Source: Paramecium tetraurelia (Eukaryota; Ciliophora; Oligohymenophorea; Peniculida; Parameciidae). From it: a stretch of DNA of 64,000 nt. The position numbers and the translations under genes were made by a program. The stretch is from assembly GCF_000165425.1 (NCBI RefSeq), contig NW_001799122.1, positions 71,454 through 135,453 on the forward strand. The letters are read 5' to 3'. The notes beneath the pieces are model-generated. The model was given only the letters and a program-made list of their open reading frames with translations. It did not search any database and was not told the DNA's origin. This document shows, piece after piece, positions 1 to 64,000 of the stretch (positions are counted from its first letter, which is position 1; each line of letters opens with the position of its first letter).

Positions 1-135
1 AAATTTTTGATTCGAATTGCTAAAATTTCAAATACCATTAATTTTTGATATTAAAATATCAGATATTTAATTTATATATAAATTATAATTAGATGGAGAA
101 ATTTATTATTTCTAAATATTTAATTTATTTTAATC

Positions 136-3100
136 TCATATTAAAATAAAACTTATTAAGGCAAAGATTGGAAATATCATCTTTGTTCCAATAAAAATGC
201 TAATGGTTACTTGTTCGTTCTTAAAGTCTTATAAGCATTACTTTCCAACATCGTCCCACTAACAGTAATAAATTTAATCACATATTTCTGATTTTTTTAT
301 TATTATGCATTTCATATTACATCTATATATTGATTCTATCCATTCACAGTTCTCTTCCTATTTACAATTAAATTTATCTGTAATAATTTCACATTTAGTT
401 TAACATTTCTATATAATTATCATTTTTACCTCTTAAAATATACAAAATTCAAAGGGACATTAAAGCTCTTTGGAATATTAATTACATTTTTTAGATGTAC
501 ATTTCCTATTATCGTATTAACAATAATCTGACTATCTCAAACATTCGCATGAGTCAGAAATTTCTTCACATGAAGCACAAATTCCTTACCTCATTTCTAC
601 ACAAGTTTATTGAGCAACTCTAGATCCAGTACAAATTTAGTTTTTTTCTAAATTGTGACATTTGTTTTATACACAAATTTGCTTCCCCTTCATTTCAACC
701 CATTAGCATTACCTTTTTTAAAACTATTATCGATTGCATAGATCTTAATCCTAAAATTATTCGCATTCTATTATATCTATACAACTCTCCTTTATATTAT
801 TCCAATCACAGTCATTCTTAATACATTATTATTAGGTTAAATCATAACATTATTTTTTTTTGCAAACCTTTTCAAATTTACAACATTCTCCATTGTTTAA
901 ACAAAGTTTTTCCTCTAAATTTTCACATTTAAATTATTCACAATCTGCATTTTCTTTTATCTCTTAGCCAGGCTGAGTACCGTATTTGCATTGGCAACTT
1001 TAATCTTTATGTACACATTGTTGTTAATGTTTGCATGCTTCTATACTTAAAGAATCGTTTGAACAGAGTTCATTATTAGCTGATGAGCATCCATACTGAA
1101 TTTCATTATATTTACAAGAATCAGCGGCATTTTTACAAATTAATTTATTAGCTACTGGAAAATCATCACATTTGTAACTTGCGTAGCTGTTTTTTTAGAA
1201 TAATTAACATTTTTATTTAAAAAAGCAATTTTCAATTTATACACATCCAATACTGTTTAATCCTACCAATTCACAATCAGTATGATTCTGATTTGGTACT
1301 TCACATTTTGATTTATCTTTATTATAATAACATGAATCTTCTTGAACGAGAGTACAAACCTTAGAATTGACATCCTTTGGTACTTATTCACATGGAGTAG
1401 ATGGAATAAAATCTTCACAATGATATTTTACATCATTACTATTTTTTATCCAAATACAAGGATATTCTTCTACATTAAGGCAAGCATATTTATTTAATCC
1501 ATCAGAATTACATTTAACTTATTTTAAATCAACTTTATCACATCGATTTTTTACAAATCCGCATGCCTCCTAAACGTTTATTTATGTACACGATTGTGAA
1601 GATACATTTAATATTTTACATGTTTTTAATTATGGATTGAATATATACTTTATACATTTTCTATTTGCTACATCCCAAAGACATTCTTATTTTTCAATAT
1701 TTAAACATGCTTCTTTATTTAATCCCTCTGTTGAGCATGATAATTTTCGAATATCTTGAACTTTAACACATTGATATATATTTTTATCATATTATACTTT
1801 GTCTCCATTATTTATCAAACCACACACATTAACATTGATCTATGTAAAAGATGAAGGCTTATAAACAATTAGCTGATCATCATTAATTTCTTAGCATTGT
1901 TAATTTTTCCAAATGCAAAATACACCTTCTTTTGATATTTTCAAACAAGATGTATAACTAAGATTTTTAGAACAATCATTTTTATCAAAATCCTGAAAGG
2001 CTTAGCATTATTCACCAAAATTTACTTTTAGGTTCCAATAACAATCACTTTTAGTTTATTGTAAACATGAATTAATATTAATATTATCTAAGCAATTATT
2101 TTCGTTAGTTTATTAAAAAGTTTCACATTAGTGATCTTTAAAAATGCACATTTATCCTTGCAATTTAACATTCATACAGGCTTTTAAATTTCCAGATTAT
2201 ACTTTTACATCTTAACAACTTAACTATAATGAACCGCTTGTTTATTAATCAACCATTTATATACATTATTTTTTATCTTATTTATCATCAGGCCAAATAC
2301 AAGGTAAAGTACTCATTCTTTTACATTAGCTTAATGATTACAATTCATCGCATGAATTTGGATTAAAAGAAATGCATGAATCGCTATCCTTATCGAATTT
2401 GCAGAACTTATCCTCAACGGAAATACAAACCGATAAACTAGAAAATTTGATTCTATCGCATTCTTTATTTTCGTTCTCTTAATAACTTTAGCATTCATTG
2501 TTTTACCACTAACATTAATAAATATTTTAAATTAGACAATTTTCTTTTGTGGCTGCTAACTTACAACATAAGTTTTTATCAGAAAATTAACAATTCTAGA
2601 TTCCAGAATCTGAGTCCTAACAATAATCAAGAAATTAGCATTTAAGATTGTTATCTGTTTATTGCAAGCATGCTATTTTATTAATACCTCTTTAACAAAT
2701 TAAATATTAATTTTCAGGTACAACTTTGCATGAATTCAATTGAAAATCATACATGCATCCTAAATCTGTTGTTAATTCACAAAATCTGTAGTGATTAACA
2801 TTTTAAAACATTTCACACTGTGCGCTTATCTTAGAAGATATACTTGATTAAAAGTACATATAGCTACTCTTCTGTATTGTATACGAAACACATTTTGATT
2901 CTTTAAATTAGCAGTATTGATCTTAAGTTTAAATATTCACACATCCTATTCGATTTACAACATCTTCGCATTTAAGTTCATTATACTCTGAATCTTAGAT
3001 CTTCAAGCAAATATTATCTGTAGATTTACATCCCTCAATCAAAACTCTTGAACATTGTTCTTAATCTAAAGCATTTTGACAAAATTATAGTTGATCTTTT

Positions 3101-6100
3101 TTAACTTTATAACATTAATCACTAAAAATGCAATTTTCAGAATCCAATTAACAAGCCGCTTCATTATATCCTTTTTTCTCTGGATTTTCCTCCACACATG
3201 CAATCTTATTATCCATAAAAGATTCACACTTATGCAATAATTAATTGAATCGACAAGGATTTCCCGATTATTAAGCACAAAAGACACCTGAGTTAATATT
3301 TATTATTTCATCACATTATTTGTCTTCGAAATCAGTCAATTTAGCATTTAAACATTTATTATCTTTAAAGTAACAGTACTATTTTGGAGTTAAAATACTG
3401 ACACAAGTATATATATTTACATAGTCATCGCATCTTAAATACAATAATTGAATGTTTTTTACCTCAGCGCAGCCGTCGTTCCATAAAAGACGGACTGGCA
3501 ATTTTGTTATTTATAAATCTTTAGGATTATAAGAAATTGCCTCTTAAAATTATACACAAGTGTTTTTGTTAAAGGAATCAATATTGGACAGTTAATAATT
3601 TTAGTAGAACCGTTAATGAGAAAAGCAGGTAACATTATCACAATACTATTTATAAATTTTGCACATTTTTTCAAATTTATCATAAAAGCATGCCTCTTTA
3701 TCTTCTATTTTAGAACATGTAATTGGGTTAGTTTAGAATTGTGTCTCACACTTAATACCTGTAATATCAATTTTCTAGCATTTTTTTTTTTCGAATCTAC
3801 AAAATTATCCTTTTGTTGTAATTGCTAAACACTTATTTTTGTTAACTTAATCGTCACAAAAGGAGTATCCATAAGAACTCTCACACTTATTTTCACTTTT
3901 ATTAAATTCACATAACAATTTATTTGAATCATTTATGCAAGCCTCAAAATTTAACCCTTCGCATTTTTCTTATTCATCAGGGTCAGCTTTAACGCAAACT
4001 CTATTTTTATTATCATAAAAGCATGATTCTGTCAAATAAGAACATATTTTTTCATTCACATTGAGTTACAATGATTTACAATCAAATTATTCATCTTTTT
4101 TAACTTCAAGACATTCATTGTTTTCAAACTTACATGATATACGATCAACTTAAGTGCAAGCAAACTTATTTAATTTTTGTTTAGAGCATGAGTCTATTTA
4201 TATCTTATCAATTTTCTAACACTAATTGTTTTTGTACTCACAAAATGATTTTATTTAATTTAAACAAGCCTATTTATTAATACCGGGAAATGAGCAATCT
4301 GTTAAATTCGTATCTAAGTTTTCAGCCTTAACGCACTTTTTTTAAATGTCGCTATATACATATGCGTCACTGTCGATCTACTTACAAAAACTGCTAGAGT
4401 AAGTTGCATATTGTTCCTAAAGCAATTAATTAATAGGCATAAAATTTGGACTTTCGCATTTTCCTCCTTAAAATATACATTATTCTTCTTAATTCAAGCA
4501 AGCATTTTGATTTAGATTATTTTTGCACCCTTCTTTTTGGGTATGAATGGTGATGCACTTGTTATTTAAGAAAGCACATTTATTTTTAGTATTTAAAATA
4601 CAAGCGTATTTATTTAATCCAACAGTTTCACATTGATATAGTATAGGTTCAATAATTTCTCTGCATTTGTAATTTTTACTTAGAATACAAGGTTTTTGAG
4701 TTTTCATGGATGTACAAGTTAAAGCATTCACATGTGAAATACCAGATTATTATAAATCAGTACAATTTTTAGGTTGATCAAAGAATATAGCTTATACACA
4801 TTTATGACTGTTATCAAACCACACACAAGATTGACTTTAGCAATTTAAACATCCAAATTTATTAAGACCATCACATTGTTATTGTTCTGATGCAATTTAA
4901 CAAGTATCACTTGTCCATATACATGATTCAACCATAGATTATATGCAAGTTTACTTATTCTTAAATGATTGACATTCTCCTTTAAATGGATTATATTTCA
5001 TACATAATTTAGTTTCCTAATTGAACCAACATAAATTATATTATTTTTCCTTACAAGCATCTTCATTTAAAATAGCACAATCTAATAAATCTAAATCTTT
5101 ATCTTCTATGTTTTAACACTCAAATTCAAATTTTTTTCCCTTACATTTTGAAGTTTTATTCCATTTCCATTTACATTTTATACCTTTTGATTATGATAAA
5201 CAAGCTTCTTTATTTAGAATTTTCACATTGATTAATAGTCTTATATATAGGTTCACATTTTTATTTAGTTGTGTTATATTTCATTGGTTAATCTTTACAT
5301 CTTATGCAAGCTTATTAAGACACAATAAGGTCTATTAATTCAGTGCAAGTAGAATGAGTTGCATCCTCACATTTATTATCTTTAAATTTGCATGCTTGAT
5401 CAACATAACCACAAACCTTTTCTTTATTATATTCTACAAACTCTGTAACTTCATAACATAAAGAATATTAATTTGAGCAATCTTCTTCATTTAATTAAGG
5501 ACTATTATGTTCATTATTTTTTAATTAAATGCAACCTCCTTGTTTTAAATCAAAAAAATATTCTTCTTTTTTGAAATTTAAACAAAGTTCTTTCGAAAAA
5601 GAAAGATTTTAATTTCTCTCTGCAGTTGTCTTCTTTTAAATCCGAGAAGTTAAATTATAAGTTACTTAAGTATTATTTAATTGAGAAGTATATATAGAAA
5701 CATAAGTACTATCGGCATCATCATCTAATTCCTCATATACTTCAGTAATAGTATCTGACGAATTATAGCAAAACATTTCTTCAGAGATGTATGTAGTATT
5801 TTTTATGCAAAATTTTTATTAGTTTTATTCGTATGTAATAAATTATTATTCTAATTAAAATTTAATAATCTATTTCTTACAAAACATATTAATCTAAATC
5901 CATTCTATTGAAATCTGTATATATGGATTCTTTTTTTATTCTTAGTAGTCAGAGCTAAATTCATAAGTCCACGAATTATTGCCTACAAAATAGCAGTTGT
6001 TTTCAAGTTGACATAGTCCACCGAATTAATAAGTCAAATTATAATCGATCGGATCGGTTTATTTATAAATATAAGATGCAAAAGCAATTTTATTAGGATA

Positions 6101-9100
6101 CTATTTTTCTTTTTGAAAATCCGATAAATTATATTATTATTATGATGTTTCTAATTCTTTACATTCAAGAGTAATTGCATTAAAGTAACAAGAAACAGGT
6201 AAATTCCTACATACTTCAATATTGATATAGTTTCCAAATTTCGGGGCACAAGCGAATTATTAATCATTAAAGTATTTACAGAAATTATTAGGGATCGACT
6301 CATTTTAATCATAAAAACACAAGTACCCTTGCGTATAAACTAAGCACGCATATTTATTCATTTAATAGTTAGTACATCCACTCCTACTTTAGTAATCTTT
6401 AAATTTTTAGCATTCATTATTTTCTCTTTTATAATAATACGCAGCATCTTAAATTGATAAGCATGCTTTTTCATTAATTAATTTGTATGAATCTTTTAAT
6501 GCATTTGGATCGTATTGAAATATTTAACATTAATATTCCTTATCATTCCACATACATCCTTCTTTTGTTACCTTTAGACATAGAACTTTATTTAGATAGT
6601 CATCGCAATTTAATTCTGAAATTTCAGTACCATTTTAATAGCAAATTAAATTAGCTGAATCCCATCTACATTAACCAATCGTGTTATCATAGCAATATCT
6701 ATTATTGCCACTAAATTTTGAAATATCGCAATTATAATCTTCAAAAGTTTCATCTGATTTTATACAATTTTTCTTTTCTTCAGAATAACGCCACTTTTAA
6801 CCAACAGCATTAATACACTTACATACTTAAAAACTACCTTACCAATCATAATTTAATAAAATAGGATTCACATCTTATGTATATTCTAAACATGTATCAT
6901 TTTAGTAGGTAAAAAAACAATTCGAAATTTTGTTTTCTACACAAGCCTTAAGGTTTACATTCGAATTACAATCGTAAAATTCATCAAACACATCATCTTT
7001 TATAGTTTTACATTATAGGGCATCTGGATCCCATTTACACCAATTATTTTTAGTGTATCTTGTACATATGTTCTTATTTCCATTTGCATCTTCACATTTA
7101 GAAATATTATATTCAGAATTAACTTGAAATTCTTGACATCTTAAATTAGTAGAATTATAAGTAAAATATTTCAATTTATTCAATGCTGATTCTGTAGCTT
7201 CGATGGCTAAGCAAGCAAATTTATTCAATTATGAAGGTTCTTAAGTAAAAATTGTCAAATTAGAATATAATTAAAAATTGAGATTATTACAAACTTCTCC
7301 ATTATGATAACACAGTTAATTAGTCGACCACTCAATCATATGGCAAGAATTTCTATTCATAGATGAACAAGGTAACTTCAAATCATTATAGTATTTTTTA
7401 ACTTTATATTAATCAGATATATCAACAGTTTCAACTTTTAGTTCTTAGCATCTTTAATCACGAAAATAACAATAAACCCCTTTGGTTTAGTCTGAAAATC
7501 TACTACATAAATGTGCATTTATTCCAATCAAATTATATTCAGTACAACATTTTGTGTTACAATCAATTTTGAGTGGAATTTTACAATTTTTTGTTTTTCC
7601 ATCAAAGGTACAAAATGTTGAAACATCGGATAAAATTGATGCACAGACATTAGGATTTATTATGACGGATGCACCAGAATAAGCGAAACATTTCTCATTG
7701 TATGTAATTGATGTTTCAGTGCAAGTATTTAACTTAAATGACCAAATGCACGTTTATCCTTTCTTTGTTATTGAAGAGCAAGCAAGTTTTGTTAGATAGA
7801 TTGATTTGCATTCTTCAGAGTCATAGTAATTAGGTCTTATAATTTAATAATCATTGAGATTTGCAACAACTGGTATAAAATCTATTTCTTATTTTACAAT
7901 GCAAGAGACTTTATCGAAATAACAATTTTTCTTTATTTATTCGCAGCCAATAGCATTCAATCCATCTGTTTTACAATCAGTTTCCTTTTTAAGATTATTA
8001 CTGCATCCTTTTTATTCATAAGAATATATACAAGGTTCATTATTATACTATGCTAAAGCACAAGCTTAATAGTTAGCATGTTATAAGTCCATGCAGAGAA
8101 CATTTGCGATATCTTTTCTTTGTTTTATATATGAACATTAATCTTAATGCCATCTACAGGGAGTGGATGGAGTAGTAAGAGAGGCGCATAATACTTTATT
8201 AATTCCTAATGATAAGTCTTTACATGAAATTGTATATAATTCCTGAATTATATTTAAAATCTATTAATTTGAATCAATTGAAACTGATTTACATTGATAT
8301 GAATTTTGATCATAATAGCAACCAATAGAATTACTTTCATAAACTTAAGAACAAGATTATGCATTAACAGATTTTAAAGTTTCACATAAAGTGCTATTTT
8401 ATTGAATTATGATGAATCTACATTTATTTTGATACCATTAACATGTTTAATGATGTTTTTAAATACTAATACAACCAAGAAAATTAAGAAATGGAGTCTC
8501 ACATTCATCATAATTTGTACTTGCAACACATAAATTTGTGTTTTTATCATATTTACATAAAACATTTGATTTAGATATAGCTTAACAAACATTTCCATTA
8601 ACTTTCATTAAATCGTTATTAAATTTTAAAGGACAATCAATATCTTAATTCATAAATATTCTTTCACAATTATTTCCATTCCATTAACAATATTGAAATT
8701 CAGTTTCTAAATTAACACATGCCTATTCATTCAAATCCATTTCACATAAATAATTTTTAAGATCTTATTCATTAAGTTCTTAACATTTTCCTCCATAAAA
8801 ACAACAATTTTTATTTTTTACTAAAAGACAACCTTTCTTTGATAATCCAATTGTATTGCATTTCAGAGAATGTAATGTATCTCTCTGAATTTTTTAACAG
8901 ATTTTCTCTTTTCCATTATACATGCAGGCTCCTTTAGAGTTTGAACAAACAGAAGAATTAACTATGCCTCTAGTGGGACAATCACCTTCTTTACTTTAGA
9001 ATACTCTACAAGAAGATTCAAACCATTCGCATTGCAATTCATTATTTTGATTTGATGAAAGACAGGCATTTATGTTCAATTTAAGATCACATGATGTGAT

Positions 9101-9852
9101 TTAAGAGGGCTCAATAGAACTACAGCGTTTATTTTCAAAAATACCTAAGATAATTTTTAAATCTTACATTTTTAATCTATTGTTTTAATAGCAATACATG
9201 CTTTTTAATTCAATCCCATCTAATTGCAAGTTATTGTATTTAATTAGTCAATTGGTACTTCTAAACATCTAAAGTTACCATGCTTCCAACTACTCATGCC
9301 TACTTAGTAATCTTAGTATACATAAGTCTGATTGAGATTGTTAACAAGTATAAGGAGTAACAGGCAAATTGGATGCATAACATTAATTTAAGTTAGAATT
9401 ATCGTCTAAATTTTTACAACTATTGTTCCAAACACAAACTTTTTAGGGTAAATTCATGCAAGCTAGTTTGTTAATTCTATCAGAACAACTTAACGTCTAA
9501 AGTTGCACATCGTTTATTAATCGGCATCTCTCAAGAAAAATGCCTAAAATATATAGATTTCTACAATTAACATCCTGTCCTTTTTCGTCTGTTAATTAAT
9601 AAATGCATGCCTCCTTATTTAGGTTAGATGAACAGCCTAAATTTCTTTAATCTATTTCCAAACACATATTTTCTTCTAAGTCATACCTACCTATAATTTT
9701 TGAACAATGTTACATTTTACTAGGCTTGTGCTATTTATACATAAGAGGGGAGACTGAAGGTAAATGTTACATGTAATCGATGAATTTATTGTTTAAGTAT
9801 TGATAAACAAAAGTAAGCTAATCAATAGACTATTAAAAAGCAAACTTCTCAT
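136..9852 (-). CDS. Giant cysteine-rich secreted/surface protein (left paralog)
   Basis: About 3,200 residues. The start at 9852 opens a hydrophobic signal peptide (MRSLLFNSLLISLLLF...). The body is hundreds of regularly spaced cysteines in recurring units of the style G-[LI]-N-K-x-A-C-[LI] followed by C-x-W-[ND]-...-C. The C-terminus ends in a hydrophobic stretch (IFPIFALISFILI) just before the TGA, as in proteins that receive a GPI anchor. Introns seen: 9691-9713, 9300-9321, 9145-9167 and 409-429; the first is phase 1 and interrupts a conserved cysteine codon, exactly as in the right paralog. It is the tandem duplicate of the gene at 10213-20426 but more AT-rich and clearly diverged. The general plan resembles Paramecium surface proteins (immobilisation-antigen-like), but I cannot assign it to a named antigen; function is inferred from architecture only. 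Confidence 0.8.
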
Positions 9853-10212
9853 TAAAAATAGTTAAATTAATTTTTTTAGATAATATAATAAAACTTATAA
9901 GGTTTATAAATATTGTCCTTAGTTCAAAAAATAGTTATATCCATTAATTAAAAATGATCACGGAGTAAAAAATAATATTTTGGCAAAATTTTAATAGATA
10001 TTAGAAAAATGGTTTGTTATATATTTTAATTCTATTACGTAAAATTCATCTAAACCTATTTGAATTAAACTATTAATTTGATATTTTATCTTAATGGCAA
10101 CTAATTTAAGTAGAATTGCAAATTTTAATTTTTGTATTATAAATTGTGTAAATAACTGAAATGTAAGATTATAATAATAGAATAGAATTTTGATACTAAA
10201 TATAATGAATTA
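9853..10212. other. Intergenic spacer between the two giant genes
   Basis: About 360 bases of very AT-rich DNA between the TGA of the right paralog and the ATG of the left one. It must hold the 3' end of one and the promoter of the other. No conserved motif or RNA gene was recognised. Confidence 0.6.
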
Positions 10213-13200
10213 TCATAAATTCATTACAATTGTTAGAAAGATGGGCATTAGTATATTTGCATTATTTGGGGCTGGTAAGTTGATTTATGGTGCAACAACA
10301 TTACTTAAATGGGAGGCGCAGATTTTATTGATTGAATCCCAAACACATTCATCAGCTTAATTGCATTATAACTGGTTATAGTTGTATTGGCATAATGGTT
10401 AGCAAATCTAAATTAATATTGTCATAAAAATACCTTTGATGAATTATTGAACCTGCAATGAGTACTTGGACAGTCATCTTGGTTGTGATGTTGACAACTC
10501 TTTGATCTACACTTTTTGTTAAGATTGTCATAAGAGCAGAACAAGGATTGATTTAAACAGATACAAGAATCTTTGATTTCTTCGCATGAAACACAAGAGA
10601 AATCATTCATTTAAACACAGACGTCTGTTCCAATATGTGTACCCATGCAATCTCCCTAAGAAATACCTAAATATCTGCACCCAGTAGATGTGCATTCTTC
10701 AACTTTATTAAGAGTTGCAATCCAAGCACATTGAATTCCTTGCTATTTTTTAAGAATGCAATTGTCACTGGTAGAGATCTACGAACAATCCAATTGCAAT
10801 GTACATTTTTCTTATTAATCATCCCAATCACAGTTACTCTATAAGCATTATGTCTTTCCCATATATTCACAGCTTCTGATTTTGCAATATCCAACAAAAA
10901 CACACTCATTGATAAATTATTCACAATTGGCTTAATCTAAATAATTGCAATTAAGATTCTCACAACCAGTCAATGATGTCTTATTTTTGCATCTTTAGTT
11001 GTTAATTTTATAAGTAGAACAATCAAGAGATGTTGCAATTAGTTCACTGCAGTTATTTGCAGGTAAACACTGTGATTTAGTATTTAAATAACAAGTAGTA
11101 TCTCCAATCACAGTTCCTTAACATTCGCTAGCAATCATATCTGAACATTTTTTATTTCTGCAAGTACCATAATTTGTGTTTTTCAAATACTAAGTAATAT
11201 CCTTATTGGTCTTGGATTCTGAAACTTCGAAAAAGCAATAGTCTAAATTCTCGCATTTATTATATTCAAGAATGGTTGAACATACAGGGAACTATTCAAG
11301 ATAAGCAAGACACTGACATTTAGAGTCACTCCATTTACACTCATCTAAGACATTACAACCTAAAGCACTTAAGCCTAGCGTATTACAATTGTCTGTGATC
11401 GTAGACTTAATACAACCATGAGTTAAATCACTATATTTACATCTGTCTATAGCAAGTGTGCATACTTAATAATTAGCTAATTCAGCCTAATTGCAAAGTA
11501 CATTTACGTTTGGATCTTAAGCCTGGCACTTCTGATTCTTAAATATGCAACCATTTATCGAAGAACAAGCGACAGCATTAATTCCATCAACATCACATTT
11601 CGTATAAGTTTGAGTAGGAATTTGACATCTATTAAGAGTTTAGTTAAACACACATGCATCATCTAATACATACGAACAAACGGAAGAATTCACATCAATA
11701 AGCACTTATTCACAAGAAGTAAATGGTATGTACTCTTGGCAAACAAAATTACCATCTGAATCCTCCATCCAAGCACATGGTCCAGTCTTTAAATTTAAAC
11801 ATGCAAATTTGTTAAGTCCCTTATCTGAACAGACGGCTGTATTGATATCAATAAGATCACAACCAACTTCACCTGAACCACATGGTAGTTGTAGAGAGAG
11901 TTGAGAACACAGTTGTGGTCCCAGTCCATCTCTTTTGCAGGTTGTTGATTATAATAGTCGATGAGATTATAGTTACTCCTCGACCAGAAGTCTTTTGGCT
12001 TCAAATACACAAGTGCGATTTTTTTCATCCCAACTGCATTTCTATAAGGTATTCTTAACACAAGCCTATTTATTGAGACCAGGAGTCATTGGGAAACAGG
12101 TTAAATTATTAAAATCGGTATCTTTAATGCATGTTAAAGTATCTGAATTATATCTGACCATATCTCCATTGTTAACTAATGAACAAGCATTACTATTAAT
12201 CAAAACATAAGTATTAGGAGTGATTATTTCCCCTTTTATTATTGGAATTGCTTAGCATTACTCATCATTCCAATAGCATTACACACCTTTCGTAGTAATC
12301 TTAAGACAAGACAAATAACTAAGTTGATCTGAGCAATTCCAAGTATCGAACTCTTTGAACACTTTACATTCACCAATAGTTATTTCGGTTTCTTATTTGG
12401 CTAATGATGTTTTTTTAATTTTAATAGTTTATAAATCCCAGAAACATTCATTTTTTATTTATTAGGTGCATGAAACCTTATTAATGTTGTTTAAACAATT
12501 ATTTTAACTTGGTACTTCATTAAATGTTTTACATTGATTATCTACAAATTAACATAATTGTCCTGGTCTTTCCACATCTAAACAGGCTCTCATATTGCCA
12601 GATGCAACTTCAATATCCTAACATTCGTCATATAATTTTTTTTCTTTGTATTCACATTGATCTACTTCTGAATTCCAATAGCATGGTAATCCTTAAATCA
12701 TTTTACATTATGAAGGTGTCTATGCTTGGTCACAATTGGTTGGAGTGATAGATCTACATTTTTTAATAGTGGTGTCAAAGATGCAAAAACTGCTACTGAT
12801 TGATGTACATATATTCCTAGATGCATTTTCAATCAAATTGCAATCAGTTTTAATTGGATGTATAGTTTAAGCATTAATTAGTCCAAACACAATTAAATTA
12901 AGATTAGAATAAGCATGATTCTAAATTGGAAGCGAGGGTACAACAATCGGCAACTTGTTTGGGATCACAATTCAAAATCTAATAATTTGGTCCATAACAA
13001 TAATTCCAAAACTTACACTAGAGTGATTAGGTTGTTTTGTTCAAACATGCCAGTGGATTTAGACCTCTGTTGCAACTGAATTCATCAGTTGGTTCTGTTA
13101 GAACACACTACTTCTTCTTAACATCATATTTGCATAGTTCATCTTCTACTGATACTTATTCGCAAAACATAAAACTATTAATAATTCCTACTTCTGTACA

Positions 13201-16200
13201 ACTTGTGTCTTTGATAGTTAAGGGATTGATCTCTTAGCACTTCTCATCTATAAATTGGCAATATACTCCATTAGTCGTAACATTTTAGCAACCAAATATA
13301 TTAACAGCATCTTGACATTTAATTGAGGATAAATCTGAAATCAGAGTACAACTATTATCTTTAAATTAGCATGCTTCATATTTTACAGCCTAACAATTCG
13401 TCTTATTATTGGTTGCATCAGCACAGAGAGAATATTCACCCTCCTCTTTTTAATAGCAACGATCACTGAATACACAATTCTTATTCGTTGCACATGCAAT
13501 CTTATTGTATCCATTAGTTTATACACTACAATCAACTTCATCTTCAGGATTGAGATTTACACATTTATAGTCGGAAGTACTAAAGTAACAACTACTGTCA
13601 GTAGGTTTCTCACAAATAATGCTAGAGTTGATATTTTCGTAACTAACACAAGCTTTTGTGAAATCTGTGACTTTTTCGCATTTATTGGTGGTCTTATTGA
13701 ATATACATTAAGCATTGGGATTAGTAATATTTATACATCCTAATCGATTGGCCTAACTGTCGCAATCAAGATACAATAATTATTATGTAGGTATTTCTAA
13801 ACACTCATCTTTCCAATAGGTTAATTTGCTATCAGCTTCATAGAGTTGACAAGCTTTGGAATTAAACGAGATTCTATTAGCCCACTCGGTTAAAGTATCT
13901 GATTTAAATTCTTCGCACTTCTTTTCATTATCATTGTAATAGCATGCTGTAGAAGCTTAGGCAGTAGCAAGAGCGCAAACAAGGGGATTAGTTTGTTTGC
14001 TAAATACACCACATTTAGCTATATCTGCGTTGATTACTATATCTTGACATCCCAGAGTGTCATCAAAATAGCAAAATTGCTTTTTGGTTCTTATAGATAA
14101 ACACTTGTCTTTGTTGACTAGATCTTTACAATTAGTATTTCCATAACTATTTTAGCAAGTACCACCTTAAAAGATACACAATGAACCTTATGTTTGGAAT
14201 CGGCATCCAATTAAGTTTAACCCTGATTCTTTGCAAACATAAATCTCACTTTTATCAATTACTTTACACTAATTGGTTTGGGTATTCAATCTACAAGGCA
14301 AATCAGTTCTGGATGCACAAACACTTGAGCTTACAATGGCCTTTTAACCTTATAAGGTTTAACAGGTGTCTAGTTTGTCATCTACATCTTAACACTTATT
14401 ATCCTTAAATTTGCATAATGTTCCTTTGTCTGTGACTATCAAAGAGCAAGAATACCAATTCAAAGTGTCAGAACAAGATAAAATCTGTTGAAGTGAAGTT
14501 TTGGTTTGACTTTAGCATTGGTTATTGGTGTAACTACAAAAAGTGTTGGTTTTAGTGAGACAGGCAAATTTATTGATGCCAGGTAGGGTACAATCACTAA
14601 TATAAGGACTTCGATCAGTAATTTAAATGCATCTTTATAAGATTGTGTTGTAGATGAAGGATTCTTTATATGTCTCACTGCTGCTATCAAGTTTAGAACA
14701 CACAGATATTGAATAAGGGTAATTTACTTCTGATTTTAAAAAGTCATCGATGGTATCTACTGTAAAATCTCCACAAACCCCTTCTGTGAATTTGCAAGTC
14801 TTTTTTTAATTTATACAAGCACCAATGCTCAAATTGCTTAGACATCCAACATCTTAGCTTGGTTATAGTTAACATTGATTATTATCATATTTACAATTGC
14901 TGTTTGCTAGGTTGATACAAGCATACTTATTCAGCCCAGGAGTAGTACAAGTAAAAGTATCTGTAATGATTGGTTCTCTACATTAATAATTTTAATCTCT
15001 AAAGCATAATTTACTTGCATCTTTATTAGTAATAACTAATTAACTACATATTTATGCATTAAAGTATAAGTATACAGGGAGACTTGCATCACTTCCTAGA
15101 AAGTCTGAACAGCTGACAAAATTAGCAGAATCCAAAGTAATTGCTTGACATTGATTGCTGTTTAACCATCCACAAGGATGTACTTTATTATTTAAGCATC
15201 CATATTTATTGGCTTTATCGCAAGTGTAACTGGCATCCATTGTTGCATCTTTACACGAACTGGATGTGCTATCCCAGATGCAAGCCTGAGCATTGGAAAT
15301 TCTGCACAGATTTTGGTTTGGTAATTAACTACATTTTCCCAAAGATTCAATATAAGCTGTACATAAATTAGTATCTGGATTCACCCAACAATTAGAAACC
15401 TTTGAACAAGAGACAGTATTATAAATTGAACAATCACTATTATCAGCTGTTGTGAATGATTGACAAGTATAATTTAACCATCTACATTCAGCTGTTGTAC
15501 TTTACAAACAAGCTAACTAATTAAGTTTATCACACTTTGAAGCTTTTGAACTTGATAATGATTTACATCTCTATTTATTGGAATCATACTCCACTAAATC
15601 TCCTGTACATCTAACGCAAGCCTTTTCTGATACTGTTTGATCCACTAATTAACTACATGTATATCCTGTTGCATCAACACACATATTTGTGTAGATACAA
15701 GATTAGGATACCCTACCACACACTTATTCTGCTTTACTCGAATTTAATAAATTGACTTCATAACATAAATAGTACTTATTGGTTTTTAACTCAGTTTCAT
15801 TATTTTCTTTTGTAAGGGTGAGACTTGTTTCATTTAATTAAGGAAATAGTGAAATGGGTGCAATTTGACAATATCCTAAAGTATCAAAATCACATCCACA
15901 ATAGGTACACAACTTCTTACTAAAACTAGAATCACAAGCAGGTGTACAACTGGTATCTTTGGTAATGGTTGTCACACATTTACTACCTTCATAACGACAA
16001 ATATCTATTGCATTAGCACAAGCACCTTTTGATATACTTTATGCAGGAACATCGGCGCATTTATATGATGACATCAGAACAGAATTTGAAGTGCATTTAG
16101 TTACAGTTCTCTCCAAGGTCTTACAACTTGTTGGAACTGTCTCAGAACTGCTTTCTACTTTACATAATGCATATCTTGATTAACTTTCTACACAGTTATT

Positions 16201-19200
16201 TTATACAACACTATAAACACTGTCACAACTGGGTAATTTCCTTTCATTTTAAGTTAGAGGATTGCACCCTCCTTAGTTTAAGTCAAAGTAACAATTAGCT
16301 TCACTCATTTCTAAGCAAAGAGCCTTTGAGTATCTATATGAACATTCCTTAACATATAGAGCATCTTTATTTTAATCGTTCTAACATTTTGGTACTTCAG
16401 TACAAACCTCTTCGGTCGTAGTCTCATTCGTCTCTGGATTTGTTACAGTCTGGTCCTCACAATGCTCCTCCGTCCCCATAGAAATAGCATGTAAAGTTTT
16501 AATATCACATGTGTAAGTGCTTGAATTCCAATAACAATATTTTTCGTGATTACAAGTTTATTAGTGTTCTTCTTTACCTAAGCATTGAGAAATACCATAT
16601 GTTCCTGAAATTAAAGAATTTATTGATGAGCATGCCAATTTATTATAATATTATCCAGATTTATTTTTTAAATCTGAACATGAATCAGTTTCCTGTATTG
16701 TAGTACTCAAACATAATAAAGAAGTCGTATTGAATTGACATTGCTTAGGAATATCCATACAAACTTAAATGCTGATCAGAGTTGAAGTAGTGCATGATGA
16801 TTATTCTGCAGTAAATGGTTTACATCGTTTTGAGAGATCAGTTTCATCTGCATCGTAATAACAAGAAATTCCTCTGGTCTGTAATAGGCAAGATTATTTA
16901 TTGGTATAATATTAATTGCATGCACTCATTTAAGAGGACAAAATTGAGCATAGTTGTGATTCTACACCTTTACTATCAGTCGATACATTATGATAGTATG
17001 AGTTTCCTATTAAACTCATGCATGTCTGTTTATTGAATTCACTTCCACTTTCAATTTTGTTAAAAGAAGCAGAGTCAAACGATTCTAGTTTGTAGCATTT
17101 ATATTATGATATGTCCCAAACACAAGGTTCTTTAGTTACCTTTAGACATAAATTCTTATTTAAATTATCATTACAACCCAAGAGTTAAATACTAGTTTTA
17201 TTTTCATAACACTTTAATGATATTGGATCCCATCTGCATTGGTTTGAATTTGTTTTATAATAACAAGCTATTGAATTGCCTCCTTTTATATCACATTTCA
17301 CTGCATCGACATCGTGAGTAACGCATTTATAGGTGTCATCGAATTTGCACATTTCTTTACCTTTGGATACTTTTAAACATACAGGTGAACTCACCTATCC
17401 AGTTGCTTCAAAAGATGAACAAGTTACATCTGTTTGAGCTTCAATACATCTATCAGTATCATTATTGAATTAACATCCTAAATTTGCATGCTTAATACAC
17501 GCCTATTTATTTTAATTGTAATTGCAAGTATTTATTTATAAGAATTCGTCTTTAGGAATTGTTATGCATTTTAAATTTGTAGGATCCCATTTACAATAGC
17601 CATCCCCTACAGTTATTTTAGTAGCAAGACATAGATTTCTATTTCCAATTACTTTTTCACAGGAATCTTAATCAATTGGGGCATCTTATGAATTGCACTT
17701 GTATGCTATTGAATCATAAGTAAAATATTTCTTAGTATTTTTATTTGTCTTTGCTGCTTCTATACCTAAACAAGCATATTAATTCATTAATTTAGCTGCA
17801 GTAACAAACACACTAAAATCATTATAATTTGCATAATTAATATTAACACAAGATGAACCATTGTAATAGCATCTTTATTTGGACGACCATGTAATCATAA
17901 AACATGAATTAACAGACATCTAAGAGCATTTGAATTAATTTGCATTGAAATATATCCTGGCTGTGTCTGCACTCACTATTCCAACATCTTATGTTGTTAA
18001 TTGTTGACATCTAAGATCATTATTAAAAAAGCAGAAGGTATTGGCAGCTTTTGATGAATATTTACTACAAGAATGAGCATTTATTCCAATCTTCTCAGGT
18101 TCTGTACAACAAGGAGTGGAACAACTATCCTTATTAACTTCACAATTCGATGTTTTTGAGTTGAATTTACAATTGGCTCTGTTGACATCAACCTTAGCAC
18201 CTCCAATTGGATCATAATCTGGAAATTCATTCTCTATAGCTGCACAAGTATTTGCATTTACTACAACATTTTATCCTGAAAAGTTCGAACAAAGAGAATT
18301 GGAAGCAACAAATTAATTTTGGCATCTATTTGTCCTAAAAGACCAACTACAAATTTATCCTACAGTTACAATCTAGGCACAAATATCAATAGTTGGAGAA
18401 CTGGAATCACAAGTCATTGTGCTTAATAATTCAGCTTTGGCAGCAGCAGTAAGTTATGTTTATTATTAATATGGGTTTGAAACATACTAACATGAATTGC
18501 TGGAAGTATCAAAATAACAACTTCCACTTGCTACTGCACAGGCATAGGAATTCAATCCAGGAGTCAAACAATTCATATTACCAACAATGGAATTCACACA
18601 ACCCCTTTGAAGATCCAAATATCTACATGGTTCTTTGCCATATTCTACCAATCCACAAGCATATTTATTAACAAACTAAAGTTGTATACACTAAATTTAG
18701 GCTATTTGCTCTTTAGATTTGATTTATGAACATTGATTCTAGTACCATCTACACACTTGGCCAGGAGTAGTAATCGAAGCACATATTGATTTATTATAAC
18801 CAAACTTGGTGTCAGAACAATTGATTGTGTTTAGGAATACTTGTTCCTCCTTAAGTATAATTGATTTGCACTGCTAATATGATGGATCATAATAGCAACC
18901 TAGAGAGTTGCTCTCGTAGACTTGTGAACAAGAGATTGCATTAGCAAATCCAAGAGATTCACATAAAGTGTTATTGGGTACTATTTTTACATTGACACAT
19001 CCATCCTTTGTCCATTAACAAGAGTATCCTGCAGTAGTAATGCTGACACAGCCTTGTAAGTTGAGGAAGGAGGAATTGCAATAATCCTTCTCAGTACTTC
19101 TGACACATAGGTGAGTAGTGGAATTATATTTACATGTGACTCCTGGTTTGGATATGGATTAGCAGACGTTTCCATTGACTTTGGATTCTGCATTCAGAGA

Positions 19201-20426
19201 ATCTAATGGACAGTTGATATCCTGATTTAATTGGATTCTTGTGCATTCGACTCCATCCCATTTGCAATATTGAAATTGAGTCTCAATGTTGATACAAGCA
19301 TCTTCATTCAAATCCATTTTGCATTAGTATACCTTCAAATCAGATAGTGACATCTCTTGGCAGATTCCTTTAAAGAAGGTACAATATTAATTTTTAATTT
19401 GGAGACATGCTTACTTCGTTAGACCATAAGTGTTGCACTTAATCTTCTCCAATTAATTACTTGTAGGATTGACACATTTCTTGTAGGTTGAATCATACAA
19501 GCAAATTCCATCAAATCCAGAACAAACTATTGAGTTGACTTCTGTTATTTGTTCACAGGACTATTTGGTGTCAACGAAGTCCTTGCATGCACTGTTTTTC
19601 CATTGGCACTTCAATTTTGGGTTTATGATTTATAAACAGCCTAAGCGATTCAGCAATAAACCACACTTTTACGGGTATGTTGAAATCACATTCTTACACT
19701 GGTTATTTTCAAAAATACCTATAGTATTAATATTTAAACATACAAGCTCTTAATCTTTTGTGGATATCTATGTACATCCTTATTGGTTTAATCCGAGCTA
19801 ATCACAAGAGATCTTAGAGAGTAGCTGTTCTGTGACAGTGACACATTAGTAATCTCCTTTGAAACCACTACTCATGCCTTGAATTATGATTTCATTGAAT
19901 ACATTAAATGTTTTGAATCTTTTGGCACAAAGATGGAGTCACAGATTCATCGAAGATCTGCGAACAGTCATCTCCCAAGGGTATTTCGTTTTCATATGCC
20001 TAACATCCATTATTCCAAATACAATCTTTCTTTAAGGCATTCATGCATCCGTATTTGGAATATTTTATTGAGCACCCCAAATTCTTGAAATGCTATTTTT
20101 TGGCAGGCTGACACTTAGAAGTGAATATGCCTTTGGTTATATAAATGAGAATACATGTGGCTTCAGAATCGTCAGGATTCGTTAATTAATTTAAACAAGC
20201 CAACTTATTCAAAGTAGGTTCACAACCATAAGTGGTTATGGAGGTTTCAAGGCACGCATTTTCGAACAGACTAAATTCGCCTAAATTTATTTAAAAACCG
20301 ATTTATACACATAATTCCATCTGTTTTTGAGATACATGCCTTGGCATCCATGGGATAGTAATTACAGAACATCGTCGACCCCATGAAGAAGATCAAGCAA
20401 AGCAAAAAAAATCTTGGTAAAACCAT
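10213..20426 (-). CDS. Giant cysteine-rich secreted/surface protein (right paralog)
   Basis: About 3,390 residues. Starts MVLPRFFLLCLIFFMGSTMF, a signal peptide. The rest is cysteine-rich repeat units with N-K-x-A-C and C-x-W-D motifs, e.g. repeated G-L-N-[KS]-x-A-C segments. The last residues before TGA (10213-10215) are a short spacer and a hydrophobic tail (ILMPIFLTIVMNL), the layout of a GPI-anchor signal. Introns at 20281-20308 and 19878-19902 correspond in position and phase to introns 1 and 2 of the left paralog; another lies at 10408-10433 near the C-terminus. Colinear with the left paralog across both ends, so the pair arose by duplication of the whole gene. Only 79 bp separate its start from the divergent ubiquitin-conjugating enzyme, so they share a promoter region. 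The role is probably cell-surface coat or adhesion (inference). Confidence 0.85.
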
Positions 20427-20505
20427 TTTTTAAATATCAAATAAATTTTTGATACCTAATAAATATGCCTTAAAATCATATAAATAATTATAAAGTATAA
20501 TAACA

Positions 20506-20993
20506 ATGTCCACAAACTCAAGAATGAGATTGGTTAGAGATCTTTAAAAACTCAAGTAAATGATTCCACAAGGATTTTAAGCTGCACCCTTCGATGATAA
20601 CATCTTATTATGGGAAGCTGTCATCTTCGGACCAGATCAAACCATCTGGGATGGAGGCATCTTCAAGTTACTTCTTGAATTCACAGAAGAATATCCCCTC
20701 AAACCCCCCAATGTCATATTTAAGACCAAGATCTTCCATCCCAATGTATCAACCATAACCCAATTAATTTATGCAAGGTTTACACAGATGGCAAGATTTG
20801 CTTAGACATTTTGTAAAATCAATGGTCCCCCATCTATGACGTATGGGCTATTCTCACGTCGATACGTTCTCTGCTCAACGACCCAAATCCTGATTCCCCT
20901 GCGAATAGCGAGGCAGCCAAATTGTACTTAGAAGATAAAATAACCTATTTCAAGAGAGTCGAAGAATGTGTCGAAGAGTCCTGGATCGATTGA
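20506..20993 (+). CDS. RAD6: Ubiquitin-conjugating enzyme E2, Rad6/UBE2A type
   Basis: 151 residues from two exons (intron 20746-20777, 32 nt). The whole UBC fold is present: N-terminal helix ([12 protein letters not shown]), the F-T-E-E-Y-P-x-K-P-P segment, the HPN motif, and the catalytic cysteine in [14 protein letters not shown]. The D-P-N-P-x-S-P-A-N block after it is diagnostic of the Rad6 branch. Rad6 enzymes take ubiquitin from E1 and, with Rad18/Bre1-type E3s, modify PCNA and histone H2B. Length equals that of the family with no acidic tail. Read divergently from the giant surface gene and convergently to the dehydratase gene 45 bp downstream. Confidence 0.96.
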
Positions 20994-21038
20994 CACACAT
21001 AATAAGTATCACATAAAATATCCCTTTATAAATACTAC

Positions 21039-21700
21039 TCATTCTCTCTTTGGTCTATTGACTGGACTATTCGATCTCTGTTTCACATTCTACTTCTGAT
21101 CCACTGCAGTCTACTTGGTGTGTTTGCTCTTGGCGTTCAACATCTAGGCATACATGAAGAATCCTCCCACTCTAATTAATTGTCAATAGTTACAAATCAA
21201 AATGGTTTACAATCCTCTAATTTAGATATCACCATAAACAGCCAAGGATTGATTCACAGTTCTCAATTCTCCCAAAATTCCTATTGGATATAAGACCATG
21301 AAAGCATTGTATCGAAGAGTCTTGAACAATGAATTATTCTTGAATAAGTAATAAGAGAATCTAATGATTTCAGCCAAAGACCAGGCAATTACTGCATTGA
21401 TCAAACAGCAAAAGCATACTCCCTCATACATAAACAATAATGCCACCACAAGTCGACCTCCTAATTAGAGAATATTGCTAATCAATGAACCAGATGTCAA
21501 ACTATCATAATTCCAATATCATACCCCACAATATTAGAAATTAAGTCATAGGTCTGAGATATCTACATCACTTAGACTAACCAAACTATCTATCCTGTTT
21601 TTTCAGTGCCATTCACTAATTCCAATATCACCAACCCCAATATTGCTGACCATCCAATCAATTATGCTGCATTATAAGCAAGAGATACAAATCCAAACAT
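21039..21700 (-). CDS. PHS1: 3-hydroxyacyl-CoA dehydratase (PHS1/HACD/PTPLA family)
   Basis: 204 residues in three exons (introns 21502-21524 and 21170-21193). Hydrophobic multi-pass protein carrying the family signatures W-S-x-x-E-I-I-R-F-S-Y-Y and R-Y-N-A-F-M-V-L-Y-P-I-G-I-L-G-E-L; the Tyr and Glu in these motifs correspond to the catalytic pair of the family. N-terminus has the typical Y-N-x-x-Q-x-x-G-W. It catalyses the third step of very-long-chain fatty acid elongation in the ER membrane. The C-terminal tail is basic and hydrophilic. It follows the AIG1-like gene on the same strand with a gap of only 31 bp. Confidence 0.9.
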
Positions 21701-21731
21701 TAATTTTAATATTTAATAAAAAACTATAGCT

Positions 21732-22347
21732 TCAATATAATTTATTTTTGTTTTCCTCTTCCAAACTCTTCTTCTAATGGTATCTCTTGCAGACAAAAAC
21801 ATATAAACTGCTGATCATGAAGACTGATAATGCGATTATTAATATGGCTAATAGAGGATTCATGTGTCTGAAAAAAGGATATGGGACTCTGTCATTAACC
21901 AAGTAGTTCAACACTATAAAGAGTACATACAAACATCCAGAGATTGTTACTATTTTAGCATTCCCTGAGTATTGTATACTAGAAGTGTAGATGGTTATAA
22001 AATATCTAATTTTAAATGTTATCTTACAAATACAGAAAACTGCCTCCATGGAAGGTCAACAATATGTAGTTAGATATTGGATGCCTTTTGGATATCACTG
22101 CATCAGGCTGTATTAAGTAAATTGACCAGAATGATATCGCTACGATAAAACATGCATAGACTAAAAACGTTTAGAATCTTTTTAATGGCAAAGATTGCTG
22201 ATTCCATAGGAAGCCTTCTATTATTGACCAAACTTGATAGACCACAACCGAAAATTGTGTAAAATTGGTATAGAATGATAATATCGCCAACAATTTGTTC
22301 AAAGGGAATCCTTCATAATAATACCAGATTGTCTCTAAGAAAAGCAT
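21732..22347 (-). CDS. AIG1/FAR-17a-like multi-pass membrane protein
   Basis: 197 residues in two exons (one 22-nt intron near 22015-22040). Six hydrophobic segments are visible. The order W-x-x-Y-L-[IL]-x-P, then a conserved N...H-G-G helix (ISNYILLTFHGGSF) and a V-P-Y-P-F-F motif before the last helix fits the AIG1/ADTRP family, whose animal members hydrolyse fatty-acid esters of hydroxy fatty acids using a Thr and a His. I infer the family from these motifs and the length; the exact substrate is unknown. It is flanked by the fatty acid dehydratase. Confidence 0.6.
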
Positions 22348-22461
22348 CCCCAAGTTTAAATACTAAAGCTATTTAACTTATTACTCCAACATTCTTTGAA
22401 CTTAGTTGAATTTCTAACATTCGATTTGATATGATATATTTATAATAGAAATTATTTATTT

Positions 22462-24208
22462 TCAAAATTCATTGTTATAGTTAATATACATTTATTTGGC
22501 ATAGACAGCCCTTTATATCGTCGGCTTCACCCGTTTTGTGTCTTCTATCAAACCTAACAACTTGAGATTGGCTATTGCAGTCTAAAAGTCTATCATATCT
22601 TATTTCTCAATCAAATTCGACAACGCTACTTAATATTATTATTGGATTTTAGCATAGTTTTCGCCTGTCTATTTGAAATTCGATGTACAAGTATCAATTA
22701 AATTCTTATGCAAATGATTTAAAATGTCAGGATTTGTAGATTCCAAATACTTATCAAAATCCTTAAATATGTACTAAGAGCATGATTTCTTAATATCATT
22801 TATTATCGTCACAATGTATTTATTTAAGAATTAATTAACGTAATCTTCAAATTTCACCTTTTCGTTGTCCTTAGTCAATTATGTGAATCGATCATTTTGT
22901 TTCTTCACTTACTAGTTGTCGTAATTGTCATTTTCTAAGTATACTAAAATGGCTTAATCAATGTTCTGCTCATTCCCTATTGATAAAAGATCTTTGAACA
23001 GTTGTTTAGCTTTATTCAGTTTGCAATCGTGACTTAATGTGAACCATTTGCTGGCCTGATTGGAACATAATAATCCAAAGAGTTTCTGCTTAAAATCCTT
23101 GATGTCTTATTGGTTCTAAATTAATTTATGGCATTATTACTTCTGACTTCAATTACTCAATGTATTTACTAAACACAAGGATGGCATCACTCAGTTGTTT
23201 TCTTTTTTATAAATACTGCTTGTATACTATGTTGTTATTGGGCTAATTCTTCAAAGTGTCAAGCAATTCCTTCATGGTTGTATTCTTCTTGTTGTAGGAT
23301 GTCATGAAGTGTAAAGTTTGATACATGAGGAAGTAGGCTTGTTTAATTTTAAAGAGTTATTATTGATAATTCATGGTGTAGATCTTGAAGTCTTTTTCCC
23401 ATAAAGAATATATCTCTTGAGACAGCAAAGGAATTTGAGGATTGGATATCAGCTTTATCAATAGGTGTATAAACATCTTTTTGGGATCGCTGAAACTATA
23501 GATTTTTGTAATTTCGTAATTCTCTGTGGCTGTAGATTACAGAGGTAAAACAAATATGATATTGCCAATTGTGTTTGGATATCGAAGTTTAATCTCTTCT
23601 AACAAAGCCTTTTTTAAATCGCTGAGTTCTTCAGAGACAAAATATTTGGAAATCAAAAATATTGATGTGTGTGCTCTCACATTTGATTTGAATTGTTTAG
23701 CACAATGAATCAAAACGTAATTTAATAAGTCTGGTAAACTATAGTCTATTTTATCGAATAATTCAAAGCTGAGTGAATGATCAATTACTCTCCCGCCTTC
23801 CATTGTAAATTCAACACAATCGGAATTCAATATTGGATGGCTCTCTTTTTTCTTCACAAGAGAACTGTAGAAGGAATACACTGAATATAGATTGGCTTGA
23901 TCTACTAAAAGGAAACCAAACTTGATTTGCACATAATGATGTTGCTAGTTTAGACTATGCAATTCTAAAATTTAAAATGTTGTGTTCTTCAATTCTTCTT
24001 CAATCCATTATAAAATTGAGTTTGATAATTTCAGAAACTTCTTATCCACAATATCCTTAGACTCTAAATCAATTTATTCTACTGTCAAATGATATAATTC
24101 CATAAAATCATTCGCTTCAGGTACCTATTTACTTTTTGATTTTTTTGGCACAAAGGCCTGATAACAATCCTCTAATTCTCCAAATACCTATTCTTAATGA
24201 TGAGCCAT
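22462..24208 (-). CDS. ORC3: Origin recognition complex subunit 3-like protein
   Basis: 573 residues, one 25-nt intron near 23120-23145. Similarity to ORC3 is seen in three places: the N-terminal F-V-P-K-K-S-K-S-K followed by a helical segment, a middle block (K-Q-A-Y-F-L-M-Y-Q-T-L-H-F-M-T-S) matching the ORC3 'Y-x-x-N-Y-F-x-x-L-R-x-L' region, and a C-terminal winged-helix end (N-L-K-L-L-G-L-I-E-D-T-K-R...) like the family's E-L-E-L-L-G-F-I-K-x-T-K-R. It is shorter than animal ORC3 (about 700). No ATPase motifs, as expected for ORC3. It would act in origin binding and pre-replication complex assembly. Lies 45 bp downstream of the SP-RING gene on the same strand. Confidence 0.6.
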
Positions 24209-24253
24209 TAATTTATTCGAAAATAAATAATATTGTCATATTTTAATAAATAA

Positions 24254-26035
24254 TCATTTTAATTGTTTGATTAGTTTCAATTTTGGAAACACTTAAACTT
24301 CATCAAAATCTCCTTATAATTAACCTAAAAGCTCCTTTAAAGTATTATCATGAGTTAGCTTATGAATACTTTATTGACACAAAGGACACTGTGCCAAATT
24401 CAGATCTAATTAACCTGTCGAACACAAATCAGTAAGACTATTCTCATCGAAGGCTTCAGGATGATGACAATAGATGCCTCTAATTGGATTTCTTAACTTC
24501 TAATTTGTTATTAAACACTAATAATTTATTAGATAGATATATATTACTCTCAATTTTAGATTAAATTAGTCTAATTCTTAAATTGGAGATTCCAATTCTT
24601 CAAATCTCAAAGAGGGATACAGTTTTTTTTATAAAAAGAGTTGATATTTTTCCTTGTTTAGGTAATTGAAATTCTTAATGGTGGTTATGAAATTGAGCAT
24701 CTTTGTATCCACATAAACTTATTCGTGAACACTCTGATCCCTGTGTCTTTTCTTAGGCGAAAAAGGATTATTACACAAAGGACAAGAAACTGAATAGGTC
24801 TTGACTCCATTTCTGTTTTCTGGGTGTTGCACTTAATTTAAGATGCAACTCATGAATCTTAGATCGCAAACATTTACTTTATCACATCTAATACATCTAC
24901 ATGGAATTTCAACTTTGCAATTGGTACTTTAATCCTTAATAACATTGAGATCGCCATTCAAGGGATGTTCATAAAACTTATCCGTCAATTCCTAATTTCG
25001 TGTAGAGGAATAAATTCTATCTGTGAGATCATAGATAGATTTTATATAATTCATATTTTCTGTAGTTGTTGGAACCAACTTCTTGTAAGCAGCTATCTGA
25101 GGGTCGTAATTCGTGATTGAGTATGTATCCAACAAAGTTGAGGACTAGGGATCAAATATAAAGTCTGATGAGAAATTAAAACTTTTCAATCCTATCTCGT
25201 ACAACTCTGAGTCCAATTACAATTCATTTAAATTAATAATCTCCTAACATCCCAGGAGTAGACACTTCAATTACTTTTCTGAAAATATAATTATTATTAC
25301 AATCTCGTTGTTGCATGTACCAATGTAAGTATAGAAAATCATAGCATTCTAAGTGGCGGCATTGTTTTCCTCTCACTGGAATTTAGATTCTTATGTTCCC
25401 TAATAAACATACATGAAAATATTTAAAGGATTCGTTCCCCTTTATAATCTTTCTAATAGTAGAGAAACTCTGTTGAGCATCTTATTACTGACTGAATATT
25501 TGTTAAATTTGATTATTGTATTGAAATTGCTCCTTCCCTAGAAAGCCTGGGTAGAATGGAATCAGGGTTTGAGTAGATAAATAGTAGGTTATTGGCTTCG
25601 ATTTGTCATTTAACTAGAAAATAATTGATTTATACTTGTTATTTAAGTTATTGGAAAAACAGATTTGGGATTAATGGTATATCTTTTTTAAAATGACTCT
25701 TTGATCTGCATAGAGGGCACTATATATATCCATCTTACATAAAATTACTGTCATTCTGTATCAAATATTTCAATATCTATTTAAGATCAAAGCAATCATT
25801 CAGATGTTTTTTATCTATTATGCATTGCGTAAATGACACCTTTGATAATGAATTTAAATACTGGCTACTCTAACCATTCTCCGCTGATGGAACACGTGAA
25901 TTTGATATTGAATACGGGATATTGGGATTTGCAATATTATAAAAACTAATCAAACAGTTTCTGATTTTCATCTTATTAATTCTTCCAAGAATCCTTAATT
26001 GCATATGTGATTTTATCTATATTATTGATAGACAT
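24254..26035 (-). CDS. Multi-SP-RING (MIZ/PIAS-like) zinc-finger protein
   Basis: 570 residues, introns of 25, 22 and 22 nt; spliced length is a multiple of three. Four zinc-binding modules can be read in order: (1) C-S-I-S-G-E-W ... H-L-N-D-C-F-D-L-K-Q-I-L ... I-Q-C-P-L-C-R; (2) Q-I-P-V-R-G-K-Q-C-R-H-L-E-C-Y-D-F ... L-K-C-L-L-L-G-C; (3) E-I-P-C-R-C-I-R-C-D-K-V-N-V-C-D-L ... S-V-S-C-P-L-C-N; (4) N-P-I-R-G-I-Y-C-H-H-P-E-A-F-D ... A-Q-C-P-L-C-Q-Q. Module 2 matches the SP-RING consensus (P-x-R-G-x-x-C-x-H-x-x-C-x-D) best, though its last Cys pair is C-L-L-L-G-C. Known SP-RING proteins are SUMO E3 ligases (PIAS/Siz/Mms21) with one such domain. SUMO-ligase activity here is an inference. Confidence 0.8.
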
Positions 26036-26481
26036 TTTTATTGGCGACGATGACTATTTTTAGGGACTCTTTTAATCCATAATTTTGGATCAAATATATG
26101 TTTAATTAATATTGTCAATATAAACAATCAATATTTTTTAACATTTCAGATTTATTGACTCCAATATTTGCGATTAACTACTAACACTAAAAAATCGATC
26201 AAATTGATCAGATAAGGTCCACACAAAGACTATTATCAATTTGAGGATGGCCATTCAAATAAACTAAGTAGCTTAGAATTATTTTAGAATAATTTTAGCC
26301 TTATTGTGTGATATTGGGATATCTACTTAAAGATCATTTTGTTAGTGGAGGTGATTCTCTAAAAGTCTTTAAATATTTTATAATTTAAACTCAATATGAA
26401 ATTTATGGTGTTTTATTTGTGAATGCTAATTAACAAATAAATTAATAATATCTTTAATATTTATTTAAATTGCAATCGTAC
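26036..26481. promoter_or_regulatory. Divergent intergenic region
   Basis: About 445 AT-rich bases between the SP-RING gene (minus) and the low-complexity gene (plus), so it must carry both promoters. No defined element or RNA gene was recognised. Confidence 0.4.
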
Positions 26482-28397
26482 ATGGCAGACAATTAAGTTC
26501 AAAATTGGGGAGATTTATCCTCCGATGAAGAAAATGAAAAACCTTAGGCTGATTCTAAAGCCTAAAATTAATAGGGAGCTTAAAATTAGAGACACAATTA
26601 ATCATAATAAGGCTCATCTGGAAGACAATAAAGATAAAGGCAAGAATAAACTTAGGGACAAGTCGACTTGAATTAAGAAGGAGATGAACATGATAACAAT
26701 ATTAACAATCCTGAATAATCTAATTAATAAGGGAACTATAATTAAAGAAATAATCAATAAAGAAAAGGAAATAGAGATAACAGAGATAATAGAGATAACA
26801 GAGATAAGAGAAACAGAGGAGATGGTAATTATAGAGGGAATAGAGATAATTAGAAGAATTTTAAAAATAGAGATTATAACAATAATGATAGATAAGATAG
26901 AAATGATAGAAATGACAGATAAGACAGAAATGACAGATAAGACAGAAATGATAGATAAGACAGAAATGATAGATAAGACAGAAAATAACATTAAGATAGA
27001 GATAATGCTGGTATCTATATTTTAATAATAATCTAGGTTTAATCTTGTAAAAGAAGGAACAATTGAGCAATTATAATGGAGATAGTATAAATATATTAAT
27101 TCATTATAAATTTGATGAAAATTAAATAAAAGAAACATTAAAAGACATTACAACGAAAAACTTTATTATCACAGAAGATTAAACTAAATTTGATGTAGAT
27201 AAAGAGAATGCCCTTAAACTTTTAGAAGTTTACAAACTATAAATTGTATTATTTCTGTTTTTTAAATATTTATTAGGAATTAGATGGTAGAATCCAAAAA
27301 CTTTATATGAGAATAGGTTCAGATCATCACGATAGAAACAATTAGGGCAATAGAGGAGGATATCAGAAACATAATTATTAATAAAGATAATAAAATAACG
27401 ATAACTAAAATGATTTTGGAAACAGAAACAGAGATGAAAAATACTAAAACAAAAGGAATAATTTTGAACCTACTAAAATTTCTAGAAACATATCCTCCAA
27501 AGTTGATGATAATGTAATATATGATTTACCTTATTAGTAATAATAACCTGAATAACAATAATAGTCATAAACTGATGCTTAATAACACTAAGGAGATCAT
27601 TAACAATAAGACAACTAAAAATAAGAGAGAAGAGATGATAAGACTGTAGGTTAAGAAGAAAATAATTAACAACACATTCCATAAGAGCAGAATCAAAGAA
27701 GAAATAATTACAAAGGGTACGATAATTAAAATAGGGGCTACAACTAAAATTATAAATAATACAATAAACACAATAACTATGACAGAGAATAGAACAATCA
27801 AAACTAAGATCAGGAGGGATAAAATAGGGATGATTAAAATTAATTCAGGAATAACCATAACAATAATTATAGAGGAAATAGAGATAGACAATAATATAGA
27901 AATTAAAATGATGATCATGATTAAGATGACTAAAATAATAGAGAGGAAAGAGATAACCAAAGAGGAGGTCAAAGAAATTATTAAAATAATAGGGGGAATT
28001 ACAGAAACAATTACAATAAAAATAATAGAGGAAATGACAAAGACAATGAAGTCGATAATGATAAACCTAATTTTAATAAGAATAATAATGATGGAAATAA
28101 TAATAATAGAAATTATTATAATAATGATCAGGATAATAATAGAAACTCTAATAAAGAGCATTACAAGTAGAGGAATTACCATAATAGAGACAATCAAGGA
28201 TATGAAACCAAATAATAGGGAGGAGAGGAAGAGACTTAAAGAAAATAGTATTACAGAGGAAATTAACAAGTAAAATAGTTATTTAGCATTAGAATGAAAT
28301 AAAAGAGTTTGCTTTTAGTTCGCATCATGATAAGTAAAAGAAGGAATCCCAGAAATCAGCAGTTAAATCCAACAACATATTCGACGCATTAAAGTGA
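26482..28397 (+). CDS. Asn/Gln/Arg/Gly-rich low-complexity (probable RNA-associated) protein
   Basis: 611 residues; introns of 26 nt (from 27008), 31 nt (from about 27245) and 23 nt (from about 28271). Starts MADNQVQNWGDLSSDEENEK. Residues about 90-180 are repeats of R-D-N / D-R-N-D-R-Q, the DNA repeat being visible at 26886-26990. A short ordered-looking block follows, then a long N/Q/R/G-rich tail and a final acidic-basic end (SNNIFDALK). Composition is prion-like with RGG-type character; such proteins often bind RNA. No folded catalytic domain seen. Because TGA is the only stop, antisense frames stay open and look like long hydrophobic ORFs; those are shadows. Confidence 0.8.
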
Positions 28398-28480
28398 GTG
28401 TACACCAATAAATTAATGTTATTTGTGTTTTTTGATACGATAACCTAACTCGTTATTTCTTTTTTTATCAAATTTTAAAA

Positions 28481-29467
28481 TCAGAGTTTTTAGAATCTTA
28501 ATTTATTGTCACTTCTTAATGTTTAGATTTCTCCAAGTGCAGAAATTTCCTTTCTGTCAGATGTTACATATCCTAGAGTTTCTTACCGTTTTATAATGTT
28601 AATCTTAGGTAACGAAGACAGCTAAGGTTTATTTAATCCCGAATCGACTTTGGCCTTGATTCTACTAAGATCAAATTTCTCCTTTTTCTGTTCTGGATTA
28701 AAATTACCTCTTCTAATTAGTTCTTCAGAGTTTTCACTTACTTTTTTTGAAACCTATTGTTTAAGCCTGTTCATGGTGTTTTTTCCGTGTTGCAAGGCAG
28801 TTGATCTCCTCAAGTATTGCCGTTCAGTGGGATCAGGATCTAAATGGACTTTAAACTCGTAAGAATTTAGTAATACCTTATTTGTTGTCATGTCTATTTG
28901 CAAGCCATGAGAATGCTACTCCTGCAGTGAATTTGGTCTATAATTTTTCAATGATCTAATCTTCATTGGTGGTTTCTTATTGGTTGAGACTGTGGTCCTA
29001 TTTGTCCTTGCTATCTCTGGTTTGATCCGGCATAGTTTGAGGTAGGTCTTCTGAAGTTTTCTACCGCAGAATGAGGGTTCCTTTCTTTGATTAATTGGGC
29101 GTAGCACTTCCTAGACGTTATTTTCGCAACTTCCTTCTGATTACATTGAAGATGGGTTCTAATTTGACAGCCTTTAATTTTAATTGTGCTATCATCATTT
29201 CATCTTTTCTCTCTAATATTTTGTCGATTAATTGTATTCTAATTTATTAGAAATGATGAACCTCTCATCGGCAGAGTTCAGAGTCTTTAGAGATGCAATG
29301 ATTTATTTTTTATCATTAAAATCTGATAATGTGTTATAGGCATCCTGAACCCTTTATTTTTTGATGCTTATAGATTAAGATTTATTGGAATCATTTTTTT
29401 AATGAAAAGTCTTTCTTTAAGTTTCTATTAAATTTAATGGTCTATCCTTATTTTCAGTTTTATTCAT
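28481..29467 (-). CDS. Basic hypothetical protein
   Basis: 309 residues in three exons (introns of 23 and 34 nt near 29240-29275 and 29112-29150). Lys/Arg-rich and hydrophilic, with no membrane segment or recognised domain. A predicted helical part (D-E-R-I-Q-L-I-D-K-I-L-E-R-K) is followed by a basic disordered stretch (MKIRSLKNYRPNS) and another helix. Ends R-F-Q-K-L before TGA. Divergent from the EF-hand-like gene with 138 bp between starts. Function unknown; probably ciliate-specific. Confidence 0.7.
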
Positions 29468-29605
29468 AGTAGGAGTGGGTACAAAATTCTGAGGTCTGGA
29501 TGATGCAAAGAAGGGTTTTAATAATTTTCTTGCAGTATAATTTGGTCGATTCAGCATTAGTTTATCGAAGCTCATTATTTTTGATAAATAAATTCATTAA
29601 ATTTA

Positions 29606-30229
29606 ATGTCGCAGCAATCACTAAGTTAGGTTTCATAACACAGTCAACAACAACAACACTAGAATTAGTAACCAGGACAGAAAATAGGAAGCTCGATAGA
29701 AGACATCACACAAGACTTGGAGGAATTATTCGAATCTCTAAAGAGTAATCATCTTTAAAGAAATTGTAGTCGAGAAGCAAGGATAGCAAGTCGATTAGAT
29801 TGAGAAGTCTACCTTGTTGGCTTTACTGCTCTATTTGAACATTGACAAATCAGAGACTCAATTTTTTAATTATGTTGTTAGAACATTAGATCAATTGCAA
29901 TCAGTAATTAAATATTGAAACCATTTTAGACTACTCTAAATAAGGAGCAATTCAAAACTTTGTTTTTGGATCCTCAAATCAATACAGACAATTTGAAAAG
30001 CGAAGAGTTTGCATAAATTTTTAGTGTTTTCGATTTACAGAAAAAAGGATCATTTAGTGCTGAAGATTTCTTGAGGTTGTATAAGGAGACATCTGAATAC
30101 TTGAATCTAAATGAGAATTAGAAACAATAAGTGGAGGCAAGGATAAAAAAGGATTTTGAAATTATCAGCCCTGAACATAAGGAAATTACACCTATTGAAT
30201 TCTTTAAGATAATCAATAATTAAGGTTGA
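29606..30229 (+). CDS. EF-hand-like small protein
   Basis: 190 residues, introns of 25 and 26 nt. Gln-rich N-terminus, then helical segments; near residue 130 there is F-S-V-F-D-L-Q-K-K-G-S-F-S-A-E-D-F, an EF-hand-like loop that starts with Asp and has Gly at position 6, but the residue expected as Glu at position 12 is Asp, so calcium binding is uncertain. One further helical pair follows. It lies 70 bp upstream of the VIP1 gene on the same strand. Exact family not assigned. Confidence 0.65.
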
Positions 30230-30299
30230 TTCTAATATTGAAATGAAAATTAATTCCAATATATCATTATTTATTTTTAGTATATTAATTTAGTTGTTG

Positions 30300-33200
30300 A
30301 TGGATTAGGACCAAGAGATAAAAAGGAAGATAAGATCACATTCAGTCGAAAGAGGTACGAAATAAAATATTGATTGTAGAGAAAACGGAGAGTCAGTCCC
30401 AATTTACAGATGAAATAGAGGATGATAAAATAGTCACCATTGGTGTTTGCTGCATGGCTAAGAAGTCTTAATCCAAGGAAATGCAAGAAATACTTAATCG
30501 TATAAACCCAGAGTTTTTTAAAATTGAGATATTTTCAGAATAAATGATACTTGAAGATCCTATCGAATCATGGCCAATTGTTGAAACTCTTATCAGTTTT
30601 TATTCTGACGGGTTCCCTTTGAATAAGGCCATTGCCTATGTTGATTTGAGGAAGCCATTCATAATAAATGACCTAAAGAAATAGCAACTTCTGTGGGATA
30701 GGGAAAGAGTCTATACCTTACTAAAGAAAAATAAAGTGCCAGTGCCTAAACATTACTTTGTGTTTAAAAACCCGAATAAATATATCATAGACGACTATAA
30801 TCGGAAGGAAATTGAAAAGAAGTATAAACCAAGGAAAACTGAATAGGAAATAATTGAGGAAGAAGACAACGTTGATAGTGTTATAAGTTTTTTATAGAAT
30901 GAGGATTCATCCCAACATATCAAATCAGTTTAGACAGCAAAATAATTACAGGAATTGCTATTGCCTCCCAGGTAAGACACAATGGAAGAAAAAAATAAAA
31001 ATAAAATGAAATAAGGAATGAGATCTTATGATGCTAGATCATTATCAGCTGTAATAGATATTAAGAAGGATCCTAAAGAACTTTAGATCACTAAGATTGA
31101 AGAATGTGATGATTATTTATTAATAAATGGGTAGAAATTAGTTAAACCATTTGTTGAAAAGCCCTTTGATGCCGAAGATCATAACATCTACATTTATTAC
31201 AACTCAAGAGATGGAGGTGGATGTAAGAAACTATTTAGAAAGGTTGGAAATCAGAGTAGTATATTTGATCCAACTTAGAACAGTATTAGGAATGATAATG
31301 AAAACTATATTTATGAAGTATTCTTGCCTACAAATGGATTTGATATTAAAGTCTATACTGTAGGAGAGTTTTATGCACATGCTGAAGCCAGAAAAAGTCC
31401 AGTATTGGATGGTAAGGTTGTTAGATCATAGAATGGAAAGGAAATGAGATACCCTGTTTGTTTGACAATGGAAGAGAAGATGATGGCCATAAAGATTGTG
31501 AATATATTTGGTTAAAATATTTGCGGATTCGATTTGTTGAGAAGTAATAACAAATCGTATGTTTGCGATGTTAATGGTTGGTCTTTTGTTAAAGGAAATG
31601 CCAAGTATTATCAAGATTGTGCCACTATTTTGTAGAATATGATTTTGGCTAAATTAAGACCAACTTTATTATAGAAACAAATTTCTGATATCAATTTAGT
31701 TAAGGGATTCTACAAGAACTCTTTTAGACCCAGTTCAAAAGATTTAGACGGAAAAGAATAGAATTCTGAATTGAGATCTGTAGTGGCAGTATTTAGACAT
31801 GGAGATAGAACACCTAAGTAAAAAATGAAGATGAGATCTGCTAATGAATTGTTTCTCTCATTCTTTGATGAGGTTGCTGATCCATCTAAAGAAATTAAAT
31901 TGAAGCATCCAAAATAACTATTAAAATTACTCAATTTAACTAGAGAATGTATTGCCAAGACTTCTTGTCAGGATGATAATATCATTAAATTACTCTAAAT
32001 GAAGTCAGTTCTTGAATTAGGAGGGCATTTCGAAGGTATTAATAGGAAGGTCTAGATCAAACCATTAAAAACATAAAAAATAGAGAAAAATGGTTCGATC
32101 ATTGAATTCCCAGTTGAAGTCTTGTTAATCTTGAAATGGGGTGGGGAATTGACCTAATTAGGTGAAGAACATGCCGTTAGATTAGGTCAAGTATTTAGAC
32201 ACGATATGTATCCGACAGAGAAGGATGGATTACTTAGATTACATTCCACATATAGACATGACTTAAAGACATTCACATCAGATGAAGGCAGATGCCAATA
32301 TACTGCGGCAGCCTTTTTAAAAGGATTATTAGGTTATGAAGGAGAGGTGACTCCTATCTTAGCCACAATGGTGTAAAAGAATGAAGTCGCCCAAGAATTA
32401 TTGGATTGCAATAATCTAGAAATCGAGGAGGAAGTAGAAATAAAAACAATACTCCAAAAAATGTTAACTAATGATGAGGATATGTTGACGTAGATTTACT
32501 AGTACTTTCCTAATTTTAATATGACTCAAACTCAACACGATTTAATTAGCAAATTTAAATGTCCAAAGTCTATGCTTATTTAATTACACACCTACATTAA
32601 TTAATTAACCAAAAATATAAGGTAATTTTAGAATAAACTAATTAGACTTCACATCCACTTGGAAAAGAATTATTACATTACTCCAAGTGATATGGAACAG
32701 GGAGTTTAGACTATGTTTGAATCAGAAAATCTAACATTATTCTTTAAAAGATGGTACAAATTAGAATATGATTTCTTGTAAAAGGAGAAATTCAATATTT
32801 CTAAAATCCCAGATATTTATGATAGTGTCAAATACGACATGCTTCACAATCAGGATAAATTATAGTTTTATGAAAATTCAAAAGAGTTCTATTACTTGGC
32901 AGAATTGCTCAGTCATTTCATGGTTCCATTTGAGTATGGAATCACTACCAAACAAAAATTAACCATAGCCAAACGTGTAGTCGGTCCTTTATGCAATAAA
33001 ATCAAATAGGATCTCTTATGGTGGAATAGATCGGAATCAAAAAATCAGTAATAGGAGGAGGATTATTGGAAGTTCAGATAAACCGATGAAAGCGATTTGA
33101 ATAGTCCCTGGAGACATGTTAGAACGAGATTATATTTTACATCTGCTTCTCACTTATATTCTTTGTTCAACATCTTATATTATGGATTAGGACATTATTT

Positions 33201-33495
33201 AATCGAAGATGAATTCAAACAAAAACAATTGTAACAAATTTTAATGCTTTAATATCTGTCAAATATTGTTATTAAACTTTATGAAGATTTATCATCTGAA
33301 AAGGAGGATCCCAATAGATTCAGAATTGAATTGAGTGTTTCTGATGGCATTCAAATGCAATTCCCAATTGACAAAAATATGCTACCCAAAAGTGACAACA
33401 TTCACATTAACTAATCATTAAGATTGGATTAACTAGAAGAATTCCTTAATCAAATAATTGATTGTGCTTTTGGTGATGATGTTCAATCTTTATGA
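30300..33495 (+). CDS. VIP1: Inositol hexakisphosphate/diphosphoinositol kinase (VIP1/PPIP5K)
   Basis: 1,056 residues after removal of one 25-nt intron (near 30355). N-terminal kinase half: [11 protein letters not shown], then the F-Y-S-x-G-F-P-L-x-K-A-I-A-Y block, [18 protein letters not shown], and [21 protein letters not shown], all diagnostic of VIP1. C-terminal histidine-acid-phosphatase half begins [16 protein letters not shown] and contains L-T-Q-L-G and H-S-T-Y-R-H-D-L-K. The enzyme makes and breaks inositol pyrophosphates (IP7/IP8), cytosolic signalling molecules. Length is close to that of the fungal enzyme. Only 27 bp separate it from the next gene. Confidence 0.96.
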
Positions 33496-33522
33496 TATAT
33501 ATAATTAACAATAAATTAAATA

Positions 33523-34837
33523 ATGATCAATAAATTTATGGGGTATTTCAAGAATAGACCACCCTTTCAAAAGAGAGTGGCCAATTCATCCCTATTAAGT
33601 CAGTCAGATGAGATATTGTTAGATGATCTATTGTTCCTCATTTCTTGCTTTGAGAATAACCATTCAGAATTTATAACCAAAGCCCCATCTTATTACATAG
33701 AATAATACTTTACACTAGCTAACGAATAGTAATGAGTAATTCATAACTCTTTAGGGAATATGCCAACTCCTATATCATTAGAAACAAAGTGTTTTTAACC
33801 TGCCACTTAATGCTGCATGAATTTTAATTAGGTATCGACTTCGCTGATCATTTCCTCAATTAGAAATTCCCAGTTTTATTGGATAAAAAATCTCCTGTGT
33901 TTGTTAAAACTACCTCCCAGAAGGAAGAATGGCTGTCAGTAAACATCTAATTAAGTTACTTCTAATATCTTCAAAAATTGGCTGTGAACATACAAGTCTT
34001 CCACGCTTGCAAAGTGCAACAATACCCTTTGTTTTAAGAGGGATAAAAATTCATTGACATCCAAACTAAATTGCTTTGGCTCTTCAAGATTAGTAATCTA
34101 GTAAGACTTCAAATAACATTATAAGGTTAATAGTGGCTTGGGACAGATGGAAATCTTAAAATAAGCCTTGCAGATGGTCCCAGAAGATATGCTGTTGAAA
34201 GAGATCGTCCTAGTTTATTGGTCTGACATCATAGTATTCTATAATTTTCTCAGTAAAGAAGTATATCAACATCCGTAACAAATAGATCTTATAATTGTTA
34301 GATTATTATAGACATCTAGCCACACATATTTGTCTATAATTTTATGAACTCTACCTATAATTGTTTCAAATTAGAAATTCCATTTCCGATCTTTACAAAT
34401 ACCGTAAGCATTTTGATAGAGACAATGTTATTAAACAGCCTAAATGGTTTGATGTCAACAAACCAGTTCATAAATAAATAGAAGAATTCATGTTGAAACA
34501 AAAGTTGAATATTGGAAATAATACAGATAGAGCTGCCTCGAAACCATAAATGTCAAGCAGAGGATCCAAATCTCAAATTGCACTAGACACCAGAATTGAT
34601 TTAAGCAAATTACCTAGAACAAATAATAATACAATTAAAACTCATAGAGCAGGAAGACAAGGAGAAAGTGAAGGAGACGACGAAGATTTTGAATAACTTA
34701 AATAAATCCTGCAAAATTAGAATATCTAAACTAAATTAACAATGAAAAAATAATAAAAATAAAAATAACAAGATTCTGAAATTTCTTTTTAAAAATAATC
34801 TCAAGAAGAAGGAACAGATCTACCAAAAGGAGATTGA
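33523..34837 (+). CDS. ANTH-domain clathrin adaptor-like protein (AP180/CALM type)
   Basis: 406 residues. The first about 270 read as an ANTH fold: R-N-K-V-F-L-T-C-H-L-M-L-H-E-F fits the 'K-x-L-x-x-L-H-x-L-L-R' helix, S-Y-F-Q-Y-L-Q fits Y-x-x-Y-L, and the end R-L-L-Q-T-S-S-H ... D-L-Y-K-Y-R-K-H-F fits the last ANTH helices. The C-terminal 140 residues are Gln/Lys-rich and disordered, as in clathrin-binding tails. Introns of 26, 25 and an unusually long 43 nt (34332-34374); with these removed the frame is continuous and ends at TGA. ANTH proteins bind PtdIns(4,5)P2 and clathrin at endocytic sites. Call based on motif spacing, no search possible. Confidence 0.65.
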
Positions 34838-35091
34838 ATAAACTTATATATCTATATAATTTTCATGTAATTATTTTTATAATATCAATTACATAGTATA
34901 AAATTGTTGCATTAATGTATAATTTGATAAACTATCTCATCGAGCTATAATTTAAAATCCTTGTGTGTAGCATATATGTTAACCTAATATATAATACTTG
35001 TTACTCTAATTTATTTTCGGCAAGTATCTCTTTTTTAAATTCTTTAAGAAAATATATAAGGATTTACCTTATTATTGTTTACAGGATTATT

Positions 35092-35470
35092 TCAAAATTT
35101 CTACTAAATTCTTTCTTATTAGAAATATATCTTTTAAGTCTTACTTACACAAGTTTTTCTAGTTTCCTACATCATAAATACACTAAATTAGCTAAAAATC
35201 CTGTTTTTCAACTAAACCAAATAAATCTTATGGTCTTTGATCTTTCCTAATGTCTAAGAAAATAATTTCTTGCATTTTCAATCATTTAAATACTTTAATT
35301 TAGAATGGATCGTATTTAATTTCAAATCTCATAATTCTTCTAAAATAATAATTGATTTAGGAATCTTAAATGCAACCTTTCTCATCATTTATATCGACTT
35401 CTTATATCGTTACTCTCATTGTAAAAAAATTGAATATAGCATCTAACTCAATAATTCTTCTCTTGTTCAT
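35092..35470 (-). CDS. Possible small hypothetical protein
   Basis: An otherwise gene-free AT-rich stretch (34838-35689) holds a minus-strand reading of 117 codons once a 25-nt GT...AG intron near 35256-35280 is removed; spliced length is a multiple of three and it ends at TGA. The product is basic, begins MNKRRIIELDAIFNFF and ends Q-Q-K-F. No domain recognised. The opposite strand also stays open because TGA is rare, so this is only tentative. Confidence 0.3.
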
Positions 35471-35689
35471 ACTAAATAGATATATTTTAAATAGAAGTTA
35501 TCTTAAATCATAAATTTATGGCCTATATTTAGATTTTTTTAAATACTTATTTAATCTATAAGGTATATATATCGACTAATTAAATTTTGGGAAGATGTCT
35601 AAAATCAATTATGTAATTGATCTCTTAATGTAATAGAGTTCTTATTTGTAGTAATTTATATTTATGTTTTATAATTTATATTATTAATT

Positions 35690-36529
35690 ATGTAAAAGAC
35701 CTCTTTGGTCAATTTCTTGCACAATGGGTCTAATTACTATCCATTTGGAGATAAGCCTGAAAAACTTAGTTCAACTCAGGGAAGATTTGTACCTTTTATT
35801 TTTGAAAGGAATCAAGTTGGAAAACTAGCGAATGCTGAATTTTATCACCTGAATACAAATCAGAAGAGTGCTAAGCAGAGAACTAGTGAGTAAGCCAATT
35901 CGTTGCTTGCAGACACAATCATTAAATCCAAATTACATACTGAACAAGACACACCAAAATATGATCCAATCACCAAGTATGTTACCTTGATACCGACAAG
36001 CCAAAAGATAGATGAATTACATAAGACAATAGACATCAAAACCTATACTTTAAATCATACTTCTGTTGAGAGGGGATAGTTGATGAGGAAATAACAGAAA
36101 GGTCTAAATCATAAACATTAATTAATTAGTAGAAGTACTAAGACTCTGACATCTCAGATTCCTGCTATAGGAATTTATGATCCAATTCCTCTTAATAGAC
36201 ATCTACCTAACATTCAAATTAAATCGAAATCTATTCAAAAATTGCCTGAAGTTTGGGAACGCACTACTTAAGTTACTACTCCCAAAATTAATATTAAGAG
36301 CAGTGAATCTGAAATGATGTTTGCTAAATAAATTGCTCAAATCAACAGAGAAGTTGACTCGTAGATGAAAAGAAATCCAAATCAAAAGTTTTCAACATTG
36401 TAATTTGATGTTCATGAAAATATGAATTTGGAAGAGGCTGAACAGATGAGAAATAGAATGAAGCAATATTTCTAAAGTGTTAAGGATAGTCTAACCAAAA
36501 TTAAGAATCTCATTAACGTTAAACGTTGA
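35690..36529 (+). CDS. Hypothetical protein, intronless
   Basis: 279 codons without an intron, ending V-K-R before TGA. Hydrophilic and rather basic, with Gln and Ser/Thr-rich middle part and a helical, charged C-terminus (N-L-E-E-A-E-Q-M-R-N-R-M-K). No transmembrane segment or known domain. An internal start at a later codon is possible because the first few residues (MQKTSLVN) precede a conserved-looking N-G-S-N-Y-Y-P-F-G segment. Function unknown. Confidence 0.7.
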
Positions 36530-36632
36530 TAAAAATTAGATTTTTTATAGATTATATCTCCATACATTTAAATTTATAATTATAGATTGAAATATACTAA
36601 TTATTTATTGTCCAATAAATATTTAATTAATA

Positions 36633-37991
36633 ATGTCTTCTGCTAAAGTCCCTAACATAACAAGAATCAAAAGCAACCTAGAAAAGAAGTTTGTTGATGT
36701 TTATGGGAATAATCCCTAAAACTAACAAATGTTAGATTACATTATAAAAGAGTTAAAAGGTGAAACTGCATAAAGTGAAAAGAAAACCAAATCATCCAAA
36801 CAATAACCCCTTTATTCTGAAGACAAGGCAGTCTAATCAGTGCCATAGACTGCCCCTTAAATGACAGAGAAGTTTAAGGAGAAAACTAAAGAACCAACAA
36901 ATTAAAACCCTAAGCTGACAGAAAAACAATCTAGTCATGTATAAATACATTAACAATTTAGCATGGTAAATCTGCATATGAAGTCGATTCTCTAAAATGG
37001 GGTAAATATGCAAAGGAATAGGATTAGAAGTAAAAATTAGAAGATGAAGAAAAATTAAAGAAACTAGCATAACAATAGGAAGATCTAAGATAGCAGCTAT
37101 GCGAAATCAAATTGAGGAAACTGAAAGAGAAAGAGGATGAAAAGAACTCAGATATAAGATTTGCAGAATAATAAAAATAATTGATCAAAAAACAAGAAGA
37201 ACTCTCTAGATAAAATAAAGAAATGAAAGCCAAATAAAAAAAGGAAGAACTTTAATAAGTCAATGCTTACTTAGATAATTTAAAAAAAATGGAAAAAAAA
37301 GAAAGAAAATAAAGAATTGCAGAAGAACAACAAGAAATAGCTCAAGGTATTATTAGAAATTAAATTCTTAGTATTAAGAAAGATGTAAATTGATGATGAA
37401 TAAGATAAAAAAAAGAAGTTAGAAAAACAGTTAGAAATGTAGAAGGTGTTAAAATAATATGATTAGGATTAAGTTAGATAAAAGTAGACAATAGAGAAAG
37501 AAAAAGAGGAAGACAGAAAAATAATGAAATAAAACAGTGAAATTATAAAGAAAAGGGATGAATAAAGAGAGAAGGAGAAAAATGATAGATTAAATAAAAT
37601 TGATGGCATTGCCAATAGGTTCTAATAAACTGTTGACAAGGAATTGCAGGAAAAAATAAAAGAGGAAGAGAGAAAGTGCTAAAAACATATGAAGGATCAA
37701 GAAGAAAAGGAAAGGAGAGAAGAAGAAAGAAAGAGAAAGTCATAGGAGAGAAGAACCAAGGAAATGACTGATGAATTAAAAAGACAATAACAATAAAGAG
37801 AAGAAGCAAAAAGAAGAGAAATTGAGGAAGATAAGTAATTAGCTAAACAAATTAAAGAGAAAATGATGTAAGATGAAAAAGTCTCTTTAATTAAAAGAGA
37901 AAAATATAATGAATAAATTTAAGATACAAATTAGAAAATTAAAGATTAAATGGAAGTTGAATAAAATAAGAAAAAGAAAAGAAAAACATGA
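36633..37991 (+). CDS. Long coiled-coil protein (TPH/trichohyalin-like)
   Basis: 436 residues, introns of 23 and 25 nt; spliced length fits. After about 100 residues of Lys/Gln-rich N-terminus and a short Y-E-V-D-S-L-K-W-G-K-Y motif, nearly the whole protein is Glu/Lys/Arg/Gln heptad-type helix (E-R-R-E-E-E-R-K-R-K, K-Q-I-K-E-K-M-M). This resembles trichohyalin-plectin-homology proteins found in ciliary axonemes, but the composition alone cannot prove homology. The first third has a K-W-G-K-Y-A pattern sometimes seen next to such helices in ciliary proteins. Confidence 0.75.
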
Positions 37992-38046
37992 ATCTATACA
38001 ATTTAAGTAGACTTTAATTAAAGAAAAGTATAAAATTAGTATTGAT

Positions 38047-39854
38047 TCAGTACTTAGCTAATCTCTATTTCAGTTTCGGAGCATCAAAATTATAAATTTT
38101 AACCTTATTTTCTAAAGAAGCATCATCTTCTAATTGTGTCATTCCACCAATCTCAGTGAAGTTCTCATTTTATTCAAAATGATGTTAAATCTCCTTAACC
38201 TTTAATGGTTTATTGTTCTTATGCTACTAATTACGCTAGCTCTTGATTTAACAAATATTTACATAGATTATTTATCCTTTTATAGTCTCTCTTCCAATTC
38301 TTCCAGATCTTAAAAGTCCTCTTGAAATTTTGACATCATTTAACTATTATTATGCTATGATTATTATTATTAGGAGAGTACCTATTAAATCTATTATGAT
38401 GATTGATTCCTTTCTCTAAAAGATTTCGATGACTATTATTAGATAATAGAACTTCTAGAATCAGAGTTTTTATGGATTATTCCTCTCTCTTATAATCTAC
38501 TTAATAATTTTGAAGAGCCTATTCTTACATTGCTTTGGGTAAATTATGAATTTTAATAATTAATTAGAACAGATGATTGTTGAGAATTGATACAAGACGA
38601 AGAATAGCTATTAGCACTATTACCACTTTTGTTTACGCGTTATTCAGATTAATGACGACTTCTAATTCTACTCTTGGAAGTATCTTTCTATTGTGAATTT
38701 AATTCTGTCCTATTTAAGTTTAACTCAGAATTTTTCGGTGATTTATCCTCGACTTTGCTTCTTCGCTAAATCTATTATCTAGTTTCCTATTAAGTTTATT
38801 CAGCAGTGACTTTAGTAGTCCCTTAACTAAATTCAGTCCAATCAAATCTTTTATCATGTTTAAATCCATTTTGAATGGCTATTTATTCGAAAAGGGAGTA
38901 CAGATAACGGTAATCTGGCGACGATTTATATTGAAGTTACTTAACATATTGAAAATATCTAAAATTATATTAAGTAATACTGATAAAATTATGGAGGACA
39001 GTCTTTACACAATTCCTCAATAGATATTTGAGATTTCATTTGACCAACTATTTTCACCTTCTCTTTCTCATTGACGTTGTGAAAGGTCTGCCAAGGTAGT
39101 TTTCCTTTTAACATGTAAATAAACATATAGCCTATTGATTCTAGATCGTCTCTTCTACCCAATTCGTACCCTTTATGAGCATTGATACTAGCATATCTCG
39201 TTGTTCCTACAAATGGCTTGCTTTCCTTGAAGGGTCTAATTGAAGATGATTTAAATTGGAATACGTATGAGTACCATCTGGTTCTCGATAGAACTTAGCT
39301 ATTCCAAAGTCGGCGAGAAATATTTAATTTAATTCTTAATCTTTTCCAGTCATTATATTTTCTGGTTTCATGTCTCTATGAATAATTCCTCTATCAATTT
39401 ATAAATTTTATTAAAGATACCTTCTATGAACTCCTTCAATAATTTAGATCACTTGGAGAATAATGTTGACTACACATTTTAAAGAAAATGTTCTTAATTC
39501 CTTCATGTGATAGGATAGATCTCTTCCTAATAATTGCATGACTAGACAATTGCGATCATGATCATTTCCTGCCCAAATGATTTTTGGAATCCCTATTTAA
39601 GTAAATTTCGAACCTGGAATCTTCCTCAATTCATCTAACATTTGGATTTCCCTGTCTAATCCTATAACGTTGGTATCGTCCTTTTCGACTTTCATTGCAA
39701 CATATTCTTTCGTTTATAAATCTTCGCATAGAAACACAACTCCAAATGAACCTTAAGGCATAAATTAATTGCAAAATATACCTGCACTGATCTTCTTCTT
39801 TATAAAGAATCTATTATTGTATAATTTTTCGCTTTCAATTTAATCGAAATTCAT
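38047..39854 (-). CDS. Casein kinase 1-like Ser/Thr protein kinase
   Basis: 556 residues from six exons (introns 30, 30, 29, 22 and 26 nt). Kinase domain: glycine loop I-S-A-G-S-F-G-V-V, V-A-M-K-V-E-K (ATP lysine), I-I-H-R-D-M-K-P-E-N, L-A-D-F-G-I-A-K, and the CK1-specific T-T-R-Y-A-S-I-N-A-H replacing the usual APE motif; R-R-D-D-L-E-S-I-G-Y and L-P-W-Q follow. After about residue 290 comes a Ser/Gln/Asn-rich, disordered tail of some 260 residues, then a short charged end. Introns split the glycine loop and precede the HRD motif. Stop lies 56 bp downstream of the coiled-coil gene's stop (convergent). Confidence 0.93.
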
Positions 39855-39953
39855 TCTTTTTTAATAAATAAATATTTAGGGAATTCGGTAAAGAAAGTTG
39901 AGATAATTTATATATTTATTCGATTATTAATTTTTATATACAATGTATTGCTT

Positions 39954-41103
39954 TCATCTATTTTTATATTTAATTATTTTTTATTGTAAGTAGTGAATTA
40001 TAGATTCGTATTTATCAGTCAATTCTTAAATCTTTTACAGATGGAACTGGATTGGTATCATTTCCAGAGTTTGACTTTGAGTAGTCATTGAATTAAACTC
40101 ATTGATCTAAAGTTAGGATTAGGTTTGAAATTACTATTAAACTGAAAATTATGTTTAATGTTTAGATTATTACCTAACTATTTTTATTTATTGAAATTGT
40201 TGTCCGAACTAAAGAGTACCCAAAGCATCATCTATTTTCGTTGGAGCAAGACATAGGATAATCTTTAATTGTGCCTATCCCAAAAAGGAATTCGATAACA
40301 AATTAGTCAATTTTGATTCCCTAAATGGTATGTATATTCTTTGCATCTAAATTATCTTTTTTTATTTTTATTAATCAATCAAACACTAAATGCATCTGTG
40401 TAATGTAAAAATGCTCTTATTGTGAGTCACCATCTGTCCCGAATTCCCTTTGCTAACAGATCCGATTTAAATTATTTTTATTTTTGAGTTCTGCATAGTC
40501 TTTATTTCTATTACAACATGAATAATCGAGTCATTCAAGTTTTAAATCACCTCACATAATTGCTTAGCTAATTCAATCCATTTCGATTGTCCAGTGGTAC
40601 TCAAGTGATTCACAATCTATTCATTGTCAATAATAAATATTTTCAATTCTGATATTTATTTTTATGAGTGCAGTTACTAAGAGTCTATAGATCACATATT
40701 TACATGAATCATCCTTATAGCAATCCCACTCTCTATGCTAACCAACCCTTATTTCAGTGTAAACAAGGATCCTATCGTACCAAACAGCGAATATGTTTTG
40801 CCGCTTCCTTATGAACCATATATAATCAAGTTTGAACTTATCCCATTTAAGGCATCTGTGACTATCGGATTTACAACACACAAGTAAATCTATTCTTAAT
40901 CACATTGTGGATCAAAAATCTGATTGAATTCATACTATTACTCATACAGATTAGATTTCGATATAATTATTTACTTCTAAGTAAAATGTATATTAAATTA
41001 TAAGTACATCAGTGAACGATGATATACAGCTTTCCTCTTTGTCTTGACTATTTAGATATGCTTTGATGCGAACTGCAACATATATTTAATTATAATTAAT
41101 CAT
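39954..41103 (-). CDS. Divergent kinesin-like motor-domain protein
   Basis: 363 residues with introns of 31 and 27 nt; frame is continuous to TGA. N-terminus Y-V-A-V-R-I-K-A-Y matches the first kinesin strand; Y-E-F-N-Q-I-F-D-P-Q precedes the P-loop I-I-Y-G-S-Q-G-S-G-K-T-Y; near the end N-K-S-I-F-T-L-H-R-C-I, Y-I-P-F-R-E-S-K-L-T-N-L-L and T-L-Q-F-G are the kinesin alpha-4 and later motifs. The switch II DLAGSE is not present; the equivalent segment reads I-I-Q-I-G-S-V-S-K. The usual switch I region is also not recognisable. No stalk or tail. So this is a motor-only protein of doubtful ATPase competence. Its ATG is 4 bp after the TGA of the PDE gene. Confidence 0.8.
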
Positions 41104-41107
41104 AATT

Positions 41108-43096
41108 TCATTTAGGTTGAATGGAAGCTAACTATTGTTTATAATATTCTATAAGTTCTTGCCACTTAGCTTTGTTTTTGTCCAAGTTTTAAAAGAAAGG
41201 TTCATAAGCTGGAAGGAATCCTAAGACACATGCAAATGTAGGTTTCACAACATAATCAATAAATCTGATAAAAAAGAAAAAGAATACCCCACTTATGCTT
41301 CAGCTGTGTTGGTTGTAAATCGATTACATAGATACGAGATTGGCAAACCAAGGTCTCTCTCTTTGTCTCCTTACAACCAAAATTCAGCTAAGACCTTTTC
41401 TGTCCATTATTTGTAGATTTCAAAGCTTTTAGTAGGATTGGATACATCAGAGGAATGTACAATCAAGTCCATCAATCTTTATTTATCCTTGCCATTGGGT
41501 TCAAAATCAGCTATTTTTGCATACTTAAATAATGAATACGAGCAGCAATTCTACTATTAGTGATGGCAAGTTCTGAAGCATGATGAGCCATGTCTGTGGA
41601 AAGTACCATTAAGATAATCGATTCTCTTATGCGTCTGTATTTATGAAATTAAAGATTTTCAAAAATATTGACTTTTTGATTTCCCCAGGCAATTTTGAAG
41701 CATTAGGAAGGATGATACATTTCTAAAACACTCTGATCATTGTATGTTAGAGCCAATTCATTTCTACTGTTGATTAAGAATGCATTAGTAAGTCCTGGAT
41801 GTCCATAATCATGAATAGCTCCAGCAATTAACACACAGGCAATGTCTTATTCATCTAATTAACCGATTTCTATGAATTTGCATTTGCTTAGTAAGAAATT
41901 GCAAGTTTAAGCAACATCTTAAGCATGAACCTTACTGTGATATGGGTTATCAAGATATCCTTTCATTACCTCTTCACAAGTACCCTCTTACCACTTTCGG
42001 TTTAATTAGGAACACGTCAAACAGATTATAATTTTCAAAGAGAAACAACATCAAATTCACCAATCCTTCGCCTCCTGATAGTTTGTCACATCTCAAAAGG
42101 ATCAATATAAAGATCATCATGTTATTTATATAATATCTCCAGTAACTATTCAATAATATAGTAAAATTACTCTTTTTGGAATATTAAGTTTTTAAAAATT
42201 AGCAATTACTTTCTTTTGTTGTTATTATTATTATTATTCATTTGTTACAATTCGTTTGACTTCAGCTCTACCTTATTAACTTTGATTTAGCCAGGCCATA
42301 GCCTATTTAAATTGAAATATTGGCTTACTTCAGCATTGTCTTCATCCAATTTACCCATCTAATACAATTGATTATTTCCTATCTTGTCAATACAATAATC
42401 AATATCCAATTTCATATTTTCATCTTCCAACACTTCCTTCAACTCGGCCAAGAACCGTACTATTTTTTCAGCTGGTGTGGAAATAGTGGAAATCGTTGCC
42501 AATCTCCTAAATGTCTAGGCCTTTCTAATTAGGAGAAAGATTCTTAAGAATCGAAAGACAGCCTAGATTACCTTGATTACATTAGATGTTTTTTGATCAG
42601 CCAATTCAAATATCACAAAAAAGAGTGACAATAAGATAATTAGAGTGTCCAAAATCAACCATTTGTCTTTATAATATTTCTACATTATGTATTAAAATTA
42701 CCTTAATGCCCCAAGCATACAAACCAACAAATATCTCTAGAATGAACACTATCAATATTCCAAGTTCTATCCAACTCAAAATTGATGAAACATTATTGAA
42801 CTCAGTTTCATCAAGCAATTCCTCCAGGGCCACAATGATAAATATTAATATTGCGTAAGCTCCCACTAATGCAATAATACTAATAGTAACAATCTTCGAA
42901 TTAACATAATCTTGAAACCTTTGTTCAGATTCTGTATACAATCTAACTGTTCACTGAATTAATTTTACCTCATATTAAGCTTCTTTCGAGGAACCTCAAT
43001 CAATTTGTCAGTTCTTTTTGTTGAATCCACTCTCATTGTCTATTTATCAGGATTCTCAAGACTTCTCTATTAAGAATCAGATCTTGATGGCAACAT
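41108..43096 (-). CDS. Voltage-sensor/cyclic-nucleotide phosphodiesterase fusion protein
   Basis: 613 residues. Residues about 60-220 are four membrane helices: W-I-E-L-G-I-L-I-V-F-I-L-E-I-F (S2), D-K-W-L-I-L-D-T-L-I-I-L-L (S3), and F-R-F-L-R-I-F-L-L-I-R-K-A-Q (S4 with arginines every third residue), i.e. an ion-channel-type voltage sensor without a pore. A Gln/Asn linker leads to a class I PDE domain: N-P-Y-H-S-K-V-H-A, I-H-D-Y-G-H-P-G, Y-N-D-Q-S-V-L-E, S-S-D-V-S-N-P-T-K and G-D-K-E-R-D-L-G-L-P-I. All metal-binding His/Asp residues are seen. Introns of 26, 22, 25, 22, 29 and 23 nt. It would hydrolyse cAMP or cGMP under membrane-potential control (inference). The 22-nt intron 41970-41991 is GC-rich and doubtful. 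Confidence 0.85.
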
Positions 43097-43297
43097 CTGT
43101 ATTAATTCAATTAAATATAAATTTAGTTTATCAATACAGTTTCTTATATCAATATTTGTATAATAGTTTAAGTGCTTTTTTCAACGCAACTTTGGTTCTC
43201 ATAACCTCTCTCCCCTCTCATTAGTTCAAACTTTATTCCCTGTATTAATTACACGCTTTAGTTTAATCACCAAATATCTGTTATATTTAATTATTAA
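43097..43297. promoter_or_regulatory. Divergent promoter region
   Basis: About 200 bases between the starts of the voltage-sensor/PDE gene (minus) and the coiled-coil gene (plus). It must hold both promoters; no specific element was recognised. The PDE start may lie further upstream if another short exon exists. Confidence 0.4.
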
Positions 43298-44247
43298 ATG
43301 AAATTGTCTCCAATATGTTAAACATTAATCCACTCCAAATCAAACCCCTTGTCTCCAGTCATTCAGAACATCAAAAAGCACAGCGTCCATAGCATTGAAA
43401 ACGAAAAAAAGGACAACAAGTATTTAATTGGTTGTTAACTATTTTAGCAATCAGTTAGAATTGAGAATTAATCAATTAGTGGAAGAAAACAAAAAGGTTA
43501 ATCTCTAATTGAATGATAAAATTAAAGAAAATGAATAATTAAGAGGCCAAATCATGGAATAAGAAATTCAAATCAATAAATTAAAAGGCATTGAACATGA
43601 ACTCATATTGGTCAAAGAAATATCTGATATTAGATTCCAAGATGTAATGCATCTCCATTAATTCTAGTATGAAAAATCCAAATTATAAGCGGAACATTTA
43701 TATTAAGAATTAACAGACATTTAATCAGTATTCTAAGACTCCTCTAATAAGCTCATGCAACAATCAGAGGAAATTCAATAATGGAAAATCAGATACGCTG
43801 AATTAGATTCAACAAGACTCTAATAAATGCAAGGTAAAAATAATCAATCTATTTCGAGAGTTGAAATAAAAGGTTCTTTAATAATAGGAAGAGGATGAGT
43901 AAAAGTAATCATTTCTTAAAGTTATCACTGAAATGGAAAAAACTATAATATCTTTACAGGATTAATTGAAATAGAAGGATGATTCATTAAAATTGGCTAA
44001 TGATGATCTCAATCAATGGAAAATTAAATATTCTAAGGTTTAAGTCTAGTAAAAGTAACTTGCCAATGATAAGGAAAAAGATTAGAAAATATAGATGCTA
44101 ATAGATGAAATCGAACGATTAAATGATCTATTAGGCTAAAGAAATGATGAAATATATACACTCAAAAGATTGGCAGAAAAAACTGCCCAGCTGATTTCGA
44201 TCAGTTAAAGAGCATAAAGATCAGCAAGTGGTCAAAAATATAAATGA
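43298..44247 (+). CDS. Coiled-coil protein
   Basis: 298 residues with introns of 28 and 25 nt. After about 45 residues the chain is almost entirely Leu/Glu/Lys/Gln heptads (L-E-L-R-I-N-Q-L-V-E-E-N-K-K-V and similar), with a short basic, Ser-rich C-terminal end (Q-R-S-A-S-G-Q-K-Y-K). No domain beyond the coiled coil. Possible cytoskeletal or ciliary role, not provable from sequence. Confidence 0.75.
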
Positions 44248-45244
44248 TATTATAATTTATTTTAGATTACTTACTTACTTTATATTCATTAAGTTTGATT
44301 GAATTAAAAAACTATTTTTCATTTATTAAATTATGTAATCTGAATACTGAAATAAATCCAAAAAGTGAACTTTAAAAAGCAAGAGGAGCATAGAAACTAA
44401 TAGGATATAAAATTCAAGTGGCTATATGTTATGGCTAAGGTATGGAACATGATTAATAATATTATAATTACTATTTGAGTCTATTATGCTATCAAATTTT
44501 TGGTTGAAATAAGAAAAGAAATAAAATTTTCTGACTTACAATATATACATACTTCAGCGTAAAATAGGGATCCAAATTTAAACTTTGAATTTGAGAGTGT
44601 AAATAGAAAAGAATCAAAGTCTTTTCTTTTTCTATCCTTATTTAATTCCAAACATTCTGTTTTGGATACTCTTAAAAATTAATCATATGATATAGACTCT
44701 TTAATTTTAAAGCTGATTTAAGATTGAAAAAAATATAAAATCAAATTTTATCTCATAGCAACTTTAGAAATGATATTTTCTGAGGCATTTCTTCAAATTA
44801 CAAAAGCATTATTAAAGATATATTCAAAAATTGAAAATATAATAAATTAAAGAACACTAGAAATAAACAGTATTTGATTAATAAAATGTCTGGATTAGGA
44901 ACTGCCTATGGATAATTTTCAGAAACACTCCAGAAAGTTTTACTGATAGATTGAGAATTAGTTGCATTAATGAAAACCTTTTGAAAAGAAGTAAGTTCTA
45001 CAAAATCATATTGATATCGAAGAAGAGCATATATGATTTTATTTTATAAAAACTATTGTACTATTGGATATGTATCAATTTTGTTTAAGTTTATTATGCG
45101 CATTTTGTAGAATGAAATGGATAAGATAGTATAAAAAATGCTTTTGAGAATGCCTTCAGAAAATAATGTAAAACTGTTGGCCTTAAGAAAAAGCGTGATT
45201 GAAATGAACCATTTATATATATTGTACGATTGTATGTATCAATT
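44248..45244. other. AT-rich stretch with possible gene relics
   Basis: Nearly 1 kb between the coiled-coil gene and eS10. Short plus-strand pieces look coding (e.g. MSGLGTAYGQFSETLQKVL at 44885-44941, and L-R-M-P-S-E-N-N-V-K-L-L near 45146), but they are interrupted by TGA and no intron set joins them. Could be a decayed gene or chance open frames. No RNA gene recognised. Confidence 0.3.
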
Positions 45245-45703
45245 TCATTGTTATGCTGTTTCTGTTTATTCTTCAGCTCTTCTTGGTCCTCTGTTTCCTC
45301 CTCTGCCGAATGGTTTATTGCCTCTTGGACCCCTTCTTTCAGGGACATCTTCTTCGAACTTTTTATCAGCCTTCTTGAAAGTAGCTGGAATAACATCTTC
45401 GACAATGCCTTATTGTTAGATGATTTCATCATACCCAACTTATCTCTTACATATTTAACTCCTTCAGCCTTGAGATAATAGTAGTAGTATTGCCATGAGA
45501 ACACCAAATCAACAAGCTTCTTATCTCTCAAACTTCTCAAGAGCATCCAAACTTCCAAGTTTTTTACTCCTGTTTCAGCATGAAGTGGGAGAGCCATATC
45601 CTTATGAATTCCTATGAAAATGTACCTTCTTGATAACAATAACACCTTCCAACAACAAATATTCATAGACCTTTCTTCTGTCTTATCTCTTGACTTGAAC
45701 CAT
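45245..45703 (-). CDS. RPS10: 40S ribosomal protein eS10
   Basis: 135 residues in three exons (introns 25 and 26 nt, near 45612-45636 and 45424-45450). Motifs: D-R-R-K-V-Y-E-Y-L-L-L-E-G-V-I-V, K-N-L-E-V-W-M-L-L-R-S-L, F-S-W-Q-Y-Y-Y-Y-Y-L-K-A-E-G-V, D-V-I-P-A-T-F-K-K and the Arg/Gly-rich tail R-R-G-P-R-G-N-K-P-F-G-R-G-G. All fit eS10, a small-subunit protein at the mRNA entry region. Length slightly shorter than in animals. Confidence 0.95.
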
Positions 45704-46818
45704 GCAAAATAATGGATTTGATTTATTTTAAATTTTAAAATAAAAATAAACAAATACACTAATAATGCTTTTCATATATCTTTCTTTGTTCTTAGGAATG
45801 GATATATGTAATAGGGGATCAACGTGACTACATTCATCGAATTGTTTCTCAAAGTTTTGTTTTTTTAAAGAACGTTTAAATCAGTCAATTGATCACTTGA
45901 AATAATAATATACTATTTAAATCTAAACTCAAATAATTTTCAATTTTTACAAATAGTGTACAAATTAAATCTTATTGTTATGAATATATAAGTACATATA
46001 TTAAGGATATTAAGAAAGAAAAGATAAAAAATCTGAAAGACCATGAATTTATTTAAAGATTTCTAATTAAGATTAATTCAAAATTTTAATTTTTTTAATC
46101 ATTTATTTTTGCATCTTGAATTTAGGATGTAGTTATTCTATAATCTTAAGATATCTATTTTTTGGATAAAATTCTAATGACTACTAAATGATATTAAATA
46201 TATTATGTCCTCAGAATAAATATGAGTTTATCTTTAGGTTTGCCATTAGAACACTGCATGTCCAAATAACATTTAATCAAGTTTTTAACAATTATTAATG
46301 GTGAATTAGAAAATTGATCTCCATATGGAATTGATTACTATTTGAAATATACTGTTTTTTTTCGAAGTTACACAAGCAAAGGATTTATTAATTGAGAGAA
46401 CTGTTTAAACTCAATGAAATCCAAAGATATTACATTATTAGGTATGCTAGAAACATCTAGACGGATGCAATAATGTAATAGTAATTTAATAACAATCTGA
46501 ATATTTTGAATAGAACCAAATGAAAATGATTGAAATCGATAAATGCTAATAATAAATGTCTTAAGGACGTAAATAAGAGCTTGGGGATTGGGAAAAATTC
46601 AAAAAGTAAAAAGAATAATGATAATTTCACTAAATTCATTGTGGCGAGACTTGAAAATAAAAAAGTATTATATAGGGAGGGATTTGGAGTGAGAGGATAA
46701 ATTGGAGTTTGGAGAGAGAGCAGTTGAAGGATCAAGAAATGATTGGTCCATAAGAATACATACTTAAAGGAGTGATATAATAATAAATTTAATATATTAA
46801 GATATCTAACAACCTACA
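45704..46818. other. AT-rich interval, possible decayed coding remnant
   Basis: About 1.1 kb upstream of eS10 and of the Polo-like kinase. Plus-strand fragments at about 46415-46470 (M-K-S-K-D-I-T-L-L-G-M-L-E) and 46495-46610 (Q-S-E-Y-F-E-Q-N-Q-M-K-M, G-D-W-E-K-F-K-K) look protein-like but do not connect in one frame by any GT...AG intron I could find. The rest is featureless AT-rich sequence presumably carrying two promoters. Confidence 0.3.
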
Positions 46819-48581
<1,763 letters not shown>

Positions 48582-48898
48582 NNNNNNNNNNNNNNNNNNN
48601 NNNNNNNNNNNNNNNNNNNNNNNNNNNNNNNNNNNNNNNNNNNNNNNNNNNNNNNNNNNNNNNNNNNNNNNNNNNNNNNNNNNNNNNNNNNNNNNNNNNN
48701 NNNNNNNNNNNNNNNNNNNNNNNNNNNNNNNNNNNNNNNNNNNNNNNNNNNNNNNNNNNNNNNNNNNNNNNNNNNNNNNNNNNNNNNNNNNNNNNNNNNN
48801 NNNNNNNNNNNNNNNNNNNNNNNNNNNNNNNNNNNNNNNNNNNNNNNNNNNNNNNNNNNNNNNNNNNNNNNNNNNNNNNNNNNNNNNNNNNNNNNNNN
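48582..48898. other. Assembly gap (N run)
   Basis: A run of 317 N. It hides the end of the Polo-like kinase, the intergenic region and the start of the U2AF-like gene. The true gap length may differ. Confidence 1.
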
Positions 48899-50388
48899 GA
48901 AGGAGAAGAAGAGAAAGCGAAGTCGATCATAAAAGAAAGACAAAAAAAAATAAAAAAGTAAAAAATCTAAGGAAAGAAAGTCTAAGGAGAGAGAAAAGTC
49001 AGAGAAAAAGAAATCAAATAAGAAATCGGAAAAGAAGAAAAAAAAAGACAAAGAGAGAGAAAAAGAAAAGGATAAAGAAAAGGATAAAGAGAAGGAGAAA
49101 GAGAAGGATAAAGAAAAAGATAACAATAAGGTTGATGCATAAAAATAAGGTGAGGAAGTAGAAACCAAAGAAGTAATCAAAAAATTTATATTCCACTTTA
49201 GCAAAGAATTGCGAGATTAAAATAAGAAAGAAGAAAAAGATCCAGATCTAATTCTGCTGTCAAACATTATTAAAAATAAATACTTGCCAACAATCCTGTA
49301 GCTAAATCAAGTACTCAAAGTTTCTCTTATCTTAATTAGATGCTCTTGGCTATGATAAATAGGATTGCTTTTGGGATGGGTTTACTTGGGTACCTAAAAC
49401 TAATTTGCACGACAAAGTGAGAGAAGATAAAGAAAAAGTAATGTCATTGACTAGTAGAATGAGAAGAATTCAAATATGCAATATACCGACAGGTTTAACT
49501 AATCGAGATCTCTATGCTGAATTGAGCAGATTTATGAATAGAAATTACTTAAATGACGTTGGCAATGCTAAACCCATTCTTTATTGTCACCTAAACGAAA
49601 AAGATCGAACTTGCACTCTAGAATTATCATCTGTTGAAGAATCAAATAGAATGCTCAAATTGGAGGAAATCAAATTACTGGATGAATCATGTAAAATTTT
49701 CAGATTAGGCGACAGTCTCTATGGTATTTTATAAAATTATATTTTATTCAGGTTAATCGGTTAATCAATCATAATTAGTTTAATAAGCTCATAATATGGC
49801 CTAAGCATAAGCAGCCGCATATCTTGCTTTAAAATCACTAGGATATGCCAGAGGATAGAGGGAAGAAGATGAAATTCTGGGCTTAGGCAGGTATCCCATC
49901 CAGGATTATAAAGGTTGGAAATTTCTTAAATGTTGCTATGGCAATAAAATCTAAATAAAAATGAATGGAATGAAATGCGAGAAGATTTAACTTGAAGGCT
50001 TTTCATAATATGGTCATATAGAAGATGATTTCTTTTTGTTAAACCTTTTTAAGCAGGTCTTGGGGAGGTAATTGTGTCAATTAACCACTTTAGCCGAAGC
50101 AGGCTCTCTTTTTCTAGTTTATACAACTATTGAAGATGCCTAACGCACGGTAATATCGATGACTGGTATAACATATAATTAGAGAGCACTCAAAATTATA
50201 TTTATTAACGAATAAACCTATATTAGAAGTTACATCCCATTAAAATTAAAGTAATAACCTGAAATTGAAGAACCACAAATAAATCAAGAAAATGACAATT
50301 ATGATAATGAACCATTTGAAGATTAAGAAGACTATTTGGATTAAATGGATAATAAAGTTTTAGAGAATAATAATAATAAAGATAATTG
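48899..50388 (+). CDS. U2AF large subunit-like splicing factor (5' end in gap)
   Basis: The visible N-terminus is a Lys/Glu/Arg/Asp repeat region (K-E-K-D-K-E-K-D) like the charged RS-type arm of U2AF65. A tryptophan motif (D-C-F-W-D-G-F-T-W-V-P-K) is followed by RRM 1 starting R-R-I-Q-I-C-N-I-P-T-G-L-T-N-R-D-L at about 49463, with T-C-T-L-E-L-S-S-V as RNP1-like strand. After an intron (from about 49725) and a linker with A-Y-L-A-L-K-S-L-G-Y-A, a C-terminal UHM/RRM3-like domain has W-N-E-M-R-E-D-L and Q-Y-G-H-I. Ends in an acidic Asn-rich tail. A middle RRM2 is not evident. One apparent extra base near 49990 and an unresolved splice near 49300. U2AF recognises 3' splice sites; its ciliate targets would be the tiny introns seen here. 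Confidence 0.75.
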
Positions 50389-50602
50389 ATAATTTATATA
50401 TTTAATATTTTGTGTGGGAATCAAATCAATAAATTATATTGTCATATTAAGTTTTCAGTTACTTTTAATTATTTGGTTCTACTAAAATCTCCTTATTGTA
50501 ATCATAATCAATAATTCTATGTCATTTTTATAACCAATTGCAATTTGTGTAATGAAATATACTAACATAACTAAATTGTATCATATATATTTATTTTGAT
50601 AA

Positions 50603-52280
50603 TCAAATCTCAATCTTCTTAACCTTCTCTCCAAGTTCTGGGACTTCTTAAGCAATTACTTTAAGTTTGTCTTTATTCTATAGCAACTCAGCTGTGTTCA
50701 TTTTAGTTGTTTTCTTCTTAATTTTACTTTACTTTTCTTCAATTTGACTCTTTAGTATATCTGCATGTCTTAAATTTACTTCTTTAATATACTAATTAAA
50801 ATTCTAAATATCAATACATCAAATTTTTTTTTCTCATGATCATTGTAATTATTCAAATCCTACTTCCAGATTTCAGCTTATCTCTTATTTAATTCCTCTT
50901 CTTCTTCTTGTCTTCTCTTTTTTTCCTCTATTTAAGAATTCAAGAATGACCTTAATTATTATCTTTAATCCAATTGCTTTATCTTTTTCTTTTCCTCTTC
51001 AATTTTCTCCCTTTCATTTTACGCTATAATATTCCTTAACATTTTGTCATCTTCCTATCTAATCAATTCCTTTTAATCTCTCACAACACCTTCAGCAAAC
51101 ATCCCCATAACTTTCTTCATCTTTTCCTCTCTCTGTTTCCTTTCCAAATCTCTTTGTTCTTCTAATTAATTTTGCAAATTAATGTATTGTTATTACATTT
51201 AAGTTTCAGCCTCCTTCTCTAATTTAGCATCTTCTAAAGCCTTCTTTCTATATTCCTCATTCTCCTTCATCATTCTCAAGAATCTTTCTCTCTCCTTGTT
51301 CCTTCTATTAAGTTATTCTCTCTATTCTAATTCCAATTCCTCTCTAATCTTTTTAACAAGTAAACCATCTAACTCCTTCTCCTTCTTTTGTTCTACTTTT
51401 CTAGATAATATCTTTTTCATTTTTATACTTTCTTTGCTATTCATCTCTAACCTATTTGTCTCTCTATAATTTTTCATTAAATATTTTGCTTTTAAGATTA
51501 TCTTGTTTCTCTTTTTCTCTCTAATCATAGACATTTAATTAATAATGATGTAATTTCACATAAGCATCTTCATCCTAAAACTCCTCTTATTTTTTATTTT
51601 ATTTCTCATCAATTTACCTATCCAATTCATTCTTTATCTTCTTTTTGAATTCCTGTTTCCTTACATTCTCCAGTTCCTTCTCCTTCTTATATAATTCAGT
51701 GTCAAACTTAACTAACGTAGCCCATTCATCATCCTCATCGCCTTCCATCATATACACAGATTTCGGAGCCTTATTACATCATACATATAAATTGATACTT
51801 TGGATGATATTTCAGAGTGCGCATCTTAGTTATATTATTACACTTATTATTGTTATAATTGTTATTTATTTGATTTTCTAGATTGACTGCTAGGAGGCTT
51901 TTACTATGGAACATGCTGTGCTTGCTGTTGTTGAGTGACTTAAATTATTCACATCAATGCAATACCTTATGATTCCTATATTGATTTTTCAGCCTAGGAT
52001 TGCGTTGTTGATCCTACATTTTGAATTGCTTATTAAACTTATTATTTAAGAGTCTTCAAAGTCACGTCAGTGACTCTGGTTTTTGTAAAATAATCATTCA
52101 CTATTTAAGTAATTATCTATTCTCTATTATGTAAGTTACTTATATTTTTGTTTTGTTGCTCTTACCGAAATCTTTAATAAATCTTTCCAAAACCGTCTGC
52201 TTTAACTATTCCCTTTACTACTGTATTAGTGCCTTATCGATAGTTTCCTTCTTCTTCGATTCATTAGTCACAGTGCTCAT
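50603..52280 (-). CDS. Coiled-coil, probably ciliary protein (TPH-like)
   Basis: About 500 residues. The first exon (MSTVTNESKKKETIDKALI) leads into a disordered Gln-rich linker, then M-E-G-D-E-D-D-E-W-A-T-L-V-K-F, then about 300 residues of Glu/Lys/Arg coiled coil with repeats such as R-E-E-L-E-L-E-Q-R-E-Q and E-R-K-Q-R-E-E-K-M-K. Near the C-terminus R-H-A-D-I-L-K-S-Q-I-E-E-K-Q resembles the 'R-x-x-x-L-R-x-Q-I' element of TPH-domain axonemal proteins. Several introns (23-29 nt) are clear; the last junction (about 50790) is less certain. Family call tentative. Confidence 0.7.
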
Positions 52281-53330
52281 AATTATAATTAATAAAATTA
52301 ATTAATAACTCATCTATTTACGTACATGTTTATCAATATAAGAAGTCTTTTATTTGCTCGCATATCTATTTATATTCACCTAACTCTTATCTGAAATCCT
52401 CAAACATATAGAATCGAACAATTCTTTCAAAAAAAATAGATTTTATTTCCAAGAATAGCAAATATTTAATAAGAAGATGGAAGATCTAATTGAATTATGG
52501 CATATTAATTATAACATCTTAAGTAAGAATACCGAAATAATAATTTTATTTCAATAATTCATGTCTCAAATCAATGTCTATTTATAAATTTGTTAACTAA
52601 TTGTAATCGTTTGACCGCATTGGAAGTATCTCTAATACATCCGCTTATAGAAAAATTTAGGTTTAGTAAAGTTACTTTCGTTTGTAGATCAAATAAAAAC
52701 TTATCATTGATTGCATAAGTATAGATTAATAATTAAATCATGAAATATCTTTATCTTCAATGCTATGTAATTTATTTTATTGTAAAATCTCTTCCTTATA
52801 TTTATTTTTAAGGATTATTTTATAAAAAATCCTTAATAGTATTTATAATTCAAATTAATTGTTTTTTGGAATATAAAAATCAGAGTCAATTGATTTAATA
52901 CATCATCTAGATTATTTATTTAAATTTATTATATAATGTATTTTCCTCTAAATTTAAGAAGCTTTATCTGAAATTTCATATTATTTTTGTAATCATATTT
53001 TACCTACAAAATATCTTCTACCTTTTCCTCCTCTAATATAAAAATTTTTTTTAGAGTAAATTTCTACTTTTTATATATTACCAGTCGATACTAAAATATT
53101 AATACTCAATCAAATTAGTTATGAGATTCTCAAATTATCTTAATTGTTGATTATATTGTTTGGTTTATAAAAAATTTCTATTGAATTTTCTAATTTCAAT
53201 TAAATCTGTTGCAAATTTTAAAATTATGGACTAGAGACTGCCTCATGTAATAATTAATTAGATACAAATTAAAATTTAAAATATTAGCATTTATATGTAT
53301 TCTTTATTAATATTGACATTTAATTAATTA
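52281..53330. other. Gene-free AT-rich interval
   Basis: About 1.05 kb between divergent genes, far longer than most gaps in the window. I see no convincing coding exon, tRNA or snRNA on either strand. Confidence 0.5.
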
Positions 53331-54232
53331 ATGAGGAATTATATCACGATAACACAAGATAATAATGTTAGACAATATCCAAGATTACTTGCTAATGAAG
53401 GCTTATAAAATTAGATGGCTAAGTTCAAGAAAATTGAAAATGAAGGTGGGTTTAAGAAAAAAGTAGAAACTAACTTTGTTCTAAAGAGTTTACATAAGAT
53501 GAATCATGAGACACATAGTTTCAGATTAATAAAAGTCTTAGATACTCCATTTATACAAAGGAGAAAAAGTGAATGTGATGGAGTAATTTCTGAAAAAATT
53601 GTATTTATCTAAGTTATCATAAGCAAAACATCGATATGAAGTACCCTAAAACAACAATTGGGCAACACCAATTTTTAGATAGAGTTAAAGACTTACGTAG
53701 AAAAGCTATAAAGGGGAGAATGAAAAATAAATTTTAGAAATCTTTCAGGAAAATAGATACAACAAAACCTAGCTAATTCAATCATCAACCTCACTATACT
53801 ATGTCAAAACGTGATTCCACTTATGGGAGTTTACAAGAAATCAAAGTACTCAGACCTTTTGCCAGAGATCGTGCTTACTATTAACGAACATTGGAGAAAA
53901 AGGGATCTGATTCTTTTTGTGAATCCCCAAGCACGCCTAATCTTCATATTCGTAGAAGAACATAGAAAATAGGAGTAACACAAAATTAAAAATAATTTGT
54001 TTTACTCTAATTGAACAAGTTCAGCCCCAAAAATTTTGAATAAATAAAAAAAGATTCCATACTAAAGATCTTATCAGAAACCAAAGAGAGCTAGTCTTAA
54101 ACTCATGTTGTTCCTTAACCTGCTTCCATAATCTTAAATAAATTTTAACCTTACATTTGCAATCCAAAGATTATGAATCTAAAAAAATGTAGCATCTTAA
54201 CCTCTTCTTCTAGAGTTAAAACCTTGTTTTGA
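53331..54232 (+). CDS. Basic hypothetical protein
   Basis: 292 residues with one 23-nt intron (from about 53603). Lys/Arg-rich, hydrophilic, without membrane segments or a recognised domain. Begins MRNYITITQDNNVRQYPRLL; contains R-S-T-Y-type disordered middle (K-R-D-S-T-Y-G-S-L-Q) and a Ser-rich end (S-S-S-R-V-K-T-L-F). Convergent with the next gene, stops 36 bp apart. Function unknown. Confidence 0.7.
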
Positions 54233-54268
54233 TTAACTTTATTGATCATAAATAAATATAATTAAGTA

Positions 54269-55928
54269 TCAATTAATATGGCTTCTGCTAGTCTTGCTGT
54301 CAAAATTATTTTTTTTTCGCTTTTTAATGTTACCCAACCCAATTGTACTTATATTACTAAAATTATAATACTTAATATTATCCATTGAATGTCTATTTGA
54401 ATTAATTGAATATCGATCACAAACACTTATAACTTTATCAAATTTCTCTATATAACTCTGTTTTAGACTGCTACTAGTAATTTTATCAAGGTTACGCAAA
54501 CTAGTTTTTTGCAGTTAAGTTACATTATATTTCTTGGGCTCTCTATAGAAATTAAATATTTCGTCCTATGTGCATTGACTTACATTTAACTCATTCATAG
54601 TGGGAGCAAAATCGTCTTCAGAAATCGAAGGCTATTTTTTGTAAATTTCCTAATATTTGATACTTAATTAATTCAAAAATAATACTTGCGTGCCTCTTCC
54701 AATTATTCTTTTGCTTGCATTTCAAATTTAACTAAGTATTCCTGAATGTTAGTTTTAATTATTTATCTATATTTATTGAGATTTTTCTCAATATGCGAAT
54801 CACGTAAGGCTGTCGATTAATATTTATCGGCCCAAAATTCAGTGCAATGAATTCTGCCACTATTAATTAATGGGATGTTGTGTTTTTAAGGTAATAAGGG
54901 TTCGAATTTTCGTTTTCGAAATAGAGCTATGGTGTCTTTTCTGTCTTCCAAAGCCTTGTCCTTCAATAGAAACTACAAATTGAGATTTAATAATTAACCG
55001 GTAAAGAAAGCATCATGTTAAAATTAACTTTCCTCCTATTTGCTAATTGTTGCAATGTAAATTATTCAATTGGAGGTAACATACTCAATTAAGATTTCAT
55101 AATTTCAGGATTATATGATATTTCTTCTTACATTTTTATATTAAATTAATATTCTATAGAAATATGATAATTTTTGCAATACTATTAAGATTCAATTAAC
55201 AAAGAGTTAGTACAATTGAGATCGTTTTATTGGTTACAGAGGTACACTTCTGGGGGAATCATTAAAAATCACTTCTGATTGTTGTTTCTACTTCAAAGGC
55301 TTAACCTTAACCTTTCTTCCTCTTTAAGTAGCATGAATTCTACTTTAATCAATGTCTTTAAGAATATCGTTAGTCATTTATTCTGATTGTCTAGCTGTGC
55401 AAATGGATGTCAATTTACAAGGACTCTTTTTTTGGTTAGCCTTTCGAATACCATTACTCTCTATTCCTGCCAGTCCTTTGAGATTAAGTGTATAATTAGC
55501 ATTGTGTTGATCAATCAAAGCTTTGATTCGCTCACACTCTATTTTTGTATGTTTTGATTGCCTTTTAATATAGTTGTTAAATCGTTTACTTCAAATAGTC
55601 TTCTTATTTACCTTCAACAATAAATTTCTTTCTAATCTTGGGGTCTAACAATTTTATGTAGTTAGCTATTTTGGATGAAGCTCCTATGAAATTCTTATAT
55701 CTACCCAAACTAGAGGGATCAAATATCAATTCATTAAAATTAGGTCTAGTCTATGAGAAATTATTTATACAATTTCCCTTCACCTTCTGTCAATTGACAA
55801 TACAAACGAATTTTGGTATTGTTCATCTTTGACATCTAATCGACATGTATCATTGAATCAAATAGCATAGTTAAATCTGTATTGGTTTCTGCATTACTAA
55901 ACGAAGAGGATTTATTGCTAAAATACAT
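54269..55928 (-). CDS. Hypothetical protein, exon structure partly unresolved
   Basis: Clear coding segments include the start (MYFSNKSSSFSNAETNTDL), a middle part (L-G-R-Y-K-N-F-I-G-A-S-S-K-I-A-N-Y-I-K-L), a helical part (C-E-R-I-K-A-L-I-D-Q-H-N) and the C-terminal exon ending S-R-S-H-I-N before TGA. The splice near 55580-55630 could not be settled. Basic and Ser/Asn-rich, no known domain. Its ATG is only 17 bp after the TGA of the upstream Vma12-like gene, so the real start may be a later Met. Confidence 0.55.
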
Positions 55929-55945
55929 ATTAACTATAATATTAA

Positions 55946-56572
55946 TCATTCTTTTTTAAACTTAGTTGGGACTGTCTTATTTTGCTTGTTGTTCTTTCTC
56001 TAGTTGATTTTCCTAATCCTATCTTCCTTCATGATCTTCACTATGTATAACCCAGTTTCAACTATCAAAGCCCCAATCAAAAAGAATGCAGCCAAGGCTA
56101 ATGATTGATCATATGTAAGTTGAAAGAAGTAAATTCCCAGATAATAACCTAGTAATCCACTGGCGAAGATGCTAAAAATGAAGGACAATCCAAAATTAAC
56201 ACTTTTTTCATACTCCTTAATGGATTCTTGTTTTTTTTCTTGAAATACACCTTTAGTCAATTAAGATGATTTTGATATGAATGCTCTGTCTTTGCATCTC
56301 ATCTCTCTTGCTCTGATTTCGTCTAAGACTTCTTTGGGCCTATGATCTGCTTCCCAGGTGATTTGCAATGCTTATAAATCACTTTACATGATGAACTTAG
56401 TTCCAATAACATCTTGGATGTTTAACTAATCTATATGATCATCATTATATTGATCTATATAAAGTTTGATTTCACTAAACTTGGCATAATTGGTTGGATT
56501 AAGTGGATCTTGTGTGTATTTGAAATGCTTTTTAATTTCTTGAGGAAGCAAGTCTATATAAACATATACCAT
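55946..56572 (-). CDS. Vma12/TMEM199-like V-ATPase assembly factor
   Basis: 208 residues without introns. A cytosolic N-terminal half with short helices (E-V-L-D-E-I-R-A-R-E-M-R) is followed by the family-like K-S-V-N-F-G-L-S-F-I-F-S-I-F-A-S-G-L-L-G-Y-Y-L-G and a second membrane helix (L-A-L-A-A-F-F-L-I-G-A-L-I-V-E-T-G-L-Y), then a lysine-rich tail. This two-helix hairpin with a long N-terminal domain is the Vma12/TMEM199 plan; the yeast member acts in the ER during assembly of the V-ATPase Vo sector. Call rests on architecture and helix motifs. Confidence 0.6.
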
Positions 56573-56600
56573 ATTTATAAAATATTAATTGAAATATAAA

Positions 56601-57384
56601 ATGGATTTTGGAATTTAAAACTAAACAGATGAATAATAGTAGGCCAACAAAGAATCATCGAATCAAAATGTCAATGAGGGAAATAAAAAATAAACTGGTT
56701 TTTGTGCATTTTTGACAGTCGAGTAAATTATAGATTAAGATTCAAGATTTTATACTCCTTATTTCAATGTGACTGAAACTGATGTAATACAAAGAATCCA
56801 AGGGACATTCTTGCCACTCAAGCCAGACTTTCTAAATCTGATTCGAGGAAATCCTGATTTGTAAATTATTATAAATTTAAATCTAAGATGGGGCCCAATT
56901 TGGATAAATGCTACCTTAATCTTTATGATCACAGCCATAGCCAATTTAAGATAGATAGACGAAGAGAAAGAAAATCAATCCTTCGTAATTAGTTATGTCC
57001 CATAAGCAACTGCTTTACTATATATAATAGCATTTGGAACTCCATTAGTCTTAGCTGCTGTTATGAAGTTTTTAGGAGTTGACTTAAGTTTCTTCTAAAC
57101 TATATGCCTATATGGATACTCAATGTCAACACTATTACCAATAACCATCTTATGTTATTTCTAAAATGAACTATTCTTATGGTTGATAATCGTTTATGGA
57201 TTTGCTAATTCCTCTCTGTTTTTGATTATTAACCTAAAGGAGTATTAATTTTTCATATAACATTAGAGAATTAGATAAATTGTAGATCTAGAAGAAGTAT
57301 ATTATTATAGGAATAGTTGTGACAATGCAGCTATCACTATATTTGTTTTACAAATTAGTTTTCTTCTCTTATGTAACGGAGTGA
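56601..57384 (+). CDS. YIPF/Yip1-domain Golgi membrane protein
   Basis: 252 residues with one 25-nt intron near 57239-57264. Gln/Asn-rich cytosolic N-terminus, then N-L-R-W-G-P-I-W-I-N-A-T-L-I-F, the Yip1 signature in the first helix (D/N-L-Y-G-P-x-W-x-x-T-L-I-F). Five hydrophobic helices follow, with Y-G-Y-S in the third (L-Y-G-Y-S-M-S). Closest in style to YIPF1/2. These proteins bind Rab GTPases and work in ER-Golgi vesicle traffic. Stops 54 bp from the flippase stop (convergent). Confidence 0.85.
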
Positions 57385-57437
57385 AATACATTAAATATTT
57401 ACATATTGTTGATAATAATTCATTTTCTTTAAGATTC

Positions 57438-60400
57438 TCAATTTTCTGCATTCCTAAGGGCTTCATCTAGCTTCTTCTCTTGTTAAGCAAAGGCATAACC
57501 AGTGTATTTCCTAGTTTTGACTGGCTTAACAGGCAGAAGAACCGATGTGTCATCATAGACATCCTCTTCTTCTTAGAATAAGTTCTCAAATTTATCAGGA
57601 GGCATTAATGATGAAGGTGGAGTGCTTCCAAATCTTGACTTCTCTGATGAAGCTGGCTCTTCTGCATCCCTTACTCTATGGATTTCAAAGAGTTATTGTT
57701 CCGAGAATATTGACCATCTTGATAATGCTAGATCAAATAGAATTGTTAAAATCAGTATTCCACTCAAAATGAAGTAAAATTAGATATTAGAAAACAAATG
57801 TATGAATGTGTGCGAAATGTCTAATCTGTCTGTGAATTAAGATAAAAACATGTAGGTTAGCAAATACAGAATAATAGAGCCAAAAATAGATAGCACAGAT
57901 CCTATGGAATTCATGTAAGAGAAGACAAAGACCTTTAGATTCACTATTATAATTGCATAACAGAATACTGCCATGCCTACTGATGAAAGAAAGAGGATTC
58001 TTCCTTCTTTGTCAATGCTTGTTTACTCCATCGATGGAAATACTGCATAAATAACAATGGCTGATTGTATTCCACCAGAGCAAAACCAGAAAAAGAAGGT
58101 GAGCAGAGTCACTTTATTATTAGTTTGATATAGTTATGGATCTAAGGATATATATAATTTGTATACTTTTTAACAGAAATTTAGATGAATATTGTTAATC
58201 CAAGATTGCATAAATCATTATAGGCACACTCGTATAGAACATATTATAAAATTGATAAAGCCAAGGATCATATAAATTAAGAGGTGAAAATCCATTATAA
58301 AATGAGAACCAAAAGTGTGGTAATACAATAAGGAGATTTTTGTAAAAGTTGTATCCAACCAGAACTTGATTTCTTCTATAACATTCTCTTCCATGATAGA
58401 GTAATAGTTATTGTAAAATTCTAAATTCCCCAATTGAATAATCTGCGGCTCTTGCTGCTTAATTCCCTTCAACTCCTTTGATTCCTATTCCAATATTGGC
58501 TGCTGTTATCATATTTACATCATTGGCTCCATCTCCTACTGCCATAGTCACAATATTATAAATATTATCCTTCACTAATTGCACTAATTCTTACTTTTAT
58601 TTGGGTGATACTCTGCAAGCTATAACAGTATGACATTATTTGGCCAATTCAATGAGTTTAATGAGATACTTTTCATCCAAATGGATTAATGAATCACCAG
58701 AAATGATTAATGCAGTTGAATGGTTTTAGAATTGAGTTTTTAATAAATCTAAACCCGAGTTTATTTTGAACTAGGCTTCAAATTAATCATCTGATTAAAT
58801 CACAATTTTTTATTGAGAATCATTTAACAAATTACAAGCATAACTTATATTAATAGCAGTTTCTAATTTATCTCCTGTTAATACCCATATCTTAATTCCT
58901 GCATTCAATATTTTCTACATTGTACTACCAACATCATCTTATAACTTATCCTCAATTCCGGTTCCTCCAATCAATACAAGATTGGTTTCTATTTGATCTT
59001 ATAAACTTAGCAACTATTCCTCCCTATTAATAGTGGTTAAACCTGCTAAGAGATATTTATTAATCCATTCATCATATTGCTATTTGGTCAACTCTTTTTA
59101 TGCCAACAGTAGAGTTCGTAATCCCTTTTCAGCATATTATTCTAAATGTTACTCTGTGATTGACAATAACTCCTAATTTTATCTATTCGACTTATCAAGC
59201 AAATTGATTATCATTGAATCAGCTCCCTTGCACAACAACATAATTTGATCATTCTAATCTTAAACGATAACAGACATCCTCTTTCTTGCTGAACTAAACT
59301 CCAACACTTATAATAACTTATATTTTAACAACTAATCTTTATACTTGACAATCATCATTCCATCATCCAACCCTATATACTCAAATCCACAAAACTTTGC
59401 TCCCATAAGTAAAGCTAGTTCATCTGGTGAAGATGCATTATACTTAATTTTGCCTTACTCATATTCCACTAATATTGTATGACATAAAGCAAGATGCATA
59501 AAATATTCAACTATTCTTCTGGAGTGGTCATCATTCTAATTCAAATCATTGAATAGTTGTTTGTCTCTAAAGTCCACATTGGTTACTTAAGGCATGTGAG
59601 TTATCTCATCAGAGTTTAAGATTTAACTTCTATTACAAACATTCCCGTAAGATTTACCATGTATTGATATGGTTTTGAACTCCATCAAATTCTTTGTAAT
59701 GGTTCCAGTTTTATCAGTGAACATGTATTTGACATTACCCAATTCTTCATTTAGATTCGAAGTTTGCACTTCAGTTCTATGATTTTATGACTTACACTAT
59801 TTATCATTTTCTATCATCATACCTTGTAAATATTTAACCTACACTAGATACCAAATTATTTTCATACCATTTCTAGAGTCACTAATAAAGATATTGGAAC
59901 AAAATTAGTATAAATCAATAACCAAGTTCCCCATCTTTCCATTGTTCTAAAGACTATGTTAGTTTAAAGATCATTCTCATCTAATTCCAAGTAGGGAATA
60001 TCCATAAAATTATCTAATTACCAAAACACTGAATATTAAGCTGAGAACAAGCAAATTACTAATTATCTATTTTAATCTCATGTTAATTTACATAAAAAAT
60101 ACTAGAATAATAAAGAAATTCATCTATGATTCTAATGTGCTTGACTTAGGTCTAGCCTTAGTTGAATTTAACATGATCTTAGTGTCAAATCCTGTATAGA
60201 CAACCAAGCCATATATCCAATGAGTGTTCCTCAGTGAACACCCTCTGAGAATAAAGTTGACTTCATCTAATTAATACACTTTTCTATGTTAGGCATCGTA
60301 ATTAATAATTGAATCTCTTGACTAATCTCCATCACTGTTATGATCAGGAGGCATCGTGATTGTACCATTGAATTTATATAGATAAGGGTTGGGTTTATCG

Positions 60401-61132
60401 TAATGGACAAGAATGTGCTCCTTTTGTAAGAGATAATCATTTAAATTTCTGGTGAATTAAAGTCCTTTATGTTATTTTTTGATTTTGAGGTTGGTTTCTC
60501 CATCTAAATTTTTGGTTTCAATGAAACAAGACCCTTTTTCACTTGTTTTGACGACTATCACATCGGCAGGGAAATATTCACCTTACTCTATTCTGATAAT
60601 GTCTCCCACTAATATTTGTTACCATTTCTTTTCAACCAATCCGTAAGGTGTCAACACTAAGGCTATTCTTTAATTTTATCATAACATTGAATACCGCTTG
60701 TTCTCATCTCGATCAGAGAGCTATCTCTTGTGATCTTCTAAAAAGTCTTTAAATGCTGATATTGCAATGACTACAAACAAAGGAAACCAGATAACAGGTT
60801 ACCCATCAGTAATCGATACTAAATCTATAGTTTCCAAATATCCGACGATCAAAAAATAGATATTTGCCATCTTTGAAAATTATTCCATTAAGTTCAAAGG
60901 AAGAAATGTCCATAGAGTGTATTTGCAGGTTCTGATTGTGTTATCTGGTAATTCGTGATCTTAAATATTTGTAATGATAGTTCTATCTTGTTGTTAATGC
61001 TTTGATACCTTTCATGTCTCTCCAATGAGGTCTAGTCTTGAAGCAACATCCTTGAAGTTCGTATTTGTTGTCATACGGCAAATACAAGGACCAGGGATCA
61101 GGTTGCCCCAATTCGCTTTATGAGTTTTACAT
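57438..61132 (-). CDS. P4-type ATPase (phospholipid flippase)
   Basis: About 1,170 residues. N-terminal R-T-I-I-T-N-I, then [18 protein letters not shown] typical of P4-ATPases; V-G-D-I-I-R-I; D-G-E-T-N-L-K (the P4 'DGET' actuator motif). Phosphorylation motif F-T-D-K-T-G-T at 59702-59722, K-G-A-D, T-G-D-K, G-D-G-A-N-D near 58520-58540, and N-Q-A-A-R-A-A-D-Y before the C-terminal membrane helices. Introns of about 22-29 nt throughout; the start at 61132 is chosen because it leads in frame, via a 22-nt intron, into the RTI motif. It flips aminophospholipids to the cytosolic leaflet. The C-terminal tail is acidic then basic. Confidence 0.94.
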
Positions 61133-61291
61133 GAATTTTTAATAATAATATAAAAACGATATAATATGAATAATGATGCAATATGTGAGTATAAATGCTG
61201 GGTTCTTGATTAATATTGGATACACATTTTAACTAAATTTATATATGAGAGTTGGTATTAATTTGCATCAGAAAACTTTGTAGCATACTAA

Positions 61292-62769
61292 ATGTCCATT
61301 CTTAAAGACATTCAACATCAATATGACATCAGAACAGGCCATAACCAAATACACTAAATTTTGCCCCTATCTCCATTACAAGGAAATGAAGTAGACAATA
61401 TTAGTATTTCTAGATCTGAGACAAAGAAGTGTCCGATTGACCATACCCAGTTTTATAGTAACCAATTCAAGGGTGTGATTCAGTAGATTAAAGATGAGGG
61501 ACGATATCGAGAATTCAAGAGTTTATTACGAACAAATGGCGAATTTCCTAGAGCCATCAATAAGACTCCCTCTGGGGACCAAGCAATAACCTTATGGTGC
61601 AGCAATGATTACTTGGGTAAGAGTAGAGAGTTAACAGTAGGAATGTCTCAAAATCCGATGGTAACTTAGGCAACCAAAAATGCAATCGACCTCACAGGAA
61701 TAGGAGCAGGAGGAACCCGTAACATTGGAGGCACAAGCATCTACCATGTCGAGTTGGAAAGAGAACTAGCTGACTTGCACAGGAAAGACAGTGCTTTGGT
61801 TATGAACAGTGGGTATGTTGCTAATATGGCCACCTTGGATACACTCGGCAAAGTCTTAAAGGATGTGACATTTTTGAGCGATGCCAAGAATCACGCTTCC
61901 CTAATCGAAGGAATGAGAGCCACCAAAAGAGATAGAGTCATTTTTAAACATAATGATTATAAAGATTTGGAGGAGAAATTAAAATAATTAGGTATTTTTA
62001 TATTGTACAAAATTAGATATTTAATAAAACAAAGTCATTGTATTCGAATCTGTTTATTCTATGAATGGCACTGTTGCACCAATCTCAGAGTTCATCAATC
62101 TAGCCAAGAAATACAATGCTCTTACTCTCATCGATGAGGTCCATGCAGTAGGTATGTATGGCGATAGAGGGGCAGGCGTAACTGAAAAACTTGGATTGCA
62201 GAAAGAAATCGATATAGTCACTGGAACCTTGGGCAAAGCATTTGGATGCTCTGGAGGTTACGTATCAGCAAACTCAGAAATTGTAGATGCTGTCAGAAGT
62301 ACTGCCAGTAATTTCATTTTCTCAACATCCATGTCTCCAATAATAGCAGCAGCTTGTTTGGAGTCTGTCAAATATCTTAAAACACATCCTGAAATCAGAG
62401 AAAGACATCAATATGTTGCATCTCTTATTAAAGCTAAGTTGAAGAGTAAGGGTATCCCTGCTCTCAATAGTGCATCCCATATTGTCCCAGTATTTATAGG
62501 AGATCCTATTTTATGCAAAGAAGCTTCTGAAACACTACTTAACGATTACAACATCTACATACAACCTATTAACTATCCTACAGTGCCAAGAGGGTAATAT
62601 CTTATTTCTATGTTATTTTAGATAAGAGATATTACGTATATCTCCGACTCCATTACACACCGAGGAAATGATTGATGAATTGGTTGACTCTATTGAATGT
62701 GTGTTTAAGAGACTAAATCTAAGAATGGAATCTTAACACACGGCAGAACAAAGGGCAATCTTCTAATGA
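61292..62769 (+). CDS. ALAS: 5-aminolevulinate synthase
   Basis: 474 residues with introns of 25 nt (from about 61994) and 28 nt (from about 62598). PLP alpha-oxoamine synthase: [54 protein letters not shown], and the PLP lysine in G-T-L-G-K-A-F-G (62222-62245). 'GAGGTRN' with 'HADLHRK'-like sequence and 'DEVHAVG' point to ALAS rather than KBL or BioF. It condenses glycine and succinyl-CoA, the first step of heme synthesis in mitochondria. An in-frame ATG at 61167 would add about 40 residues with a possible targeting peptide, but would leave only 35 bp to the flippase gene. Confidence 0.95.
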
Positions 62770-62848
62770 TAGTAAATTATTTTCATTAAAATATACACAA
62801 AAATAACACTAAATTTCCCATCATGATATTAATATATATAATTATTAA

Positions 62849-64000
62849 ATGTGGAGGAGAGCCTTTTAAAATTGTCTCAAGATTGCATTCATTGGATCAT
62901 CTGTAACATTTACTTCTAGCTTTGTATTTTCTTAAGAATAATTATATGCATGGGTAATCTAATACATTAAGTTAAGGGATGGAATAATTTTGGATAATTA
63001 GGCATTGGAAATTCGATTTCTTAATATTCTCCTCAGCTAGTCCCTATCTAGGATGTTTTATTTGTAGCATGTAAATCAAGTGTTTCTGCAGCAATTGATA
63101 AATCCGGAAAATTGTATACATGGGGAAGATCAAAGTTTGGACTCTTAGGAAATGGATAGGTGGAAAACATAAATGTTCCTTCACTTGTCTAATGTTTGAA
63201 ACATCTGGATTTCAAATTTGTTGCATGTGGTAATTATCATATGGCTGCAATAACCACTGACGGACAATTGTATACATGGGGTAATTTTGATCATGGCAAA
63301 CTCGGTCATTCATTTGATAACTCAGCCAAATTGCCATCTAGAGAAAAATACGAATATTAAAAGAATTTGGGATCTGCTAAATTACCAGAATTAGTATAAT
63401 TAAATTTTAAAGTCCAACAAGTAGCCTTAGGAGATCAATTTACTATAATACTATCAGAAGATGGCAATGTTTATTCAGTGGGATTGAATAAAAAAGGCAT
63501 TTTAGGATATCAAACAAAAAATGTTGATGAACCTACTTTTAAACAAATTCCTGATTTAAAAAATATAGTATAAATTGATAGCGGCACTGATTTTAGTGTT
63601 GCACTTGATTCAGATGGAAAGTATATATGAATATTAATTAGTATGTTCGCATGGGGTAGTAATTACTTCGGATAATTAGGAACACCAAGTCCTTCTGTAG
63701 TTTAAACACCATAGCAAATTAAAGGATTGCCAAAGATTAAATAATTTTCCTGTGGAGAATAATTCATTGGGGCTTTGAGTACAGATGGGGTATTATATAC
63801 TTGGGGTTTTGGAGGAGATGGTTAATTAGGAACACCCAGCAAATAAGATATACCAACACCTCATAAAATATAATTTGATCAAAATATTGATAAGGTCTCA
63901 TGTGGTTAAGCTCATGTAGGCATCGTTAGTAAGAATAAACTCTACATGCACGGAAGGGGAAAAGAAGGCTAATTAGGTCGAGGTTCAGAGACTGAATCTC
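62849..64000 (+). CDS. RCC1-repeat protein, possibly mitochondrial (runs off window)
   Basis: Partial. N-terminus MWRRAFQNCLKIAFIG is basic and hydrophobic, like a mitochondrial presequence or membrane anchor. Repeats of the RCC1 propeller blade type follow: L-Y-A-W-G-W-N-N-F-G-Q-L-G, L-Y-T-W-G-R-S-K-F-G-L-L-G, L-Y-T-W-G-N-F-D-H-G-K-L-G, M-F-A-W-G-S-N-Y-F-G-Q-L-G, L-Y-T-W-G-F-G-G-D-G-Q-L-G. Introns of 23 nt (from about 62955) and 21 nt (from about 63622). The plan resembles mitochondrial RCC1-like proteins (RCC1L/Fmp25 type). Last repeat cut at 64000. Confidence 0.85.

Follow-up and report, generated by a model that had tools for sequence, protein, structure and literature searches.

The gene on the minus strand at 41108..43096 of the window, the 64-kb stretch C138:71454-135453 (GC content 29%) in a searched genome of 69 Mb and 231 contigs, raises the question whether a voltage sensor can directly control the breakdown of cAMP or cGMP. 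Our gene model, in which TAA and TAG encode Gln, starts and stops at the same bases as that of the first-pass annotation, and contains six introns of 22–29 nt (Table 1). The introns were placed by alignment with a relative on contig C58, L001, whose own introns follow amino acids 43, 123, 240, 283, 485 and 559, and six short introns occupy matching places in L003 on C157; the splicing of the window gene and its relatives is predicted throughout. Exons 2–3 encode S1–S4, exons 3–4 the linker and exons 5–7 the phosphodiesterase (PDE).

Table 1. Features of the gene combining a voltage-sensor domain (VSD) and a PDE, in window coordinates.
Feature	Position	Strand	Remarks
VSD-PDE gene	41108..43096	-	ATG at 43096, TGA ending at 41108; gene model; intron positions conserved with L001 and L003
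Exon 1, cytoplasmic N-terminus	42969..43096	-	Frame same as L001
Exon 2, S1 and S2	42702..42942	-	Ion_trans match
S1 (approximate)	42822..42896	-	Counted from exon 2 translation; hydrophobic segment in L002 model
S2 with E-x6-F-x2-E (charge-transfer centre)	42708..42788, ends approximate	-	
Exon 3, S3, S4 and linker	42329..42679	-	VSD profile match
S3 (approximate) with conserved Asp	42605..42664	-	
S4: KVIQAVFRFLRIFLLIRKAQTFRRL	42500..42574	-	Aligned with T-type calcium channel S4
Exon 4, Gln-rich linker	42171..42302	-	
Exon 5, start of catalytic region; both frame breaks inside	41540..42145	-	
First frame break, one extra base versus L001 and L003	within 42081..42098	-	DNA alignment
Second frame break, one extra base versus L001 and L003	within 41969..41984	-	DNA alignment
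PDEase_I (PF00233) match, two pieces flanking intron 5	41239..41942	-	C138:112991-113395 and 112692-112964
Exon 6, metal-ligand Asp and start of purine-site region	41288..41510	-	
Exon 7, PDE C-terminal end	41108..41264	-	

The first-pass annotation had proposed a domain search for PF00520 (Ion_trans) and PF00233 (PDEase_I), and both families were matched, Ion_trans in its S1–S4 part only. In the window, PDEase_I is found at 41538-41942 (profile positions 1–132, 1.2e-38) and 41239-41511 (136–227, 1.1e-16), and it is above the cut-off in two further loci, L001 (2.9e-76) and L004 (8.8e-79). The metal-binding and purine-clamp motifs HxxxHAxDV, HDYGHPG, HSSDVSNPTK and QVGFID are present in L001 and in the window. 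Five of the six loci that combine a sensor with a PDE (L001, the window locus L002, L003, L008 and L009) carry the strict PROSITE signature H-D-[LIVMFY]-x-H-x-[AG]-x2-[NQ]-x-[LIVMFY], from which L004 departs by an Ala at the third place. A random-draw figure of 2e-5 for eight signature residues was set aside, because the residues had been picked after the alignment and the figure covered three of the six rows only. By sequence, the PDE of L001 is closest to 6ezu ('Phosphodiesterase', 1.4e-58), PDE1B (9.8e-58) and PDE4B (2e-55), and 151 distinct structure sequences reach an E-value of 0.001 against it. The closeness to PDE4 and PDE1 weakly favours cAMP as the substrate; PMC10865986 warns against inferring PDE substrates from phylogeny.

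The Pfam scan, which covered L001, L004 and the window exons, placed Ion_trans well above its curated cut-off of 25 bits in the window protein spliced from exons 2 to early 5 (1e-13, 51.5 bits), in L001 (7.8e-13, 48.6 bits) and in L004 (4.9e-11, 42.7 bits). All three matches end at profile position 117–121 of 241 (window match 11–121), and the pore half is therefore absent. Hydropathy analysis agrees with this: exactly four hydrophobic segments lie ahead of the PDE in L001 (63–174), the window and L003, while three were called in L004, L008 and L009, in which S4 escaped the crude hydropathy cut-off. No hydrophobic segment was detected between S4 and the PDE, which argues against S5-P-S6 pore helices and upholds the earlier claim that the sensor lacks a pore. 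The description of an S1–S4 sensor likewise stands, with its four helices and Ion_trans match, whereas the regular spacing ascribed to the S4 arginines needs correction: the charges read R-x2-R-x5-R-K, at places that fit an every-third spacing in which one place is occupied by Leu.

Invariant in all six sensors are E60, F67 and E70 of S2, D92 of S3, and R124, R127, R133 and K134 of S4, with a sensor identity of 28–30% between the two subfamilies and 47 invariant positions across both; residues of the linker are also conserved between them. A profile of the six sensors matches 86 distinct PDB sequences up to an E-value of 10, and the 60 of these that were listed are mainly CaV and NaV channels and chimeras, along with 3wkv, 4g7v/4g80 and TPTE2 (9c49). 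The E-values are 4.6e-17 for the entire chain of a T-type calcium channel (3e-8 for the best of its repeats), 1.9e-8 for 3wkv ('Ion channel', which we take to be Hv1), 6e-7 for 4g7v (voltage-sensor phosphatase) and 4.4e-4 for TPTE2 9c49. In the alignment with repeat IV of T-type alpha-1H, the S2 Phe and Glu, the S3 Asp and three basic positions of S4 coincide. Two basic positions of the T-type S4 are non-basic in the family, namely an Ala/Gly three residues before the first Arg and a Leu three after the second, and the gating charge may therefore be small. The window protein has basic residues beside the predicted cytosolic sides of its helices (KKYYKDK, RKAQTFRR) and acidic residues in the S1-S2 loop, a distribution that fits a cytosolic PDE. 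From these comparisons, we conclude that the sensor carries the residues required of a working voltage sensor, and we infer from them that it is probably sensitive to voltage.

The four helices might instead be a mere membrane anchor, a former voltage sensor that no longer senses and keeps the PDE membrane-bound. Apicomplexan PDEs commonly carry transmembrane segments ahead of the catalytic domain (PMC10865986), three other PDE loci of the present genome (L016, L019 and L034) show two to three hydrophobic segments before the PDE without matching the sensor profile, and the two non-basic S4 positions point in the same direction. A plain anchor, however, would need neither the S2 E-x6-F-x2-E motif nor the S3 Asp nor the S4 arginines, all of which are invariant despite the low identity between the subfamilies, and we regard this explanation as unlikely, if deserving of serious attention. 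The sensor could also conduct, by a proton or cation leak as in Hv1, so that the PDE would be tied to permeation and not to S4 movement. The selectivity Asp of Hv1 lies in the middle of S1, whereas the hydrophobic core of S1 contains no acidic residue in the six rows inspected by eye (an Asp is found at its edge in L004, L008 and L009), and pore helices are absent as well. A conducting sensor appears highly improbable, notwithstanding the profile match to 3wkv and the ion currents through VSDs with which PMC10651576 deals.

A further question is whether the sensor and the PDE belong to one protein. The whole-genome search gave PDEase_I matches at 69 places, grouped into 42 loci, and in PMC9608856 at least 40 P. 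tetraurelia entries with a PDEase_I domain are reported. The sensor profile matches six of the 42 loci (L001, L002, L003, L004, L008 and L009); it was built from the family itself, and a strongly diverged sensor could escape it. All six loci, in both subfamilies, have the order VSD, linker, PDE. In some stretches the window is collinear with C58, with 77–92% identity in the matches from 26 to 54 kb, and in inverted orientation with C157 (67–83% identity), and some of the VSD-PDE copies sit in collinear blocks of two ages. Together with the GC content, the genetic code and the short introns, this suggests a macronuclear genome of an aurelia-type Paramecium, in which whole-genome duplications have taken place. 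The tree comprised 41 PDE domains, with the window model omitted and the L008 domain shortened by its gene model; in it, the five remaining VSD copies form one branch (99/97) that is present in 200 of 200 bootstrap trees. The tree program warned that two long VSD branches meet here and may join falsely. A single fusion before the split of the subfamilies fits these data as the simplest reading, and the earlier statement that a sensor precedes the PDE in one gene is supported by the shared order, the collinear blocks of two ages and a tree compatible with a single origin.

Two adjacent genes, one for a small VSD protein and one for a PDE, could in principle have been merged by a splicing error, as might be thought from Euplotes, in which PDEase_I and Ion_trans are reported as adjacent genes, 'always adjacent' in the wording of PMC8670190. 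Against this, L001 and L003 are read in one continuous frame between S1 and the stop codon of the PDE, with six short introns that leave no space for gene ends, the linker residues are conserved between the subfamilies, and six loci share the order. We consider such a merger extremely improbable. Since Euplotes chromosomes usually carry one gene, the Euplotes pairs may be fusions too. Outside the PDE loci, the closest relative of the sensor is found at C165:367320-367655 on the minus strand (3.1e-7, 30% identity); this relative may belong to a channel or to a further VSD enzyme. L017, L018 and L037, three PDE-like genes of strong divergence, are set apart in the tree by a branch 1.59 changes per column long.

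The window copy itself requires a separate assessment. The first-pass annotation had called its PDE catalytic domain complete. The domain is present in the DNA, yet in the assembly it is out of frame with the sensor, as a consequence of two frame breaks that had been overlooked (Table 1). The two extra bases are 113 bp apart in L001 coordinates, and with the six introns conserved in L001 the frame hits a TGA directly after ...DLYIDPFEM, ahead of PDEase_I, which by its Pfam limits lies entirely downstream of the second break. A tblastn search of the window with the L001 protein gave frame changes at amino acids 301 and 337–338, where L001 has no intron. Models that remain open from 43096 to 41108 were rejected, because they need spurious introns (e.g. 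GTGTTCC...AAAG) in stretches that are coding in L001 and L003. The sister copies need no programmed frameshifting, which occurs in Euplotes and is not known from Paramecium.

Between the window copy and L001 there are 59 synonymous and 13 nonsynonymous changes in 300 codons upstream of the breaks (dN/dS 0.020/0.41), and 37 and five in 272 codons downstream of them (0.008/0.26), with gapped codons and those between the breaks omitted. The ratio of 0.03–0.05 indicates that the window copy, including its PDE part, was under constraint until recently. In a tblastn frame check of nine C58 genes, the target had two frame changes, and five of the eight others (103144, 106378, 109455, 110361 and 125848) were clean. 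The frame change of 114467 is perhaps explained by two closely spaced predicted introns, 118668 gave no clean reading, and 99259 was covered in part only. With five of eight genes free of unexplained frame changes, the assembly is not poor in general. A list of DNA indels, which is noisy for diverged genes, was also made for all predicted genes in C58:92000-131999 with a length of 100 aa or more; 15 of these have a match in the window and four do not.

We conclude that the two single-base insertions either arose recently or are errors of the assembly. There is close to an even chance that the window holds a young pseudogene, or a copy that expresses a truncated sensor only, while its sisters keep the function. 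The two +1 changes in exon 5, which are not compensated, and the frame check of the C58 genes speak for this, whereas selection has not been relaxed and residual assembly errors would give an identical picture. The matter concerns this copy alone and is compatible with voltage control of the PDE in the family.

To our knowledge, few enzymes are run directly by a voltage sensor, the voltage-sensing phosphatases (VSPs) being the best known. The protein resembles VSPs (Ci-VSP, TPTE/TPTE2) in having an N-terminal pore-less S1–S4 and a cytosolic enzyme that cleaves phosphoesters, and differs from them in its effector, which is a class I cyclic-nucleotide PDE and not a PTEN-like lipid phosphatase. 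No phosphatase family was among the Pfam matches of L001, L004 and the window exons, and the protein is therefore not a member of the VSP family. With Hv1, it shares a VSD without a separate pore, and is distinguished from it by the fused enzyme and perhaps, as judged by eye, by an S1 core without Asp. Rhodopsin-phosphodiesterases also have a membrane sensor fused directly to a PDE; their sensor responds to light, has more helices and is not a voltage sensor. The adenylyl cyclase/K+-channel fusions of Paramecium, Tetrahymena and Plasmodium likewise join a membrane-voltage module to a cyclic-nucleotide enzyme (PMC10651576, PMC4588038). These have a pore and make cAMP, whereas the VSD-PDE is pore-less and would destroy it; no cyclase domain was matched by Pfam in L001, L004 or the window exons.

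The pairing of Ion_trans with PDEase_I is already on record. TgPDE4 and TgPDE16 of Toxoplasma have pfam00520 portions and a C-terminal PDEase_I (PMC8809380), and the combination is also given for TgPDE4 in PMC7720076, according to which its catalytic signature residues carry many substitutions. Clade B of PMC10865986 unites TgPDE4/TgPDE16 with human PDE1 and PDEs of free-living alveolates. As far as a comparison by description allows, these proteins resemble the present family in the Ion_trans part before PDEase_I. There they are discussed as ion transport or cation-channel-like proteins and not as voltage sensors, and the word 'voltage' is absent from three texts covering them (including PMC8809380 and PMC7720076). 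A 2023 paper on VSDs lists channels, VSP, sNHE and the cyclase fusion, and the word 'phosphodiesterase' is absent from its text (PMC10651576). In the literature searched, which excludes most subscription journals, we found neither the terms 'voltage-sensitive/gated/sensing/dependent phosphodiesterase' nor a paper that interprets an Ion_trans and PDEase_I protein as a voltage-controlled PDE.

Judged by its domains and conserved residues, the locus is probably that of a ciliate voltage-controlled cyclic-nucleotide PDE, composed of a pore-less VSD, a conserved cytosolic linker and a class I PDE. By analogy with VSPs, cAMP/cGMP breakdown is best read as being under the direct control of membrane voltage. 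Depolarisation would move S4 outward, the S4-linker would relay this movement to the PDE, and the PDE would then hydrolyse membrane-near cAMP (or cGMP) faster, with the reverse on hyperpolarisation; the sign of this coupling is a guess from VSPs. In Paramecium, hyperpolarisation raises cAMP and beat frequency (PMC4588038), adenylyl cyclases carry a K+-channel domain, and phosphodiesterases are present in cilia (PMC4588038, PMC10651576). The VSD-PDE would act against the adenylyl cyclase/K+-channel fusions, which are linked to hyperpolarisation, and would make the voltage-to-cAMP signal by which ciliary beating is set sharper; the presumed ciliary location of the enzyme and the tie to beating are drawn from Paramecium physiology. 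We put forward, as a tentative proposal with somewhat less than an even chance, that voltage gates the destruction of cAMP/cGMP with the PDE switched on by depolarisation in opposition to the cyclase fusions, that ciliates use two opposite voltage-coupled enzymes, and that the arrangement may be ancestral to alveolates (TgPDE4/TgPDE16, Euplotes). If this is true, the VSD-PDE would be, as far as we know, the first voltage-run enzyme to remove a diffusible second messenger. It would then also explain in a simple way how Paramecium ends the cAMP signal on depolarisation, and would lend itself as a scaffold to tools for the voltage control of cAMP. We suggest that the 'ion transport domain' of TgPDE4/TgPDE16 be re-read as a voltage sensor.

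Several other genes were observed in the window. Adjoining the PDE gene, at 39954-40945 on the minus strand, is a remnant of a kinesin motor, which matches the last quarter of the profile only (252–327 of 327, 8.5e-15); its model needs five predicted introns and it may be a decaying gene. Very large open frames are present at 136-9742 and 12844-19875 on the minus strand, with one predicted gene of 3171 aa and an intron-free frame of 2343 aa. Their starts look cysteine-rich by eye, as those of surface antigens do, and a Pfam search of two stretches (12847-19875 and 139-5256) gave no match. The region 46819-50389 on the plus strand is the counterpart of a C58 gene of 1077 aa, and one of its exons matches Pkinase (8e-36). 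In the second half, the alignment shows mixed frames and single-base indels, and this copy may be degrading or mis-assembled. At 30370-33492 on the plus strand lies a diphosphoinositol pentakisphosphate kinase-like gene (PPIP5K2_N 1.8e-37, His_Phos_2 3.4e-52), the C58 counterpart of which is 88% identical.
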